Of a stretch of 64,000 bases of DNA, positions 1-64,000 are shown in pieces. The stretch is from Pectobacterium wasabiae CFBP 3304 (GTDB lineage: Bacteria; Pseudomonadota; Gammaproteobacteria; Enterobacterales; Enterobacteriaceae). Within the stretch, counting starts at the first letter, position 1; each line of letters opens with the position of its first letter. A program made the translations under genes and the position numbers. The stretch lies in contig NZ_CP015750.1 in NCBI RefSeq assembly GCF_001742185.1, positions 1,302,001 through 1,366,000 on the forward strand, given 5' to 3'. The notes beneath the pieces are model-generated. The model did not search any database. It was not told the origin of the DNA and worked only from the letters and a program-made list of their open reading frames with translations.

Positions 1-992
1 ACGCTACGCCCGCTAGGATCGCTATCGTTGGCAACCAGCGGGCGAACGCCCGCATAGGCACGTAGAATTCGCGTGCTTGCCAGCGACGGCGCCAACATTG
101 AGCCTTCCCGCATCAGCGTTTCCACTTCAGCAGGCGTCACCAGCATATTGTCGATTTGATCGTAGTCGATGTGGGTTGAGGTGGTGCCAATCAGCGAAAT
201 GGTATCGCCCGGCACCAGAATGTCGGCATCTGCCGGTTTACGACAGCGGTTGATCACCATGTTGTTAATGCGGTGCCCAAGAATCAGCAGCGCACCTTTT
301 GCCGGGAACATGCGCACGCGCAGATCGGCATATTCCGCAATGTGTTGTCCCCAAATACCACCCGCGTTGACCACCACCTGCGCATATATTTCTGTTTCTA
401 CACCTTTTTTATGGTCGAAAACGCGCACGCCGGTAATACGATCGCCCTGACGAATCAGCCCAATGACCTCATGATAGGTTAGAACTTCCGCGCCATGCTC
501 GCAGGCATCGATCATGTTGGCCGCCGTCAGGCGAAAAGGATCGACAGAGCCATCCGGCACGCGAACCGCACCAATCAACGTCGGATTTGCCGCAGGCTCC
601 AGCCGTAGCGCTTCCTGCGGGTCTATTGCCTGCGCGCCAATCCCTGCCTGCTGGCAAGCGGTAATGAACTGCGTCTGCCAGCCGAGATCGTCTTCCGGCA
701 AGGTGATAAACAGACCGTCGGTTGGCTCAATGCAATGGCGGGCGATCCGCCGGAGGATCTGGTTCTCTTCAATACATTCGCGGGCAGACTCACCATCGGT
801 TACCGCATAGCGGGCACCGCTGTGTAATAAGCCGTGATTACGCCCGGTCGCTCCGGTCGCAATATCATAACGTTCAAGCAACAGGCAGCGCAGCCCACGC
901 AGGGCACAATCCCGTGCCGTACCCGCCCCCGTCGCACCACCGCCGATGACAACCACGTCAGTTTCACGCCAGTTCCCAGTATTTTGCTTCAT
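1..992 (-). CDS. glpA: Anaerobic glycerol-3-phosphate dehydrogenase subunit A (partial)
   Basis: FAD-dependent subunit that oxidises sn-glycerol 3-phosphate to dihydroxyacetone phosphate in the GlpABC complex at the inner membrane during anaerobic growth. The reading frame begins with MKQNTGNWRETDVVVIGGG at the ATG ending at 992 and shows the Rossmann FAD motif GGGATGAG near residues 15-22. It stays open to the window's left edge, so about 330 N-terminal residues of roughly 540 are present. It is divergent from glpT, the usual glpT/glpABC arrangement, which supports GlpA over the aerobic enzyme GlpD. The identification is firm; the C-terminus is outside the window. Confidence 0.93.
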   Translation of the reverse strand, partial: MKQNTGNWRETDVVVIGGGATGAGTARDCALRGLRCLLLERYDIATGATGRNHGLLHSGARYAVTDGESARECIEENQILRRIARHCIEPTDGLFITLPEDDLGWQTQFITACQQAGIGAQAIDPQEALRLEPAANPTLIGAVRVPDGSVDPFRLTAANMIDACEHGAEVLTYHEVIGLIRQGDRITGVRVFDHKKGVETEIYAQVVVNAGGIWGQHIAEYADLRVRMFPAKGALLILGHRINNMVINRCRKPADADILVPGDTISLIGTTSTHIDYDQIDNMLVTPAEVETLMREGSMLAPSLASTRILRAYAGVRPLVANDSDPSGRS

Positions 993-1122
993 GTTCTCGC
1001 TCCAGGCGGAGGATATAGAGGGTATGTATGTTGCTATTGGGACACAAAAAGGAGGGTTAATGTTTGATAAAGAGCAAAAACGAACACTAAACGAAAATAA
1101 ATGAGAGTTTAAAAACAATAAG

Positions 1123-1138
1123 TGTGATTTACATCACT
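1123..1138. promoter_or_regulatory. CRP-cAMP binding site in the glpA-glpT divergent control region
   Basis: TGTGATTTACATCACT matches the CRP consensus TGTGA-N6-TCACA at nine of ten key positions. It lies in the 320-base gap between the divergent glpA and glpT starts, where E. coli has CRP control of both operons. The rest of the gap is AT-rich and holds no gene. Confidence 0.75.
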
Positions 1139-1259
1139 AAAACCACACTGTGGAATTTTCCGATTCTGTTAACATGAGCGCAAAAATCGTCACAGTTTCA
1201 TAAAAGTGTAACATTAGCGTCATGAATCACACTCATTTGCACGCTATCCCCTTACAATA

Positions 1260-1277
1260 ACGTTCGTAATAGAACAA
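1260..1277. promoter_or_regulatory. Candidate GlpR operator before glpT
   Basis: ACGTTCGTAATAGAACAA is an imperfect palindrome resembling GlpR operators (TGTTCG-like arm facing a CGAACA-like arm) and ends 35 bases before the glpT start. A second half-site, AACGAACA, lies near 1078-1085 on the glpA side. GlpR control of both operons is known in E. coli; assignment here is by pattern only. Confidence 0.45.
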
Positions 1278-1312
1278 AAAAGCTATCGTTTTTTTTCGCA
1301 TTGGAGATATCT

Positions 1313-2662
1313 ATGCTGAGTATTTTTAGGCCCGCCGCCCACCAGCCACGCGTGTCGCAGGATCGTGTCGATCCCCTCTATCGTCGCCTACGCTGGCAGA
1401 TTTTCATGGGGATCTTTTTTGGCTACGCCGCCTACTATCTGGTACGCAAAAACTTCACACTGGCAATGCCTTATCTGATTGAACAGGGCTTCTCGCGCGG
1501 TGACCTTGGCTTTGCGCTGTCCGGTATCTCCATCGCCTACGGCTTTTCCAAATTCATCATGGGTTCGGTATCTGACCGTTCGAACCCACGGGTTTTCCTA
1601 CCTGCCGGTCTGATTCTGGCGGCTGCCGTCATGCTATTCATGGGCTTCGTACCGTGGGCAACCTCCAGCATTGCAGTCATGTTCGTCTTACTGTTCCTGT
1701 GCGGCTGGTTCCAGGGAATGGGCTGGCCACCGTGCGGACGCACCATGGTTCACTGGTGGTCACAAAAAGAACGTGGCGGCATCGTGTCCGTATGGAACTG
1801 CGCGCATAACGTCGGTGGCGGGCTTCCACCTCTGCTGTTCCTGCTGGGTATGGCCTGGTTTAACGACTGGAAAGCCGCACTCTACATGCCAGCCTTCGCC
1901 GCCATTCTGGTTGCACTCATCGCATTTGCCCTAATGCGTGATACCCCGCAATCCTGTGGTCTACCGTCAGTTGAAGAGTACAAAAACGACTATCCGGTTG
2001 ATTACAATGAAAAAGATGAAGAAGAACTGACAGCTAAGCAGATCTTCATGCAGTACGTTTTCCCGAACAAACTGCTGTGGTACATCGCTATCGCCAACGT
2101 CTTCGTTTACCTGCTGCGTTACGGCATCCTCGACTGGTCACCGACTTACCTGAAAGAAGTTAAACACTTCGCACTGGATAAATCGTCCTGGGCTTACTTC
2201 CTGTACGAATATGCGGGTATTCCAGGCACGCTGCTGTGCGGCTGGATGTCCGACAAAGTGTTCAAAGGTAACCGTGGGGCAACGGGCGTGTTCTTCATGG
2301 TACTTGTCACCATCGCCACCATCGTTTACTGGATGAACCCAGCCGGTAATCCGGGTGTGGATATGGCGTGTATGATCGTCATCGGCTTCCTGATTTACGG
2401 CCCAGTGATGCTGATTGGTCTGCACGCACTGGAACTGGCACCGAAGAAAGCAGCCGGTACCGCAGCGGGCTTCACTGGCCTGTTCGGCTACCTCGGTGGC
2501 TCCGTTGCCGCCAGCGCCATCGTTGGCTATACCGTTGACTTCTTCGGTTGGGACGGCGGCTTTATGGTGATGATCGGCGGCAGCATTATGGCTGTGCTTC
2601 TACTGATTGTTGTTATGCTGAATGAGAAAAAGCATAAAGCAGAGCTAGCCAACCGCGCCTAA
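1313..2662 (+). CDS. glpT: Glycerol-3-phosphate/phosphate antiporter GlpT
   Basis: Inner-membrane major facilitator antiporter that imports glycerol 3-phosphate in exchange for phosphate. At 449 residues with about twelve hydrophobic segments it matches the E. coli protein in length. The N-terminal [20 protein letters not shown] and following VRKNF segment carries the conserved arginine of the substrate site. The ATG at 1313 is chosen because GGAG at 1303-1306 sits at normal distance; the frame could also open at a TTG at 1301, but that is inside the ribosome site. glpQ, which follows glpT in E. coli, is absent: yigL comes next on the other strand. Confidence 0.96.
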
Positions 2663-2680
2663 CATTTGACGTGTGTTTTA

Positions 2681-2707
2681 TGCGCGGCGTACTTGCTACG
2701 CCGCGCA
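2681..2707. terminator. Strong hairpin between convergent glpT and yigL
   Basis: TGCGCGGCGTA and TACGCCGCGCA form a perfect 11-bp GC-rich stem with a five-base loop, 18 bases past the glpT stop. No clear T run follows on either strand, so it may protect RNA ends or work with Rho rather than act as a simple intrinsic terminator. Confidence 0.5.
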
Positions 2708-2760
2708 TCATCCAACCCCACCGCCTCACCCAGCACGTCGAGATCGTCCTTGGCGATGGA

Positions 2761-3561
2761 TTACTTCAGAAACAGGTCTCGCAGGTAATTCGGCACCGCG
2801 CTGTCTGCATTAGAACCAATCACTTCGCGATCTGGCAGTAAATCCTTCAGGCGCTGATGCGCATTCTGCATGACGCAACCTTTACCCGCCATCGACAGCA
2901 TTTCGTAGTCGTTCATGCCATCGCCAAACGCCACGCACTCTTTGAGCGAGAAGCCGATAATCTTCGCGACCTGCTCTAGCGCATGGCCTTTAGACACGCC
3001 GCCCGCCATTACTTCCAGACAACTGAGCGTCGAAAAGCTCACGTTGACCCGATCGCCCCAACGCGCGTTGATCGCTTCTTCCAACGGCAACAGTTGTTCG
3101 TGAGAATCGCAGGTAAAGAACACTTTGCTGATGCCATCGGTCTCAAGCAGTGTGGGTTCAAACAGCTTGTATTTAAAGATCGACTCTTTGAAGAAACGCT
3201 CTTCTTCAGCACGTGGACGGTTCATAAACCAGTCGTCGTCACGGTAAACGTGCGTCAGCATATCGGGGTTCGTGTGTACGACACTGTAGAGGTCGCGGGC
3301 AATGTCCTGATCCAGATTGTGGCTGAAAATCAGCTCGCCCTGCGAGTTGTGAACACGCGCGCCATTCGAGGTAATCATAAACGCGCTGATACCGAGATTA
3401 TCGCGGATCTGCGCGACATCCATGTGGTGCCGTCCGGTAGCGAACACAAAGTGAATCCCTTTCTCCGTCAGCAGCCGGAGGGTTTCTTTCGCATACGGGG
3501 ACAGCGAATGGTCAGGTGACAGCAGTGTGCCATCTAAATCGGACGCAACAACATGGTACAT
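2761..3561 (-). CDS. yigL: HAD-superfamily phosphatase YigL (pyridoxal phosphate/sugar phosphate)
   Basis: Cytosolic Cof-type haloacid dehalogenase phosphatase of 266 residues, the E. coli YigL length. The nucleophile motif DLDGT is at residues 9-13, the TSNGA region near 64, and the metal-binding GDGMNDYEML near 213-222. E. coli YigL dephosphorylates pyridoxal phosphate and sugar phosphates and is involved in the SgrS-mediated sugar-phosphate stress response. In E. coli pldB-yigL are co-transcribed; here yigL follows pldB on the same strand after about 48 bases, so co-transcription is likely. Confidence 0.93.
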   Translation of the reverse strand: MYHVVASDLDGTLLSPDHSLSPYAKETLRLLTEKGIHFVFATGRHHMDVAQIRDNLGISAFMITSNGARVHNSQGELIFSHNLDQDIARDLYSVVHTNPDMLTHVYRDDDWFMNRPRAEEERFFKESIFKYKLFEPTLLETDGISKVFFTCDSHEQLLPLEEAINARWGDRVNVSFSTLSCLEVMAGGVSKGHALEQVAKIIGFSLKECVAFGDGMNDYEMLSMAGKGCVMQNAHQRLKDLLPDREVIGSNADSAVPNYLRDLFLK

Positions 3562-3609
3562 AACGATGAGATCTCACTTCTGGTGTAGTGGCGGCACGCG
3601 CCGCAAAAA

Positions 3610-4647
3610 TTAATGATAACGCGCAAAGTGCGAAAAAATCAGCGCAAATGCCTGAGCGCGGAGGTGATCTGTTTCAAAGAGAATTTCATGCCGCGCACCG
3701 CAGATAACCTGTAAAACGCCGTCAACATTGGCGTTACCGTTCTGCGCCAGTGCCTGACAAAACGTATTCTGACTACGGTTATCTACCACGCGATCTTCCT
3801 GCGCCTGCAATAGCAGAAGCGGCGTGGTGATGGCGCTAGCCTGTGACAGCAACTGCTTTCCCACCAGTAGCGCCTCGCGCACCCAATGGTAAGTCGGCCC
3901 ACCTACGCGCAAATCCGGCGAATCCGCATAAAAGCGAATACTGCGCTGGTAGCGCTCACGGCTGTGCGTCAGCACATTCATCCGATAAGGCAAAGGGCGC
4001 CACTGTCCGGTGCCGATCGCGTAATAATCACGTATCGCCGGGCGACGCTCCGCCCAATCGACAATCCATCCAGCCACACAGTGCGGAAGCGGTAAATGAA
4101 TACCAAACATCGGCGCACACAGTGCCACCGCATCAAACGTCGCGGGTTGGCGAGCCAGAAGCTGTGCCAGAATCGCACCGCCCATGGAATGGGCTAACGC
4201 AAACCGTCGGGTATATCGCTTAACGTCAATGTGTTGCTGGCACAGCGTTTCGGCATCATCGACATAATCACTGAAGCGCAGCACGTGTCCACGGTGGCGG
4301 TCTTGCAACATCCGTCCAGATCGCCCTTGCCCACGGTGATCCATGATGAGCACATCATAGCCGCGATGAAAAAGATCGTAAGCCACTTCGCTGTATTTAA
4401 CATAGCTTTCGATACGGCCTGAAAAGACAACAACAATCTTGTCATGCTGGGGCGCGGTAAAACGAACAAACCGGATTGGCACAGCATCCACGCCAGAGAA
4501 TTCGCCCTCTTCGCGCTGACGCCAGAAATCCAGTAATTCTCCGGTAGCAAACGCGGCAAACTGCGCTTCTCGCGTCAGCAGACTGGTCATTAACGATTCA
4601 GGCGTTAACCGTTCCGACGCAAACAACGTATTGGGGCGTTGGATCAT
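3610..4647 (-). CDS. pldB: Lysophospholipase L2
   Basis: Alpha/beta hydrolase that removes the acyl chain from lysophospholipids at the inner membrane. It shows DHRGQGRSG and the nucleophile elbow AHSMGG, and ends with the histidine-bearing GARHEILFE. The frame extends further upstream, but the ATG at 4647 (MIQRPNTLF) has GGAGAA seven bases before it and gives 345 residues, close to the family's 340. It is divergent from rhtB, as in E. coli, and heads a pldB-yigL unit. Confidence 0.93.
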   Translation of the reverse strand: MIQRPNTLFASERLTPESLMTSLLTREAQFAAFATGELLDFWRQREEGEFSGVDAVPIRFVRFTAPQHDKIVVVFSGRIESYVKYSEVAYDLFHRGYDVLIMDHRGQGRSGRMLQDRHRGHVLRFSDYVDDAETLCQQHIDVKRYTRRFALAHSMGGAILAQLLARQPATFDAVALCAPMFGIHLPLPHCVAGWIVDWAERRPAIRDYYAIGTGQWRPLPYRMNVLTHSRERYQRSIRFYADSPDLRVGGPTYHWVREALLVGKQLLSQASAITTPLLLLQAQEDRVVDNRSQNTFCQALAQNGNANVDGVLQVICGARHEILFETDHLRAQAFALIFSHFARYH

Positions 4648-4779
4648 CACACTTCTCCGGTGACGCAGGGAAAACAAAGCTAGCGGAAGAACATGACAAG
4701 CAGTAGAGCACAAGCGTATTGTGACACAAAAAACAGACAGACTCTCGTAATACAGAACGTGGTTCAGGAGCCGTATTTC

Positions 4780-5400
4780 ATGACATTGGATTGGTGGTTA
4801 ACCTACTTACTCACAACGCTTATTCTCAGTCTTTCACCCGGTTCGGGTGCCATCAATACCATGAGCACCGGCATCAGCCACGGTTATCGCGGCGCAGCAG
4901 CCTCCATCTGTGGCTTACAGGTTGGAATATCCATTGATATCGTTCTGGTTGGCATCGGGTTGGGTGCACTGCTTAATCAGTCCGTGCTGGCTTTTGAGCT
5001 TCTAAAATGGCTGGGCGCGGCTTATCTGATCTGGTTGGGCATTCAGCAGTGGCGTGCTGCTGGCGCACTCGACCTTCAGGCGCTTGCCAGCACCATGCCG
5101 CGTCGTAAGCTCTTTAAACGAGCGATACTGGTGAACCTGACCAACCCGAAAAGTATTGTGTTTCTGGCAGCACTGTTTCCGCAGTTCATCATCCCCCATC
5201 AACCGCAGGCCGCACAGTATCTGGTGCTGGGCATCACCACCATTGTGGTCGATATTATCGTGATGATTGGCTACGCTGCACTGGCTACGCGCATCGCAGG
5301 ATGGCTGAAAGGTCCACGACAAATGAAGACGCTTAACCGAGTATTCGGCTCGCTGTTCATGCTGGTCGGCGCGCTACTCGCCACGGCGAGAAAAGCCTGA
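4780..5400 (+). CDS. rhtB: Homoserine/homoserine lactone efflux protein RhtB
   Basis: LysE-family inner-membrane exporter with about six membrane segments. In E. coli it exports homoserine, homoserine lactone and threonine. The start is set at the ATG of [13 protein letters not shown] because the family begins there and CAGGAG lies ten bases upstream; this gives 206 residues, identical to E. coli. The family signature [14 protein letters not shown] is at residues 17-30, and NLTNPKS is near 119. It is convergent with its paralogue rhtC, the conserved E. coli arrangement. Confidence 0.94.
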
Positions 5401-5406
5401 TTAAAG

Positions 5407-5436
5407 CAGCGCGCCGTATCGGATCGCAACGCGCTG
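5407..5436. terminator. Hairpin between convergent rhtB and rhtC
   Basis: CAGCGCG and CGCGCTG form a seven-base stem around a 16-base loop in the 72-base gap between the two stop codons. On the minus strand a short TTTAAT follows. A bidirectional terminator is plausible but weak. Confidence 0.3.
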
Positions 5437-5472
5437 TTATTACTCTGGGAGAGACATTCTCACCGAGAAAGG

Positions 5473-6096
5473 TTAGCGAGAGAAAATCAGGTGCAGGCCA
5501 AAACCGGTAAACAACACGCCCGCCACGCCATCCACCCATTTAGCCAGACGCTGATAGCCACGACGTATGGTCGGTAGGGCGAAAACCATCGCAACCAGAC
5601 TGAACCAGATCAGCGTTTCAATCGAGATCAGCGCAAACAGCCCCCAACGCGCCCCACTGCCGACGCTGTCGCCGACAAACAGCGAAAACACGCTGCCGAA
5701 ATAGATCAGCGCCTTTGGGTTAGCCAGATTCGTCAGCAGCCCACGCATAAAAGTTTTGCCACGCTGCGGCAATACCACCGCCGTTTCCTGCGTGGTTTCC
5801 AACTGCGCTTTACGCCGCGCCGAGCGCAGCATCTGCCAGCCCATCCAGCACAGATACAGCCCACCGCCAACGGTAATTGCCGTATGCAGCCAGGCCATTT
5901 TTTGCAACAGCAGGTGCAGCCCCAACAGTGCGATAGCCGCCCAGACCACAACGCCCAGAGAAATACCCAGCACGCCCATCATCGCTTCACGGCGGGAACG
6001 ACTGGCCGCCGTTTGTGAAACGAAAAAGAAATCCGGCCCCGGGCTCATCAGTGCAATGAAATGCACCAGCGCCACCGTCAGAAATAGCATCAGCAT
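5473..6096 (-). CDS. rhtC: Threonine export protein RhtC
   Basis: LysE-family exporter, paralogue of rhtB, giving threonine resistance in E. coli. MLMLFLTVALVHFIALMSPG and DFFFVSQTA match RhtC almost residue for residue. The ATG at 6096 is preceded by AGGAAA and gives 207 residues; an in-frame start nine codons upstream has no ribosome site. NLANPKA near residue 124 and the C-terminal GFGLHLIFSR are family features. It follows recQ on the same strand after 43 bases, as in E. coli. Confidence 0.94.
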   Translation of the reverse strand: MLMLFLTVALVHFIALMSPGPDFFFVSQTAASRSRREAMMGVLGISLGVVVWAAIALLGLHLLLQKMAWLHTAITVGGGLYLCWMGWQMLRSARRKAQLETTQETAVVLPQRGKTFMRGLLTNLANPKALIYFGSVFSLFVGDSVGSGARWGLFALISIETLIWFSLVAMVFALPTIRRGYQRLAKWVDGVAGVLFTGFGLHLIFSR

Positions 6097-6139
6097 GTTG
6101 GTTTTCCTGTTTGTTAAATACACTCAGACAAGACGAGCA

Positions 6140-7966
6140 TCACTCGTCATCATTATCGACATGATCGCGGATCATGTTCATGAAAGGTGCACCAAAACGT
6201 TCGAGTTTGCGGTGTCCTACCCCGTTGATATTCAACAACTCACCCGCGGTGATCGGCATCAGTTCCGCCATCTCCAGCAGCGTCGCATCGCTGAACACCA
6301 CGTAAGGTGGAATATTATCTTCATCCGCAATGGATTTACGCAGTTTGCGCAATTTGGCAAACAGCTTGCGGTCGTAATTTCCGCCGTAAGATTTTTGATT
6401 CGCTCGGGGTTTCAGGTTAATCACACGCGGCACAGCCAGTTGCAGCGGCATTTCACCCCGCAATACTGGACGCGCAGATTCGGTAAGCTGTACGGCAGAA
6501 TGCATCGTAATGTTCTGGTTCAACAAACCCAGATGAATCAATTGGCGCAGCACGCTGACCCAATGTTCCTGCGATTTGTCTTTACCAATACCGTAGACCG
6601 GTAGTTTGTCATGGCCGAAGTCACGAATACGCTGGTTATTCGCACCGCGCAGCACCTCAACAATATACCCCAGACCAAAACGCTGCCCGACTCGGTATAC
6701 GCAGGAGAGCGCCTTTTGCGCTTCAACCAACCCGTCGTAACGCTTCGGCGGATCGAGACAAACATCGCAGTTACCGCAGGCCTCTTGGCGTCCCTCACCG
6801 AAATAGTTCAGTAACACCAGACGGCGGCAGGTCTGCGCCTCGGCAAACGCGCCCATCGCATTGAGCTTATGACGTTCAATATCCAACTGCGGTCCGGCGG
6901 GTTTCTCTTCCAGACAACGGCGCAGCCACGCCATATCCGCCGGATCGTAGAACAGCGCGGCTTCGGCAGCGAGGCCATCACGCCCGGCACGTCCCGTTTC
7001 CTGATAGTAGGATTCGATGTTGCGCGGAATATCAAAATGCACCACAAACCGCACGTTAGGCTTGTTGATGCCCATACCAAAGGCGACGGTTGCAACCACG
7101 ACTTGAAGATCGTCACGCAGGAACGCTTCCTGCACTTGAGCGCGCCGCTCATTGTCCAACCCGGCGTGATATGCCCCTGCGCTCAGCCCACGAGCCTGCA
7201 AACGCGCGCTGATGTCTTCCACGCGGGAGCGGCTATTACAGTAAATGATGCCACTTTTTCCGCGCTGCCCCTGCACGAACATCCAGAGCTGGTCGAGCGG
7301 TTTGAACTTCTCCACCAGCGTGTAGCGAATATTCGGGCGGTCAAAACTGCTGATCTGAATCAGCGGCGAGTGAAGATCCAACAGGCGAACAATATCGTTC
7401 CGCGTGGTCTCATCGGCGGTGGCCGTCAGTGCAATAAAAGGAAGGTGAGGAAAACGCTGTTTAATCTGCCCCAGCGCCCGGTATTCAGGACGGAAATCGT
7501 GTCCCCACTGGGAAATGCAGTGCGCTTCATCCACCGCGATCAGTGAAATCTGCCAGTGGGCGAGATGATCAAGGAAACTGTCCGTTGTCAGGCGTTCCGG
7601 CGCGATATAAAGCAGTTTGATCTGGCCGGTACGACAGCCCGCCATTACCTCAAGCTGCTGTTCGCGCGTCTGCGTCGAATTGAGACACGCTGCCGAAACA
7701 CCGTAAGCCTGAAGCTGATCGACCTGATCTTTCATCAACGAAATCAGCGGAGACACCACCAACGTCAACCCGTCCATCACTAGCGCAGGGATTTGGTAGC
7801 ACAGAGATTTGCCGCCGCCTGTCGGCATAATGACCAGACAGTCCTGCCCACTGAGCGTCGCGCTGATAATTTCCTGCTGACCCGGTCGGAATTGCTGGTA
7901 GCCGAACGTGTCCCGTAGAACCTGAACCGCCAGCGCTTCCTTATTCAATACTTCCGCCGTAGACAC
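6140..7966 (-). CDS. recQ: ATP-dependent DNA helicase RecQ
   Basis: 3'-5' superfamily 2 helicase of the RecF recombination pathway. It has 608 residues, with Walker [10 protein letters not shown] near 48-56, the DEAH box in [17 protein letters not shown] near 147, motif [12 protein letters not shown] near 325, zinc-binding cysteines in the CGNCDVC region near 395, a winged-helix domain, and a C-terminal HRDC domain from about 530. The start is GTG at 7966, preceded by GGGGAAGG. The order pldA-recQ-rhtC is as in E. coli. Confidence 0.96.
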
Positions 7967-8048
7967 GCCTTCCCCAATTCAATGAAATCAAACAGGCGCT
8001 ATTTTCAGCGCCGTCGGATAAAACTGCAATCGCTAAATCACACGATCG

Positions 8049-8915
8049 TTAGAACATGTCGTTCAGCGTCACCCCAACACCGAAGCGGGTCTGACGATGG
8101 TTGTAATCAATCAGGGATTCACCGTAGCCGCTGAAGACCTTGGTGTAGAAGCGGACATGACGCGTCAGCGGATAGCTCCAGCCCAGTTCACCGCCGCCGT
8201 AGCCGCTGTTCCAGTTATAACGCCCTTCCGCGCTAAACACGCTGTCGCCCCACACATAGCCGACGCGTAAACGGTAATGGCCCATGTATTTGGTGATATC
8301 CGGATTATCGTCCTCACTGTCGGAGAAACGCACCCACGGCTTCACATCAACCTGCCAGTTGCCGTTTTGCGCCATCAGACGCGCATAAGCGCGGTTCCAA
8401 CTGCGTGAAGTTGGATCAGAACGGCCGTTAGACTGGTGGTTAAAGCCCACTTCCACATCTCGCAGCGTCCAGCCTGCTAATGTGTAGTGGGTTGCCCAGC
8501 CCAGGAAGACCTGTGGCTCATAGTTGGTTTCACGGAACGGAGAAGATTCGCTTTTATTAGACAACTGCCACCAAGAACGCTGTGTATAAGACGCGCCCAG
8601 CAGCGAATTATCACCCAGAATACCACGCCAGATCGGGAACCCGAGGCTCAACTGATAGTGCACTTCATCTTTACGTGCTTCATCGCCCCAGTTATAACTC
8701 TGTATCGCCGTCTTATTGATGTTACTGGTATAGGTATACAGTAAGTAGTTGCTTTCGTAAGGATAAAGAATAAACGGGGTATCGTGCTCTTGTAACAGGC
8801 TAGCGATAATACTGCCACGAACCGCCGGTTGATTCGGCGCAGGTGCGTTGGTCGTATCTTCAGCATGAGCCTGTGCCATCAGTAATGTTGCCAGTGCGAG
8901 TACTATTTTACGCAT
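8049..8915 (-). CDS. pldA: Outer membrane phospholipase A
   Basis: Twelve-stranded outer-membrane barrel enzyme that hydrolyses misplaced phospholipids; active as a calcium-dependent dimer. The 288 residues begin with a signal peptide cleaved after MAQAHA (about residue 18). The catalytic NHQSNGRSDPTSRSWNR segment carries the histidine, serine and asparagine of the family. Alternating aromatic strands end with a terminal phenylalanine (VGVTLNDMF), the outer-membrane sorting signal. The upstream gap toward yigI holds three 18-base direct repeats. Confidence 0.95.
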   Translation of the reverse strand: MRKIVLALATLLMAQAHAEDTTNAPAPNQPAVRGSIIASLLQEHDTPFILYPYESNYLLYTYTSNINKTAIQSYNWGDEARKDEVHYQLSLGFPIWRGILGDNSLLGASYTQRSWWQLSNKSESSPFRETNYEPQVFLGWATHYTLAGWTLRDVEVGFNHQSNGRSDPTSRSWNRAYARLMAQNGNWQVDVKPWVRFSDSEDDNPDITKYMGHYRLRVGYVWGDSVFSAEGRYNWNSGYGGGELGWSYPLTRHVRFYTKVFSGYGESLIDYNHRQTRFGVGVTLNDMF

Positions 8916-8948
8916 TCATTTTCTCCGACATAGTTTTCCTCAGGCATT

Positions 8949-9002
8949 CTTTTATCCAAATAAATGCTTTTATTTAAATAAATTCTTTTATGTAAATAAG
9001 GA
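8949..9002. repeat. Three imperfect 18-bp direct repeats upstream of pldA
   Basis: CTTTTATCCAAATAAATG, CTTTTATTTAAATAAATT and CTTTTATGTAAATAAGGA follow one another without spacer, each sharing CTTTTAT-N2-AAATAA. They lie 34 bases before the pldA start, inside the divergent pldA-yigI gap, where a promoter for pldA would fall. Such AT-rich iterons could bind a regulator or nucleoid protein; no function is known to me. Confidence 0.8.
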
Positions 9003-9187
9003 TAAGCTCTTCCCCACTCAAACCCGCCATTCTACACAGTTCAACGGCGTTTGAATTACCGTTCCCCGGTTTCTCGGCTTTTTCTGGCAAGAAACAAAAT
9101 CAATGCATAAAATAAACATCCACATAACAAAAAGACATCAAATTAACCGTATTTAACGCGTGTCTCTTATTTGGGCGGGAAACAACT

Positions 9188-9667
9188 ATGGCTGACGTAC
9201 AGGGAACCACCTTAACCAGAGATACCGTGCGCCAGCTCGTTGGCGAGATTTTCATTTACAAGATGCCATTCAACATCGAGCTAGGCCTTGAACTACAGCA
9301 GTTTGAAGCCGACAAAGCCGTCCTGGCGTTCGCTCGGCAAGATAAGCTCATCGGCAATGCGGCACAAAAGATCCTGCATGGTGGCGTGATCGCCGCCGGG
9401 TTAGATGTCGCAGCCGGATTAGTCTGCGTCGGCAACACGCTGCTGCGCCATGAGACGATCAGCGAGCAAGAGTTTCATCACCGGCTTGCACGTATGGGAA
9501 CCATTGATATGCGGGTCGATTACCTACGCCCAGGCTATGGAGAACATTTCACTATTACCAGCACGCTGCTGCGCGGTGGTAATAAAATCGCGGTCGCGCG
9601 CGCCGAATTGCATAACGAACAGGGTTCGCATCTGGCCAGCGCCACCGCAACCTATATTGTCGGGTAG
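9188..9667 (+). CDS. yigI: Acyl-CoA thioesterase YigI
   Basis: Hotdog-fold thioesterase of 159 residues. It matches E. coli YigI along its length: [15 protein letters not shown], then [20 protein letters not shown] and the terminal SATATYIVG. YigI in E. coli hydrolyses medium- and long-chain acyl-CoA. The HGGV segment is the usual hotdog helix. GGGAAACA precedes the ATG. It is divergent from pldA, the same neighbour as in E. coli, and is followed by rarD. Confidence 0.92.
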
Positions 9668-9783
9668 CGTTTATCGTTGGCAGACATCCACCATTGGCAA
9701 ACCATGTCATGAACACTTTACGTGAAAGCGCTCACAGTTTTGGGTAGACTTAGCGTTTTCCCGCCGTCCTTATCGAGTTACCC

Positions 9784-10713
9784 ATGAACGCGCAACAAAC
9801 CCGTGAGGGGATCTTTTTCGCCCTCGGTGCGTATTTCATTTGGGGAATTGCTCCCGTGTACTTCAAGCTACTTGAGCACGTTCCACCCAATGAAATACTG
9901 ACGCACCGTATTATCTGGTCATTCTTCTTTATGCTGATCCTGCTGACGGTCGGCCGGAAATGGCGTCAGGTGAGCCATGCCTGCCGCAACGTCAAGCATC
10001 TGTTTTTGCTGGCATTAACGGCAGTGCTTATCGGCGGAAACTGGCTGTTGTATATCTGGGCGGTCAACAACCATCACATGCTGGAAGCCAGCTTGGGGTA
10101 TTTTATCAACCCGCTGGTCAACGTCATGCTGGGCATGATCTTTCTGGGTGAACGCTTTCGCCGCCTGCAATGGCTGGCCGTGCTGCTTGCCGTGACTGGC
10201 GTACTGGTTCAACTGTGGACATTCGGCTCGCTGCCGGTTATCGCGCTCGGTCTGGCATTCAGCTTCGCGTTATACGGGCTGCTGCGTAAAAAGATTGGCA
10301 TCGATGGGCAAACCGGTATGCTGATCGAAACGCTATGGCTGCTTCCAGTCGCCGTTGTGTACCTGTTTTTTATTGCCGATACGCCAAGCAGTCATCTGAC
10401 GGAAAATCCCTGGTCGCTGAATCTGCTACTGCTTTCTGCCGGTATCGTCACCACCGTGCCGCTGTTGTTCTTTACCGCAGCCGCCATGCGCCTACGCCTG
10501 TCAACACTCGGCTTTTTCCAGTATCTCGGCCCCACCATCATGTTCATGCTGGCAGTGGTGTTCTACGGTGAAACATTCAGCAGCGACAAGCTGATTACCT
10601 TTGCCTTCATCTGGGGTGCGCTGGTGCTGTTCATTCTGGATGCACTTTATACGCAGCGTAAGCTACGGCGCACGCCAGCTACAGCATCCCAGCCTCAACA
10701 CGGCGGGAAATAA
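9784..10713 (+). CDS. rarD: RarD, EamA-family drug/metabolite transporter
   Basis: Inner-membrane protein of 309 residues with about ten membrane segments in two EamA repeats. The opening MNAQQTREGIFFALGAYFIW and YFINPLVNVMLGMIFLGERF match E. coli RarD, historically called chloramphenicol-sensitive protein; its substrate is not settled. It lies about 115 bases after yigI on the same strand. Its last 35 bases overlap the 3' end of the convergent AbrB-family gene. Confidence 0.9.
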   Translation: MNAQQTREGIFFALGAYFIWGIAPVYFKLLEHVPPNEILTHRIIWSFFFMLILLTVGRKWRQVSHACRNVKHLFLLALTAVLIGGNWLLYIWAVNNHHMLEASLGYFINPLVNVMLGMIFLGERFRRLQWLAVLLAVTGVLVQLWTFGSLPVIALGLAFSFALYGLLRKKIGIDGQTGMLIETLWLLPVAVVYLFFIADTPSSHLTENPWSLNLLLLSAGIVTTVPLLFFTAAAMRLRLSTLGFFQYLGPTIMFMLAVVFYGETFSSDKLITFAFIWGALVLFILDALYTQRKLRRTPATASQPQHGGK

Positions 10714-11737
10714 AACGCGATAAGATCGGGCTGAACAACAACGTCGAAAACAGCCGCAGCGTCTGCATGGCAATAACAAACGCCATATCGACCCGGCTGC
10801 CTGCGGCGATAATCGCAATCGAATCCAGCCCGCCGGGGCTGGTCGCCAGGAAGGCGGTCAGCATATCCACCGGTATTATTTTCGTCACCATCCATGCCAT
10901 TCCACCACATAACAGCATCAATCCGACAATCGACGCCATCATGTGCGGCAAGGTGCGGATCGCCAGCAAAAAAATCGGGCGAGTGAAGCATAAACCCACG
11001 CTCCACCCAATCACGGCATAAGCCAATGCCAGCAACCATTCAGGCGTTTGCAGTTGTAATGTTCCGCTGGCATGCAGCATCGAACCGATAATCATCGGCC
11101 CCAGTAACGCCCCAGAGGGAATACGTAAGCGTCTAGCCAGCCAAGCGCTACCGAATGCCACCCCGAGCGTCGCGATAAAACGCCAGTCCAATGAAGGGAA
11201 CCACACGAGCATGGCGCTGTTTTCCGCCGCGTCATCCCCCAAACTCAGGCGTGCAACGAACGCCGCAGAAGCGGTCACCATCAGCACCCGCAAATATTGC
11301 ATGAAGGCGACCAGTCGCACATCCGCACCGAACTCGCCAGACATGGCGACCATCGCGGATGCGCCGCCCGGTGATGCCCCCCAGGTTCCGGTCGTTCCGG
11401 GCAATTCGCTAAATTTGACCAGTAGCCAGCCAGATAATCCGCTGGCAGCCAGCGTCGCCAGCAGAATGAACAGCACCAGTGGCCATTCGTTCAACAACGG
11501 CGTCAGGATAGAAAAAGACAGGCTTTGTGCAACCAGACAGCCCAGAACGGCATTACTGCCCGCAAAGCCGACGGGCGGGATGCGGATCGTCGCACCATTT
11601 AATCCCATGACGACGCCGACCATCATCGGCCCCAGCAACAGCGCAGCAGGAACGTGGTAAACCTGTAGTCCAAACCCCAGAATTAATGAGACCGACAGTA
11701 GGATCCCCCATTGCACCCACGGTGACATCCCTTTCAT
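10679..11737 (-). CDS. AbrB-family integral membrane protein
   Basis: Polytopic inner-membrane protein of 352 residues with about ten hydrophobic segments arranged as two similar halves, each with a glycine-rich LLGPMMVG/LLGPMIIG motif (near residues 33 and 228) and an SPGG motif (SPGGASAMVAM near 144, SPGGLDSIAI near 303). This is the AbrB/COG3180 family, often labelled regulator or ammonia monooxygenase without good evidence; a transporter role is more likely from its architecture. The ATG at 11737 is preferred over GTG at 11743 on ribosome-site spacing. Substrate unknown. Confidence 0.8.
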   Translation of the reverse strand: MKGMSPWVQWGILLSVSLILGFGLQVYHVPAALLLGPMMVGVVMGLNGATIRIPPVGFAGSNAVLGCLVAQSLSFSILTPLLNEWPLVLFILLATLAASGLSGWLLVKFSELPGTTGTWGASPGGASAMVAMSGEFGADVRLVAFMQYLRVLMVTASAAFVARLSLGDDAAENSAMLVWFPSLDWRFIATLGVAFGSAWLARRLRIPSGALLGPMIIGSMLHASGTLQLQTPEWLLALAYAVIGWSVGLCFTRPIFLLAIRTLPHMMASIVGLMLLCGGMAWMVTKIIPVDMLTAFLATSPGGLDSIAIIAAGSRVDMAFVIAMQTLRLFSTLLFSPILSRFISRRVEAGML

Positions 11738-11895
11738 GTACACGACCTGTATTTAACAATAGAAAGTAATAATGGAAAGTAAGAACAGAAAAGCGGTTCA
11801 CCATTCTAAACAGAATAGCGGGAGAATAAACAGGAATAGTAAGGTCGCAAACTATCAAGCAGGAAAGGATTTTTGCATCAAAGGGAAGAAATGTT

Positions 11896-11928
11896 ATGCG
11901 CCTGATGATTAATCTCCGTCAGGCGCAT
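11896..11928 (-). terminator. Hairpin after corA
   Basis: ATGCGCCTGA and TCAGGCGCAT form a perfect ten-base stem with a 13-base loop, ten bases beyond the corA stop. The minus-strand sequence that follows has only a broken T tract, so it is a likely but imperfect terminator. Confidence 0.5.
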
Positions 11929-11938
11929 CGGTAAAAAC

Positions 11939-12889
11939 TTAGAGCCAGTTTTTACGTTTAAAGTAGAGATACGGTGCCAGTCCGGCGAGGATCATCAGCA
12001 CGATCGCCCCCGGATAGCCAAACGACCACTTCAGCTCCGGCATAAACTCAAAGTTCATTCCGTAGCTGGATGCCACCAACGTCGGCGGCAGGAACACCAC
12101 GGATACCACCGAGAAGATCTTGATAATCCGGCTCTGTTCGATGTTGATAAAGCCCATCGCCGCCTGCATCAGGAAGTTAACCTTCTGGAACAGTGATTCG
12201 TTGTGCGGCAGCAGAGATTCGATATCGCGTAAAATTTCACGCGCCTGCTCCAACTGGCCGGACGGTAAACGGGCTTTACGCACCAGAAAGTTCAACGCAC
12301 GTTGGGTATCCATCAAACACAGACGAACCTTCCAGCCCACGTCTTCCAGCTCCGCCAGCGTAGACAATGCATCATCGTACTCGTCGCCCTGACGCCCTTC
12401 CATAATAATGCGGCTCAGCGATTCCAGATCGCTGTAGATGTTCTCGATTTCATCCGCCAACTGCTCAATTTTAGTCTCAAAGAGATCGAGCAGCAGTTCA
12501 TAAGCATTGCCGTCTACCAGCGTTTGGTTACGAGCACGCATGCGATACAGGCGGAATGCGGGAAGCTCACGCTCGCGCAAGGTATACAAGCGACCATCGC
12601 GAATGGTAAACGCCACGGTAGAGTTGCCCGCATGATCTTCCGCGTCTTCGAAGAAGAAGAAAGAGTGAATATGTAGGCCGTCTTCATCTTCAAAAAAACG
12701 TGCCGACGCTTCAATGTCTTCCAGTTCCGGACGGGTTGCCAGACTTTGTCCCAATTCGGTTTGTACTTTCTCACGCTCATCGTCTTCCGGCTCGATCAAA
12801 TCGACCCAAATTGACGTAGTGAGATCATCGGAGTCATCCAATTCCAGACGAGATAAACGGCAATTATCCAGTTTAAATGCGCTCAGCAT
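11939..12889 (-). CDS. corA: Magnesium/cobalt/nickel transporter CorA
   Basis: Homopentameric inner-membrane channel for magnesium uptake. At 316 residues it equals E. coli CorA and is nearly identical through [20 protein letters not shown]. The long cytoplasmic domain is followed by two membrane helices with the selectivity motif [10 protein letters not shown] near 280-289 and the basic tail YFKRKNWL. The ATG at 12889 ([10 protein letters not shown]) is chosen by homology and a GGGAG upstream; an extension to 12940 would run through its leader. A roughly 250-base leader precedes it, suggesting post-initiation control. Confidence 0.96.
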
Positions 12890-13055
12890 GGGCCATAGCT
12901 CCCTTTTCAGTAGCAGAGATGGATAACGCGATTGAAACACAGAAACGGAGGTGAGGTGTCACCAGCAGGTTTCAGTCCGTTCGACGGATCTGACTCATAG
13001 CGACAAAAACAGCATCGCTGACAACCACGAAGGGTATCAGCAGAGGAAGATAGCC

Positions 13056-13112
13056 TTAGAAGTTGTACCTAATGAACAGGTTAGTGAGCCAGTATCGACT
13101 GGGTGTGTCCAA
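13056..13112 (-). CDS. Short leader ORF upstream of corA (CorL-like candidate)
   Basis: An 18-codon frame (MDTPSRYWLTNLFIRYNF, starting at TTG) lies in the corA leader, about 165 bases before corA and just after its predicted promoter. It has a near-perfect ribosome site, CGGAGG, nine bases upstream of the TTG. Salmonella corA has a translated leader ORF, corL, whose translation governs Rho-dependent termination; position and strong ribosome site fit that role. I could not compare sequences, and the TTG start makes translation strength uncertain. Confidence 0.5.
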   Translation of the reverse strand: MDTPSRYWLTNLFIRYNF

Positions 13113-13144
13113 GGCGTTAGTCCTCCGAGAATAATGATGCGCGC

Positions 13145-13173
13145 ATGTTACGCTGAGATGAAAAAGACTTCAA
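13145..13173 (-). promoter_or_regulatory. Predicted sigma-70 promoter of corA
   Basis: On the minus strand TTGAAG and TAACAT are separated by exactly 17 bases. Transcription would start near 13138, giving a leader of about 250 bases that includes the small ORF at 13056-13112. The remaining leader, 12890-13055, shows no other convincing gene. Confidence 0.6.
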
Positions 13174-13253
13174 CTTTAAAACCGTGGCTGAAACACGCTG
13201 TAAAATATTGTCTAAATGGATAAGGTTTATCCAATAAATCCGTCGCTGAAAAG

Positions 13254-13294
13254 GGTAAAAAACGCAGTCCTCAGAGTAAAAAAGAACTGCGTTT
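13254..13294 (-). terminator. Intrinsic terminator of the cyclase-family gene
   Basis: AAACGCAGT and ACTGCGTTT pair around a 17-base loop just beyond the stop codon at 13300, and six T residues close the minus-strand stem. The stem is short for the loop, so moderate confidence. Confidence 0.6.
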
Positions 13295-13299
13295 ATCGG

Positions 13300-14052
13300 T
13301 TAAGCGTGGTCTGGTAAATAGGCGATAGCACGGACGGGGAAGCCGGGCGCACCAGCGAAATTAGGGTAGCTGACGTGAATATAAGCACCGGTAGACGGTA
13401 ACTGGTGCAGGTTATTCAGCACCTCAACCTGCCAGGCATTTTGGTTCAGCACGAAGAACTCGCCAATCAGCCCGTTGTTGCGACGGAAATCCGCAGCGGA
13501 ATCCGTATCCAGCGTTTCATGCCCAACCGCGCTAATGCCGCGTTCTTCAAACAGGAACGTCAGCGCCTCAAGCGACCACCCAGGCGTATGGCTGTTGCCC
13601 TTTTCATCTTTATTGGCGAAGGCATCAAGATCAGGCCAGCGCGTGCTCCAGCCGCTGGCAAACGCGACAAAACTGCCTGACGGGATTTCCCCGTGTTCAC
13701 GCTCAAACGCCAGAATGTCATCAACCGACAGGCGGTAGTCGGGATCGTTCGCGACGGCGTCTTGCTTGTGGAGCACCACCAGCGGCAGCAATAGCTCTTT
13801 ATTATCAATACGATCCAGATAGCGCTTACCCGCGACAAAATGCCCCGGCGCATCAATATGCGTTCCCGTCTGCGTCGCAAACGTCACGGCCTGCGCATAG
13901 AACCCGTGATCTTCAACGTTGAATAAGGTCTTACGCTGCAACACGCCTTCAAACGCACTAAAAATAGGAATCGACTCCGTCACCGTATGCGTGAGATCGA
14001 CCCATTTCTTCTTCTGTAACTCGGCAATAATCTGGTCTAGCGTCATGGGCAT
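13300..14052 (-). CDS. Cyclase-family metal-dependent hydrolase
   Basis: A 250-residue member of the cyclase/kynurenine-formamidase-like family. The metal-binding signature TGTHIDAPGHF (HxGTHxDxPxH-type; here THIDAPGH) lies near residues 61-71, with WVDLTHTVTESIPIF at the N-terminus and GHETLDTDSA near 177, where family members carry another ligand histidine. The reaction is amide or lactone hydrolysis in characterised relatives; no tryptophan-catabolism genes are nearby, so kynurenine as substrate is not supported. It stands alone, with its own terminator and upstream corA promoter on the left. Confidence 0.8.
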   Translation of the reverse strand: MPMTLDQIIAELQKKKWVDLTHTVTESIPIFSAFEGVLQRKTLFNVEDHGFYAQAVTFATQTGTHIDAPGHFVAGKRYLDRIDNKELLLPLVVLHKQDAVANDPDYRLSVDDILAFEREHGEIPSGSFVAFASGWSTRWPDLDAFANKDEKGNSHTPGWSLEALTFLFEERGISAVGHETLDTDSAADFRRNNGLIGEFFVLNQNAWQVEVLNNLHQLPSTGAYIHVSYPNFAGAPGFPVRAIAYLPDHA

Positions 14053-14150
14053 GCTCCTTTTTTATTGTGATACCACACATCCATGGATACGCGGCAGGCC
14101 ACCTAGCATTGTCGAAAATGACGATAAAGACTAAGACAGGGTTTTTATAA

Positions 14151-14182
14151 GTTATATAACCCCGTCATACTTCAAACTGCAT
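14151..14182 (-). repeat. ERIC-end fragment downstream of uvrD
   Basis: The minus strand reads GATGCAGTTTGAAGTATGAC then GGGGTTATA, matching the right end of the ERIC consensus (CATGCAGCTTGAAGTATGACGGG). Only about 30 bases are present, directly after the uvrD stop, so it is a fragment or a deleted copy. Confidence 0.6.
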
Positions 14183-14190
14183 CGTGACGA

Positions 14191-16353
14191 TCACACCGTT
14201 TCCAGTTTGGCATAAGCGGCGACCAGCCATTTAATACCCTGTCCCTGAAACGCGACCTGAAGACGGGCGTGATCGCCGCTGCCCTCAAGATTCACGATGG
14301 TGCCTTCGCCGAATTTCGCATGGCGAACCCGCTGCCCCAGCTTGTAGCCGCTGTCATTTTGCGTTATCGGCGTGCCAAGGCGCTGGTGATTGACCGGGCG
14401 GGAGACGCTGGCACGTAATCGCACCTCTTCAACACACTCTTCCGGCAGTTCACCGACAAATCGGGAAGGCCGATGATAGGCTTCTTTACCGTATAACCGA
14501 CGGGACTCGGCGTAGGTTATCGTCAGCTTTTCCATGGCACGCGTGACGCCAACATAAGCCAGACGACGCTCTTCTTCCAGACGCCCACCTTCATCCAGCG
14601 ACATCTGGCTAGGGAACATGCCTTCTTCCATGCCGACGATAAATACCTGTGGGAACTCCAGCCCTTTCGCCGAGTGCAGCGTCATAAGCTGCACAGCGTC
14701 CTGATTGGCATCAGCCTGACCTTCACCCGCTTCCAGCGCAGCATGCGACAGGAACGCCTGAAGCGGCATCAGATCCTGATCTTCTTCCTGATAGCTGAAC
14801 TGGCGCGTCGCCGTCACCAGTTCCTCCAGGTTTTCTACCCGCGCCTGCCCTTTCTCGCCTTTCTCCTGTTCGTACATGCTCCACAGACCAGAATCTTTAA
14901 TCGCCCGGTCGGTCTGCACATGCAGCGGCAGTTCAGAGGTTTCATAGGCCAGCGCATCGATCAATTCGATAAAGCGTTGCAGCGATGCCGCCGCACGCCC
15001 GGCCAGCACCTTCTCCTGCAACAGCGCCCGCGTGGCTTGCCACAGCGTCAATTGACGATCGCGCGCCGTCTGACGCACTACGTCCAGCGTGCGATCGCCA
15101 ATACCGCGCGTCGGCGTATTCACCACGCGTTCGAACGCCGCATCATCGTTACGATTAGCGATCAGGCGCAGATAAGACAGCGAATCTTTGATTTCCTGGC
15201 GTTCGAAGAAGCGCATTCCGCCGTAGATGCGGTACGGCATACTCTGCTGTAACAGCGCCTCTTCCAGCACACGTGACTGGGCGTTGCTACGGTAAAGAAT
15301 AGCGTTATCTTTCAGCGCACCACCGTTTTCCTGCCAGGCTTTAACTCGGTTGACGACGTAACGTGCCTCATCCAGTTCATTGAACGCGCAGTAAAGTGAA
15401 ATGGGCTCGCCCTCAACACCGTCCGTCCAGAGGTTCTTACCAAGCCGCCCGCCGTTGTGGGCAATCAGGGCATTCGCCGCTTTCAGGATATTGCTGGTCG
15501 AACGATAGTTCTGCTCCAGACGGATCGTTTCTGCACCAGAAAAATCCTTCAGGAACAACTGAATATTTTCGACCTGTGCCCCACGCCAGCCGTAAATTGA
15601 CTGATCGTCATCCCCAACGATCATGACCTTGGCGCTATCGCCCGCCAGCATGTGGATCCAGGCGTATTGAATACGGTTGGTATCCTGAAATTCGTCCACC
15701 AGAATATTGGTAAAACGCTCACGATAGTGATTCAGCACATGCGGCTTATTCAGCCACAGTTCATGCGCGCGCAGCAGCAGTTCGGCGAAATCCACAAGTC
15801 CGGCACGATCGCACGCCTCCTGATAGGCTTGATAGACACGCTGCCACGTTTGCTCGATAGGGTTGCCGTAGCTTTCAATGTGCTGCGGACGTAAACCTTC
15901 GTCTTTTTTACCGTTGATGAACCACATCGCCTGACGCGGCGGCCACTGTTTCTCGTCCAGATTCAGCGCCCGAATCAGCCGCTTCAGCAAACGCAACTGA
16001 TCGTCACTGTCCAGAATCTGGAAATCCTGCGGCAGGTTGGCATCCATATGGTGTGCGCGCAGCAGACGGTGTGCCAATCCATGGAAGGTGCCAATCCACA
16101 TGCCACCCTGACTGGTGCCAATCAAGTGATTGATACGATGACGCATCTCTGCCGCGGCTTTATTGGTAAACGTCACCGCCATGATGGAGTACGGCGAACA
16201 GTTTTCAACAGACAAGAGCCAGGCAATGCGATGAACCAGTACCCGAGTCTTGCCGCTGCCTGCCCCCGCCAGCACCAATAAATTGCTGCGCGGCGCGGCT
16301 ACCGCGGCACGCTGTTTGTCGTTGAGGCCATCGAGCAGATCAGAAACGTCCAT
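14191..16353 (-). CDS. uvrD: DNA helicase II
   Basis: Superfamily 1A 3'-5' helicase for nucleotide excision and methyl-directed mismatch repair. All 720 residues match the E. coli length. Walker A is AGAGSGKTRVL near 29-39, motif II DEFQDTN near 220, then GDDDQSIYGWRG, and the LTLHSAKGLEF-type motif V near 565. The C-terminal tail with GTIVNLEGSGDHARLQV is the Tudor-like domain. Upstream lie a LexA box and a strong hairpin, matching known SOS control and attenuation of E. coli uvrD. Confidence 0.97.
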   Translation of the reverse strand: MDVSDLLDGLNDKQRAAVAAPRSNLLVLAGAGSGKTRVLVHRIAWLLSVENCSPYSIMAVTFTNKAAAEMRHRINHLIGTSQGGMWIGTFHGLAHRLLRAHHMDANLPQDFQILDSDDQLRLLKRLIRALNLDEKQWPPRQAMWFINGKKDEGLRPQHIESYGNPIEQTWQRVYQAYQEACDRAGLVDFAELLLRAHELWLNKPHVLNHYRERFTNILVDEFQDTNRIQYAWIHMLAGDSAKVMIVGDDDQSIYGWRGAQVENIQLFLKDFSGAETIRLEQNYRSTSNILKAANALIAHNGGRLGKNLWTDGVEGEPISLYCAFNELDEARYVVNRVKAWQENGGALKDNAILYRSNAQSRVLEEALLQQSMPYRIYGGMRFFERQEIKDSLSYLRLIANRNDDAAFERVVNTPTRGIGDRTLDVVRQTARDRQLTLWQATRALLQEKVLAGRAAASLQRFIELIDALAYETSELPLHVQTDRAIKDSGLWSMYEQEKGEKGQARVENLEELVTATRQFSYQEEDQDLMPLQAFLSHAALEAGEGQADANQDAVQLMTLHSAKGLEFPQVFIVGMEEGMFPSQMSLDEGGRLEEERRLAYVGVTRAMEKLTITYAESRRLYGKEAYHRPSRFVGELPEECVEEVRLRASVSRPVNHQRLGTPITQNDSGYKLGQRVRHAKFGEGTIVNLEGSGDHARLQVAFQGQGIKWLVAAYAKLETV

Positions 16354-16375
16354 AGGTACGGGTTATCCGGTGACG

Positions 16376-16405
16376 GGAAACGCCGCGCATGTCAGCGGCG
16401 TTTCC
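16376..16405 (-). terminator. Attenuator-like hairpin in the uvrD leader
   Basis: GGAAACGCCGC and GCGGCGTTTCC make a perfect 11-base stem with an eight-base loop between the LexA box and the uvrD ATG. E. coli uvrD is reported to be attenuated in its leader. It could also be the 3' boundary of the yigB transcript. No T run follows. Confidence 0.6.
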
Positions 16406-16406
16406 A

Positions 16407-16422
16407 CTGGTGATTTATACAG
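16407..16422 (-). promoter_or_regulatory. LexA box of uvrD
   Basis: The minus strand reads CTGTATAAATCACCAG, which keeps the CTG-N10-CAG frame of SOS boxes and differs by a few internal bases from the E. coli uvrD box as I remember it. It lies 53 bases upstream of the uvrD start and after the yigB stop. Confidence 0.8.
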
Positions 16423-16435
16423 ACTAATGCCGTGA

Positions 16436-17152
16436 TTATAACAACGCCGACAGCGATGCCAACCGCGAAATTTCAATATGCGGCAGCAGCCGGGCGTCGC
16501 CAATCTGCGTCAGGCTGCCTTCACGCAGGTTAATCCAGCAAGCCTGCATACCGCAGCGGATCGACCCCGCCACATCGGTCGTGAGATCGTCGCCCACGTG
16601 CAGAATCTCATGCAAAGGCAGATTGAGTTTTTCCGCCGCCAGATGGTACATGTCATCAAACGGCTTGGCGCGGCCATCTGGACCGGCACGCAGAGTGAAA
16701 GAAAAATAGCCGTCCAGACCAAACCGATGCGGTTCAGCGTTGCCGTTGGTGATCGCCGCCAGCGGCACCTTTTCAGCTAATGCTGCCAACGTCTGGTGCG
16801 TCTCTTCCGTAATCGCAATCTGGCTACGCCAGTGGGCAAAGTTTTCCATTGCCGCTTTTGCGCCATCCTTAGATTCTACGGCGCTTAGCCCACGTTCTAA
16901 CATTGCCAACTCAACCGCACGGCGACGCCATTCGGTAACGTCGTGATAGATATCTGGCTCACGCTCTAGCAAAGTCTGGCGTAAGTTTTGGAAATCATCT
17001 GCCTGAAAATCACGAAGCGCAGGATGATACTCTTGCAGGAAGCGGATTGACTCTTGTCCAGTGCGCCTAATGACGTCTGCGTTATCGTACAGCGTGTCAT
17101 CCAGATCGAACGTGATCGCACGGATCGGACCAAGAGGTCGGTAAAAATGCAT
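16436..17152 (-). CDS. yigB: HAD-family FMN/sugar-phosphate phosphatase YigB
   Basis: Haloacid dehalogenase phosphatase of 238 residues. The nucleophile motif DLDDTLYDN is at residues 16-24, the serine/threonine motif AITNGN near 134, and [12 protein letters not shown] near 186. E. coli YigB dephosphorylates FMN in riboflavin metabolism. Its ATG overlaps the xerC stop by one base (TGATG), indicating translational coupling in the lptM/dapF-yigA-xerC-yigB string. Confidence 0.92.
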
Positions 17153-18087
17153 CAGGGTTTCCCTCGTTTGGCGCGTGGATGCGCAGCATCGTACACGGAG
17201 GCTAAATGTTGAAAATCAAGATGGGTGTAAATCTGCGTTGTAGTCAGGTTAGCGTGGCCAAGCAACTCTTGGACCGCACGTAAATCACCGCTGGATTCCA
17301 GCATGTGCGTCGCAAAGGAGTGGCGCAGCTTATGTGGGTGAACATGGCTATTAACGCCTTGCTTAACACCCCACTCGGCAAAACGCTTTTGCACGTTGCG
17401 CATCGAAATGCGTCGCCCCTGATTGGAGATAAACACAGCATTGTCCTGTGGGCCGAACAGTTCGCGCAGCGCCAGCCAGCGTTCCAACCAGGTTACTGCC
17501 GTTTTTCCTATCGGCAATTTGCGCTCTTTGCTGCCTTTCCCTACCACCCAGACTTCACCGCTTGCCAGATCGATGTGCTGATAGTCCATGCCAACCAGTT
17601 CTGCCAGACGCAGCCCCGCGCCGTACATCACTTCCAGCATCGTGCGGTCACGCACCGCAAGGGGATCGTCCAGATCGATCTCCAGCAGGCGATTCATCTC
17701 ATCCACATCCATATTCTTAGGCAACGGGCGCCCAGCGCGCGGTGCGGATATTCCTTTCGCCGGGTTTGCCGCCAACACACCGCGTGACACCATCCAGTCG
17801 AGAAAACTGCGTAATGACGATAGACGTAGCGCAAGACTCGCTGAATGTAGCCCATCGCGTTTACTGCGGGACACCACGGAGCGCACGCCAGAGGCATCCA
17901 ACTTGCGCCAGTCAACCACACCCGCAGCGGAGAGTATCGTGATAACCGCAGATAATTGGCGCGAATAGCTGGTCAGTGTCAACGGACTTAACTGGCGCTC
18001 TGCCTTCAGATAACGCAGGAAGGCATCAACATCCGTTTGTAAAAGAGAAGAGGAAGGTGACTCCGATGGTGCGGGTTGTCGGCTCAT
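17152..18087 (-). CDS. xerC: Site-specific tyrosine recombinase XerC
   Basis: Resolves chromosome and plasmid multimers at dif with XerD. The 311 residues have an N-terminal SAM-like core-binding domain and a catalytic domain showing the arginine in [11 protein letters not shown], the [11 protein letters not shown] box, the histidine in [11 protein letters not shown] and the nucleophilic tyrosine in QIYTHL. It overlaps yigA at its 5' end (ATGA) and yigB at its 3' end, the conserved dapF-yigA-xerC-yigB order. Confidence 0.96.
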
Positions 18088-18788
18088 ACCCGCTCAACCC
18101 AGCGTGCCAGCATCGCAGGCAACATCATAGCCATTTGCTGAAGCAGTACGGTTCCCATGCCATCCTGATAATGGTAGCTGTCACGGCTGCTGAAAATCAG
18201 CACACCCAAATCGTGATGATTGCCCATCAGCGATAGCGCGACCGACCCGACCTGTCTGGCCTGCGGTAGCAGCAGTAACAGTTCCGATCCATTCAGGCTG
18301 CCAAGGTAGTGGTTCTGTTGTCCAAAACGCTGAATGCGCAACGGCTCAAAGGTGGGGCGGTTTAGCCCAAGGTGGGTAAAACCCGAAGGCGCACCGATGC
18401 GCCATTTGTCGCTAAACAGGCGAACCGTTGCTCCCGCCAGACCAAGCTGACGCGCCCAGCGCTGCAACCGATCTAACATATCTGTGAGGCTATCCGCCGA
18501 TGCCAATTCGGTTTGTAACCCAAGCAGGCGATTGAACAGCACTTCATTCGCACCGGCTTGTTCCATCAGCAGCGTGATCTCTTCCTCAAGCTGGGTGATG
18601 TGGTTACGCTGGCGCGCCAACTGCCATTCCACCAGCGACACGGTTCCCCGGACGGGATGAGGAATGCGCATCTGTTCGACGGGACGCGCATTGCGGATAA
18701 AAAAATCAGGATTTTGTTGCAGGAACTGCAAAACCATCTCGTCACTGAGTGCGATCTCGCGTTCTGCCTGTTCCTCGACATTCTTCAT
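18084..18788 (-). CDS. yigA: DUF484 protein YigA
   Basis: A 234-residue GAF-like protein of the DUF484 family, function not established. The start is placed at the ATG of [11 protein letters not shown], which overlaps the dapF stop as ATGA; the open frame continues upstream only as an out-of-frame shadow of dap[14 protein letters not shown] near residue 19 is the family's hallmark opening, followed by a predicted coiled coil around 60-90. It lies between dapF and xerC as in E. coli. Confidence 0.9.
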
Positions 18789-19609
18789 AAATGAATAAAT
18801 CCATCGTAGACATGCGTTGCAGGCCCGGTCATGAATAACGGATGTCCCGGCCCATCCCACTGGATATCCAACTCCCCGCCCGGCAGCGATACGCGAACTT
18901 TCGCGGACAATAACCCCTGCTGGATACCGACCGCCACAGCCGCACACGCACCACTACCACACGCCTGCGTTTCTCCCGCACCGCGCTCGTATACGCGCAG
19001 ACGGACAGTCTGGCTATCGACGATCTGCATAAAGCCGATGTTGGCGCGTTCAGGAAAGCGCTCGTGGCTTTCCAGCAACGGCCCCAGCGTTTCCACCTTC
19101 GCCGTCTCCACGTCGTCAACCTGAATCACGCAGTGCGGGTTGCCCATCGACACCACGCCACAAAGCACCGTATGTTCGTCGGCACGCATGATGTAGGTTT
19201 TCTCCGCTTTGACCGCGCGAAAAGGCACCTGTTGCGGCTCGAAATTCGGCTCACCCATATTAACGCGCACCAGTTCATCGTCCGTCACAGACAGTACCAT
19301 CCGGCCAGTCTGCGTACTCACGGCGATATCACGCTTGTTGGTTAGCCCTTTCAGGCGCACAAAGCGGGCAAAACAGCGCGCGCCATTACCGCACTGTGCC
19401 ACTTCACTACCATCCGCGTTAAAAATGCGGTAATGAAAATCCAGTTCAGGATCGTAGGGCGGTTCGACCACCAACAGTTGGTCGAAACCCACACCACAGT
19501 GCCGATCCGCCAAACGGCGAATCAGTTCGGGTGAAAAATAAACGTTTTGCGTAACGGCATCAACAACCATGAAATCGTTGCCTAATCCGTGCATCTTAGC
19601 GAACTGCAT
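18785..19609 (-). CDS. dapF: Diaminopimelate epimerase
   Basis: Interconverts LL- and meso-diaminopimelate for lysine and peptidoglycan synthesis. It has 274 residues, like E. coli. The two catalytic cysteines are in AQCGNGARC (Cys73) and ACGSGACA (about Cys217). [13 protein letters not shown] is the standard N-terminus. lptM lies about 80 bases upstream on the same strand and yigA overlaps its stop codon. Confidence 0.97.
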
Positions 19610-19686
19610 TATCCTGACTCCCCCGCTTACTTAACCGGGCGCGATAAACGTATACGTGACCTGTTGTTATTGGTTGTCGTCACACA

Positions 19687-19854
19687 CTAAGGACGCATTG
19701 ACGGTTTCTTTTGCGGCGGCTGGTTCTCATTTTGCTGAGTCGTTGACGCGCCGGACTTGCTATCGGTTGGCATATAAAGCGGACCTTTCAGGCCGCAACC
19801 GAGTAAACTCACCACTGATAACGCCAGAAGAAGTGGGCGAAATGCGTTTTTCAT
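19687..19854 (-). CDS. lptM: LPS-assembly-associated lipoprotein LptM (YifL)
   Basis: Small lipoprotein of 55 residues. The N-terminal signal ends in the lipobox LLGC, and the mature part begins CGLKGPLYMP, the conserved segment of YifL/LptM, which assists LptD-LptE maturation in the outer membrane. The start at 19854 (MKNAFRPLLL) is preferred over an ATG six codons upstream because family members begin there. The C-terminal half is low-complexity, rich in Ser, Gln and Pro. It precedes dapF as in E. coli. Confidence 0.9.
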   Translation of the reverse strand: MKNAFRPLLLALSVVSLLGCGLKGPLYMPTDSKSGASTTQQNENQPPQKKPSMRP

Positions 19855-19931
19855 TACGTTAAGACCTGTCATTAATACTCGTATGCTCTCTATAATCGCA
19901 GGTGGATCATGAAAATCAATAGGAATCGAAA

Positions 19932-20252
19932 ATGAACGATAGCGAGTTCCACCAATTAGCCGACGAACTCATGCTTCAGTTGGAAGAAACGCTGGATCGG
20001 TTTGAGGGCGATGCTGACATCGATTACGAGATCAACGGCGGCGTAATGACGCTGAGTTTTGAGAACGGCAGCAAAATCGTGATTAATCGGCAGGAGCCAC
20101 TGCACCAAATCTGGTTAGCGACCAAAGCGGGTGGCTACCACTTCACCCTTCAGACGGAACGCTGGATATGCAATCGCAGCGGTGAAGACTTTCTCACATT
20201 GCTGTCATCCGCCTGCTCGGCGCAGGCCGGGGAAACCGTTCACTTCGAGTAA
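19932..20252 (+). CDS. cyaY: Bacterial frataxin CyaY
   Basis: Iron-binding protein that modulates IscS during iron-sulfur cluster assembly. It has 106 residues, with the acidic first helix [19 protein letters not shown] and the sheet segment [20 protein letters not shown] followed by [13 protein letters not shown], typical of frataxins. AGGAATCG precedes the ATG. It is divergent from lptM; in E. coli cyaA is the next gene, but here an MFS gene intervenes. Confidence 0.96.
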
Positions 20253-20279
20253 CTGCCGCATTTCCAATGGCATCACAGT

Positions 20280-21452
20280 TCAGCGCCGCCCCAGAACGAT
20301 CGGCACCAGTACCAGCAACAACAGCATGCCAATACCGACCATATTCACCAGCGGCCAGCCGCTGGTTAGCGCCATCAGGCTACCAGCCGACAGAGACGCC
20401 AGTGCGTTAGGCAGGTAAATCAGCAGCGAGTTAATGCCCTGCAAGCGAGATTTATGCACGGAATGGGTAAAAGCATTCAGCATAAATGTCCCGCCGTTGA
20501 ACATAAACGCCCACCCGATGCCAAACAACATCAGCGCAAAAAGAAAGTGCCAGAACGTCAAACCACTCAGCGCGACCGCCACCCCCACCACGTTACAAGC
20601 CACGCCGATCGCCACAACCTGAACCGGCGTCAACCGTTTCGCTAGCAGCACTAATAGCAGTGCAGGCGCATACATCGCGACAAAATGCCATTGCAAAACC
20701 GTCGCGCTGTGGCCAACGGAAAAGTGGTGCTGGTGCATCGCCAACGGCACCGAGTTCATTAATAGCGTCATCACCACAAATCCTACGGAACAACTTACGG
20801 TTCCCAACACAAATGCCCGACTTTTCAGAATCGACGCCAGCGGTTCACTACGCTGAGCGCTGGCCGTAACCATCGACATCGGGGGCAGTTTGAGACCAAA
20901 CAGCAGCAATGATGTCACAATGGAGATAAACGCGGCGGCGATAAAACTGCCGAGAAACGGGTACGATGCCCAGAGTTGAGAAGATTGGCTAGCGGCAAAC
21001 GGACCGAGGAAGCCCCCCAAAATACCGCCGCTGATCACCCATGAGATTGCTCGATTTTTCTGCTGATTATCGATGAAAATTTCAGCAGCCGCGAAACGAT
21101 AATATTGGTTAAATGCGCAGGACATTCCCAGGACAAACGTCGAAAACACGAAGAGGGGGAAGCTATGTAGCACAATCGCTAGCGCCGCCAACAGCGCCCC
21201 TGACAACCCGAGCAGCGTGCCGATGATGAACGCATTACGCCTGCCATATTTTGTCATCAATGAGGAAACGGCGTAGATCATCAGCGCCGCGCCACACACC
21301 GTCGCGGTAATCGGTAGCGTGGTCAACAGAGGAACAGGCGTCATCGATACGCCAACCAGCGTAGAACACAGCGTCATCAGGGAAATAATACTGCCGGTCA
21401 GCCCTTGTCCGAGCGCCAGCAGTATCAGATTTCGGCGTTGCAACGAATCCAT
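20280..21452 (-). CDS. Major facilitator superfamily transporter
   Basis: Inner-membrane protein of 390 residues with about twelve hydrophobic segments and a central loop near 190-210. The inter-helix motif after the second segment, KYGRRNAFIIG near 69-79, fits the MFS signature. I do not recognise a close named family; substrate unknown. The ATG at 21452 has AAGGA seven bases upstream. It is inserted between cyaY and cyaA, convergent with cyaY and leaving only 27 bases, so it is an accessory insertion in a conserved neighbourhood. Confidence 0.8.
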   Translation of the reverse strand: MDSLQRRNLILLALGQGLTGSIISLMTLCSTLVGVSMTPVPLLTTLPITATVCGAALMIYAVSSLMTKYGRRNAFIIGTLLGLSGALLAALAIVLHSFPLFVFSTFVLGMSCAFNQYYRFAAAEIFIDNQQKNRAISWVISGGILGGFLGPFAASQSSQLWASYPFLGSFIAAAFISIVTSLLLFGLKLPPMSMVTASAQRSEPLASILKSRAFVLGTVSCSVGFVVMTLLMNSVPLAMHQHHFSVGHSATVLQWHFVAMYAPALLLVLLAKRLTPVQVVAIGVACNVVGVAVALSGLTFWHFLFALMLFGIGWAFMFNGGTFMLNAFTHSVHKSRLQGINSLLIYLPNALASLSAGSLMALTSGWPLVNMVGIGMLLLLVLVPIVLGRR

Positions 21453-21500
21453 CAATACATCCTTTTCTGAATGCGCTGAAAGCCGAGTATCAGGACGTGA

Positions 21501-24059
21501 CTATAAAATCTGTAGCCGCTGCTTCATCGTCATCACCTCATCCCCAACCACGGGCGTGATGCACAGATGAGAAAGCGCACTGCTGCGGAACGGGATGACC
21601 TGCGTGCGGCCGTCCAACTGTACAATTTGGTAGAACTGCGGCAGGTTGAAATTGATGAAGCTGGAACCATAAGTAAAGCGATCGTGCGAAGACGAATAGA
21701 AGCGGCTGACATCGCGCACCAGCTCTTCTTTGCTGCCTTCACAGTGGTGATACACTTCAACGCGATTTGACTCATCGAGAATATAGATATTAAAACCCTG
21801 ATTCTCTGTCACATCTTCAAAGAAAAATTGGATGATCCCTTCGCTGGCGACACCATCAACGACTGCCGGTAAATGCACATGGTTGGTTTCAACCTGAACC
21901 GGCTGGCCTTGCAGTTTGTTGTTGGAAATCGCGCCATAAAATTCGACCGCGTTTTCCAATTTCTGCACCGAGACACTCAACCGCTCAAAGAACAGGCCCC
22001 AGGTTTGTCCCGCCACTTTCACGGCTTTGAAGCGCCCTGGTTCTTGCTGACGCGTACTGGTCAGGCGCAGCTCAATGCATTCGGAGACCAACTGCTGCAC
22101 GCGGGTACGAATCAACCCACGCAGGTGCTGGCTGTAGCAGAACACTTCCAGTGATTCCGGCAACGCCGCATCCTGATGCATTTTGCCCAGAATGGTTTTT
22201 AACGCTTCCAACACCGCCTGCTCGCCGCTGAAATGCAGAGTACGGACTTCATTCCATGAGTTGCGATACAACAGATCGATGCTGCCGACCAGACACTGCT
22301 GCTGCTGGCCGAAGCTGAATACATCCAGATGGCGGAAATCGAAATGCACCACCTGATTACGGAAAGCCGCGGTCGGATCGTGTTCCAGATTAACGATAAT
22401 CGCCAGATGACGAATTTCACACGGGCTATACAGCGCCTTCGGCGTAGGTGCAGGCAAACGCAGTGGGAAATGGCCAGCCACATCGTCCACCAGCGCTTGC
22501 AGACGCGTGATGTCACACAGCTCGTTGCCTTTAATATACAGGCGCGTGCTTGGCGTCAGCAGACCATTAAAATAGGCCCATGCCACAAGCTTGTTCAGAT
22601 AGCGGTTATATTCCAGCGGCTGATGGCTGACGATCGCATCCATCGACGGAGCCTGATTATACAGATACCAGCCCGAACGATTCGCACGACCCGGCGGAAC
22701 ATAAATAAAGGTTAAATTCGGCTCCGATAAATCGGGCGAAATTTGTGGGTTCAGCAGGGTAACTTTACCCGGCAGCGCTTCAAACGCGGCATACAGTTTA
22801 CGGGTCAATACACCGATATCCTGCGGGCTTGCGCTGACGCTCAGATTATTGCGGCGGGCGAAGCGGATCAGGTTGCGATAGGTCTGCATCATCGCATCCA
22901 GCAGCTCATTATGCGCTTCGCGTACCTGTTCAATTTTCCAGTTAGCGCGGTTATCCAGCATCGCCAGATGCTCGTCGCTCCAGCCCCATTCCTGTACTAG
23001 TTGGCTCAGAATCTGGCGACGCCAGCCAACGCAGGCTTGTTCTCTGGAGAGCTTCTCACACACTTTTAAATAGAAACATCGACGCGCCAGATCGAGACGC
23101 GTGGGATCGTTGATCGCCGTCAGATAGTGCGTCACGCGATCCAACATCATGCAGTAAGGATCAAGGCCGAAAGAGACGATCTCGCCGTCATGCAGACGCT
23201 TTTTGATTTCTGTTGAAAGCAGGCTGGTATCCGGGTATTCCCAGGAATAGGCTTCCAGCAGCAGCGTCTTCAGCACGGCTTTATACGGGGAATCGATACT
23301 TTTATAGAGCTGCCAAAGGCTCGCACCAAAATACTCTTCCGCCGACAGCGTGCTTAATCCGCCTAAATCCATCCACTCGTTCGGTGCCAGCGCCCCCTGA
23401 GAGTACAGCGACAGCACATATTCATCGTAGTGGGATTCTTCTTCGACCGGCACCATATTCCACAGAATACGTTTACCCGCCATACGCACAGCGGTGCGGT
23501 AAAATTCGTCGAGCAGCAGGATGTGTTGCATGGTGCCGCAGTCTTCACCGCTCAGGCTACCGCTTTCATTGTGGCGGAAACGGCTTTCATCCATCAGGAA
23601 GAAGCTGACCTCAGCGCCCTGCGCCGCAGCCCACTGCTCCAGCAGCGTACATTTTTTCTGTAGGAGTTGACGCTCTTCGCTATCAAGCCAGGATTGGTGG
23701 CACACCCAGATATCGAGATCGGAGCTACAGCTCTGCCCGATAGACGAGGTGCTCCCCATTGAATAGATGCCCGTGATCGGCAGCTCGCCCTGCGGATGAG
23801 AACTGTCAAACTGACCCCAGCGCAACGCGATGCCATCAAGGTACTGTTGCTGCTTTTCATCAGGCGTGTGAGTGCAGATACCGTGAGGCACCTTGCCTTC
23901 AAGGTAGCCGGGCATCAACGGGTGATGATGATGTAATAAAATGGGCAGAAGACTGTAAACCTGCTGAAAAGCGGGCTTCATTGCTCCCAGAGCACGGTCA
24001 ACACGCAGTTGGTTGATCGCATCCAGTCTTTGCTTCAAAGTCTCGATGTAGAAGTACAA
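21501..24059 (-). CDS. cyaA: Class I adenylate cyclase
   Basis: Makes cyclic AMP, the CRP ligand. The 852 residues match E. coli CyaA: catalytic N-terminal half with the nucleotidyltransferase motif [17 protein letters not shown] (GS at 102-103, Asp114 and Asp116), and a glucose-responsive C-terminal half containing [19 protein letters not shown]. Translation starts at TTG (24059), the weak UUG start known for enterobacterial cyaA. The last 20 or so residues diverge from E. coli. A CRP site lies about 100 bases upstream, fitting negative autoregulation. Confidence 0.96.
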
Positions 24060-24158
24060 GACGCTTCGCCTGATTTATCCCAGTGCCTAGAAAAACCCCG
24101 TGTTCCAAACTCGCCAATGATAAAATTAGAAGAATGTTTGGCGAATTATTGCTGGAAA

Positions 24159-24174
24159 CGTGATCAATTTAACA
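24159..24174 (-). promoter_or_regulatory. CRP site in the cyaA promoter
   Basis: The minus strand reads TGTTAAATTGATCACG inside AGGTGTTAAATTGATCACGT, which fits the CRP dyad and, as I remember it, is the same sequence found over the E. coli cyaA P2 promoter, where CRP represses. It lies about 100 bases before the cyaA start. Confidence 0.7.
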
Positions 24175-24273
24175 CCTTGCTGATTGGGCGTAAAGAAAGT
24201 AAAGAAAGTTAGACTTATCTATCTTGCTTTATTGAGAATTTCTCTACCCGACTGCATCAGCCCGGCTTCCTTA

Positions 24274-24546
24274 CTCGTCATACTTCAAGTTACATGTGCG
24301 TTGGCTGCGCTACTCGGTACACTTACGTGCACCTCGCCCCGTTGGGGCCGCTGCCAGCAGCGTTCAAATCTGCCTTTGGCAGATTTGTCACTCACCCGAA
24401 TCACTTACTTGTGTAAGCTCATCGGGACTCCTTCGCTTGCCGCGTTATTCGGCCTTATGGCCTCACCCCTACGGGGTCAGCGCAAGCGCTGTTCAAAAAC
24501 GCCTTGCCGTTTTTGTCCTGAAACTCGAATTATTTAGAGTATATCT
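24274..24546. repeat. Enlarged ERIC element between cyaA and hemC
   Basis: The ends CGTCATACTTCAAGTTACAT and AACTCGAATTATTTAGAGTA, and the inner ACTTACTTGTGTAAGCTC, match the ERIC consensus read in reverse. At about 270 bases it is twice the 127-base standard length because of two internal insertions: about 24314-24391 and about 24446-24519. Each insertion ends in a hairpin (CAAATCTGCC/GGCAGATTTG; AAAAACG/CGTTTTT) followed by TC or TCCTG. It fills most of the 604-base gap between the divergent genes; no ORF in it is credible. Confidence 0.85.
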
Positions 24547-24663
24547 AGATTTGCGGCACCCGAATTTCAGACCGTTTTAAAGGCGCGCCGCTAATGCCCA
24601 CAACCTGACACCAACGCACCATCAGTGATACGATGGCGGAAAATGATAAAAACGGTATCAAGC

Positions 24664-25605
24664 ATGTTAGCCAATATTATTAGAATTGCCACCCGACAAA
24701 GCCCGCTGGCCTTATGGCAAGCACGATATGTTCAGCAGCGTTTGAACCATCTCTACCCCGATTTATCCGTGGAGCTGGTGCCGATGGTGACCCGCGGTGA
24801 CATCATTCTGGATACGCCACTGGCAAAGGTTGGCGGTAAGGGATTGTTTGTTAAAGAGCTGGAATTAGCACTGCTCGAAGGACGCGCCGATATCGCCGTT
24901 CATTCCATGAAAGATGTGCCTGTCGAGTTTCCCGATGGCCTTGGCCTGACCACCATTTGTGAACGTGACGACCCGCGCGACGCTTTTGTTTCCAATCATT
25001 ACGACAGCCTCGACCAATTACCGGAGGGCAGTTGTGTCGGTACCTCCAGCCTGCGCCGCCAGTGCCAACTGCGCGCCCGACGTCCCGATCTGGTGATTCG
25101 TGATTTGCGCGGCAATGTCGGAACGCGTCTGTCAAAACTGGACAACGGCGAGTATGACGCCATTATTCTTGCCGTCGCGGGTCTGAAACGCCTCGGCCTT
25201 GAAGACCGTATCCGCAGTGCGTTAAGCCCAGAAGCGTCTCTGCCTGCCGTCGGACAAGGCGCTATCGGCATCGAATGCCGTTTGGATGACGATCGCATCC
25301 GCCAACTTCTTGCTCCACTCAATCATACCGATACTGCCGCCCGCGTACTGGCTGAACGCGCGATGAATGTGCGCCTTGAAGGCGGTTGTCAGGTGCCGAT
25401 TGGCAGCTACGCCGAGCTGGAAGGCGATACGTTGTGGTTACGTGCGCTGGTTGGCGCACCGGATGGTAGCCAGATGATTGTTGGTGAACGTAAAGGAAAC
25501 GTCGTTGACGCTGAAAAAATTGGCATTGCACTGGCTGAAGAGCTGTTAGCGAAAGGAGCCAGCACAATCCTTCAGGCCGTTTACCAAGGATCAAGCCCAT
25601 CATGA
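24664..25605 (+). CDS. hemC: Porphobilinogen deaminase
   Basis: Polymerises four porphobilinogens to hydroxymethylbilane in heme synthesis. The 313 residues begin [20 protein letters not shown], which sets the start at 24664 rather than 39 bases upstream. Substrate-binding arginines lie in [18 protein letters not shown] and [14 protein letters not shown], and the dipyrromethane cofactor cysteine in [12 protein letters not shown] near residue 242. The stop overlaps the hemD start as ATGA. Confidence 0.97.
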
Positions 25606-26342
25606 CGATTCTGGTTACCCGTCCGTCACCTACTGGCGAACAACTGGTGACCCGTTTAAGAAAGCTCGGCTATCACGCCTGGCACAGCCCGCTGATCGAG
25701 TTTTCGCCGGGACGAGAACTCGCGGGTCTGCCTGCACAATTACAGGCGCTGCACGCCGACGACCTGGTGTTTGCGCTCTCACAACACGCGATTCATTACG
25801 CCGATCCCATACTGACGCGCACGGGCACAAGCTGGCCGGCCCACCTTGCTTATTATGCCATTGGCCGCACGACGGCACTGGCGTTACATAAAATCAGCGC
25901 ACACCCTGTCACCTATCCGCCTGAACGTGAAACCAGCGAAACGCTATTGCAACTCCCTGAGTTACAAGATGTTGCAGGGAAACGAGCGCTATTACTGCGC
26001 GGCAACGGCGGAAGGGAGCTACTGGGAGAAACGTTGACTGAGCGGGGCGCACAGGTAACCTACTGTGAATGCTATCAGCGCCGAGATGTTCACTATGATG
26101 GCTCGGAACAAAGCCGCCACTGGCAGCAAATAGGCATCGACAAACTGGTGATTACCAGCGGAGAAATGCTACAACGGATCTATACTTTAGTACCTGATTA
26201 CTATCGGGCTTCCTGGTTACTTGGCTGCCAGTTGATCGTCGTTAGCGAACGACTGGCAGAACAGGCGCGTCAGCTCGGCTGGCATGATATCCGGATCGCC
26301 GATAACGCCGATAACGATGCGCTCGTGCGCGCACTACAATAA
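25602..26342 (+). CDS. hemD: Uroporphyrinogen-III synthase
   Basis: Cyclises hydroxymethylbilane with inversion of ring D. It has 246 residues, as in E. coli, opening with [20 protein letters not shown] and containing [15 protein letters not shown] near 128 and the [12 protein letters not shown] segment near 184 shared by the family. The sequence family is poorly conserved overall, so the operon position directly after hemC, with a four-base overlap, strengthens the call. Confidence 0.95.
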
Positions 26343-26365
26343 ACCTGATCATGGGATGTACCATT

Positions 26366-27490
26366 ATGACGGAACACCATACCCCCACAGCTCCATCCGA
26401 CAAGGTTGCTGAACGGGTTGAACCCGCTCATCAGCAGCAAGATCCCGTACCGCAGCCCAAGCGCAGTGGTGCCGTGCTAGGGACGATCGCCATCGTGATT
26501 GCGCTGGCAATAGGCGCTGGCTTGTATTATCACGGCCACCAACAGGCACAACGGGAAACCGCTTCGCTTCAACGTCTGGAATCACAGCTAAACGCCTTGC
26601 AACAGCAGCACAAGCAGGAACAACAGCAGTGGCTGGACGCTCAACAGCAGCAAAGCAAAGCACAGGACACCGCCACACAACGCATTGATGCGCTAACGCG
26701 TCAATCAGATGCGTTGCGCGATAAGCTGGCGGCGCTTTCCAGCCATGACACCAATTCCTGGCTAATCGCTCAGGCAGATTTTCTGGTAAAACTGGCAGGA
26801 CGTAAGCTGTGGAGCGATAAAGACGTCACCACCGCAGGCGCATTGCTGAAAAGCGCAGATGCCAGCCTGGCGGAAATGAACGATCCCAGCCTGATAGAGA
26901 TTCGCCGCGCGTTGACCCACGATATCGGGGCGCTGGCTGGCGTTAGCCAGGTTGATTTTGACGGCATCATCCTGAAAGTAAACCAGCTCACCGACCAGTT
27001 GGACAACTTGCAACTCGCGGACAACAACGCCGATGAAGCACCGATGGACGCTAACAGCACCGAGCTATCCGCTTCGTTGAGTGAGTGGCGTCAAAATTTG
27101 AGCAAAAGCTGGCACAATTTCATGGCTGATTTCATCACCATTCGCCGCCGTGACAGCGCCGCTGAACCACTGCTGGCACCGAATCAGGATGTGTATCTGC
27201 GTGAGAATATCCGTTCACGTCTGTTGGTTGCCGCACAGGCCATTCCTCGTCACCAGAATGAAGTGTACAAACAGTCACTGGAAACGGCAGCAACCTGGGT
27301 TCGCGCCTACTTCAATACCACCGACCCCACGACGCAGGCCTTTTTGGATCAGCTCGATGCCTTAAGCCAACAGTCGGTTTCACTCGATGTCCCAGCCGAG
27401 TTACAGAGTCAGGCGCTGTTGGAAAAATTGATGCAAACGCGCGTTCGTAACCTACTGGCTCAGGCGCCAGCCACACAGCAGGGAGAGTGA
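26366..27490 (+). CDS. hemX: HemX, membrane protein of the hemCDXY operon
   Basis: Inner-membrane protein of 374 residues with one transmembrane segment (about 35-55) after a short cytoplasmic tail. A Gln-rich coiled coil spans about 65-120, and a periplasmic domain follows. Although long listed as a uroporphyrinogen methyltransferase, it lacks that fold; its role is unclear. The start at 26366 ([10 protein letters not shown]) follows homologues; a frame extension of five codons is possible. It sits 23 bases after hemD, and its stop precedes hemY by two bases. Confidence 0.9.
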
Positions 27491-27492
27491 GC

Positions 27493-28686
27493 ATGTTGAA
27501 GGTCTTATTGCTGTTCCTGATCCTGGTCGCAGGCGTTGTAATCGGCCCGATCGTCGCAGGTCACCAAGGTTACGTTCTGATTCAGACGGATGACTATGAC
27601 ATTCGGACCAGCGTGACCGCTCTGGTTATTATGCTGGTGCTGTTTTTCCTCGCTTTTCTGGCGGTGGAGTGGCTGCTGCGCCGTATCTTTCGCACCGGCT
27701 CCCGCACGCGCGGCTGGTTCCTCGGCCGTAAACGCAGCCGTGCCAGAAAACAAACCAAAGCCGCGCTGCTCAAGCTGGCCGAAGGGGATTATTTACAGGT
27801 AGAGAAACTGCTAACTCGCAATGCCGATCATGCCGAGCAGCCCGTGGTTAACTATCTTCTGGCAGCCGAGGCCGCCCAGCAGCGCGGTGACGAATTCCGC
27901 ACCAAGCAATATCTGGAGCGTGCCGCCGAAGTGGCAGATACCGATCAGCTCCCGGTAGATATTACGCGCGTGCGTATTCAGCTAGCGCGCAATGAAGATC
28001 ATGCTGCACGTCACGGCGTAGACAAATTGCTGGAAGTCGCACCTCGCCACCCTGAAGTACTGCGTTTAGCGGAACAAGCTTTCCTGCGCACTCACGCCTA
28101 TAGCGCACTGCTGGATATTCTGCCTGTGATGCGCAAGATCAATCTGTATCCTGAAGCGCGTTTGCTGGATCTACAGCAGCAGGCCTATATCGGCCTGATG
28201 AACCAGGCGATGGCGGATGGTGGCAGCGAAGGACTGAAATCATGGTGGAATAATCAGAGCCGCAAAGTGCGTCATGAGATCCCACTTCAGATCGCGATGG
28301 CTGAGCATTTGATCGAGTGTGACGATCATGATACTGCCCAGAAGATCATTCTCGATGGTCTCAAACGTCAATATGACGAGCGTTTGATCCTGCTGATGCC
28401 ACGTCTCAAAGCCGGTAATCCAGAACAACTGGAAAAAATGCTGTATCAGTACATCAAGCAGCAGGGTGCAACACCGCTGTTAAACAGCACGTTAGGCCAG
28501 TTGCTGATGAAACATGGCGAATGGCAGCAGGCCAGTGATGCCTTCCGCACTGCATTAGAACAGCGACCAGACGCTTATGATTATGCCTGGCGTGCCGATG
28601 CGCTGGAACGGCTACATCTGCCGGATGAAGCGGCGCAAATGCGGCACGAAGGGCTATTGCTCACGCTACAACAATCAGCCCACTAA
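27493..28686 (+). CDS. hemY: HemY, TPR-containing membrane protein
   Basis: Inner-membrane protein of 397 residues with two N-terminal hydrophobic segments (about 1-20 and 40-60), the conserved RRIFRTGSRTRGWFLGRKR linker, then tetratricopeptide-like helices. It is unrelated to the protoporphyrinogen oxidase also called HemY in Gram-positive bacteria; its exact role in heme synthesis is unresolved. GGGAGAG lies five bases before the ATG at 27493. It ends the operon, followed by a terminator. Confidence 0.92.
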   Translation: MLKVLLLFLILVAGVVIGPIVAGHQGYVLIQTDDYDIRTSVTALVIMLVLFFLAFLAVEWLLRRIFRTGSRTRGWFLGRKRSRARKQTKAALLKLAEGDYLQVEKLLTRNADHAEQPVVNYLLAAEAAQQRGDEFRTKQYLERAAEVADTDQLPVDITRVRIQLARNEDHAARHGVDKLLEVAPRHPEVLRLAEQAFLRTHAYSALLDILPVMRKINLYPEARLLDLQQQAYIGLMNQAMADGGSEGLKSWWNNQSRKVRHEIPLQIAMAEHLIECDDHDTAQKIILDGLKRQYDERLILLMPRLKAGNPEQLEKMLYQYIKQQGATPLLNSTLGQLLMKHGEWQQASDAFRTALEQRPDAYDYAWRADALERLHLPDEAAQMRHEGLLLTLQQSAH

Positions 28687-28706
28687 CTACGGCATAATCC
28701 CTTCAT

Positions 28707-28740
28707 AAGGCTCCTTCTTTGGGGCCTTATTATTTTTTAT
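28707..28740 (+). terminator. Terminator of the hemCDXY operon
   Basis: AAGGCTCC and GGGGCCTT pair with one G-T wobble around a six-base loop, followed by ATTATTTTTT, 20 bases after the hemY stop. Confidence 0.8.
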
Positions 28741-28780
28741 GTCTCGATAGCAGGCCGTGGCCAAGCATTTTCATCAGACG

Positions 28781-28813
28781 AAAAAAAACGCTTACCGATA
28801 AACGGTAAGCGTT
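28781..28813 (-). terminator. Minus-strand intrinsic terminator
   Basis: AACGCTTACCG and CGGTAAGCGTT form a perfect 11-base stem with a five-base loop, and eight A residues on the left read as a T run on the minus strand. It would end a minus-strand transcript, although the only candidate there is the degraded frame at 28850-29002. Confidence 0.75.
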
Positions 28814-28849
28814 GAAAATATCAGGTCTGTCAGACAACAGAATGGTGCC

Positions 28850-29002
28850 TCACTCAACGTTATGTCCGGAAAGCCCGATGGAGATTTGCATCTTCATCTG
28901 GAGTTGGACGATAGGCACCTCAAATTGGCTCTGCGTCATTCCCAGGATTATGAAGCCGAAGCAAGCATAGAAGGTGGAATGAGCATCTACCCGCTTATTT
29001 AA
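28850..29002 (-). pseudogene. Possible C-terminal remnant of a GNAT acetyltransferase
   Basis: A minus-strand frame of about 50 codons reads HSTFYACFGFIILGMTQSQF and then EVPIVQLQMKM before a stop. The FYxxFGF pattern followed by a short beta strand is typical of the last third of GNAT acetyltransferases. No N-terminal domain or start is present upstream, where the DNA becomes AT-rich. A perfect terminator stands just after the stop. The fragment is short, so this is a suggestion only. Confidence 0.35.
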
Positions 29003-29271
29003 GCATAAATTATGCCAACATGCATAATTTTATTATTAACGCTTCATAAAATCATGATAACCAGCTAATAATAAATACTATTTTTATTTATTGGCGGGAA
29101 GAAAGGTCAAGACACTGTCGGCGACAAAAACGAGATCGGGCTCACAAAAACTGTCGCCATTCAGAGACGAATTTATCAAATAAAATATTAATCATTATTA
29201 ATCAATAAATTAAATGTCTCTTTTTTGAGACATCAAGTACCCCCAAGTGTCGTGTTTTTCCGACAGTTCTA
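29003..29271. other. AT-rich spacer without recognised genes
   Basis: Strongly AT-rich DNA between the acetyltransferase remnant and the GntR regulator. It includes a small hairpin ATGTCTC/GAGACAT with a six-T loop at 29214-29233. No credible coding frame, tRNA or known repeat is visible; together with the terminators to its left it marks the edge between the conserved hem block and the accessory region. Confidence 0.5.
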
Positions 29272-29922
29272 TCAAAGTTGCTGATTCAACATGCTTAACC
29301 GAGCGCGGTAGCCATTACGAATATGCTGGCAGGCCGCTTCTTGTGCCGCATCCTTATCACGCCGTACTAATGCTTCCACAATCGCCTGGTGTTCACGCCT
29401 CGCCTCTTCGGTACGCTCCGGCGACTCATAGGTAGTTCCGCGCAGTAGCGACAGATGAATACGCAAGTTTTCCAGCATTTCATTTAGATACGGATTATGG
29501 GTTGCTCGATAAATCTGCCGGTGAAAAAGACGATTGTGATCGTGCAATTGCCGACTGTCAGTAAGCGTTTTCTCCACGTTAACCATATCCTGCAACAGCT
29601 CCAGTTCTTCCGTTGAAGCCGATGCCACGGCCAGTTCCATCGCCAACCGTTCCAACCCTTCACGCACGGCGAAAAGCTGACGCAGTCGCTCATAGCTGAT
29701 CTGAGCAATCATCAGCCCGCGCTGAGGGCCCGGTTCCACCAATCCCAGCGCTTCAAGCCGGTGCAGCGCCTCACGAATCGGCGTGCGGCTGAGCCCAAAT
29801 TGCTGTGCCAACCGTGTTTCCTGCAAACGTTCGCCAGGCAACAGTTCACCTTTCTCGATTGCGCGAATCAGTATCTCGAACGGCGACAACGCCAGCTCTT
29901 TGTCGTTAAGTGTTAAGTTCAT
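29272..29922 (-). CDS. GntR-family (FCD subfamily) transcriptional regulator
   Basis: A 216-residue DNA-binding regulator. The winged helix-turn-helix is LAQQFGLSRTPIREALHRLE near residues 43-62, then EALGLVEP, followed by an all-helical FCD ligand domain with the metal/ligand-type HNRLFHRQIYRATHNPYL near 138-155 and the C-terminal REHQAIVEALVRRD. It is divergent from the MmgE/PrpD genes. TGTATACA palindromes, the usual FCD operator form, lie in front of both downstream units, so it probably controls them in response to their substrate. Confidence 0.88.
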   Translation of the reverse strand: MNLTLNDKELALSPFEILIRAIEKGELLPGERLQETRLAQQFGLSRTPIREALHRLEALGLVEPGPQRGLMIAQISYERLRQLFAVREGLERLAMELAVASASTEELELLQDMVNVEKTLTDSRQLHDHNRLFHRQIYRATHNPYLNEMLENLRIHLSLLRGTTYESPERTEEARREHQAIVEALVRRDKDAAQEAACQHIRNGYRARLSMLNQQL

Positions 29923-30156
29923 AATCCCTTGATATCTGGTTGACGGTCAGTACGAGGCCATGCGCAGATGGATAAAACACCTCGCCTTTAGGCTGCTCAC
30001 ATGTGCACGCGGTGCCACGGATCGTCATGTATTGAGAAAAATTCAAGTTTGCCCGACGCCCTGCCTTTATCAAGCTGTCGTATCGCATATTTTGTGCTTA
30101 GCTTAGCGAAAAAGCGTCTTTGTCACCGAATGAGCGATTGAATATGCTTTCGTCAC

Positions 30157-30176
30157 ACACTGTATACAAATGCATT
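30157..30176. promoter_or_regulatory. Candidate operator of the GntR regulator before the MmgE/PrpD genes
   Basis: The palindrome TGTATACA at 30161-30168, extended on one side as TGTATACAAATGCATT, lies about 90 bases before the first MmgE/PrpD start in the 335-base divergent gap. The same core recurs before the ABC importer at 33999-34010. The rest of this gap shows no gene. Confidence 0.5.
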
Positions 30177-30257
30177 CAACAAGACAAAACGCGCATCCCA
30201 AGACCCGCTTGGCGGTACTGGCAATGTCATCGCGTTTTTGCCTAAGGAGTTCCTACG

Positions 30258-31610
30258 ATGCCAGCTACACCGACGCTTCCTCGCGGCAACGCGCTCAGCC
30301 AGTTTATTCACACCGCACCTACGATGACAATCCCCGATGCCGTCTGGCATGAGGCTAAGCGAGCGCTCATTGACTATCTGGGCGTCGCTATTGGTGCGGT
30401 AGGGGATGATGCCGCCAACGCGGTTCAACGCGTTGCACAACGCTGGCAGGCGCAGGGCCATGCGCAAGTTATCCTCGGAACGAAAACCACTCCGGCACTG
30501 GCCGCGCTGATCAACGGCACACTTTCTCATGCAGCAGACTATGACGATACACATCCGGCTGGCGCGGGCCACCCTAGCGGCCCTTGCTGGTCTACTGCTC
30601 TGGCAATGGCGCAACACTACGGCGCAGATGAACGCACGACGCTGATCGCTTTTATTACCGGATTTGAAGTGATGGCCAGATTGGGAGGCGGTTGGGTGCC
30701 CGGTATAGGCCGCAGCCTGCAACGTCGCGGTTTTCATCCAACGTCGATTGTCGGGCGCGCAGGAGCCGCCGCGGTCGCCGCTTCCATTCTGCACCTTAAT
30801 CCCCATGCCATCGCCAATGCACTGGGGGCGGCCGCAACCATGATGGGAGGATTACAGAAATCATCTGGCACGCACGGTAAACCGTTCCATGCAGGCAAAG
30901 CGGCAATGGATGGCATCACAGCAGCAGAGCTGGCGGATGAAGGCTTTATCGCCGCCCATCATTTTTACGAAGCCGATGGCTGGGTGCAAACCTTTGTGCA
31001 GGACGGCAGCGCCGTCATCCCGCCGCTCGATTTTGGCGACAGTTGGGAACTATTAGGTAACGGCTACAAGCTGTATGCCAGTTGCCGGGGAACCCACGCG
31101 TCCATCGAAACGGCGTGTAAACTCTACCCACAGTTGAAAGGCCGTGCTATCGCCCGTATTCATGCCAAAGTCCATCCGATGGGAATGGTGAACGCAGGGA
31201 TCGCCAACCCGCAAAACCCACTGGAGAGCAAATTCAGTATCCCGCACTGCATTGCGCTGGCATTGAGCGGCTATCGTCTCAACGATAGGGACTTCACGCA
31301 GAACACCGTTGACGACCCGGCACCGCGCCAGTTGCTGTCGCGCTTACAGATCGACGCAGTAGAGGGGCAATCGGCCAGCTCCGCGTTTATCGACATCGAA
31401 CTGGAAGACGGTGAAAAACTGCACGCGGAAACCGATGTGTATCGCGGTCATCCGCAAAATCCGCTGACCGACGCCGAGCTACGCGCCAAGTTTGACGCCC
31501 TGACCCTCCCCGTATTAGGGGAAGCCCGTAGCGATCGGCTCTATCAGGCAGCCTTCCACTTTGAGCAGCCAGGCTCTCTCGCTACTCTCACCGAGCTATT
31601 AGCGGGCTAA
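30258..31610 (+). CDS. MmgE/PrpD-family protein (first copy)
   Basis: A 450-residue member of the MmgE/PrpD family, whose characterised members include 2-methylcitrate dehydratase, aconitate decarboxylase and iminodisuccinate epimerase. ALIDYLGVAIGAVGDD near 36-51, LSHAADYDDTHPAGAGHP near 89-106 and the RRGFHPTSIVGRAGAAA segment near 156 are family hallmarks. The latter two carry the Asp/His-rich active-site loops. TAAGGAG precedes the ATG. It is transcribed away from the GntR regulator and followed by a second copy, so a heteromeric or two-step function is possible. Substrate unknown. Confidence 0.85.
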   Translation: MPATPTLPRGNALSQFIHTAPTMTIPDAVWHEAKRALIDYLGVAIGAVGDDAANAVQRVAQRWQAQGHAQVILGTKTTPALAALINGTLSHAADYDDTHPAGAGHPSGPCWSTALAMAQHYGADERTTLIAFITGFEVMARLGGGWVPGIGRSLQRRGFHPTSIVGRAGAAAVAASILHLNPHAIANALGAAATMMGGLQKSSGTHGKPFHAGKAAMDGITAAELADEGFIAAHHFYEADGWVQTFVQDGSAVIPPLDFGDSWELLGNGYKLYASCRGTHASIETACKLYPQLKGRAIARIHAKVHPMGMVNAGIANPQNPLESKFSIPHCIALALSGYRLNDRDFTQNTVDDPAPRQLLSRLQIDAVEGQSASSAFIDIELEDGEKLHAETDVYRGHPQNPLTDAELRAKFDALTLPVLGEARSDRLYQAAFHFEQPGSLATLTELLAG

Positions 31611-31674
31611 CGCGCCTCCGTTCGACATAACCCATTCGACATAAAAAATCTCACGATAATAACAGGACGCTTTC

Positions 31675-33000
31675 ATGACCATTGCCCGCCAGCTTGCCCA
31701 TAATCTGCTGGAATTTTCTCGCCAGACGTTCCCTGCCGACGTCTTGGCACACGCACGAACCGCCATAATTGATACACTGGGCGTCACGCTTGCTGGGGGG
31801 GTTCAAGACGGCGCGCAAAAACTCAGAGCGGTGATCGTTCCATCAGCCGCCGTAGGGAAAAGCCGGATTTTCGGTACAGACCTCAAACTCAACGCGCTAG
31901 ATGCTGCATTATTAAACGGCACATCCGCACATTTACTCGATTTCGACGATTCCAATTCCTGGCTGCACGGGCATATTTCCGTCGCCGTGCTCCCAGCCTT
32001 GTTGGCAGTGGCAGACGAGCAGGAAGCCAGCGGTGAAGCAATCCTACACGCCTATCTGTGCGGCTATGAAACTGCGGTACGCATGGGCAAAGCCGTCAGC
32101 CCTTTCCAGTATCGCAACGGCTGGCACCCGACAACTTCCGTCGGCATCTTCGCTGGCGTAGCCGCCTGCGCAGTCTTGTTGAAACTTAGCGAAGAGGAAA
32201 CAGCGACCGCCTTTGCCATTACCGCGTCGCTGGCTTCCGGCATCAAATCCAACTTTGGTAGCCAGACAAAATCACTGGCGGTCGGTCACGCCAATCGTAG
32301 CGCCGTCATGGCGGTATTATTGGCGCGTCAGGGATACAGTGCGGGTGATACCGCGTTTGAACATCACCACGGCTATTTCAACGTCTACAACCGTGCCAAT
32401 GAGAACTATGACACCACGCCGTTAACCGAACCCTGGTCTGCGCCATCCCACATTCTCGATCCTGTAAAAGGGAATAATTTTAAATACTTCCCCTGCTGCT
32501 ACGCCATTCTGGCCCCGCTGGACGGGCTGCTGGCGCTGCGCGAAGAAACCGGCTTGCCCCCCGAATCGCTGGATCGAATTCAGATTGCCATCCACCCTAT
32601 TCGCTTCCCGCACATCAACATTCCCGCACCGGATACGCCACTGGCAGGGAAGTTCAGCCTGCACTATTGCATCGCCCGCGCCTGGGTACAGGGGAAGTTG
32701 ACGTTGGACGACTTTATTGACGAGGCTGCGCTGCACGATCCCACGACACAATCACTGATGGCACGTGTTGAACTGATCTGTCACGACGAGAGCACCACAC
32801 ATACCGCACACGTCACACTGGTGACGCACGACGGACAGACCTATCATCATCGTGTGGCAGGCGCGCTAGGCTCCAGTGCAGAGAATCCGTTGCCGGACAA
32901 TCTGATTGCGGAGAAGTTTATCGACTGCGCCAGTCAGGTTTTGTCGCACACCGAGGCACTGGCGTTGTATCAACGGCTGCTGCACGACGATTATCGTTAA
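31675..33000 (+). CDS. MmgE/PrpD-family protein (second copy)
   Basis: A 441-residue paralogue of the preceding gene, 64 bases downstream. It keeps the same landmarks: AIIDTLGVTLAGGVQD near 28-43, SAHLLDFDDSNSWLHGH near 81-97 and NGWHPTTSVGIFAGVAA near 146-162. The two copies differ clearly in sequence, so they are diverged partners rather than a recent duplication. A role in isomerising or dehydrating a dicarboxylate-like compound imported by the downstream ABC system is an inference from context. Confidence 0.85.
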   Translation: MTIARQLAHNLLEFSRQTFPADVLAHARTAIIDTLGVTLAGGVQDGAQKLRAVIVPSAAVGKSRIFGTDLKLNALDAALLNGTSAHLLDFDDSNSWLHGHISVAVLPALLAVADEQEASGEAILHAYLCGYETAVRMGKAVSPFQYRNGWHPTTSVGIFAGVAACAVLLKLSEEETATAFAITASLASGIKSNFGSQTKSLAVGHANRSAVMAVLLARQGYSAGDTAFEHHHGYFNVYNRANENYDTTPLTEPWSAPSHILDPVKGNNFKYFPCCYAILAPLDGLLALREETGLPPESLDRIQIAIHPIRFPHINIPAPDTPLAGKFSLHYCIARAWVQGKLTLDDFIDEAALHDPTTQSLMARVELICHDESTTHTAHVTLVTHDGQTYHHRVAGALGSSAENPLPDNLIAEKFIDCASQVLSHTEALALYQRLLHDDYR

Positions 33001-33097
33001 CAGCAGAAAGGATGCTTGATAGGCATTAATCGCATCGGGCATTATCATTTTTTGCATCGTCTGTTTAACCATCCGCGATACAGGGATAGCCTTCACC

Positions 33098-33859
33098 ATG
33101 TTGCATCTTGTTCCACCCGACATTTCGCCGATCTTTGCCGGTATCCTGATCTTTTGCAGCTTTTTGACGTCTGCGTTAACGGCAGCGCTGGGGCTGGGCG
33201 GCGGCGTCACGCTGCTTGCAATCATGGGATTGGGTATGCCAGTCAGCAGTCTGCTACCGGTTCACGGTATCGTCCAGCTCGGTTCCAACCTGAGCCGCAG
33301 CCTGATTCAACGTTTGTATATTGTCTGGCCGCTGGCGCTGTGGTTTTTTATCGGCAGCGTCATTGGCATCGCGCTGGGTGCGCCCGTCGCCGTCTGGCTC
33401 CCAGACAGTGTGGCAAAAATCGCGCTGGCCAGTTTCATTCTGTGGTCGGTTTTCCGTAAACGTACTACGCCAAAACCGGTTAACCGATTGTTCTTCATTC
33501 TGGGTGGTGCACTCACCAGCCTTGGCACCATGGTCGTCGGTGCAACAGGCCCAATGGTCGCTGGGTTGATCAGTTCGCAAGGGGTAACTAAAAAGCCGCT
33601 GATCGCCACGCATGCGCTCTGCATGGTGTTACAACACGGCCTAAAGATATTGGCATTCGGAATGATGGGATTTGCCTATCACGACTGGCTGCCGATGCTG
33701 GCTGCAATGATTGTCAGCGGTGTATTGGGCACCTGGTTAGGTACACGACTGCTGGATAATTTGCCCGAAAAACTCTTCCGCACCACCTTTCGCCTCACCA
33801 TGCTGCTCCTCAGCGCGCAGCTCATGTGGCAAGGCGTACAAGGACTGATCGCTCGTTAA
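33098..33859 (+). CDS. TauE/SafE-family membrane exporter
   Basis: Inner-membrane protein of 253 residues with about eight hydrophobic segments. ALGLGGGVTLLAIMGLGMPV near 29-48 and GTMVVGATGPMVAGL near 146-160 are the repeated glycine-rich signatures of the family, whose members export sulfite, sulfoacetate or related anions. It follows the two MmgE/PrpD genes after about 100 bases and is followed by a terminator-like hairpin, so it likely ends that operon. Export of a sulfur or organic anion product is possible but unproved. Confidence 0.85.
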   Translation: MLHLVPPDISPIFAGILIFCSFLTSALTAALGLGGGVTLLAIMGLGMPVSSLLPVHGIVQLGSNLSRSLIQRLYIVWPLALWFFIGSVIGIALGAPVAVWLPDSVAKIALASFILWSVFRKRTTPKPVNRLFFILGGALTSLGTMVVGATGPMVAGLISSQGVTKKPLIATHALCMVLQHGLKILAFGMMGFAYHDWLPMLAAMIVSGVLGTWLGTRLLDNLPEKLFRTTFRLTMLLLSAQLMWQGVQGLIAR

Positions 33860-33869
33860 CCTCCCCTCT

Positions 33870-33910
33870 GTGCCTTGCTTATCGCGCAAGGCACCGCTCT
33901 CTTTTCTCCT
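33870..33910 (+). terminator. Terminator after the TauE/SafE gene
   Basis: GTGCCTTGC and GCAAGGCAC pair around a seven-base loop, followed by CGCTCTCTTTTCTCC, a pyrimidine-rich but not uninterrupted T tract, 11 bases after the stop. Confidence 0.6.
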
Positions 33911-33998
33911 TCGCATCATCCCCAAAATAGCTATATCCATTATTCAGCTTTAGATAGAGAAATATGCTATTTGCCATTTGCAAGCAACATTGAGAACA

Positions 33999-34010
33999 TT
34001 TGTATACAAA
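33999..34010. promoter_or_regulatory. Second GntR operator candidate, before the ABC importer
   Basis: TTTGTATACAAA is a perfect 12-base palindrome about 120 bases upstream of the binding-protein gene. Its core equals the site at 30161-30168, suggesting that the regulator at 29272-29922 controls both units. Confidence 0.55.
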
Positions 34011-34049
34011 AGAACGCATCACAATAAAAACAATTAATTACAACAAATT

Positions 34050-34097
34050 AGCCCTTGGGTAATTCGAGTTGCAGGCAGCTTGAAATCTGACGGGCAC
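34050..34097. repeat. Internally deleted ERIC element
   Basis: TAATTCGAGTTGCAGG is joined almost directly to CAGCTTGAAATCTGACGGGC, i.e. the two ends of the ERIC consensus without the middle. It lies between the operator candidate and the binding-protein start, within the expected leader. Confidence 0.7.
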
Positions 34098-34127
34098 AAA
34101 ACAACACCGACCATTCTGAGGATACTT

Positions 34128-35180
34128 ATGCTGCGAAAACTACTCTCATTGACGACCGCCACTGCGCTAACTTTAGGGGGGCTTCTGCTGCCTGTTGCTC
34201 ACGCCAATGCCGCTGATGCAGGAAACGGCGAGACGCTCAAAAAGATCAAAGCACGCGGTGAGCTGGTTTGCGGCGTACACCCCGCGCGCCACGGTTTTTC
34301 CGCGATTGATAGCAAAGGACAGTGGACCGGACTGGACGTCGATTATTGCCGCGCGTTAGCCGCCGCTATTTTTGGCGATGCCAGCAAAGTACGTTTTGCC
34401 GCCCTTTCCACCGCGCAGCGTTTCCCGGCAATTCAGTCGGGTGAAGTGGACGTGCTATCACGCAATATCACCGCCGATTTATCTCGCGACACCTCGCTTG
34501 GGTTGAACTTCGCCCCGCCGACGTTCTATACCGGAACCGGCTTCATGGTGCGCACCAGTGCCAATGTGAAAAAGGTAGAAGATCTGGACGGCGCGACCGT
34601 CTGCATCACGCCGGGTAGCAGCACCGAACGCAACGTCGCGCAGATTTTTGCGTCACGCAACCTGCATTACACCCCGGTGGTTATTGAGAACAATAAAGAG
34701 TACGTCGCGGCCTATCTGTCTGGGCGTTGCGACGTCATCGCTCGCGATAAAGTCGCCCTGCCCGGCGTGCGTACCTTTGATGCGGAAAAACCGTCAGACC
34801 ACGTGATTCTACCGGGGATTTACTCAAAAGAGCCGCTGGCAATGGCGGTTCGTCAGGGCGATGACCAGTGGTACGACATCGTCAAATGGGTGGTTTACGC
34901 CACGTTCAACGCGGAAGAGATGGAAATCGGCCAACAGAACGTAGACAGCAAACTCAAATCGACAGACCCGGATGTACAGGCACTACTTGGGACCACCGGA
35001 GACTATGGACAAAAGCTGGGGCTGAATAACCAGTGGGCTTACAACCTGATTAAGCAGGTGGGAAATTACGGCGATATTTATAACCGTCATTTCGGGCCAG
35101 ACACCCCGGCACCGCTAGAGCGCGATCTGAATAACCTCTGGACGAAAGGCGGTCTGCTCTACGGCCTGCCCATTCGTTAA
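34128..35180 (+). CDS. Amino-acid ABC transporter, periplasmic binding protein (AapJ/YhdW type)
   Basis: A 350-residue solute-binding protein with a signal peptide ending near ANA-AD (about residue 29). The ligand-binding segments include KKIKARGELVCGVHPARHGF and the PGSSTERNVAQIF region near 174, and it ends with NNLWTKGGLLYGLPIR, typical of the AapJ general L-amino-acid class. GAGG precedes the ATG at 34128; the frame opens earlier inside an ERIC remnant, which is unlikely to be translated. It is first in a binding protein-permease-permease-ATPase operon. Confidence 0.9.
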   Translation: MLRKLLSLTTATALTLGGLLLPVAHANAADAGNGETLKKIKARGELVCGVHPARHGFSAIDSKGQWTGLDVDYCRALAAAIFGDASKVRFAALSTAQRFPAIQSGEVDVLSRNITADLSRDTSLGLNFAPPTFYTGTGFMVRTSANVKKVEDLDGATVCITPGSSTERNVAQIFASRNLHYTPVVIENNKEYVAAYLSGRCDVIARDKVALPGVRTFDAEKPSDHVILPGIYSKEPLAMAVRQGDDQWYDIVKWVVYATFNAEEMEIGQQNVDSKLKSTDPDVQALLGTTGDYGQKLGLNNQWAYNLIKQVGNYGDIYNRHFGPDTPAPLERDLNNLWTKGGLLYGLPIR

Positions 35181-35193
35181 TTCACCACACTGT

Positions 35194-35227
35194 TGGCATC
35201 AGCTCGGAAAGATTCGGGCTGATGCCA
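35194..35227 (+). other. Intra-operon hairpin after the binding-protein gene
   Basis: TGGCATCAGC and GCTGATGCCA form a perfect ten-base stem with a 14-base loop and no T run. Such hairpins commonly keep the binding-protein part of an ABC mRNA more abundant than the permease part. Confidence 0.6.
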
Positions 35228-35302
35228 TACCGCCATATTCAGACACTACCGTCATTGGGTGTGTTGAGAATCGGCAATGACCAGAAGAAAAGACCGCCGG
35301 TA

Positions 35303-36526
35303 ATGAAATCACCAGACAAGACGCTACTGCCAGCCTCAGCCACACCGTGGTCGGGAATGCCATCTCACTCGCGCCACCTGTTGAACGCTTTTGACAGTAA
35401 ATCCCTACGCGCCTGGATTTATCAGTGCCTGCTCGGCCTCCTGATTGTCGCTTTCAGCTACTGGCTGTACGCCAACGTAGTCGAAAATCTACGCTCACAA
35501 AATATCGCGACAGGATTTGGCTTCCTCGACCACATCGCACAGTTTGAAATTGGTGAAAAACTCATCGCGTTTACCCCACGCGATAGCTATCTGCGTGCGC
35601 TTGGCGTCGGTTTATTGAATACCCTGTACGTCACGCTATGCGGCATCGCGCTTGCGACACTGCTGGGTTTCTCCGTCGGCATCGCCCGCGTCTCCCGCAA
35701 CTGGTTGCTGGCGCGGCTCGCCGGGGGATACATCGAGATGATGCGCAATATTCCGGTGATCTTGCAGGTGATTTTCTGGTCGGTAGTTATCCGTAACCTT
35801 CCCTCACCACGCGATGCTATCGAGCTTGGCAGCCTGGGCTTTCTGACCAATCGCGGGCTGTCTTTTGCCGTCCCCGCCGCGCATCACGGCTGGCTGTTGG
35901 CCGGAACCGCCCTACTCGCCGCCGCCCTGATTAGCCTGATCCTGAAGCGCGTGGCACGCTACGTTCGGGAAAGCCGAGGACGCTCTCTGCCGACAGGCCG
36001 CCTGACACTCGTCGCGTTTATCGGGCTACCGCTACTGGTCTGGTGGCTTTCCGGCGCACCAGCAGAACTTGATCGTCCAATCCTGCGCAGTTTTAACTTC
36101 CGTGGCGGCTTTACCGTCAGCCCTGAATTCACTGCGCTGCTGCTCGGCATTGCGCTCTATTCCTCTGCGTTTATTGCGGAAATCGTGCGGGCGGGGATTC
36201 AGTCTATCCCCAAAGGGCAGTTGGAAGCGGCACGTGCGCTGTCCTTTTCCCCCTGGCACATGATGCGCCACATCATCATTCCACAGGCCATGCGCGTCAT
36301 CGTTCCACCGTTGACCAGCCAGTATGTCAGCCTGTCAAAAAACAGCTCGATCGCGGTCGTGGTCGGTTACCCAGAGCTGGCGAACATCAGTAACACGTTG
36401 ATGAACCAAACCGGTCAGGCGCTCGAAGTCATTGCCATCATGATGGTGGTTTACCTGACGGTCAGCATCGTGACATCGCTGCTGATGAACCTGTTTAACC
36501 GCGCCGTCGCCATCAAAGAACGCTGA
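35303..36526 (+). CDS. Amino-acid ABC transporter permease (AapQ/YhdX type)
   Basis: Inner-membrane permease of 407 residues with about eight hydrophobic segments. Near the C-terminus the ATPase-contact loop reads GQLEAARALSFSPWHMMRHI followed by IIPQAM, the EAA motif of the family. An N-terminal GLLNTLYVTLCGIALATLLG segment is the usual permease start of the domain. ATG 35303 (MKSPDKTLLP) is chosen, though its ribosome site is weak and an upstream start at 35222 is possible. The next gene begins ten bases after its stop. Confidence 0.87.
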   Translation: MKSPDKTLLPASATPWSGMPSHSRHLLNAFDSKSLRAWIYQCLLGLLIVAFSYWLYANVVENLRSQNIATGFGFLDHIAQFEIGEKLIAFTPRDSYLRALGVGLLNTLYVTLCGIALATLLGFSVGIARVSRNWLLARLAGGYIEMMRNIPVILQVIFWSVVIRNLPSPRDAIELGSLGFLTNRGLSFAVPAAHHGWLLAGTALLAAALISLILKRVARYVRESRGRSLPTGRLTLVAFIGLPLLVWWLSGAPAELDRPILRSFNFRGGFTVSPEFTALLLGIALYSSAFIAEIVRAGIQSIPKGQLEAARALSFSPWHMMRHIIIPQAMRVIVPPLTSQYVSLSKNSSIAVVVGYPELANISNTLMNQTGQALEVIAIMMVVYLTVSIVTSLLMNLFNRAVAIKER

Positions 36527-36536
36527 GGAACACTGA

Positions 36537-37646
36537 ATGTTATTTCCGGTACTGTCACTCTCCGCCGTTCCCAGCCGCCTACGCACGCCACTGCTGTGGC
36601 TGCGCCGCCACCTGTTCAGCAGCGGGCCGCAAACTGTACTCACGCTGCTACTGATGGTGCTGATGTGGAACATCGGTAATAAACTGCTGCACTGGGGCAT
36701 TCTCGATGCCGTGTGGTACACCACCGACCCAGACGTCTGCCGAGTAGCCGCCGGTGCCTGCTGGGCGGTAATCGTAGAAAAACATCGTCCCATCCTGTTT
36801 GGCCTTTATCCTTACGATGAACACTGGCGTCTGGTGCTGGCGATGGGGATCTGGTTTCTGGCTCTCGGTCTGTCGCTGATGCCCCGTTTCTGGTATTCGC
36901 GCATCCTCTTACCACTGTGGATTGCCGCGGTAATTGGCATCGCTATCCTGATGTTCGGCGGTTTATTTGGCTTATCTTACGTGCCTTCCAGCGAATGGGG
37001 CGGTCTACCGCTGACAATTCTGCTGTTTAGCGGCACCGTCGTCATCGGTATGCCCGTTTCGGTCTTGCTGGCGCTGGGGCGGCGATCGCCACTGCCTTTT
37101 CTACGCGGCCTGTCAGTTGTTTTTATCGAAGGCCTGCGCGGCGTGCCGCTCATCACGATCCTGTTCGTTGCCGTTAATGTCTTCCCGCTGTTCCTGCCCG
37201 CAGGCATGGAAATCAACAAGCTGCTGCGCATCATCATCGGTATCGCGCTGTTTTTCGCCTGCTATCAGGCTGAGGTGATTCGCGGTGGTTTACAGTCCGT
37301 TCCACGCGGGCAATACGAAGCGGCGATGGCGCTCAATCTCAACTATTGGCACACAACGACCAAAATTATCTTGCCGCAGGCGCTGCGCATCTGCCTACCC
37401 GCCATGACCAACCATATTATCGCCGCCATGAAGAACACCTCATTCGTCATCATTATCGGGCTGTTCGACATCCTCACTGCCACCAGTTCAGTAATGCAGG
37501 ACCCGCTATGGCGGCGCTATTACATTGAAACCTATATTTTTATCTCGGCTATCTATCTGCTGTTTGGCTTCCTGCTCTCACGCTACGCGCTGTGGGTGGA
37601 AAAACGCATCGATGCCAGCCGTAACCCAGAAACGTATCACGGTTAA
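36537..37646 (+). CDS. Amino-acid ABC transporter permease (AapM/YhdY type)
   Basis: Second inner-membrane permease, 369 residues. It has an N-terminal hydrophobic region and a C-terminal permease domain with IEGLRGVPLITILFVAVNVF and the EAA-like loop GQYEAAMALNLNYWHTTTKI. Length and layout fit the AapM class, which pairs with AapQ to form a heterodimeric channel. AGGAAC lies just before its ATG, and the ATPase gene follows after about 40 bases. Confidence 0.88.
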   Translation: MLFPVLSLSAVPSRLRTPLLWLRRHLFSSGPQTVLTLLLMVLMWNIGNKLLHWGILDAVWYTTDPDVCRVAAGACWAVIVEKHRPILFGLYPYDEHWRLVLAMGIWFLALGLSLMPRFWYSRILLPLWIAAVIGIAILMFGGLFGLSYVPSSEWGGLPLTILLFSGTVVIGMPVSVLLALGRRSPLPFLRGLSVVFIEGLRGVPLITILFVAVNVFPLFLPAGMEINKLLRIIIGIALFFACYQAEVIRGGLQSVPRGQYEAAMALNLNYWHTTTKIILPQALRICLPAMTNHIIAAMKNTSFVIIIGLFDILTATSSVMQDPLWRRYYIETYIFISAIYLLFGFLLSRYALWVEKRIDASRNPETYHG

Positions 37647-37688
37647 GCGATAGCCGTTGATGAAAACACCGACAGGAGCGTGGTTATC

Positions 37689-38489
37689 ATGAGCTTAGCC
37701 GCAGACACTTCATTTACAAATCATGTAGTTAAAGACAATATCATCACAGACAACAACGTCATCATTGAGATCGACGCTGTCAGCAAATGGTATGGCGCGT
37801 TTCAGGCGCTGAATAACGTGACGCTTAACGTGCAGAAAGGCGAGCGTGTGGTGATTTGCGGCCCTTCCGGCTCAGGTAAATCCACACTTATTCGCTGTAT
37901 TAACCGACTGGAAGAGCACCACGACGGCCATATCCGCGTGAATGGCATCGAAGTTAACGACAACATCAAGAACATCAACCGCGTGCGCTCCGGTATCGGT
38001 ATGCTGTTCCAGCAGTTCAACCTGTTTCCCCATCTGAGCGTGCTGGATAACCTGACGATTGGCCCGACGCTGGTCAAACAGCGTAAGAAGCAGGAAGCCA
38101 TCGATTTAGCGATGCACTATCTGGAGAAGGTGCATATCGCCAATCAGGCACATAAATTCCCGCTCCAGCTCTCTGGCGGCCAACAGCAGCGTGTGGCGAT
38201 TGCCCGGGCGCTGTGTATGCAGCCGGAAATCATGCTGTTTGACGAACCCACTTCAGCGCTGGATCCAGAGATGATTAAAGAAGTGTTGGATGTGATGCTG
38301 GATCTGGCGGAGTCGGGTATGACGATGATCGTCGTCACCCATGAGATGGGCTTTGCCAAGACGGTCGCTGACAAGGTGATTCTGATGGCCGACGGCAGCA
38401 TCGTTGAGTCCGCCCCGCCGCAGGACTTCTTCAACACGCCCTCACATCCGCGCACGCGCCAGTTCCTGGATCAGATTCTAAGCCATTAA
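37689..38489 (+). CDS. Amino-acid ABC transporter ATPase (AapP/YhdZ type)
   Basis: Cytoplasmic ATPase of about 266 residues. Walker [10 protein letters not shown] is near 58-66, the signature [15 protein letters not shown] near 157-171, Walker B ILFD-type [14 protein letters not shown] near 177-190, and the switch histidine in [11 protein letters not shown]. The ATG at 37689 has AGGAG ten bases upstream; an earlier GTG at 37680 is too close to it. It completes the AapJQMP-like importer and is convergent with the operon to its right. Confidence 0.92.
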
Positions 38490-38494
38490 TAGGC

Positions 38495-38527
38495 AAAAAT
38501 ATCCGCGCCGGAGAACCGGCGCGGATA
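38495..38527 (-). terminator. Terminator shared by convergent operons
   Basis: TATCCGCGCCGG and CCGGCGCGGATA form a perfect 12-base stem with an AGAA loop. On the minus strand five T residues follow, making it a strong intrinsic terminator for the lyase-to-deacylase operon; on the plus strand it may also stop the Aap-type operon. Confidence 0.85.
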
Positions 38528-38545
38528 GCATTGAGCAATCGGGAA

Positions 38546-39703
38546 TTAGCGGGAAGAGAGCTGTTCTAAGCTCTGTTTCGCGACCTGATATAAATAGTGC
38601 GCAGTTGGGAACAGTGCGCTGTCGTCAACGCGGAATTTCGGGTGGTGTAGTGCATAAGGTCCGCCGGAGCCAACCATCATGAACGTACCCGGCAGTTTCT
38701 GCTGATAGAACGCAAAATCTTCACCAATCGGGCTGGCTTCCACACGGCGCGCTTCAAAGCCTTCGTCACTTGCCACGTTCAGTGCAAACTCAACCCACTC
38801 TGGCGTATTGATCACCGATGGCGGCCCTGCGTGCCACAGGAACTCAATTTCCGCGCCAAAGGTGCTGGCGATACCCGAAACGATTTGGCGGAAACGCTGC
38901 TCAATCAAATCACGCGCGTCCTGATTAAACGTTCTGACCGTGCCTTCGACATAGGCCGTGTCGGGAATAACGTTCCAGGTGCTGCCGCTATGAACCTGAG
39001 TAATTGACACCACCGCGTTATTGTCGGACGACACCGTGCGGCTGATGATGGTTTGCACCGCAGAAATCAACTGACCCAGAATGATAATCGGATCGTTGCC
39101 TTCATGTGGCTTCGCAGCGTGGCAGCCTTTCGCCGCAATTTTGATCTCAAAACGGTCAACGCCCGCCGTCAATGCGCCGTCTTTCCCACCGATGACGCCA
39201 ACAGGCAACGTCGGATCGTTGTGAATACCGAAAATCGCTACCGCATTGTCCAACGCCCCGACAGCAATCACTTCCGGTGCGCCCAGGCCTGTCTCTTCAG
39301 CCGCCTGGAACAAAATCCGCACCGTGCCTTTCAGCTCCGGTTCGATTTTCTTCAGCAGGATCGCCGCACCCAACGCAGCGGAAGAGTGAAAGTCATGACC
39401 GCAGGCGTGCATCACCCCTTTGTTGAGTGATGTGAATTCTACGCCGGATTCTTCCTCAATCGGCAGGGCGTCGATGTCCGAACGCACCACGACCAGTGGA
39501 CCATCCTGTAGGCCACCGACTTCCGCGACCAGACCCGTTTTCAATGGCAGATCGAGAACGCGAATCCCTTCTTTTTCCAATACCGCACGAATCTTTTTCG
39601 TCGTTTCAAACTCCTGATTCGACAGTTCAGGATTGCGGTGTAAATCGTGGCGAAACGCCTGAATAAACTGAGCCAGAGGCTCGTGCTGAGGTGCGGTTTT
39701 CAT
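38546..39703 (-). CDS. M20-family N-acyl-amino-acid deacylase (amidohydrolase)
   Basis: Cytosolic metallopeptidase-like amidohydrolase of 385 residues. It shows FRHDLHRNPELSNQEFE near 15-31, the metal site MHACGHDFHSSAALG near 97-111, and EETGLGAPE near 136. Members remove acyl groups from amino acids and thioether conjugates, as YxeP and YtnL do in B. subtilis. The ATG at 39703 has GGAG nine bases upstream; a GTG five codons earlier is possible. It is the last gene of the six-gene operon, where it probably removes the acetyl group added by the GNAT enzyme. Confidence 0.87.
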   Translation of the reverse strand: MKTAPQHEPLAQFIQAFRHDLHRNPELSNQEFETTKKIRAVLEKEGIRVLDLPLKTGLVAEVGGLQDGPLVVVRSDIDALPIEEESGVEFTSLNKGVMHACGHDFHSSAALGAAILLKKIEPELKGTVRILFQAAEETGLGAPEVIAVGALDNAVAIFGIHNDPTLPVGVIGGKDGALTAGVDRFEIKIAAKGCHAAKPHEGNDPIIILGQLISAVQTIISRTVSSDNNAVVSITQVHSGSTWNVIPDTAYVEGTVRTFNQDARDLIEQRFRQIVSGIASTFGAEIEFLWHAGPPSVINTPEWVEFALNVASDEGFEARRVEASPIGEDFAFYQQKLPGTFMMVGSGGPYALHHPKFRVDDSALFPTAHYLYQVAKQSLEQLSSR

Positions 39704-39780
39704 CAATTCTTGCTCCACATTATCGTGCCCCGTCTGACGGGGCGGCCTTGTTCAGGCGTGCAGGTGTGTCTACGTATGCG

Positions 39781-40542
39781 TTAAATATCGTACTCAAGCG
39801 GCTCAGGCAGCTTGGTCAACTGACGCAGGAAACGCTGGGTTTGCGGGTTGTCCGAGAAGCTAATCACCTGCTCTGCCGGACCTTCCTCAACGATATGGCC
39901 GTCCGCCATGAAGATCACACGGTCGGCTACTTCTTTCGCAAACTGCATTTCATGGGTAACGATCACCATCGTGGTGTCGTTTTTCGCCAGCTTCTGAATC
40001 ACCTGAAGCACTTCGTGTACCCTTTCCGGGTCCAGCGCCGAGGTCGGTTCATCAAACAAAATGGCTTTCGGATCGACCGCCAGCGCACGTGCAATACTCA
40101 CACGCTGCTGCTGCCCGCCGGATAACGTCACCGGATACTGTGCCGCCTGCGGCAGCAGGCCAACCTGTTCCAGCAGCGCAAGACCGATTTCATCCGCCTG
40201 CTTCTTCGGCATTTTTTTCACGACAATCAGCGCTTCCGTTACATTCTCCAGCGCCGTCTTGTTCTTAAATAGGTTATAACTCTGAAACACCATCGCCGTC
40301 TGACGACGCAGCGCGTAGGCCTCTTTGGAGGAGTAACGATGCGTATCTAGCGTCTGTTCGCCAATTTTTATCGTACCTGACTCCGGCGTTTCCAGCAGAT
40401 TTAGGCAGCGCAGCAGCGTGGATTTACCTGAACCGGATGGGCCGATGATGGCAACAACTTCGCCTTTCGCGATATCCAGACTAATGTTGTTCAACACCAC
40501 CTGATCGCCAAAGCGTTTAGAAAGATTCTTTACACTGATCAT
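39781..40542 (-). CDS. Polar amino-acid ABC transporter ATPase
   Basis: A 253-residue ATPase with Walker [10 protein letters not shown] near 33-41, signature [15 protein letters not shown] near 139-153, Walker [14 protein letters not shown] near 161-173, and the VTHEMQFAKEVADR switch region. It belongs to the cystine/glutamine-type importer class (TcyC/TcyN, GlnQ). It follows its permease after nine bases and precedes the deacylase gene after about 60. Confidence 0.92.
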   Translation of the reverse strand: MISVKNLSKRFGDQVVLNNISLDIAKGEVVAIIGPSGSGKSTLLRCLNLLETPESGTIKIGEQTLDTHRYSSKEAYALRRQTAMVFQSYNLFKNKTALENVTEALIVVKKMPKKQADEIGLALLEQVGLLPQAAQYPVTLSGGQQQRVSIARALAVDPKAILFDEPTSALDPERVHEVLQVIQKLAKNDTTMVIVTHEMQFAKEVADRVIFMADGHIVEEGPAEQVISFSDNPQTQRFLRQLTKLPEPLEYDI

Positions 40543-40551
40543 GTCAGCCCC

Positions 40552-41223
40552 TTATCGCTGTAGCGAGTGATTCAGTTTCTTCTCCAACTGCTTTTGCAGC
40601 CAGGCGTAAACCACAATCACCATCCAGTAAATCAGACCCACGACCAGGAAGGTCTCAAAGAAACGCAGAGATTCAGCGGCAATCATCTTGCCTTCCGCGA
40701 ACAGTTCGGAGACGCCCAGCGCGAAGGCCACCGAGGTATCTTTAATCAGGGAAATAAAGGTGTTCCCCGTCGCTGGCAACGCATTCAACATCGCCTGAGG
40801 CAATACGATGCGGCGATAGACCTGCGCTTTACTCATGCCAATGGACAGGCCCGCTTCCGTCTGGCCGAAATCCACCGAGGCCAGGCCCGCACGGAAAATC
40901 TCAGCCATATAGGCGGAGGTTTTCAGGCTAAAGCCGATAATCGCGGCCGTCATCGCATCCAGATTGGATAAGCTTGGAAATAGCTGCGGTAGGCCGAAAT
41001 AGATAATAAATAACTGAACCAGCGACGGAATGCCGCGAAACAACGAAATATACAGTTCGACAATTTTTACTACCGCGACGATCTTGCTTTCACGGACTAA
41101 CGCCAGGATAAGGCCGAGAACCATAGCAAAAAACATCGACACCACGGCAAGGAACAGCGTGGTCGGCAAATACATTAATACCTGGGGAAAGACCTTCAGC
41201 AGGTAGGCAAGATCGACATTCAT
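40552..41223 (-). CDS. Polar amino-acid ABC transporter permease
   Basis: Inner-membrane permease of 223 residues with about five membrane segments. ELYISLFRGIPSLVQLFIIY near 52-71 and the EAA-like loop GQTEAGLSIGMSKAQVYRRI followed by VLPQAM are diagnostic. One permease gene suggests a homodimeric channel, as in cystine importers. A hairpin lies in the 85-base gap between it and the binding-protein gene. Confidence 0.92.
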   Translation of the reverse strand: MNVDLAYLLKVFPQVLMYLPTTLFLAVVSMFFAMVLGLILALVRESKIVAVVKIVELYISLFRGIPSLVQLFIIYFGLPQLFPSLSNLDAMTAAIIGFSLKTSAYMAEIFRAGLASVDFGQTEAGLSIGMSKAQVYRRIVLPQAMLNALPATGNTFISLIKDTSVAFALGVSELFAEGKMIAAESLRFFETFLVVGLIYWMVIVVYAWLQKQLEKKLNHSLQR

Positions 41224-41242
41224 GAGTTATACCATTAATGCT

Positions 41243-41268
41243 TCCACCGGCCATACTGCACCGGTGGA
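41243..41268 (-). other. Intra-operon hairpin between binding-protein and permease genes
   Basis: TCCACCGG and CCGGTGGA make an eight-base stem with a ten-base loop; no T run follows. It resembles hairpins that limit permease relative to binding-protein expression. Confidence 0.5.
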
Positions 41269-41308
41269 GGAGGCGATAAGTCAACCGACAAGCGGCAATG
41301 CAATAACG

Positions 41309-42100
41309 TTACTTTTTCGGTGAAACAGAAATATCCTCACCAAAGTATTTTTCGGCGAGGGCTTTCAGGCGTCCATCTTCACGCATTTTCGTCAATTCAG
41401 CATCGAATTGTTTACGTAACGCATCACCATTTTCGTCTTTGTGGAACGGGAAGCTGACTTCTTCAATCACCAGCGGTTCGCCAACCAGTTTGAACGGCAG
41501 ATTACGCTTATTGATTTCAGCCAACAGGATCGGACGTGAATTCACGTAGCCTTCAACACGTTTAGACAGCGCATCGTTCATTGCGCCATCGCGTGTTTCG
41601 TAGGTGCGAATAGTGACGCTGCCGTCGGCAAACGCTTTTTTCAGGTTGTTGACGTGGTTAGAACCCAGAACCCCGGCAACCGTCTTCCCTTTCAGGTCAG
41701 CCAATGTATTAATGTCCGCGTTGTCTTTGTGCGTGACAATCTGGCTGCCATAATAACTGTACGGTTGGGCGAAGTTATACTTTTCCTGACGCGCAGGGGT
41801 AATTGCCACCACGTTCGCCACGGTATCCAGCTTTTTCGCTTCCAATTGCCCCATCAGGCCACTGAAATCAGCGGTAACCCACTCAACTTTGTAGTTCAAA
41901 TCCTTCGCGATGGTTTCCGTGACTTCAACGTCAAACCCGACCAGCTTGTTATCCTGCTTAAAACCACTTGGATAACTCTGGCCTGTTGAACCCACTTTCA
42001 GTACTTTTTCCTGTTCGGTGCCGCTTTTCCCAGAATCACAGCCGGCAACAAGAAAGGCGGTCGTCAGCGCCAGAACAGACAACGTTACTTTTTTCATCAT
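41309..42100 (-). CDS. Amino-acid ABC transporter binding lipoprotein (TcyA/cystine-like)
   Basis: A 263-residue solute-binding protein anchored as a lipoprotein: the signal ends in LVAGC (Cys20). GQSYPSGFKQDNKLVGFDVE and FSGLMGQLEAKKLD fit the polar amino-acid family, closest in style to cystine and S-substituted cysteine binders. The unusual stretch TYETRDGAMNDALSKRVEGY is shared almost unchanged with the orphan paralogue at 46956-47765. Its ATG overlaps the GNAT stop codon, so the two are translationally coupled. Confidence 0.9.
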   Translation of the reverse strand: MMKKVTLSVLALTTAFLVAGCDSGKSGTEQEKVLKVGSTGQSYPSGFKQDNKLVGFDVEVTETIAKDLNYKVEWVTADFSGLMGQLEAKKLDTVANVVAITPARQEKYNFAQPYSYYGSQIVTHKDNADINTLADLKGKTVAGVLGSNHVNNLKKAFADGSVTIRTYETRDGAMNDALSKRVEGYVNSRPILLAEINKRNLPFKLVGEPLVIEEVSFPFHKDENGDALRKQFDAELTKMREDGRLKALAEKYFGEDISVSPKK

Positions 42101-42639
42101 TTTACTGCCTCTCTTTTTGAATTTTTATCTTTCCACTGGTCATACAATTGGTTATCAAGGATTTTTTCCATCCAAATTGTCAGGTGTCCTTTTCCCAGAT
42201 TCGTCTGCCCGACTTCCTTGAAACCATAATTTCTGTACATCTCAATCAGCCACGGGTGGTTTTGCGCGGTGCCGAGCGACACGGCAGGCGCTTTGAGCTG
42301 GTTAATCAGAATTTCTTCTTCCAACCAGCTCATCATTTGCTTACCCAATCCCTGCTTTTTATAGCCAGGGTGCGTCGCAAACCAGCCCAGATGCGGTAGA
42401 CCGAACGGGCCCGGCTCAGGCCCCCACGGATAGCGGATGGTAAATGACGACACCATCTCCCCACCTTTTTCCATCACATAAACGCCGTGTGAGGCGATGT
42501 GCGTGCGCACCATGTCGATATCCGCATGGGCAGCAGAAAAATTGATACCTAACTGACGAATCGGCTCAAACGCCGCCAGCGCCAGCGCCAAAAAAGTTTC
42601 ATCATCCGCAAGCGTAGCCTGACGAAATACGATACTCAT
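42097..42639 (-). CDS. GNAT-family N-acetyltransferase
   Basis: A 180-residue GNAT enzyme. The acetyl-CoA loop is HPGYKKQGLGKQMMSWLEEE near 91-110, preceded by the beta-4 strand PHLGWFATHPG. The later PWLIEMYRNYGFKEVGQTN carries the usual C-terminal helix. Between a PurB-like lyase and an amino-acid importer, and with a deacylase in the same operon, it probably acetylates the amino group of the imported amino acid before cleavage, like SnaA/YxeL-type enzymes. Substrate not established. Confidence 0.87.
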   Translation of the reverse strand: MSIVFRQATLADDETFLALALAAFEPIRQLGINFSAAHADIDMVRTHIASHGVYVMEKGGEMVSSFTIRYPWGPEPGPFGLPHLGWFATHPGYKKQGLGKQMMSWLEEEILINQLKAPAVSLGTAQNHPWLIEMYRNYGFKEVGQTNLGKGHLTIWMEKILDNQLYDQWKDKNSKREAVK

Positions 42640-42648
42640 GGTTTCACC

Positions 42649-44013
42649 TTATGCTGGCAACAGGCCGGAGTTATCCGCATAGCGAATCACATCATCGACC
42701 TTCTGCGGCGCGCTGCCGACGTAGTTAGCCGGATTCAGCCAGTCGTCCAGATCGGCGGCCGTCACCTGTTCGGAAAGTACCGGGTGTGCCAGCAGTACCG
42801 ATTTAAAGGACTGATTCTGCTCGAATGCCTGCATAGAGCATTCGTAAACCAAATGGTGAGCAGTCTGCTTACCGAGACGTTTGCCAATCTCGAACATCAC
42901 TTTCTCGGACAGCAGCAGGCCATTTTGCAGATCGAGATTCGCCAGCATCTGCTTCTCGTTGACGGACATGCCACGCAGGATGCCAAGCGCATTCTGAAGC
43001 TGAGCAGACAGATAGATATTGATTTCCGGCAGCGCGATCCACTCCGCACGCCAGCTCATCGCATCACGCTCATGTTCAACTTTCATGGATTCGTGGATCA
43101 GCGCGGCGCTCTTAAACAGCGGTGCCGTCAGGCTAGCCAGCCCTTCCAGCGCGGCAGGGTTACGTTTATGCGGCATCGTGGTAGAACCGATTTTCCCTTC
43201 GGAGAACGGCTCTTCGATTTCATTAATCTCGGTGCGCATCAGGTTGTACAGCTCGTTGCCGATTTTGCCCAGCGTACCGCTGATCAGAACCGTCACGGAG
43301 GCATATTCGGAGAAGCGATCGCGGGCAGACTGCCAGCCGATATTCGGCGTATTCAGCCCCAGTTTATCCAGCGTCAGACGCTCGATTTCCGGCCCTTGTT
43401 CGCCAAAAGAAGCATAAGTGCAAATAGCACCGTTGATGTTGCCGACCAAAACACGCTCTCTAATTTCACCCAGACGTTCAAGGTGACGAATAAATTCATC
43501 CAGCCAGACAGCCAGTTTGAAGCCAAACGTGGTAGGCAGCGCCTGCATGCCGTGGGTACGGCCAGCCATCAGCGTGTGTTGATATTTCTTCGCCAAGCGT
43601 TTCAGTTCAACGGCCAGCAATTGTGTATCTCTGACGACAATATCGAAAGATTGTTTCAGTTGTAACACTGTCGCGGTATCAACGATGTCCTGCGTGGTTA
43701 CGCCGTAGTGAATAAATTCACCCGCAGCACCACACTGTCTCTGAATCGCGGCAATCGTCGGCATCAGAGAATGCTTCATGCGTGCCGCATCTTTTGCAAT
43801 CTCTTCAACGTTAAGCGCGCTTGCGTCAGCGTTTTCTGCAATGGTTTTTGCCGCATCCAGCGGAATGACACCGAGTTCGCCCTCGGCAAGCGCCAGAGCA
43901 ACTTCTACCTCGACCTGTTTAGTCAGGCGGTTATGCTCGGACCAGACGCCGCGCATTTCAGGCGTGCCAAAATTATTCCCTATAAGAAGAAAATCAATAA
44001 GATGTGATGCCAT
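42649..44013 (-). CDS. PurB-like lyase, candidate S-(2-succino) lyase
   Basis: A 454-residue member of the aspartase/fumarase (adenylosuccinate lyase) superfamily, which releases fumarate by beta-elimination. The superfamily signature GSTTMPHKRNPAALEG lies at 277-292, the catalytic-histidine motif GRTHGMQALPTTFG at 151-164, and HYGVTTQDIVDT at 102-113. It is shorter in role terms than a housekeeping PurB, which in enterobacteria sits elsewhere beside hflD/phoP. Operon partners (acetyltransferase, amino-acid importer, deacylase) point to a succinated amino acid such as S-(2-succino)cysteine. It is first in the operon. Confidence 0.85.
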   Translation of the reverse strand: MASHLIDFLLIGNNFGTPEMRGVWSEHNRLTKQVEVEVALALAEGELGVIPLDAAKTIAENADASALNVEEIAKDAARMKHSLMPTIAAIQRQCGAAGEFIHYGVTTQDIVDTATVLQLKQSFDIVVRDTQLLAVELKRLAKKYQHTLMAGRTHGMQALPTTFGFKLAVWLDEFIRHLERLGEIRERVLVGNINGAICTYASFGEQGPEIERLTLDKLGLNTPNIGWQSARDRFSEYASVTVLISGTLGKIGNELYNLMRTEINEIEEPFSEGKIGSTTMPHKRNPAALEGLASLTAPLFKSAALIHESMKVEHERDAMSWRAEWIALPEINIYLSAQLQNALGILRGMSVNEKQMLANLDLQNGLLLSEKVMFEIGKRLGKQTAHHLVYECSMQAFEQNQSFKSVLLAHPVLSEQVTAADLDDWLNPANYVGSAPQKVDDVIRYADNSGLLPA

Positions 44014-44261
44014 AATTAACTCGTTAGTGTTGGATTTATCAGGCGGGGTTTTATGTCGTCTTTTTAATTTTTAAAAATATAACATGCGGAAATTATGCGC
44101 TTTATATCTTTCGGATCTATCTTAGATCTAAAAGTTTGATTGCAAAGTATGCATCTAGACATGTTCGCTAACACTCTCTCTTGGGCTGAGAAACCCGCTT
44201 GTCACTTTCCCCTCTCTACAATGAAATTCCTTGCCCGTATCACTGCTGACGAAGGATTATC

Positions 44262-45563
44262 ATGCTTTCCCAAAACACATCGCGAACAATCCGTATTTTA
44301 TTGATTATAATACCTATTATTTCAACGTTCTCTGCTCAAGCTCAGGATCGCTATCTGCTGGAAAAAGTGGTTGAAGTCAGCCGCCATGGCGTTCGCCCCC
44401 CGACCGAATCCAATACAACCGCGTTAGAATCCGGCACGGCGCGACAATGGCCGCAGTGGGTCACGCGGGAAGGCGAATTAACCGGACATGGCTATGCCGC
44501 CACGGTGCTAAAAGGCCGCTATGAGGGCGAATATTATCGACAACAGCATCTGTTCGCTTCGGGTTGCCCAACAGAACAGCAGATTTATGTACTTGCCAGC
44601 CCATTGCAACGCACTCGCGCAACCGCACAGGCTTATATGGATGGCATGTTTCCCGGTTGCGGTGTTGCCACACACGCCGTTGAGGATGAAAAGCACGATC
44701 CGTTGTTCCACGGGGATAAAATGGGGATTGGCACGCTTGACCCTGAACGGGCAAAGGCCGAGGTGTTGAAAGCGATGGGTGGCGATCTAGATACCGCCTA
44801 TCAGCGTCTTAAGCCCAGTATCACGTTGTTGAAGCAGGTCGTATGCACAGCAGACCAGCCCTGTCCGGTGTTTGATAAACCGTGGGCGCTCAAACAGGAT
44901 AAGGACGGTTCGACTTCTATCAGTGGCCTGAATACGCTGGCGAATATGAGCGAGGTTTTCCTGCTGGAATATAGCGAAAACCTGCCGCTAGCACAGGTTG
45001 CCTTCGGTCATGTCCGCAGCGCGCAGGATCTCACCCCATTGATGGCACCAATGACGGCTAAATACGATTTCACCAATGATGTTCCCTATATCGCACAGCG
45101 CGGTGGTTCGCTATTGATGCAGCAAATCACACAGGCACTGGCGCAAGGGACATCAGCAGAACAGGACACCGCACTAGGCGAGCCGCCGACAGCCCCTTAC
45201 TTGCTGTATGTCGCCCACGACACCAACATCGCCTATCTACGCACGCTGTTGCAGTTTCATTGGCAGCTCCCCAGCGATACCGCCGATAACATCCCGCCCG
45301 CAGGCAGTCTGGTCTTTGAACGCTGGCGTGATACCACTACTCAGCAGCGTTTTTTACGCGTCTACTTCCAGACACAATCGCTGGATCAGATCCGTTCGCT
45401 GACACAGTTGGGTAAGCAGCAGCCGTTATTGAAAGAAGAGTTGGCGTTGCAGGGTTGCCAGCAGACAGAGCAAGGCACGCTGTGTCCTTTTGCTACCACG
45501 CTGGAATCAATGCGAAAAAGCATCGATAGCAGTGCGTTAGCAACGGTGCATTACGCGCCATAA
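44262..45563 (+). CDS. appA: Periplasmic histidine acid phosphatase/phytase (AppA type)
   Basis: A 433-residue acid phosphatase with a signal peptide ending near AQAQ (residues 1-28). The catalytic RHGVRPPT is at about 40-47 and the proton-donor HD motif in YVAHDTNIAYL near 318. Cysteine pairs are spread as in E. coli AppA. It would release phosphate from phytate or other phosphomonoesters in the periplasm, plausible for a plant-associated bacterium. It stands alone and convergent with the dehydrogenase gene, separated by a hairpin. The 248 bases upstream are shared with the divergent lyase operon. Confidence 0.88.
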   Translation: MLSQNTSRTIRILLIIIPIISTFSAQAQDRYLLEKVVEVSRHGVRPPTESNTTALESGTARQWPQWVTREGELTGHGYAATVLKGRYEGEYYRQQHLFASGCPTEQQIYVLASPLQRTRATAQAYMDGMFPGCGVATHAVEDEKHDPLFHGDKMGIGTLDPERAKAEVLKAMGGDLDTAYQRLKPSITLLKQVVCTADQPCPVFDKPWALKQDKDGSTSISGLNTLANMSEVFLLEYSENLPLAQVAFGHVRSAQDLTPLMAPMTAKYDFTNDVPYIAQRGGSLLMQQITQALAQGTSAEQDTALGEPPTAPYLLYVAHDTNIAYLRTLLQFHWQLPSDTADNIPPAGSLVFERWRDTTTQQRFLRVYFQTQSLDQIRSLTQLGKQQPLLKEELALQGCQQTEQGTLCPFATTLESMRKSIDSSALATVHYAP

Positions 45564-45587
45564 CGCACTACCACGCAGGGAAACAAC

Positions 45588-45617
45588 GTCCTGTCGGGTT
45601 GATGAATCCGACAGGAC
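45588..45617. terminator. Hairpin between convergent appA and the dehydrogenase gene
   Basis: GTCCTGTCGG and CCGACAGGAC form a perfect ten-base stem with a ten-base loop in the 60-base gap. No clear T run follows on either strand; it is probably a bidirectional transcript boundary. Confidence 0.5.
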
Positions 45618-45624
45618 AGCATGG

Positions 45625-46701
45625 CTATCTGCGCACATTTTCCACCGCCAGAATAGCGCGGTTCAGTGCGTCAGGAGAGAGAGAGAACGGCAATAACGCC
45701 GCGCTATCAGTTGGGAATTTAAAGTGTGTCACGATATGCTTCACCGCTTCCTCATATTGTTCTCCTGCTATCGGAAGCGATAAGGGCATATCATAGCGAT
45801 ATAACTGCTCCAATAAACCCTCATCAACACACTCGCTGTCATGTGCCAGAAGAGATTGTACTAGCAATCCGAATCCGACTTTTTCACCATGTAGCCAATC
45901 GTGCAATTCAGGGATATAGGTCAAACGGTTATGAATAGCATGAGCAACACCCGGAGCAGGGTTTTCATCCCTCATACTATTAGCCAGTCCCGCGCCAGCA
46001 ATCGCCGCATCAATAACCTTCTGCAACGCAGGCGTCACCTGCTGATTTTCATTATCGCGTATCGCCTGTTCCCCCCATTGTTCAAAGATATCACGGGCAA
46101 AAGTGGCGGCCTGTATCTTGAGACTCAATGCCAGGCTGTCGCTACACGAGCTCAAGTACGGCTGAAATTCATACCATTTCGCCAACGCGTCAACGATCCC
46201 GGCTTTCAAGTAACGCGCGTCGCTACGTGCAATGACGGAACTATCAACCATGACAAGGACAGGCATCCGTTTGAGCACAACAGTCCCCTGATGCCCGCCT
46301 TGATCATTATAAAGAATGCTAATTGGCGACCAGGCCGCACAGGTAGCCGCTATCGTTGGTAGTGTGGCAACCTGCCCATTTTCCAGTCCATCCGCGATGG
46401 CCTTAGCACAATCCAGCACACGCCCGCCGCCAATCCCTACGACAAACTGAATGTTATTCCGTGCAATTTTTTCACGGTGGTATTCCACACTTTCACGCGT
46501 ACATTCTCCGGTTAAGAAATGCACATCAAAAGCAATTCCGTTGCTCTTAAGGCTGCCAGTCACTTCATTCTCAACCGCTTGCCAGGCACTTGGGCTGGTT
46601 AAAATCGCAATGTTCTGACTAAACGAGTGAATCAGTCCACCGATATGACGGCACAAATCAGCCTGATGATGATAAGCAAGGGGAGATTTTATAGATAACA
46701 C
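45625..46701 (-). CDS. Iron-containing alcohol dehydrogenase family protein (HcxA/YbdH-like)
   Basis: A 358-residue NAD(P)-dependent oxidoreductase of the glycerol-dehydrogenase-like group. The nucleotide loop is VVGIGGGRVLDCAKAIADG near 87-105, then PTIAATCAAWSPISILYND as in E. coli HcxA (hydroxycarboxylate dehydrogenase). Likely metal ligands are the aspartate in AGIVDALAKWYE and histidines in VAHAIHNRLT and HDWLHGEKVGFG. Reduction of 2-oxo acids is the known HcxA activity; the substrate here is not proved. Confidence 0.82.
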   Translation of the reverse strand: MLSIKSPLAYHHQADLCRHIGGLIHSFSQNIAILTSPSAWQAVENEVTGSLKSNGIAFDVHFLTGECTRESVEYHREKIARNNIQFVVGIGGGRVLDCAKAIADGLENGQVATLPTIAATCAAWSPISILYNDQGGHQGTVVLKRMPVLVMVDSSVIARSDARYLKAGIVDALAKWYEFQPYLSSCSDSLALSLKIQAATFARDIFEQWGEQAIRDNENQQVTPALQKVIDAAIAGAGLANSMRDENPAPGVAHAIHNRLTYIPELHDWLHGEKVGFGLLVQSLLAHDSECVDEGLLEQLYRYDMPLSLPIAGEQYEEAVKHIVTHFKFPTDSAALLPFSLSPDALNRAILAVENVRR

Positions 46702-46955
46702 AAGAATTCCTTTTTAACTGGCAGTTGCCATTCTTTCATAACCACGAGGAAGGCCCACAGATTGGTTTATCAGTTTAAGAATCCCAATGAAATTTGTAAC
46801 TGGAGTAAAGAGAATAAATTATAGCGTTACGATATAAGCCACTCATTTTTCGCAGTGATATAGTTCAGTTTAGGTTCTTAAATCTATATCTATCAAATAA
46901 TTATATTAAAACCCAAACTGATATAACCATTACACTAGGGAATAGGAATTCCACC

Positions 46956-47765
46956 ATGCAAACACGCTTCTTTATTAAACCTAAAACACTCTTGCTCGCA
47001 GCAGGGATCGCCGTCGCCGTAGTTGGGTGTGATAACACGACCACTACGGACCAGCCACAGGTTTTACGCATTGGTACTACCGGACAGAGTTTTCCTGGTT
47101 CTTATAAAGAAAACGGTAAACTCGTTGGCTATGATGTAGAAGTCGCTGAAAAAATAGCGCATGAACTGGGATATAAGGTCGAGTGGACAACATCAGACTT
47201 TAGCGGCTTACTGGGGCAGTTAGAGGCAGGAAAACTTGATACTATCGCGAATAATTTCGTCCAAACCGAGGCTCGTCAGAAAAAATATAATTTTTCTAAA
47301 GACTACCTCACTTATGCTTCACAGATCGTCACAAGTATAAAAAATGACGATATCCAGTCTTTATCCGACCTGGACGGAAAAACGGTTGCAGGGGTTCTAG
47401 GCTCTACACACGTCACGAACCTGCGTAACGCTTTTCCCAAAAACAATATTACCATTAGAACCTACGAGACCCGAGACGGCGCAGTCAATGATGTCATCAG
47501 CAACCGCGTACAGGGCTATGTCAATTCACGCCCGATTCTGCTAGCCGAAATCAACAAACATAAACTGCCACTCAAGTTGGTTGGGGAACCGTTATCCCAT
47601 GAGATCGTTAGTTTTCCGTTTGCGAAAAATCCAAAAGGCGACACCCTACTCGCCGCTTTTAACGAAAAGCTCGACACATTAAGAAGCAACCGTCAGTTGA
47701 ATGAGCTAGCCGAAAAGTATTTTGGTAACGATGATGTGCTGGGGCATGGATCCAAAGCTCAATAA
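46956..47765 (+). CDS. Orphan amino-acid-binding lipoprotein, paralogue of the operon binding protein
   Basis: A 269-residue solute-binding lipoprotein with lipobox VVGC (about Cys25). It is clearly paralogous to the protein at 41309-42100: both have LRIGTTGQSFP-like starts, FSGLLGQLEAGKLDT, VAGVLGSTHV and TYETRDGAVND followed by GYVNSRPILLAEIN. No permease or ATPase gene accompanies it, so it may feed the nearby importer with a related ligand. The 254 bases upstream are AT-rich; it ends before the tRNA cluster. Confidence 0.88.
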   Translation: MQTRFFIKPKTLLLAAGIAVAVVGCDNTTTTDQPQVLRIGTTGQSFPGSYKENGKLVGYDVEVAEKIAHELGYKVEWTTSDFSGLLGQLEAGKLDTIANNFVQTEARQKKYNFSKDYLTYASQIVTSIKNDDIQSLSDLDGKTVAGVLGSTHVTNLRNAFPKNNITIRTYETRDGAVNDVISNRVQGYVNSRPILLAEINKHKLPLKLVGEPLSHEIVSFPFAKNPKGDTLLAAFNEKLDTLRSNRQLNELAEKYFGNDDVLGHGSKAQ

Positions 47766-47900
47766 AACAGCCTATCGGTAACAATCCAGTCTATCTGTAA
47801 AAATCAAAGTGCGGACTCGCAGCCTTTCATATCCGCACTCTACCTCAATTAAAATCAAATAAAAAATCAGGGTTTATCGTCGTTACATGATTTTAAGTCG

Positions 47901-47930
47901 AAAAAAAAGCACATCTTTCGATGTGCTTTT
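47901..47930 (-). terminator. Terminator of the tRNA operon
   Basis: AAAAGCACATC and GATGTGCTTTT form a perfect 11-base stem with a four-base loop. Eight consecutive A residues at 47901-47908 read as a T run on the minus strand. It lies ten bases beyond the tRNA-Pro CCA end and may also serve the convergent binding-protein gene. Confidence 0.9.
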
Positions 47931-47939
47931 TCTTGTAAT

Positions 47940-48016
47940 TGGTCGGCGAGAGAGGATTCGAACCTCCGACCCACTGGTCCCAAACCAGTTGCGCTACCAA
48001 GCTGCGCTACTCGCCG
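47940..48016 (-). tRNA. proM: tRNA-Pro (anticodon TGG)
   Basis: The 77-base minus-strand sequence begins CGGCGAGTAGCGCAGCTTGG, has anticodon loop TTTGGGA (TGG), the T-loop GTTCGAATC and a genome-encoded CCA. It is last in the Arg-His-Leu-Pro cluster, the E. coli argX-hisR-leuT-proM order. Confidence 0.97.
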
Positions 48017-48059
48017 AATGTACTGCTTTTTGTGAACATCACTGATGTTCTCGTTTGTG

Positions 48060-48146
48060 TGGTGCGAAGAGAGGGACTTGAACCCTCACGTCCGTAAGAA
48101 CACTAACACCTGAAGCTAGCGCGTCTACCAATTCCGCCACCTTCGC
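48060..48146 (-). tRNA. leuT: tRNA-Leu (anticodon CAG)
   Basis: An 87-base class II tRNA beginning GCGAAGGTGGCGGAATTGG, with anticodon loop TTCAGGT (CAG), a long variable arm, GTTCAAGTC T-loop and encoded CCA. Confidence 0.97.
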
Positions 48147-48198
48147 ATAACTCACAAACTTTTTCATTAACGAAAAATCGCTAATTTACTGCTAAATC

Positions 48199-48275
48199 TG
48201 GGGTGGCTAATGGGACTCGAACCCACGACAACTGGAATCACAATCCAGGGCTCTACCAACTGAGCTATAGCCACC
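48199..48275 (-). tRNA. hisR: tRNA-His (anticodon GTG)
   Basis: A 77-base tRNA beginning with the extra G typical of tRNA-His (GGTGGCTATAGCTCAG), anticodon loop TTGTGAT (GTG), T-loop GTTCGAACC, encoded CCA. Confidence 0.97.
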
Positions 48276-48390
48276 ATCACCACATTTACATCTTATTACG
48301 CGGCACTTCCTTTTTACGGGATACTTTCTTTACGAAGGTAAGTGTACCACCGCAGCTCTTGCACACAACATACTCGTTTACACAATATAA

Positions 48391-48467
<77 letters not shown>

Positions 48468-48609
48468 TTAGCGCCGTTGCGGGACGGGATATTACGGACT
48501 TAGCGACTGACTGTCTAGTGCTTTTTTATCGAAATGATGCGTTTGCTTATGCTTTGCTCATTTCAAGCTAAATTACGTACAAATCCGCGCTTCCCGCCCC
48601 CAAAAACGA

Positions 48610-49998
48610 CTATTTACCCCCTGCCAGCGACGTTTTTTTACCCAATCCCAGCGCGAAATAGCACAGGCTGACCACGGCTAAAAAGGCAATACCGACCAAT
48701 AAAGACATCCGTGTGTCGATATTTATATACATTCCCACCAGCACGCACAGCAAAAATGCCATCGTCAGGTAGTTTACCCACGGGAACAGTATCGATTTAA
48801 ACGGATGGGTGGCCAGCGCAGCACGATGCTGCTCACGAAAACGCAGTTGGCTGATCAACACGACAAACCACGGCACCATGCCCGGCAGCACGCTGGCGCT
48901 ATAGACATAAACAAACACTTTTTCCGGGTTAGGGATGACGTAATTCAAGAGTGACCCAGCCACCAGACAAAGAATAGAAACCATGACACCTGCCGCCGGT
49001 ACACCACTGGCCGTCACTTTACCTAGCCAGGCAGGAAGTTGACGATTGTTAGCCAGCGAATACAGCATACGACCACAGCTATACATGCCGCTGTTACAGC
49101 CGGACAGCGCGGCCGTCAGTACTACAAAGTTGATGATGCCTGCCGCTGCCACAATACCGATTTTCGCAAACGTCAGCACAAACGGACTGCCGGACGTACC
49201 GATTTCATTCCAAGGGAAAATCGTGACGATAACGAAGATCGCGCCGACATAGAAAATCAGGATGCGCCACAGAATGTTATTGATCGCGCGCTTCAGCGTC
49301 ACCTGCGGATTTTTCGCCTCGCCTGCCGTAATGCCTACCAGCTCAACACCCTGATAGGACGCCACCACCAGACAGAGTGCAAACAGCAGACCTTTCCAGC
49401 CTCCAGCGAGGAAGCCGCCGTGCTCGGTCAGGTTACTGAATCCGGTCGCCTGACCGTGGTTACCGAAGCCGAAGAAGATAATACCGACGCCGACTAATAT
49501 CATCACAACGATGGTGGTGATTTTAATCATCGCGAACCAGAATTCGATTTCGCCATACAACCTTACCGCAGCAAGGTTTGCACCCGCGACCAGCGCCACC
49601 GCGGCGATGGCCGGTATCCATTGTGGCAAATCGGGGAACCAATACTGTACATACACGCCAATGGCGGTAATTTCCGAAATCCCGACCGCCATCCACATGA
49701 ACCAATAGCCCCACGCGGTGAGATAACCGAAGAAGGGATGCATATATTTATGTGCGTAGACGGCAAACGATCCTGCAACCGGCTCCAGATAGAGCATCTC
49801 GCCCATTGAGCGCATGATGAAGAAAACGAAAATCCCGGCAACAATATAGGCCAACAAGACTGATGGCCCCGCCCACTTCAGCGCGCTGGCCGCGCCCATA
49901 AATAGCCCGACACCAATTGTGCCACCCAGCGCAATCAGCTCAATATGTCGGGCTTCCAACCCTCGATGGAGTTTTTCCTGCTTTACATCTTCTGCCAT
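48610..49998 (-). CDS. yifK: Serine/threonine permease YifK (ThrP)
   Basis: Inner-membrane amino-acid permease of 462 residues and about twelve membrane segments. The APC signature [20 protein letters not shown] near 14-33 and [10 protein letters not shown] near 222-231 match E. coli YifK, recently assigned as a threonine and serine transporter. The gene lies between wecG and the tRNA operon as in E. coli. The 316-base gap upstream, toward wecG, contains no gene; it should hold the yifK promoter, which in E. coli is under Lrp, with GcvB acting on the message. Confidence 0.93.
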
Positions 49999-50282
49999 AT
50001 ATCCTCTGTCTTTATGTCGTGTTTATCCCGGCTATTGCCGGTTATTGTTCTTATTTCAGAAATACGATCTATCTATTAGAAAAAATGTTCCTCGCCTCAA
50101 ATCGGCGGCCATGAAAATACCGTAATGTGGACGTGAATAACACATCAGGGACGATGAATACGTCAAAGATAGAATTCTGTCTTTCCGATTGTTTGACAAA
50201 CAGACAATTGAAGTCGAATAGGAATGAAAAGTTAGGGTTATCTACTGTAGAGAAAGGCGGCGAGGGAAAGACGATGAAGCAG

Positions 50283-50305
50283 GTTGGCGCGTTCAACGCG
50301 CCAAC
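50283..50305 (-). terminator. Hairpin after wecG
   Basis: GTTGGCGCG and CGCGCCAAC form a perfect nine-base stem with a five-base loop, ten bases past the wecG stop. No continuous T tract follows on the minus strand, so it is a probable 3' end structure of the wec operon. Confidence 0.5.
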
Positions 50306-50314
50306 GCAATAAAG

Positions 50315-51064
50315 CTACAGACGACCGCTGTAGTGATAGGCAACGTACTTCAAAAGCTTAAACTGCCGAAAAATCCGGCTCGGCTGGGATAGCAAACGAT
50401 AGAGCCATTCCAGCCCTAGGTTTTGCCACACGAGCGGGGCGCGCTTCACATGCCCGGTAAAGACGTCATAGGTTCCACCGACGCCCATATACAGCGCATC
50501 AGGATAGTGGTGGCGACAATCACGCATCAGGATTTCCTGCCGTGGCGACCCCATCGCGACGGTGACAATTTGTGCGCCGCTGGCACGAATGCGCTCAAAC
50601 AGCGCATCGCGCTGCTCTGGTGCAAAATAGCCATCCTGACTGCCGACAATATTGACGTTCCACTGCGCGTGCAGTTTCGCTGCTGTTTGTGCCAGCACAT
50701 CAGGTTTGCCCCCCACCAGAAACACGGGCGTTCCCTGCTTGCCCGCCCGCTCCATCAGCGCTTCCCACAGGTCTGCGCCCGCAATCCGTGTGACGTCAGT
50801 CTGTGGGTATTTGCGCCGTATGGAACGCACAATGCTAATACCGTCCGCATACTTATATTCTGCGCGATCGAGCAGTGTTCGCAGCGCTACATCTTTTTCC
50901 GCCGTTAGTACTTTCTCGGCGTTAATCGCGACAAGCGTCCCCGTTTCAACCCGCTCCCCTGCGAACAGGTAATCAACAAACTGCGCTCTATTGCGAAAAC
51001 CGTGAATGGACAAACCACGGATAGAGTAAAGAGGAACGGTCTCTGGGGTTTTCAACGCGGTCAT
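50315..51064 (-). CDS. wecG: UDP-ManNAcA transferase of ECA synthesis
   Basis: Adds N-acetylmannosaminuronic acid to lipid I to make ECA lipid II. It has 249 residues in the WecG/TagA/CpsF family: [20 protein letters not shown] near 109-128, [10 protein letters not shown], and VAMGSPRQE near 190-198. The ATG at 51064 overlaps the wzyE stop (ATGA); the frame continues upstream only within wzyE. It is the last gene of the cluster. Confidence 0.95.
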
Positions 51065-52452
51065 ATCTGCTCCTTTATCACAGGATCCTTTACGGTACTG
51101 GGTGTGGGTGCTAATGGCATGGCACGCATGCGCACCAGACGCTGCCGGATGAGCCCGGCGCTTTCCAGCAGCCAGTAAAGCAACTTCGCGACGAGCAAGC
51201 ACAGGCCAAATACAAGACAGAAAAACACCACACGTGAAACGAAGGCATCGACGCCTTCACGCGCCAGCACAATGATATTGAATACGGCACCGAAGCAGAA
51301 CGCCTGCAAAATAGCGGCCTTATAGCGATTGCTATCGTTCTTCCCTAGCTCGTACACCCAGTCAAACCACTTGATAACCAGTCCGACTGCAATAGCCCCC
51401 AGTGGGATAAACAGCACGCCGCCCATCACCACCAGCGAGCCCAGCAGCGTAGGCGATATCGCCAGCCCAGAATGGTTATTCAGCACTTCCCAGGTGAAAT
51501 AGTTCGCACTGTTTAACACCAAATTCGGACGGTCCGGCCATAGCCAAGAGGGAATAAAGACGTAGAAATCGCGGGCAATCGGTGCCAACCCCTGAAATTC
51601 AATCTTGTCATAGTTCTGCCACAACAGCGCCAGATTTTCCCAGGGCGAGAAGGTGTCACGGGTTAAATAGAGGAAAGTATAAAAGGCGTAATCGCCGCTG
51701 ACATCCAGCCCATAGCGCTTCAGCGCCAGCCAGAACATCCCGACAATCCCAAACACGCCAGCCGCGACTAACATCCAGAGCGTAATCCAGCCGCGCACGA
51801 TACCAATAAACAGAAATAGAGCGAAGGCGATGATTACATTCGCGCGCGTACCGCCGACAATCACATACGTCAGCATCCCGAAGGCAACCGTTCCAACGAG
51901 GAACAGCAGCCACGCACGCTGCGTCTGGCGCAGGAAATACACCACCAGCATTGCCGGAATGAAAAAGTAGAAAAAGCGTTTCAACGCTACGCCGGACACA
52001 TCGCTGGAAAATATCTGGCTGTAAGTACGCAACTTAAACAGTAGGAAACCGTTGTTGAGAAAGAAAATACCGACGGTCACTACCGCGATCAACGCCAGTA
52101 GCAGCCAGGTCAAGTTGGCTTCAACCCGATTCACCGTCAGGAGTGGCGCACGCGGCACGGAGGTTTTCTGGCGTAGTCGCGTCTTATAGCTAACGTAATA
52201 GATCGCATAAAACGCCGTCGCGGACAGCATCGCCTGAAGCAGATACTGCACGGGGACGACGTCAACGCCAAACCGGAATGCCAGTACACAGGTAAACGGA
52301 AAACCAAAATAGAACGTCAATAAATAGAGCAGCGAAAACAGTACGTTAAAATTAAAACGCACGCGCCGAAACTCCATCCAGGTCAGGCTCAGGATAAAGA
52401 TGACTGAAATCAGGTAAACGACAAACAGCCCGCCAAATTGCCCCAATGTCAT
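51061..52452 (-). CDS. wzyE: ECA polymerase WzyE
   Basis: Inner-membrane polymerase of 463 residues, with about eleven hydrophobic segments, that joins ECA trisaccharide repeats on the periplasmic side. [20 protein letters not shown] is the family's N-terminus, and the periplasmic loop [20 protein letters not shown] near 290-310 is strongly conserved in WzyE. Both ends overlap neighbours by four bases, indicating coupling with wecF and wecG. Confidence 0.94.
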
Positions 52453-53534
52453 CTCGGTTCTCCCGTCGCCAACGCCAGCGCATCCCGCCAGCCTTGCAAA
52501 TAATTGGGGTTGAAGAACGCGATCTGGTGTTTATCTACCGATGCCAGTTGGCGCTGCGCCTCACGCACCAACGCTTCATTCATCTGGTCACCGTAAAACA
52601 GCACAGGTAGACCTTGTTCCGTCAGATCCTGCCAGAACGGATTTTGCCGACTAATCACGAACGGTACACCAAACTGAATCAGCAGACATAACGTCCCGAT
52701 CCCCTGCTGGCGATCGAAAATAAAATAGCCCAAATCACAGGTGCGCAGCATGTTGAGATAATCATCAAACGCCAGTTGGTCTTTCAGCAATTGGAAATTT
52801 TTCACGCCGAACAGCGCCAAACCGTCTTTTTCCACCTGCGCGATGTAGGACTCATTATTCGCGGGGTAGCCCATTGGCACAATCACCCGTACATTTTTTC
52901 CGAACTGCTTGTGAATCGCCTGTAGCGCTTCCTGATGACGATTCGTGCGATCGCCAGAGTTGCCGACCAGAATCGTCATCGGCCCAGCCAGCGGTTTATC
53001 CACCTGTATGCCCGTTAGCGCCGGATCCATCCGCGTCGGAAAATACAGCAATGACGCCGGCACACGAGGAGCACGCGGCTGATACCACGCCAGATCGCCA
53101 CGCGTGGCAAACACGTGTCCAACACGCTTTTGCGCCATACGCCGCAGCAGATAAAACAGGCGATATTTCAGGCTACTTGCCTCTTCATACAAATCCGCCC
53201 CCCAAACGTGCCAGTAAACCTGCTCAGGTTTGATTTTCCTGCTCAGCAACACCAGCCACAGCGTAGGGTTAAACTGCCCATGTAGGAAAAAGCGCATCTT
53301 ACGGTTTGATTTCGCTCTGGCGATAACCGCCTCAGCCAGCGTTTTTTTATCCACGCAGGTTTCGATACGCAGTGCAGGAAAATCAGCCGATGAAATGCCA
53401 TCGCGGGACGCCACGATGAAATGCCGAATCTGCTGTCCAGGGAGTTCCGTCGCCAGTACGTCATTAAAAAAACGTAAAACGGTCTGGTTATGATGCGGGA
53501 TGTCAGATCCCAATACATGAATCAGTGTCGTCAT
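52449..53534 (-). CDS. wecF: TDP-Fuc4NAc:lipid II transferase
   Basis: Completes the ECA trisaccharide by adding 4-acetamido-4,6-dideoxygalactose to lipid II. The 361 residues carry [20 protein letters not shown] at the start, [14 protein letters not shown] near 105-118 and [16 protein letters not shown] near 190-205, characteristic of glycosyltransferase family 56. It overlaps wzxE upstream and wzyE downstream by four bases each. Confidence 0.95.
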
Positions 53535-54781
53535 GCTCGCCTACGGTAAATAATGAATACGCAACAACAAAGCAAAAAATAGACCAGATAAGTTGCCATA
53601 TAGGCCTGTGCTGCGCCTTGTGCGCCATAAAGCGGAATTAGCCAGTGAGAAAAACCGGTTAACAGGAGGAACTGGCTGACTTCCGTGAGCAGATAAAAGC
53701 GCAACGCCGCTTTCGCAATGATCAAGTAGCCAAAGACGTAAGCACCCACTTTCATTACATCCCCGACCAACTGCCAAACAAAGAGATCCCTCATTGCGGT
53801 AAACTGGCTGGAGAATAGCAGCCAAATGGCAACATCTCGCAGCAGCCACACGCAAAAGCTGACGCCCGCGACAACGGGCAACACAAATTTCAGCGAGCGA
53901 ACAATCTCCTGCGCCAACGCGGTCTTATCCGTCAGACGCGAGAGCGTCGGCAACAGATAGACGGTAAAGGAGGCGGTAATAAATTGCAGGTAAGCATCGG
54001 AAATACTGCTAACGCCCTGCCAAATGCCCACTTCATCCCAACTGTAATGCGCCGCCAGCAGGTTACGCATCATGATGTATGCAACGGGCAGCGTCACCGC
54101 CGTCATCAACGCCATCAGCGTAAATTTTCCCAATTGCCCGGCGATGGCGCGATCCCACGCTGGTTTTAACGACGCCAGCGACAGCGGTGTACGCCGCAAT
54201 AGCATTATTCCCGCAGGAATAACCAGCAGCGCAGGCACCAGTGCCAGTCCTGCCAATGCGCCAACATAGCCGCCCAGCCGCAGGCAGAGCCCAAAAGCCG
54301 CCAATCCGATCAGACTGCCGCCGATAACAGCCAGCGCATTGCCTATCGCATCCCGATAGCCTTTAAGGATCGCCAAAAACAAGTTGGCGTAGGCGATACC
54401 CATCTGGATAAACGCCAGCGCACGCACCACATCACGATAATCGTCATGCCCAAACAGCAGCTTGGCGATAGGCGTTGCGGCCGCCAGGAAGAGTATTGCC
54501 AGAAAGGTGGAGAAGCCCAGCACCAGCGTGATAGACGTGCCTAGCAGCGGCCTCAGTCGGTCCGGCTGTTGCTGATACTCCGCGACATATTTAGTGATGC
54601 CGTTGAAAATCCCCGCCCCGGCTAACACACCTAACACCGTAACCAACTGGCGGAAATTTCCTGCCATCCCCACGCCGCTGGGGCCAAACGTGACCGCCAG
54701 CAGTTTGACGACAACCAGCCCCGCGCCGATTTTTATCAGCGTGGAGCCTGCCGTCCATATCGATGCTTTCGCCAACGACAT
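53531..54781 (-). CDS. wzxE: ECA lipid III flippase WzxE
   Basis: Inner-membrane flippase of 416 residues, same length as E. coli, with about twelve hydrophobic segments; it moves undecaprenyl-linked ECA repeats to the periplasm. [20 protein letters not shown] and [19 protein letters not shown] are near-identical to the family. It starts one base after the wecE stop and ends inside wecF. Confidence 0.95.
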
Positions 54782-54782
54782 A

Positions 54783-55913
54783 TCAGGAGAAGAAGCTCAG
54801 AATGGTATTGATAACGGTGCGCTGATTGACGTCCGACAGGTTGTAGAACAGTGGTAAACGTACCAGCCGCTCGCTTTCCTGCGTGGTGTAGCGATCGTCA
54901 CCGGAGAAACGACCGAAGTTCAGGCCCGCCGGGCAGCTATGTAGCGGGATATAATGAAAGACCGTCATGATCTCGGCTTCTTTCATATAATTGATAAACG
55001 CACTGCGGTCGTCCTGATCGCGCAGTTTGATATAAAACATGTGCGCGTTATGAATCCCATTGGCAGGCACGGTCGGCAAGGTAAGTCGCCCGGCATCGGC
55101 CAGCGATTTGAATGCCGCGTAGTAGTTCTGCCACAGTTTCAGGCGACGCTCGTTGATCGGTCGCGCTGCTTCCAACTGTGCCCAGAGATAGGCGGCCTGA
55201 ATATCCGCCATCAGGTAGCTTGAGCCGATGTCGCGCCAGGTGTATTTGTCCACCTGCCCACGGAAGAACTGGCTACGGTTGGTGCCTTTTTCACGGACGA
55301 TTTCCGCCCGTTCCACCAACCTCGCGTCATTAATCAGCGTGGCTCCGCCCTCTCCGCCCGAGGTGTAGTTCTTGGTTTCGTGAAAGCTGAAGCAGCCGAT
55401 GTGGCCGATGGAGCCCAGAACGCGGCCTTTGTAGCTGGACATCACGCCCTGTGCCGCATCTTCCACGACATATAAATCGTATTTCTTCGCCAACGCCATA
55501 ATCGCGTCCATCTCACAGGCCACGCCCGCGTAATGAACTGGCACAATAATGCGCGTTTTTTCTGTAATTGCCGCTTCGATCTTCGTTTCATCAATGTTCA
55601 TGGTATCCGGACGGATATCGACAAACACGATCTTCGCCCCGCGCAATACAAAAGCATTGGCAGTAGAAACGAAGGTATAGCTCGGCATAATCACTTCATC
55701 GCCGGGCTTAACGTCCAGCAAAATAGCAGCCATCTCCAGCGACGCGGTGCAAGAAGGCGTGAGCAGGACTTTTTTACTACCGGAATAATGTTCCAGCCAC
55801 TGCTGACAACGGCGGGTGAACCCGCCATCGCCGCACAATTTGCCGCTGCTCATGGCAGCCTGCATATAATCCAGTTCCGTACCGACAACCGGTGGCGCAT
55901 TAAATGGAATCAT
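54783..55913 (-). CDS. wecE: TDP-4-oxo-6-deoxy-D-glucose aminotransferase
   Basis: PLP-dependent enzyme that makes TDP-Fuc4N, 376 residues, DegT/DnrJ/EryC1 family. MIPFNAPPVVGTELDYMQAA is the family start; the PLP-anchoring lysine is in FSFHETKNYTSGGEGGA near 176-192, and the phosphate-binding SCTASLEMAAILLD near 52-65. The ATG at 55913 follows the wecD stop by four bases, with AGGTGA as ribosome site. Confidence 0.95.
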   Translation of the reverse strand: MIPFNAPPVVGTELDYMQAAMSSGKLCGDGGFTRRCQQWLEHYSGSKKVLLTPSCTASLEMAAILLDVKPGDEVIMPSYTFVSTANAFVLRGAKIVFVDIRPDTMNIDETKIEAAITEKTRIIVPVHYAGVACEMDAIMALAKKYDLYVVEDAAQGVMSSYKGRVLGSIGHIGCFSFHETKNYTSGGEGGATLINDARLVERAEIVREKGTNRSQFFRGQVDKYTWRDIGSSYLMADIQAAYLWAQLEAARPINERRLKLWQNYYAAFKSLADAGRLTLPTVPANGIHNAHMFYIKLRDQDDRSAFINYMKEAEIMTVFHYIPLHSCPAGLNFGRFSGDDRYTTQESERLVRLPLFYNLSDVNQRTVINTILSFFS

Positions 55914-55917
55914 GTGA

Positions 55918-56649
55918 TCACCTGTATAACCAATATGCCGTGCTCTCAATCGTGGCACCACGGCGAAGATAAAGACGAAGCGCCGCCACGTTACCAACCT
56001 GCGTTGCGACCCGAAGGCGTGTCAACTCTTGCTGTCGGCACCACGTTTCCGCCAGCGCCATCAGTTGTGAACCTATGCCCCTTACCGTAACACCGGGCCA
56101 AACGCCGAGTAGCCCGATACGGGCATCCGTGTCATTCACACTGCGCAGCGTGACCCATCCTTGCGGATGACCTGCGGCATCTTCCACCAGCAAACAGCAG
56201 TGGTCGAACGTCCCGCGCACGGCATTTTCAATCCACTGCGCATAGAAGCGCCCGCTATCTTCCGGTTGATACCACGGGGAACGAAAGCGGCTCAGCGCAA
56301 AAACACGCGATGCGGCGTCCCTCAGCGCTGGGATATCGTCAAGCGTAGCTTCACGCCAGCGCGGTAGCGGCGTAACGGCTGCCGTCGAATGCAGAAGCAG
56401 ACTGAGGTCGGCCTCACCTTCCACCAAGCGAAAACCGAGATAGGCCAACGCATCCGCCAACGCCAGGTTGTCTGCCGCGATTTTGGCCTGCGTCAGCGTA
56501 AATGCACTCAGCGCATCACTCGTTAACGCGGGCGCAGCAGGCGAGAAATTCAGCTTACCGCTGTCAATCTGGAAGAATTCGCTTTCCCAGATCAGCGGTT
56601 CAACCGTGGCGCAAATCTCTCCCTTTCCTGCTGATATCGGACAGGTCAT
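55918..56649 (-). CDS. wecD: TDP-Fuc4N acetyltransferase
   Basis: GNAT-fold enzyme that acetylates TDP-Fuc4N for ECA. The start is set at MTCPISAGKG (56649), with GGGG upstream, giving 243 residues against about 224 in E. coli; the extra length is N-terminal. The acetyl-CoA loop is GVWPGVTVRGIGSQLMALAE near 180-200, and the end reads YLRRGATIESTAYWLYR, typical of WecD. It follows rffG after about 38 bases, where E. coli would have rffH. Confidence 0.92.
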   Translation of the reverse strand: MTCPISAGKGEICATVEPLIWESEFFQIDSGKLNFSPAAPALTSDALSAFTLTQAKIAADNLALADALAYLGFRLVEGEADLSLLLHSTAAVTPLPRWREATLDDIPALRDAASRVFALSRFRSPWYQPEDSGRFYAQWIENAVRGTFDHCCLLVEDAAGHPQGWVTLRSVNDTDARIGLLGVWPGVTVRGIGSQLMALAETWCRQQELTRLRVATQVGNVAALRLYLRRGATIESTAYWLYR

Positions 56650-56687
56650 CGTTTCGCCCCTTTCTTTTCTGCCATATAGCACGCAGT

Positions 56688-57761
56688 TTAGTCGTTCAGT
56701 CCTAAACGCTCGCCGGTATAAGAACCGTCCTGCACACTGCGCCACCATTTTTCGTTATTCAGATACCAACTGACGGTTTTTTTCATGCCCGTCTCAAACG
56801 TTTCTTCTGGACGCCAGCCCAGTTCACGTTCAATTTTCCCGGCATCGATCGCATAACGCATATCGTGGCCGGGACGGTCTTTCACGTAGGTGATGAGATC
56901 GCGATAATGCGCCACGCCAGCAGGCTTATTCGGTGCCAGCTCTTCCAGCAGTTCGCAAATCGTCTGCACCACTTCAATATTTTTACGTTCGTTGTGACCG
57001 CCGATGTTGTACGTTTCGCCGATTTCACCTTCCGTCACCACTTTGTACAGTGCTCGAGCGTGGTCTTCGACAAACAGCCAGTCACGAATCTGCGCGCCGT
57101 CACCGTAAACCGGTAACGGTTTGCCCGCGACTGCATTCAGGATAACCAGCGGAATCAACTTCTCTGGAAAATGGTAAGGGCCGTAGTTATTCGAGCAGTT
57201 GGTAATAACCGTCGGGAACCCGTAGGTACGCAGCCAGGCGCGAACAAGGTGGTCGCTGGACGCTTTCGATGCCGAATAGGGGCTGCTCGGCGCATAAGAC
57301 GTGGTTTCGGTAAACAGATCGTCCGTCCCATGCAGATCGCCAAACACTTCATCGGTAGAAATATGGTGAAAACGGAACGCACTCTTGTCCGCATCAGCCA
57401 GGTTCTGCCAGTAGTGGCGTGCCGCTTCCAGCATGGTATAGGTGCCGACAATATTGGTTTCGATAAACGCCGCCGGGCCATCGATAGAGCGGTCAACGTG
57501 GCTTTCCGCCGCCAAATGCATCACCAGTGCAGGTTGGTAAGCCGCAAAGACACGATCCAGTTCAGCGCGATCGCAGATATCCACCCGCTCGAACGCAAAA
57601 CGTTCACTCTCAGCAACCGGCGCCAGCGAAGACAGGTTCCCCGCATAAGTCAGTTTATCGACAACCACGACGCTGTCCTGCGTTTCAGTCAGAATGTATC
57701 TGACCAACGCTGAACCAATAAACCCTGCTCCACCAGTAATTAAAATACGTTTCAACGCCAT
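56688..57761 (-). CDS. rffG: dTDP-glucose 4,6-dehydratase
   Basis: NAD-dependent short-chain dehydrogenase-type enzyme making TDP-4-keto-6-deoxyglucose. The 357 residues show GGAGFIGSA at 10-18, [15 protein letters not shown] near 82-96, STDEVFGDL near 133-141 and the catalytic [11 protein letters not shown] near 166-176. The start lies inside the wecC 3' end (ten-base overlap), with GGAG directly before it. Confidence 0.95.
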
Positions 57762-59014
57762 ACTCCTTTAGTATCAATGACCCACTGCTGTTTCACATCT
57801 TCTGGGCTGATCGCTTTAAACTGACGATGATCGACCAGCATCACTAGCACATCGGCTTCTTTTAATGCGCTGAGGGTATCGACCAGTTTTACCTGCCCAG
57901 CCAGCGTGGACGGCAGGTGTTTGACATTCGGTTCGACGACTAACGTCACGCCAGTATTCCATTGTGCAATCATCGACGTAATCCCCACCGCAGGGCTTTC
58001 GCGCAAATCGTCAATATCGGGCTTAAACGCTAATCCAAAACAGGCCACCGTGACCTCGCTAGCGCGCTTATCCGTTTGCACCAGATAATCCGCCACGGCC
58101 GCTTTCACGCGATCGACCACCCAAAGCGGCTTACCATCGTTAACCAGCCTGGCAGTGTGAATCAGCCGCGCCTGCTGCGGATTTTGCGCCACGATAAACC
58201 AAGGATCGACTGCAATGCAGTGCCCGCCAACGCCAGGACCGGGTTGCAGGATATTGACGCGAGGATGGCGGTTTGCCAATCGGATAAGTTCCCATACGTT
58301 AATGTTTTGTTCGGCACAAATCAGCGAGAGCTCATTGGCGAAAGCGATGTTAACGTCGCGGAAGCTGTTTTCAGTCAGCTTACACATTTCAGCGGTGCGG
58401 GAGTTAGTAACCACACACTCACCTTCCAGGAAGATGTTGTACAGTTCGCTGGCGCGGGCAGAGCACACGGGAGTCATACCGCCAATAACGCGATCGTTTT
58501 TAATCAACTCGACCACAACCTGACCGGGTAGCACGCGTTCAGGGCAATAGGCAATATTGATATCCGCCGTTTCTCCAACCTGCTGCGGAAACGTCAAATC
58601 CGTGCGCGTCTCAGCGAGCCACTCGGCCATTTGCTCCGTCGCCCCCACAGGGGAAGTCGATTCCAGGATCACCAGATCGCCTTTCTTCAGAACAGGGGCG
58701 ATGGACGCTGCCGCGGCCTGAACGTAGGTCAAATCGGGTTCGTGATCGCCTTTGAAAGGCGTAGGAACAGCGATCAGGAAAGCATCGGCTGGAACAGGTT
58801 TTGTCATCGCCTGAAGGTAGCCATTTTCCACCGCGACCTTGACCAAGGTATCCAAATCGGGCTCGACAATATGAATTTCACCGCGGTTAATAGTCTCAAC
58901 CGCCAGTTTGTTCACATCGACACCGATAACTTTTTTCTGACGCGACGCAAAGGCCGCGGCGGTGGGTAAGCCGATGTAGCCTAGACCGATTACGGAAATG
59001 GTAGTAAAGCTCAT
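57752..59014 (-). CDS. wecC: UDP-N-acetyl-D-mannosamine dehydrogenase
   Basis: Oxidises UDP-ManNAc to UDP-ManNAcA with NAD. It has 420 residues, with dinucleotide loop [14 protein letters not shown] at 10-23, the catalytic cysteine in [15 protein letters not shown] near 258-272, and the lysine in [19 protein letters not shown] near 213-231 in the position of the family active-site lysine. It is preceded by a 123-base spacer that is unusual for this tightly packed operon. Confidence 0.95.
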
Positions 59015-59141
59015 AGTGTCACCATAATTTTTATGTCTGCCGCCGCATGGCGACGTTTAAAATCGCTCCTGGCGATTTTTTATGTCGAGCTATCCCTGCC
59101 CGACACCCTTCGGGTTGCCGTAAAGCGGCGCTAAAAATCAT
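59015..59141 (-). repeat. Hairpin-rich spacer between wecB and wecC
   Basis: The 123-base gap holds two similar hairpins: AAAAATCAT/ATGATTTTT with a five-base loop across the wecB stop (59133-59155), and AAAATCGC/GCGATTTT with a five-base loop (59059-59079). Between them lie ACCC-TTC-GGGT and GCCG-rich complementary stretches. The other wec genes here overlap or nearly touch, so this looks like a small inserted palindromic element. Confidence 0.5.
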
Positions 59142-60262
59142 TTCCTATGATTTTTTAACGCATCAACAATACGTTGACAGGCTTGGCCATCACCAAAAGG
59201 ATTATGGGCGCGGCTCATTGCCTGATACGCCTCTTCATCTGTCAACAGCATAGATGTCGCATCGACAATGCTCGCCACTTCCGTGCCGACCAGTTTGACC
59301 GTCCCCGCTTCCACCGCTTCCGGCCGCTCCGTCGTATCACGCATCACCAAAACAGGAACGCCTAACGACGGCGCTTCTTCCTGAATGCCACCCGAGTCGG
59401 TCAAAATCATGTAGGAACGGTTCATCAAATACACGAAGGGCAGATAGTCCTGCGGTGCAATCAGTATCACATTATTAATGCCGCTCAGGATACGATTCAC
59501 CGGCTCACTAACGTTAGGGTTCAGGTGGACGGGGTACACAATCTGCACTTCAGGGTGTCGCCGGGCGATATCCGCCAGAGCACTACAAATGCGCTCAAAA
59601 CCGCTGCCAAAGCTCTCACGTCGATGCCCGGTAACCAGAATCAGTTTCTTACTGTCGTCCAAAAAGGCATATTTTTCATCGAGGCTGCGGCGTAGCGTAG
59701 CGTCTCCAATAATGCGGTCACGCACCCAAAACAGCGCATCAATCACCGTATTGCCAGTGACAAAAATATGTCGTTCGGACAAGTGTTCACGCAGCAGATT
59801 TTGTCGGGAATTCTCCGTCGGGGCAAAATGGTACATCGCCAGGTGCCCCGTCAGCTTACGGTTGGCTTCTTCCGGCCAGGGAGAATACAGATTACCAGTA
59901 CGCAAACCCGCTTCTACGTGGCCGACCGGAATACGCTGGTAAAAAGCCGCCAGACTGGTTGCCAATGTCGTGGTGGTATCACCATGAACCAACACCAAAT
60001 CCGGTTTGAACTCTGCCATAACGGGTTCAAGCCCCGATAAGATCCGGCAGGATATCTCGCTGAGTCCCTGTCCCGGTCGCATAATATCCAGATCGTAATC
60101 CGGTGTAATATCGAACAAACGCAGCACCTGATCCAGCATCTCCCGATGCTGGGCTGTTACGCAAATTCTCGATTCAAAGGCTCCATCCTGAGCCAAGGCA
60201 TGAACCAGCGGTGCCATTTTAATGGCCTCCGGCCGGGTGCCGAAAACAGTCAACACTTTCAC
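59138..60262 (-). CDS. wecB: UDP-N-acetylglucosamine 2-epimerase
   Basis: Converts UDP-GlcNAc to UDP-ManNAc. It has 374 residues, beginning [20 protein letters not shown] and containing [16 protein letters not shown] near 93-108, [18 protein letters not shown] near 114-131, GHRRESFG near 212-219 and [17 protein letters not shown] near 289-305, all diagnostic. It starts 67 bases after wzzE. Confidence 0.97.
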
Positions 60263-60329
60263 ATTGAATCTCTTTAATCAGGTTAGATGCAGATGCTTGC
60301 CGAGCATCAAACGCAAATCAGCAAGCCAG

Positions 60330-61376
60330 TTAGCGCGGACGGCGGGCCAAGGCAATACCCGCCCCGATGAGCGCGCCAATCGCACCCCACATCACCATCA
60401 GAAATGCCCGACGCGGGCTGTCACGCTTCACCGGCTCTTCCGGCGTTCGCAAATAACGATACGTCTGGAAATTGGGCTCGAGCGTTGGCCCAACGTTCAG
60501 CGTTGCCAACATCGCACGATTTTGATCGTAATCCAGTTCGTAGTGAGGGCCGCTGGTCTGTAACGTCTCCAGTCGGGCTTGGAGCATCGGCCTGCCAAGC
60601 AGGAACATTTCCGATGCGGGGATTTCGTCTACCGGTGTATCCGTTTGACTACGGCTAATACCTTGTTGTTGTGCGATTTTCAGCGCCAGTTCGACGCTGC
60701 GAACTTCACGATCGTAAATCGCTTTCGCTACCGCTTCCTGACGTTTGATCTGCGACTTCATGAAAATAGTTCTGGCGGCCCAAGCCCCTTTAATCTCTTC
60801 ATTCAGATGGTTGGCAGCACGCTGGCTGGCAAAAGCCACATACTGACGGAGTAACGTATTTGCATCCGCAGAGGTTTCCGCCACTAACTTAACGGAATCA
60901 TTGGTTTTTTTCCCATCATCACGCGGCGTAAACTGAATATTGTTGACCAGTTCATCCAGCAAGGCCGCGTCAGCCTTTTCATCACCTTCCAGGCGTTGCT
61001 TGTAGTAGTTGGTCTGCAACCAGAAATCGCGGCGGGTATCATAAGCCGCTAATTGCATGATGAGTTCACCATAAGCATCAGCCGAGATGGGCGGTTGTTC
61101 AGGCTGAAGAGTGGAAAAAGATCGGGCATCAAGGTTACGCAGGAATTGCTGCTGCGAGTAATACCCTCCCAGCATATTGACCGTTGGTTTGTCAGTAATC
61201 GCTGTCGCACTCCACTCCTGTTTAACGAGATAGGAGTAACCTAATGCTACGATGGCAAAAAGCAGGCCAATCGCTACCGGCCACACTTTCCCACGCCACA
61301 GGTGGCGAAATAAACCACGAATATCCAGTTCGTTATCAATCAACGCATTACCAGTAGACAAGTTCTCTGATTTCAT
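60330..61376 (-). CDS. wzzE: ECA chain-length regulator WzzE
   Basis: Inner-membrane polysaccharide co-polymerase of 348 residues. A first membrane segment (about 32-50) and a last one (about 325-343) bracket a periplasmic domain with a predicted coiled coil near 205-240. The proline-rich PEEPVKRDSPRRAFLMVMWG before the second segment is a Wzz hallmark. It lies between wecA and wecB as in E. coli. Confidence 0.95.
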   Translation of the reverse strand: MKSENLSTGNALIDNELDIRGLFRHLWRGKVWPVAIGLLFAIVALGYSYLVKQEWSATAITDKPTVNMLGGYYSQQQFLRNLDARSFSTLQPEQPPISADAYGELIMQLAAYDTRRDFWLQTNYYKQRLEGDEKADAALLDELVNNIQFTPRDDGKKTNDSVKLVAETSADANTLLRQYVAFASQRAANHLNEEIKGAWAARTIFMKSQIKRQEAVAKAIYDREVRSVELALKIAQQQGISRSQTDTPVDEIPASEMFLLGRPMLQARLETLQTSGPHYELDYDQNRAMLATLNVGPTLEPNFQTYRYLRTPEEPVKRDSPRRAFLMVMWGAIGALIGAGIALARRPR

Positions 61377-61397
61377 TACTTCCCCAAAGTTATTTGG

Positions 61398-62495
61398 TCA
61401 GGATGACTGCTTTTGCTCATCAGAATGCCGCATACGGCGTTTGACTCGCTTGATAAAACGGGCGACCCGCCATGCTCGTTTCAGGCAGTAGCCATATAGT
61501 AGAAATACAAGCAAGAATAATGCCAACATGACCCATTCAGGTATAAAAAAGAAATATTCTCCCAACACACCGATCGCAGCCAACAAGACGGCAGCCAGCG
61601 TAATCAGTACAAATGCCTGATGGGAAGAAAAACCAGCTCGCATCATTAAATGATGAATATGCTGTCGGTCAGGCGAGAACGGACTCATTCCCTTACGCAA
61701 ACGTCGATACATAATGGCGATCATATCGATCAGCGGAATAGCGATAATCCACAATGCAGTAACCGGATTAATCGGATGCTGCGGGCCTTGCGTCGTCTGA
61801 ATCAGGAGCCAGATAGCCGTAAAGCCAATCATCGTGCTACCCGCATCACCCATGAAGACTTTGTAGCGTCGCCCAAACATGCCGAGATTAAGCAGAATAT
61901 AGGGCAACGTCGCCGCGATCATGGCGAAACACCACAATGCCAGATTCGTATGGCCGCTCAGATACAACAAGATCCCCATCGCCCCGAATGAGACGCTGGA
62001 CAATCCACCGAGCAACCCATCAATCCCGTCCACCATGTTGAACGCATTGATCGCAGCCCAAACGGCAAACAGCGTAACCAAATAGCCAAACGGCCCCAAC
62101 CCCATCAGCCATGGGCCGAAAATGTGCCCCAGATTGTGTATCGTCAAGCCAGCAAAGGCCATCATCACCACTGCAACAAACGCCTGCACAACAGCACGAA
62201 TTTTCACGCTGATATCAAAACGATCGTCAAGCATGCCGACAAACACCAGCACACCCGCGCACGGCAGGTAAAGATGGAAGTTGGGGATATATTGATCGGT
62301 AATAAAGTAGGTAAAGCAGATACCCGCATACACGGAAATGCCGCCAACCAGAGGTACAAGACCCCGATGACGTTTACGGTAGTTGGGACGATCGACAAGT
62401 CCTATTTTACCCGCGATGCTGCGAGCAAAAAAAAGAAAGCCCAGAGAAAACAAGAAAATAAATAGTAATTCGGTACTCATAGTGAATAAGTTCAC
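61398..62495 (-). CDS. wecA: Undecaprenyl-phosphate GlcNAc-1-phosphate transferase
   Basis: First enzyme of ECA (and many O-antigen) pathways; transfers GlcNAc-1-P to undecaprenyl phosphate in the inner membrane. It has 365 residues and about eleven membrane segments. GMLDDRFDISVK near 87-98, AINAFNMVDGIDGL near 148-161, VFMGDAGSTMIGF near 213-225 and the HIHH motif SPDRQHIHHLMMRAG near 274-288 carry the catalytic aspartates and histidines. Confidence 0.97.
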   Translation of the reverse strand: MNLFTMSTELLFIFLFSLGFLFFARSIAGKIGLVDRPNYRKRHRGLVPLVGGISVYAGICFTYFITDQYIPNFHLYLPCAGVLVFVGMLDDRFDISVKIRAVVQAFVAVVMMAFAGLTIHNLGHIFGPWLMGLGPFGYLVTLFAVWAAINAFNMVDGIDGLLGGLSSVSFGAMGILLYLSGHTNLALWCFAMIAATLPYILLNLGMFGRRYKVFMGDAGSTMIGFTAIWLLIQTTQGPQHPINPVTALWIIAIPLIDMIAIMYRRLRKGMSPFSPDRQHIHHLMMRAGFSSHQAFVLITLAAVLLAAIGVLGEYFFFIPEWVMLALFLLVFLLYGYCLKRAWRVARFIKRVKRRMRHSDEQKQSS

Positions 62496-62635
62496 CGTTA
62501 ACAGCCGTGCTGTAGCTGTTCAGTATAGACTCGGTTTACGCCTTATATCCTATCGCCCACGTTGATCGCCAGTACAAATTGAAGTGGTAACCGCGCTTTA
62601 TCTGCGGAAAGCACATTCACATCCGATCACTTAGG

Positions 62636-62668
62636 GGATAAAAAAACGCCACGACCCAGCGTGGCGTT
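62636..62668 (-). terminator. Terminator after rho
   Basis: AACGCCACG and CGTGGCGTT pair perfectly around a six-base loop, and the minus strand continues with an unbroken T run (A tract 62638-62646). It separates rho from the wecA operon. The rest of the 406-base gap is the wecA promoter region and an ERIC copy; no gene is visible in it. Confidence 0.85.
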
Positions 62669-62687
62669 CCCCGAGTTATCCGTAATG

Positions 62688-62885
<198 letters not shown>

Positions 62886-62901
62886 AGATGAACGCCCGGA
62901 T

Positions 62902-64000
62902 TTATGAACGTTTCATCATATCGAAGAATTCATCGTTGGTTTTCGTCATCGCCAACTTATTGATGAGGAATTCCATCGCATCGATCTCGCCCATTGGGTG
63001 AATGATTTTGCGTAGAATCCACATTTTCTGCAATTCTTCAGAGGTAGTAAGCAACTCTTCTTTACGCGTACCAGAACGGTTGTAATCAATCGCTGGGAAC
63101 ACGCGTTTTTCTGCGATTTTACGCGCCAGGTGCAGTTCCATATTACCTGTACCTTTAAATTCTTCGTAAATCACTTCGTCCATCTTGGAACCAGTATCAA
63201 CCAGCGCGGTGGCGATGATTGTCAGGCTACCGCCTTCCTCAACGTTACGTGCAGCACCGAAGAAACGCTTCGGACGATGCAGGGCGTTGGCATCCACACC
63301 ACCGGTCAACACTTTGCCCGAGGCCGGAACAACGGTGTTGTAAGCACGCGCCAGACGAGTAATGGAGTCCAGTAGGATGATAACGTCTTTCTTATGTTCA
63401 ACCAGACGCTTCGCTTTTTCGATCACCATTTCAGCGACCTGAACGTGACGGGAAGCCGGTTCGTCAAACGTTGACGCAACCACTTCACCTTTCACCAAAC
63501 GCTGCATCTCGGTCACTTCTTCCGGACGTTCGTCAATCAGCAACACCATCAGCACACAGTCAGGATGGTTGTAAGCAATGCTCTGCGCAATATTCTGCAG
63601 CAGCATGGTTTTACCTGCTTTCGGCGGCGCAACGATCAGGCCACGCTGACCACGGCCAATTGGTGAAGCCAGATCCAGCACACGCGCCGTCAGATCTTCT
63701 GTCGAACCGTTACCACGTTCCATACGCAGACGAGAGTTTGCATGCAGTGGCGTTAAGTTTTCGAACAGGATCTTGTTGCGGGCGTTTTCAGGTCTGTCGT
63801 AGTTAACTTCATTAACTTTCAACAGTGCAAAATAGCGCTCGCCCTCTTTCGGCGGACGAATCTTGCCAGAAATGGTGTCACCAGTGCGGAGATTGAAACG
63901 GCGGATTTGGCTGGGAGAAACGTAGATATCATCGGGGCCTGCGAGGTAGGAGCTGTCTGCGGAGCGGAGAAAGCCGAAGCCATCCTGCAGAATCTCCAGC
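62902..64000 (-). CDS. rho: Transcription termination factor Rho (partial)
   Basis: Hexameric RNA helicase that ends transcription. The frame runs off the right edge: 365 C-terminal residues of the usual 419 are present, starting within the cold-shock-like RNA-binding domain ([15 protein letters not shown]). Visible motifs include the P-loop [24 protein letters not shown], the Q-loop region [10 protein letters not shown] and the R-loop [12 protein letters not shown]. The ATG at 63822 is internal, not the true start. Position beside wecA is as in E. coli. Confidence 0.97.

Follow-up and report, generated by a model that had tools for sequence, protein, structure and literature searches.

A predicted lyase-type S-(2-succino)cysteine salvage operon in Pectobacterium wasabiae

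Salvage of S-(2-succino)cysteine (2SC) through the yxe (scm) pathway was published in 2022 (Hillmann et al. 2022, PMC9706529). In Bacillus subtilis, YxeL acetylates the amino group of 2SC (PMC9706529), and passages of PMC12757645 describe B. subtilis ScmP as a deacetylase specific for N-acetylcysteine. In another variant of the route the cleaving enzyme is an S-(2-succino) lyase (2SL). Conversion of N-acetyl-2SC to fumarate and N-acetylcysteine has been shown for two lyases, one from Enterococcus italicus DSM 15952 and one from Dickeya dadantii (UniProt E0SKP1), and both tested enzymes acted best on N-acetyl-2SC; the E. italicus enzyme was purified, assayed and shown to complement a B. subtilis yxeK mutant (PMC9706529). 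The authors of that study argued that acetylation allows the reversible lyase to work without drawing down cysteine and fumarate.

The window analyzed here (64,000 nucleotides of P. wasabiae CFBP 3304, contig NZ_CP015750.1, positions 1,302,001 to 1,366,000) carries six genes on its minus strand at 38546–44013, with spacings, from lyase to deacetylase, of 9, –4, 85, 9 and 62 nt (from gene coordinates). The leading gene encodes a 454-aa lyase (42649..44013; Pfam Lyase_1 and ADSL_C), assigned as a putative 2SL from its Pfam domains, its place in a lyase tree and its identity to the lyase encoded in the E. italicus locus. It is followed by a YxeL/ScmL-like GNAT acetyltransferase of 180 aa (42097..42639; Pfam GNAT), the predicted 2SC N-acetyltransferase, which is the least conserved part of the operon (38% identical over 156 aa to its counterpart in the E. 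italicus locus) and had no match at E 0.001 in NCBIfam or the PDB. The importer consists of a YxeM-like solute-binding protein (41309..42100; SBP_bac_3; 62% identical to the corresponding E. italicus protein), a YxeN-like permease (40552..41223; BPD_transp_1; 62%) and a YxeO-like ATPase (39781..40542; ABC_tran; 66%). The last gene encodes a YxeP/ScmP-like M20 deacetylase of 390 aa (38546..39718; Peptidase_M20 and M20_dimer), a predicted N-acetylcysteine deacetylase, whose top-scoring solved structure is that of B. subtilis YxeP (1ysj, 395 bits; next 204) and which is 55% identical over 372 aa to its E. italicus match. Taking a class I lyase with at least three yxe components as the mark of such a locus, we found counterparts of YxeL, YxeM, YxeN, YxeO and YxeP beside the lyase. 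Gene coordinates and Pfam assignments bear out the first-pass annotation, which had described six genes of these families on one strand.

Judged by sequence comparison, this operon is very probably the Pectobacterium copy of the known lyase-form 2SC salvage operon; since the pathway has already been published (PMC9706529), the finding holds but is not new. The ABC importer would take up 2SC, the GNAT enzyme would acetylate its amino group as B. subtilis YxeL does, the lyase would remove fumarate from N-acetyl-2SC by beta-elimination to yield N-acetylcysteine, and the M20 enzyme, by analogy with B. subtilis ScmP, would free cysteine. The same order of import, N-acetylation, fumarate-releasing cleavage and deacetylation to cysteine had been proposed from the DNA alone, and it agrees with the 2SL variant of the yxe/scm pathway as published; fumarate-releasing S-(2-succino) lyases of other bacteria, to which that proposal referred, are known from E. 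italicus and D. dadantii (PMC9706529). The role of the operon is likely the use of 2SC as a sulfur source. The 2SC may derive from succinated proteins of the cell itself or from plant tissue, of which decaying tissue was the source first suggested.

The lyase carries intact GRTHG and GSTTMPHKRNP motifs, as first reported; His154 and Ser277, respectively, would be the catalytic His and the loop Ser, as in PurB, FumC and ArgH. Over 452 aa, the window lyase shares 62% identity with its counterpart in the yxe locus of E. italicus DSM 15952, and it is 88% identical to the lyases of Dickeya oryzae and D. undicola, and its predicted activity is drawn from these identities to E. italicus and to two Dickeya species other than D. 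dadantii. Of three Lyase_1 matches in the E. italicus genome, the matching one lies in the yxe locus; from strain and locus, we infer that it is the tested enzyme, UniProt E6LDH5. The first-pass annotation had named grouping with true PurB or ArgH as the result that would speak against its reading. In the lyase tree (36 rows), the window lyase joined the E. italicus lyase, apart from the PurB, ArgH and PcaB-type rows, which include the PurB, ArgH and PcaB-like protein of the host genome itself, and the reading was not refuted. By sequence it groups with a biochemically proven 2SL, in a 2SL set of 27 rows with moderate support (83/87); one candidate from Clostridiaceae (L055) took no settled place in the tree. 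A second 2SL in the host genome was also considered, but the candidate (L006, 41% identical to the window lyase) was read as PcaB-like: its best model is PcaB NF006554 (485.6, below the cut-off of 595), and its TIGR02426 pcaB score of 355.7 falls just below the cut-off of 355.75.

Among the 59 loci fetched with a lyase, lyase and GNAT genes were adjacent on one strand in 57, and all six genes stood in the window order in 34, as judged by gene starts with intervening genes allowed (e.g. a YxeQ-like gene in a few loci). The six-gene order was kept from Enterococcus to Pectobacterium. On these two counts, the arrangement is more than chance. Lyase loci were found in 11 Pectobacterium, several Brenneria, two Dickeya and one Samsonia. 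Against the 2SC reading, a 43% identical lyase in one genome (G006) adjoins an MmgE/PrpD gene, which shows that nearer relatives of the lyase can occur in other settings.

Relatives of the window lyase, where named, mostly carry the name 'adenylosuccinate lyase', and the window lyase itself scores above the NCBIfam TIGR00928 purB cut-off (370.6 vs 326.2), as would be expected of a second adenylosuccinate lyase for purine synthesis in an operon assembled by chance. However, the host genome has its own full PurB (L005; 802 bits, cut-off 446) and its own ArgH (L004; 862 bits, cut-off 657). With L005 separate and the tree dividing the two, the window lyase is neither the sole or main PurB of the genome nor a member of the PurB group; these copies, the PcaB-like L006 and the tree together rule out a PurB, ArgH or PcaB identity. 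Considering also the near-constant lyase–GNAT adjacency, we regard a second PurB in a chance assembly as extremely improbable. The same very low probability attaches to an ordinary cystine or amino-acid importer lying beside unrelated enzymes of general amino-acid catabolism: for each of the three transporter parts the top NCBIfam model is that of a cystine transporter (a cystine permease for the permease, TcyN for the ATPase), yet none of these models reaches its cut-off, and the six-gene order is conserved in 34 of the 59 loci across the distance from Enterococcus to Pectobacterium.

The same chemistry on a different main substrate, such as another S-succino thiol, an N-succino amino acid or a carboxyalkyl thiol, is improbable, with arguments on both sides. 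The 2SL enzymes are also active on dithiothreitol, mercaptoethanol and coenzyme M (PMC9706529); 3-sulfopropionylcysteine synthase XcbD and nitrosuccinate lyase are among the NCBIfam neighbours of the window lyase, with both scoring below cut-off; and another solute-binding protein, which shares 61% identity with that of the operon, is encoded nearby on the plus strand (46956..47765), with a counterpart in the fetched flank of 9 of the 59 lyase loci. Against these stand the gene order and the YxeP-type deacetylase, which fit the characterized 2SC loci, and the preference of both tested 2SLs for N-acetyl-2SC.

An intrinsic terminator at 38500–38527 (minus strand; 12-pair stem plus U run) closes the operon, as had been claimed; a 61-nt piece containing it folds at –26 kcal/mol (z –4.7), and none of 200 shuffles was equally stable. 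Upstream of the lyase, an inverted repeat on the minus strand (GATCT-AAGAT-AGATC, 44114..44128) is a candidate regulator site, suggested by its conservation: across the 19 of 59 loci that were aligned, 10 of 11 Pectobacterium loci, the Samsonia locus and all four Brenneria loci retain both arms, and L020, L021 and L022 do not. A candidate extended –10 element, TGTTATATT (44076..44084, minus strand), proposed from its sequence and conservation, is shared by the rows for Pectobacterium, Samsonia and Brenneria in the upstream alignment. A consensus scan of 38400–44300 found no sigma-70 promoter pair, against 5.0 expected in shuffles.

YxeQ is the only yxe component listed with unknown function in PMC9706529. 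A YxeQ-like MmgE/PrpD gene was linked to the lyase in 30 of the 59 loci, 12 of them from Gilliamella, and also to the YxeK-like form without a lyase (L098). The window operon contains no MmgE/PrpD gene and is thus not a yxe locus with YxeQ; the nearest relative in the host genome (G000, 844237–845562) lies beside AraC and TonB-receptor genes. The best solved relatives of YxeQ are 'B. subtilis IRG1' (7bra), which, judged by its length and accession only, may be the YxeQ protein, and then iminodisuccinate epimerase. The His/Tyr pair proposed for the latter is kept in all 36 YxeQ rows; in three other MmgE/PrpD controls the His is present in all three and the Tyr too in one, so that the pair alone is no proof of an epimerase. 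2SC carries a stereocentre at its succino carbon, and both forms should arise when succination is spontaneous. Given the linkage of YxeQ-like genes to the lyase and to the YxeK-like form, the relationship to iminodisuccinate epimerase, whose substrate carbon is of this type, and the conserved His/Tyr pair, whose Tyr is reported missing in mammalian IRG1 (PMC7347537), we tentatively raise the possibility, in itself rather doubtful, that YxeQ may be a missing S-(2-succino) epimerase, converting a form unusable by the lyase or monooxygenase to the usable one. We know of no earlier version of this proposal. If it held, an unlinked copy would have to serve in Pectobacterium and Dickeya, or only one form would be used there. 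In the searched passages of PMC7347537, 'B. subtilis IRG1' is treated as a cis-aconitate decarboxylase, which counts against our reading of that protein; those passages give neither a gene name or accession for the 7bra protein nor an activity measurement of it.

Among 99 genomes sampled from the family at one per genus, a lyase match at E 1e-120 was present in seven (G006 at 43% only) and a match to the host YxeQ copy at E 1e-90 in six, four genomes holding both. The probability of this co-occurrence by chance is 5.8e-5 with six lyase genomes and 1.3e-4 with seven, but the genomes are related and it is not independent evidence. The unlinked YxeQ copy lies beside AraC and TonB-receptor genes in four genomes (G000, G017, G025 and G100), these neighbours being Pfam-confirmed in L082, L099 and L097 and identified by gene layout only in L100. 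The unlinked copies branch within the enterobacterial yxe-linked set, and G025 has such a copy and no lyase match. As proof of a split pathway, the host copy is weakened by the kinship of the genomes, the AraC/TonB setting and the lyase-less G025.

Other genes accompany the lyase in some relatives. A monooxygenase family (F23) occurs in 9 of the 59 lyase loci; its best solved relatives are MoxC/YtnJ, with no chain named YxeK among them, and it is called YxeK-like on account of its position in the locus and of L098, a locus that contains it without the lyase. An aspartate aminotransferase (F26) was found in eight loci, all with F23. One F23 locus (L059) lacks F26 in the fetched flank, and in 12 Gilliamella loci a different class I/II aminotransferase (F15) precedes the lyase and F23 is absent, so the link between F26 and F23 through oxaloacetate is only a suggestion. 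In the window, an Fe-type, GldA-like alcohol dehydrogenase (45625..46701, minus strand; Pfam) represents an accessory neighbour present in the fetched flank of 16 of the 59 lyase loci; among the 11 fetched Pectobacterium loci it was in the flank of L015 only. It occurs with the lyase only, the monooxygenase only, or both (L101, L098 and L027, respectively).

These comparisons correct the misleading public name 'adenylosuccinate lyase' for this lyase group and, from the loci in Pectobacterium, Brenneria, Dickeya and Samsonia, indicate that soft-rot bacteria commonly have the 2SC route. They also highlight partners left unexplained in the 2022 paper (PMC9706529), above all YxeQ.

The closest described system is the 2SL-type yxe/scm locus of E. 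italicus DSM 15952 (PMC9706529), which matches the window operon in its six genes and their order, each gene being homologous to its window counterpart at 38–66% identity. In E. italicus a YxeQ-like MmgE/PrpD gene immediately precedes the lyase, whereas the window operon is without one. For Dickeya, the comparison covers D. oryzae and D. undicola (L021 and L022); both loci have the window order with no difference seen in the six genes, although the upstream inverted repeat of the window is not kept. The window lyase has the signature motifs of PurB, ArgH and PcaB and stands on a separate tree branch; we take it to share the fold and beta-elimination chemistry of their fumarase/aspartase superfamily (cf. 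PMC9706529). The B. subtilis yxe (scm) operon and the 2SL route both proceed by acetylation, cleavage and deacetylation, but in B. subtilis the FMN monooxygenase YxeK carries out the cleavage and oxaloacetate is formed (PMC9706529), whereas the window operon has a predicted fumarate-releasing lyase.

Six co-directional genes occupy the minus strand of the window at 38546–44013. Gene calls and family matches identified them as a lyase (42649–44013), a GNAT acetyltransferase (42097–42639), the solute-binding protein (41309–42100), permease (40552–41223) and ATPase (39781–40542) of an ABC importer, and an M20 deacetylase (38546–39718), with spacings of 9, –4, 85, 9 and 62 nt calculated from the gene coordinates. 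A 12-pair hairpin followed by a U run closes the operon at 38500–38527 (z = –4.7; none of 200 shuffles equally stable). Both the one-strand, six-gene operon with its named families and the strong terminator of the first-pass annotation were borne out.

The lyase retains both catalytic motifs, GRTHG and GSTTMPHKRNP, as had been claimed. Its score exceeded the cut-off of the purB model TIGR00928 (370.6 vs 326.2 bits, NCBIfam) and fell under that of each of the other 17 NCBIfam models listed. The genome (5.04 Mb, one contig) yielded seven Lyase_1 matches, which include a full PurB (L005, 802 bits), ArgH (L004, 862 bits) and, at 41% identity to the window lyase, the PcaB-like L006. Whether the lyase groups with true PurB or ArgH was examined in a maximum-likelihood tree of 36 rows (the window lyase, 28 of the 59 locus lyases and seven other superfamily members). 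The window lyase fell with those of Pectobacterium, Brenneria, Samsonia, Symbiopectobacterium and Dickeya (8 rows, support 98/93), and these joined 19 more rows, including the Enterococcus italicus DSM 15952 lyase; support for the resulting group of 27 was moderate (83/87). All rows of PurB, ArgH or PcaB type lay outside this group, as did a 43% identical lyase from another genome (G006), several outside rows being on very long branches that the tree tool flagged as unsure. A Clostridiaceae row (L055) was unresolved at the base, and an Omnitrophota row (L065) paired with the E. italicus PurB.

The lyase of Pectobacterium peruviense matches the window lyase at 100% identity and those of the other ten Pectobacterium loci at 98–99%, which places the genome in Pectobacterium; the lyases of two Dickeya loci match at 88%. 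Among the 59 loci, all fetched via the lyase, the lyase (≥45% identity required) and GNAT were each present in 58, the binding protein and permease in 50, the ATPase in 49 and the deacetylase in 41. The single locus in which neither of these two passed the threshold is L065, its distant lyase being 34% identical. Lyase adjoined GNAT in 57 loci, and all six genes followed the window order in 34, as judged by order of starts, which allows intervening genes. The lyase gene is in pieces in Gilliamella sp. Lep-s35 (L064) and cut short, with neighbours retained, in Serratia rubidaea NCTC12971 (L066).

Upstream of the lyase, an alignment of 20 regions (the window and 19 of the 59 loci) revealed a candidate site, the inverted repeat GATCT-AAGAT-AGATC at 44114–44128. 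Both arms were retained by 10 of 11 Pectobacterium loci, Samsonia and all four Brenneria loci, but by neither Dickeya locus nor Symbiopectobacterium (L020). TGTTATATT (44076–44084) was conserved across the Pectobacterium, Samsonia and Brenneria sequences. Our guess is that the promoter is weak and that a site for an activator lies upstream of it.

Several other genes recur around the lyase, whose own presence beside each partner is by construction; since fetched flanks were ≤7 kb, partner counts are lower bounds. A YxeK-like FMN monooxygenase (F23) accompanied the lyase in 9/59 loci (L027, L029, L030, L032, L034, L048, L051, L059 and, with the lyase cut short, L066); lyase and YxeK occurred together in three of 102 yxe loci in PMC9706529. 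An aspartate-aminotransferase-like family (F26) was found in eight of these nine and in none of the remaining fetched loci. Because YxeK yields oxaloacetate, an F26-type enzyme could turn this product into aspartate. However, 12 Gilliamella loci that lack F23 have another aminotransferase (F15) before the lyase, and this makes the connection less secure. A YxeK-like form of the locus (L098, genome G089) carries F23, F26, GldA-like, GNAT, M20 and YxeQ genes and a different importer; no lyase was found in it, nor genome-wide at E 1e-120. The GldA-like dehydrogenase, present in 16/59 loci and the window, occurs with only the lyase, with only the monooxygenase, or with the two together. A second binding protein was present in 9/59 loci; the window copy shares 61% identity with the operon's own, and in L027 a further copy scored nearer to the latter. 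The operon and the GldA-like gene are separated by an AppA-like histidine acid phosphatase (44262–45563, under the NCBIfam cut-off), seen in 10/59 loci.

One testable question concerns YxeQ, an MmgE/PrpD protein listed as of unknown function in PMC9706529. YxeQ-like proteins were present in 30/59 loci, 12 of them from Gilliamella. The best solved relatives of two were 7bra ('B. subtilis IRG1') and then iminodisuccinate epimerase (2hp0/2hp3). According to PMC7347537, active-site residues are completely conserved between these enzymes; His99 and Tyr145 are the proposed bases, and mammalian IRG1 is without the Tyr. The His, Tyr and a second His were kept in 36/36 aligned YxeQ rows (30 from loci, four unlinked copies, L098 and L101); three control MmgE/PrpD proteins had both His, and one (window 31675–33000) also the Tyr. 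YxeQ could be an epimerase acting on the succino carbon of S-(2-succino)cysteine (2SC), though this is less likely than not; accessible portions of the literature searched on YxeQ held no such proposal. Its relevance to the window operon is doubtful, because the operon has no linked YxeQ gene and the genome's nearest copy (844237–845562) lies beside AraC and TonB-receptor genes. G017 and G025 share this arrangement of a YxeQ-like gene, AraC regulator and TonB-dependent receptor (L082 4624–9566, ~840.6–845.6 kb of the window's genome), as does G100 judging from gene layout; no lyase match at E 1e-120 was obtained in G025. In G006, the 43% identical lyase is followed by an MmgE/PrpD protein (L103, 8040–10977), with no GNAT or deacetylase match within the 18 kb stretch; the pair possibly serves as lyase and epimerase for another succino compound.

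Convergent with the operon is a second cluster (29272–38489, plus strand except the regulator) of a GntR/FCD regulator, two MmgE/PrpD proteins, a TauE/SafE permease and an aap-type polar amino-acid importer. It looks like a system that imports and degrades a carboxylate-bearing compound. Genes of the aap type also stood beside the lyase locus in 8/59 fetched loci.

The operon type is already known. Hillmann et al. (2022, PMC9706529) found an S-(2-succino) lyase (2SL) gene in 27/102 yxe loci, mostly those without the monooxygenase gene yxeK. With 2SC supplied, the 2SL of E. italicus DSM 15952 or Dickeya dadantii DSM 18020 rescued B. subtilis lacking yxeK, and both purified enzymes reversibly converted N-acetyl-2SC to fumarate and N-acetylcysteine, with ~320-fold (E. 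italicus) or ~60-fold (D. dadantii) higher efficiency than for 2SC. The authors left undecided whether own or external 2SC is the substrate source. Decaying plant tissue, the source suggested in the first-pass annotation, is possible but speculative. Zmuda et al. (2025, PMC12757645) describe B. subtilis ScmP (YxeP) as a specific N-acetylcysteine deacetylase. A search of the open literature on Pectobacterium and 2SC gave no paper, so the Pectobacterium member seems undescribed there.

In the window, the operon's importer would take up 2SC, which would then be N-acetylated, cleaved by the lyase with elimination of fumarate and deacetylated to cysteine, the last three steps having been shown in other species. 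We judge this proposal of the first-pass annotation to be very probably the correct reading, the set and order of genes being those of the E. italicus 2SL locus. That locus (L056) has the same six genes in identical order, with identities of 62% (lyase), 38% (GNAT), 62% (binding protein), 62% (permease), 66% (ATPase) and 55% (deacetylase). The E. italicus genome has three Lyase_1 matches, the other two being ~34% and ~28% identical to the window lyase; the locus copy should be the 2SL assayed in PMC9706529, because it is the sole E. italicus Lyase_1 protein near the window lyase.
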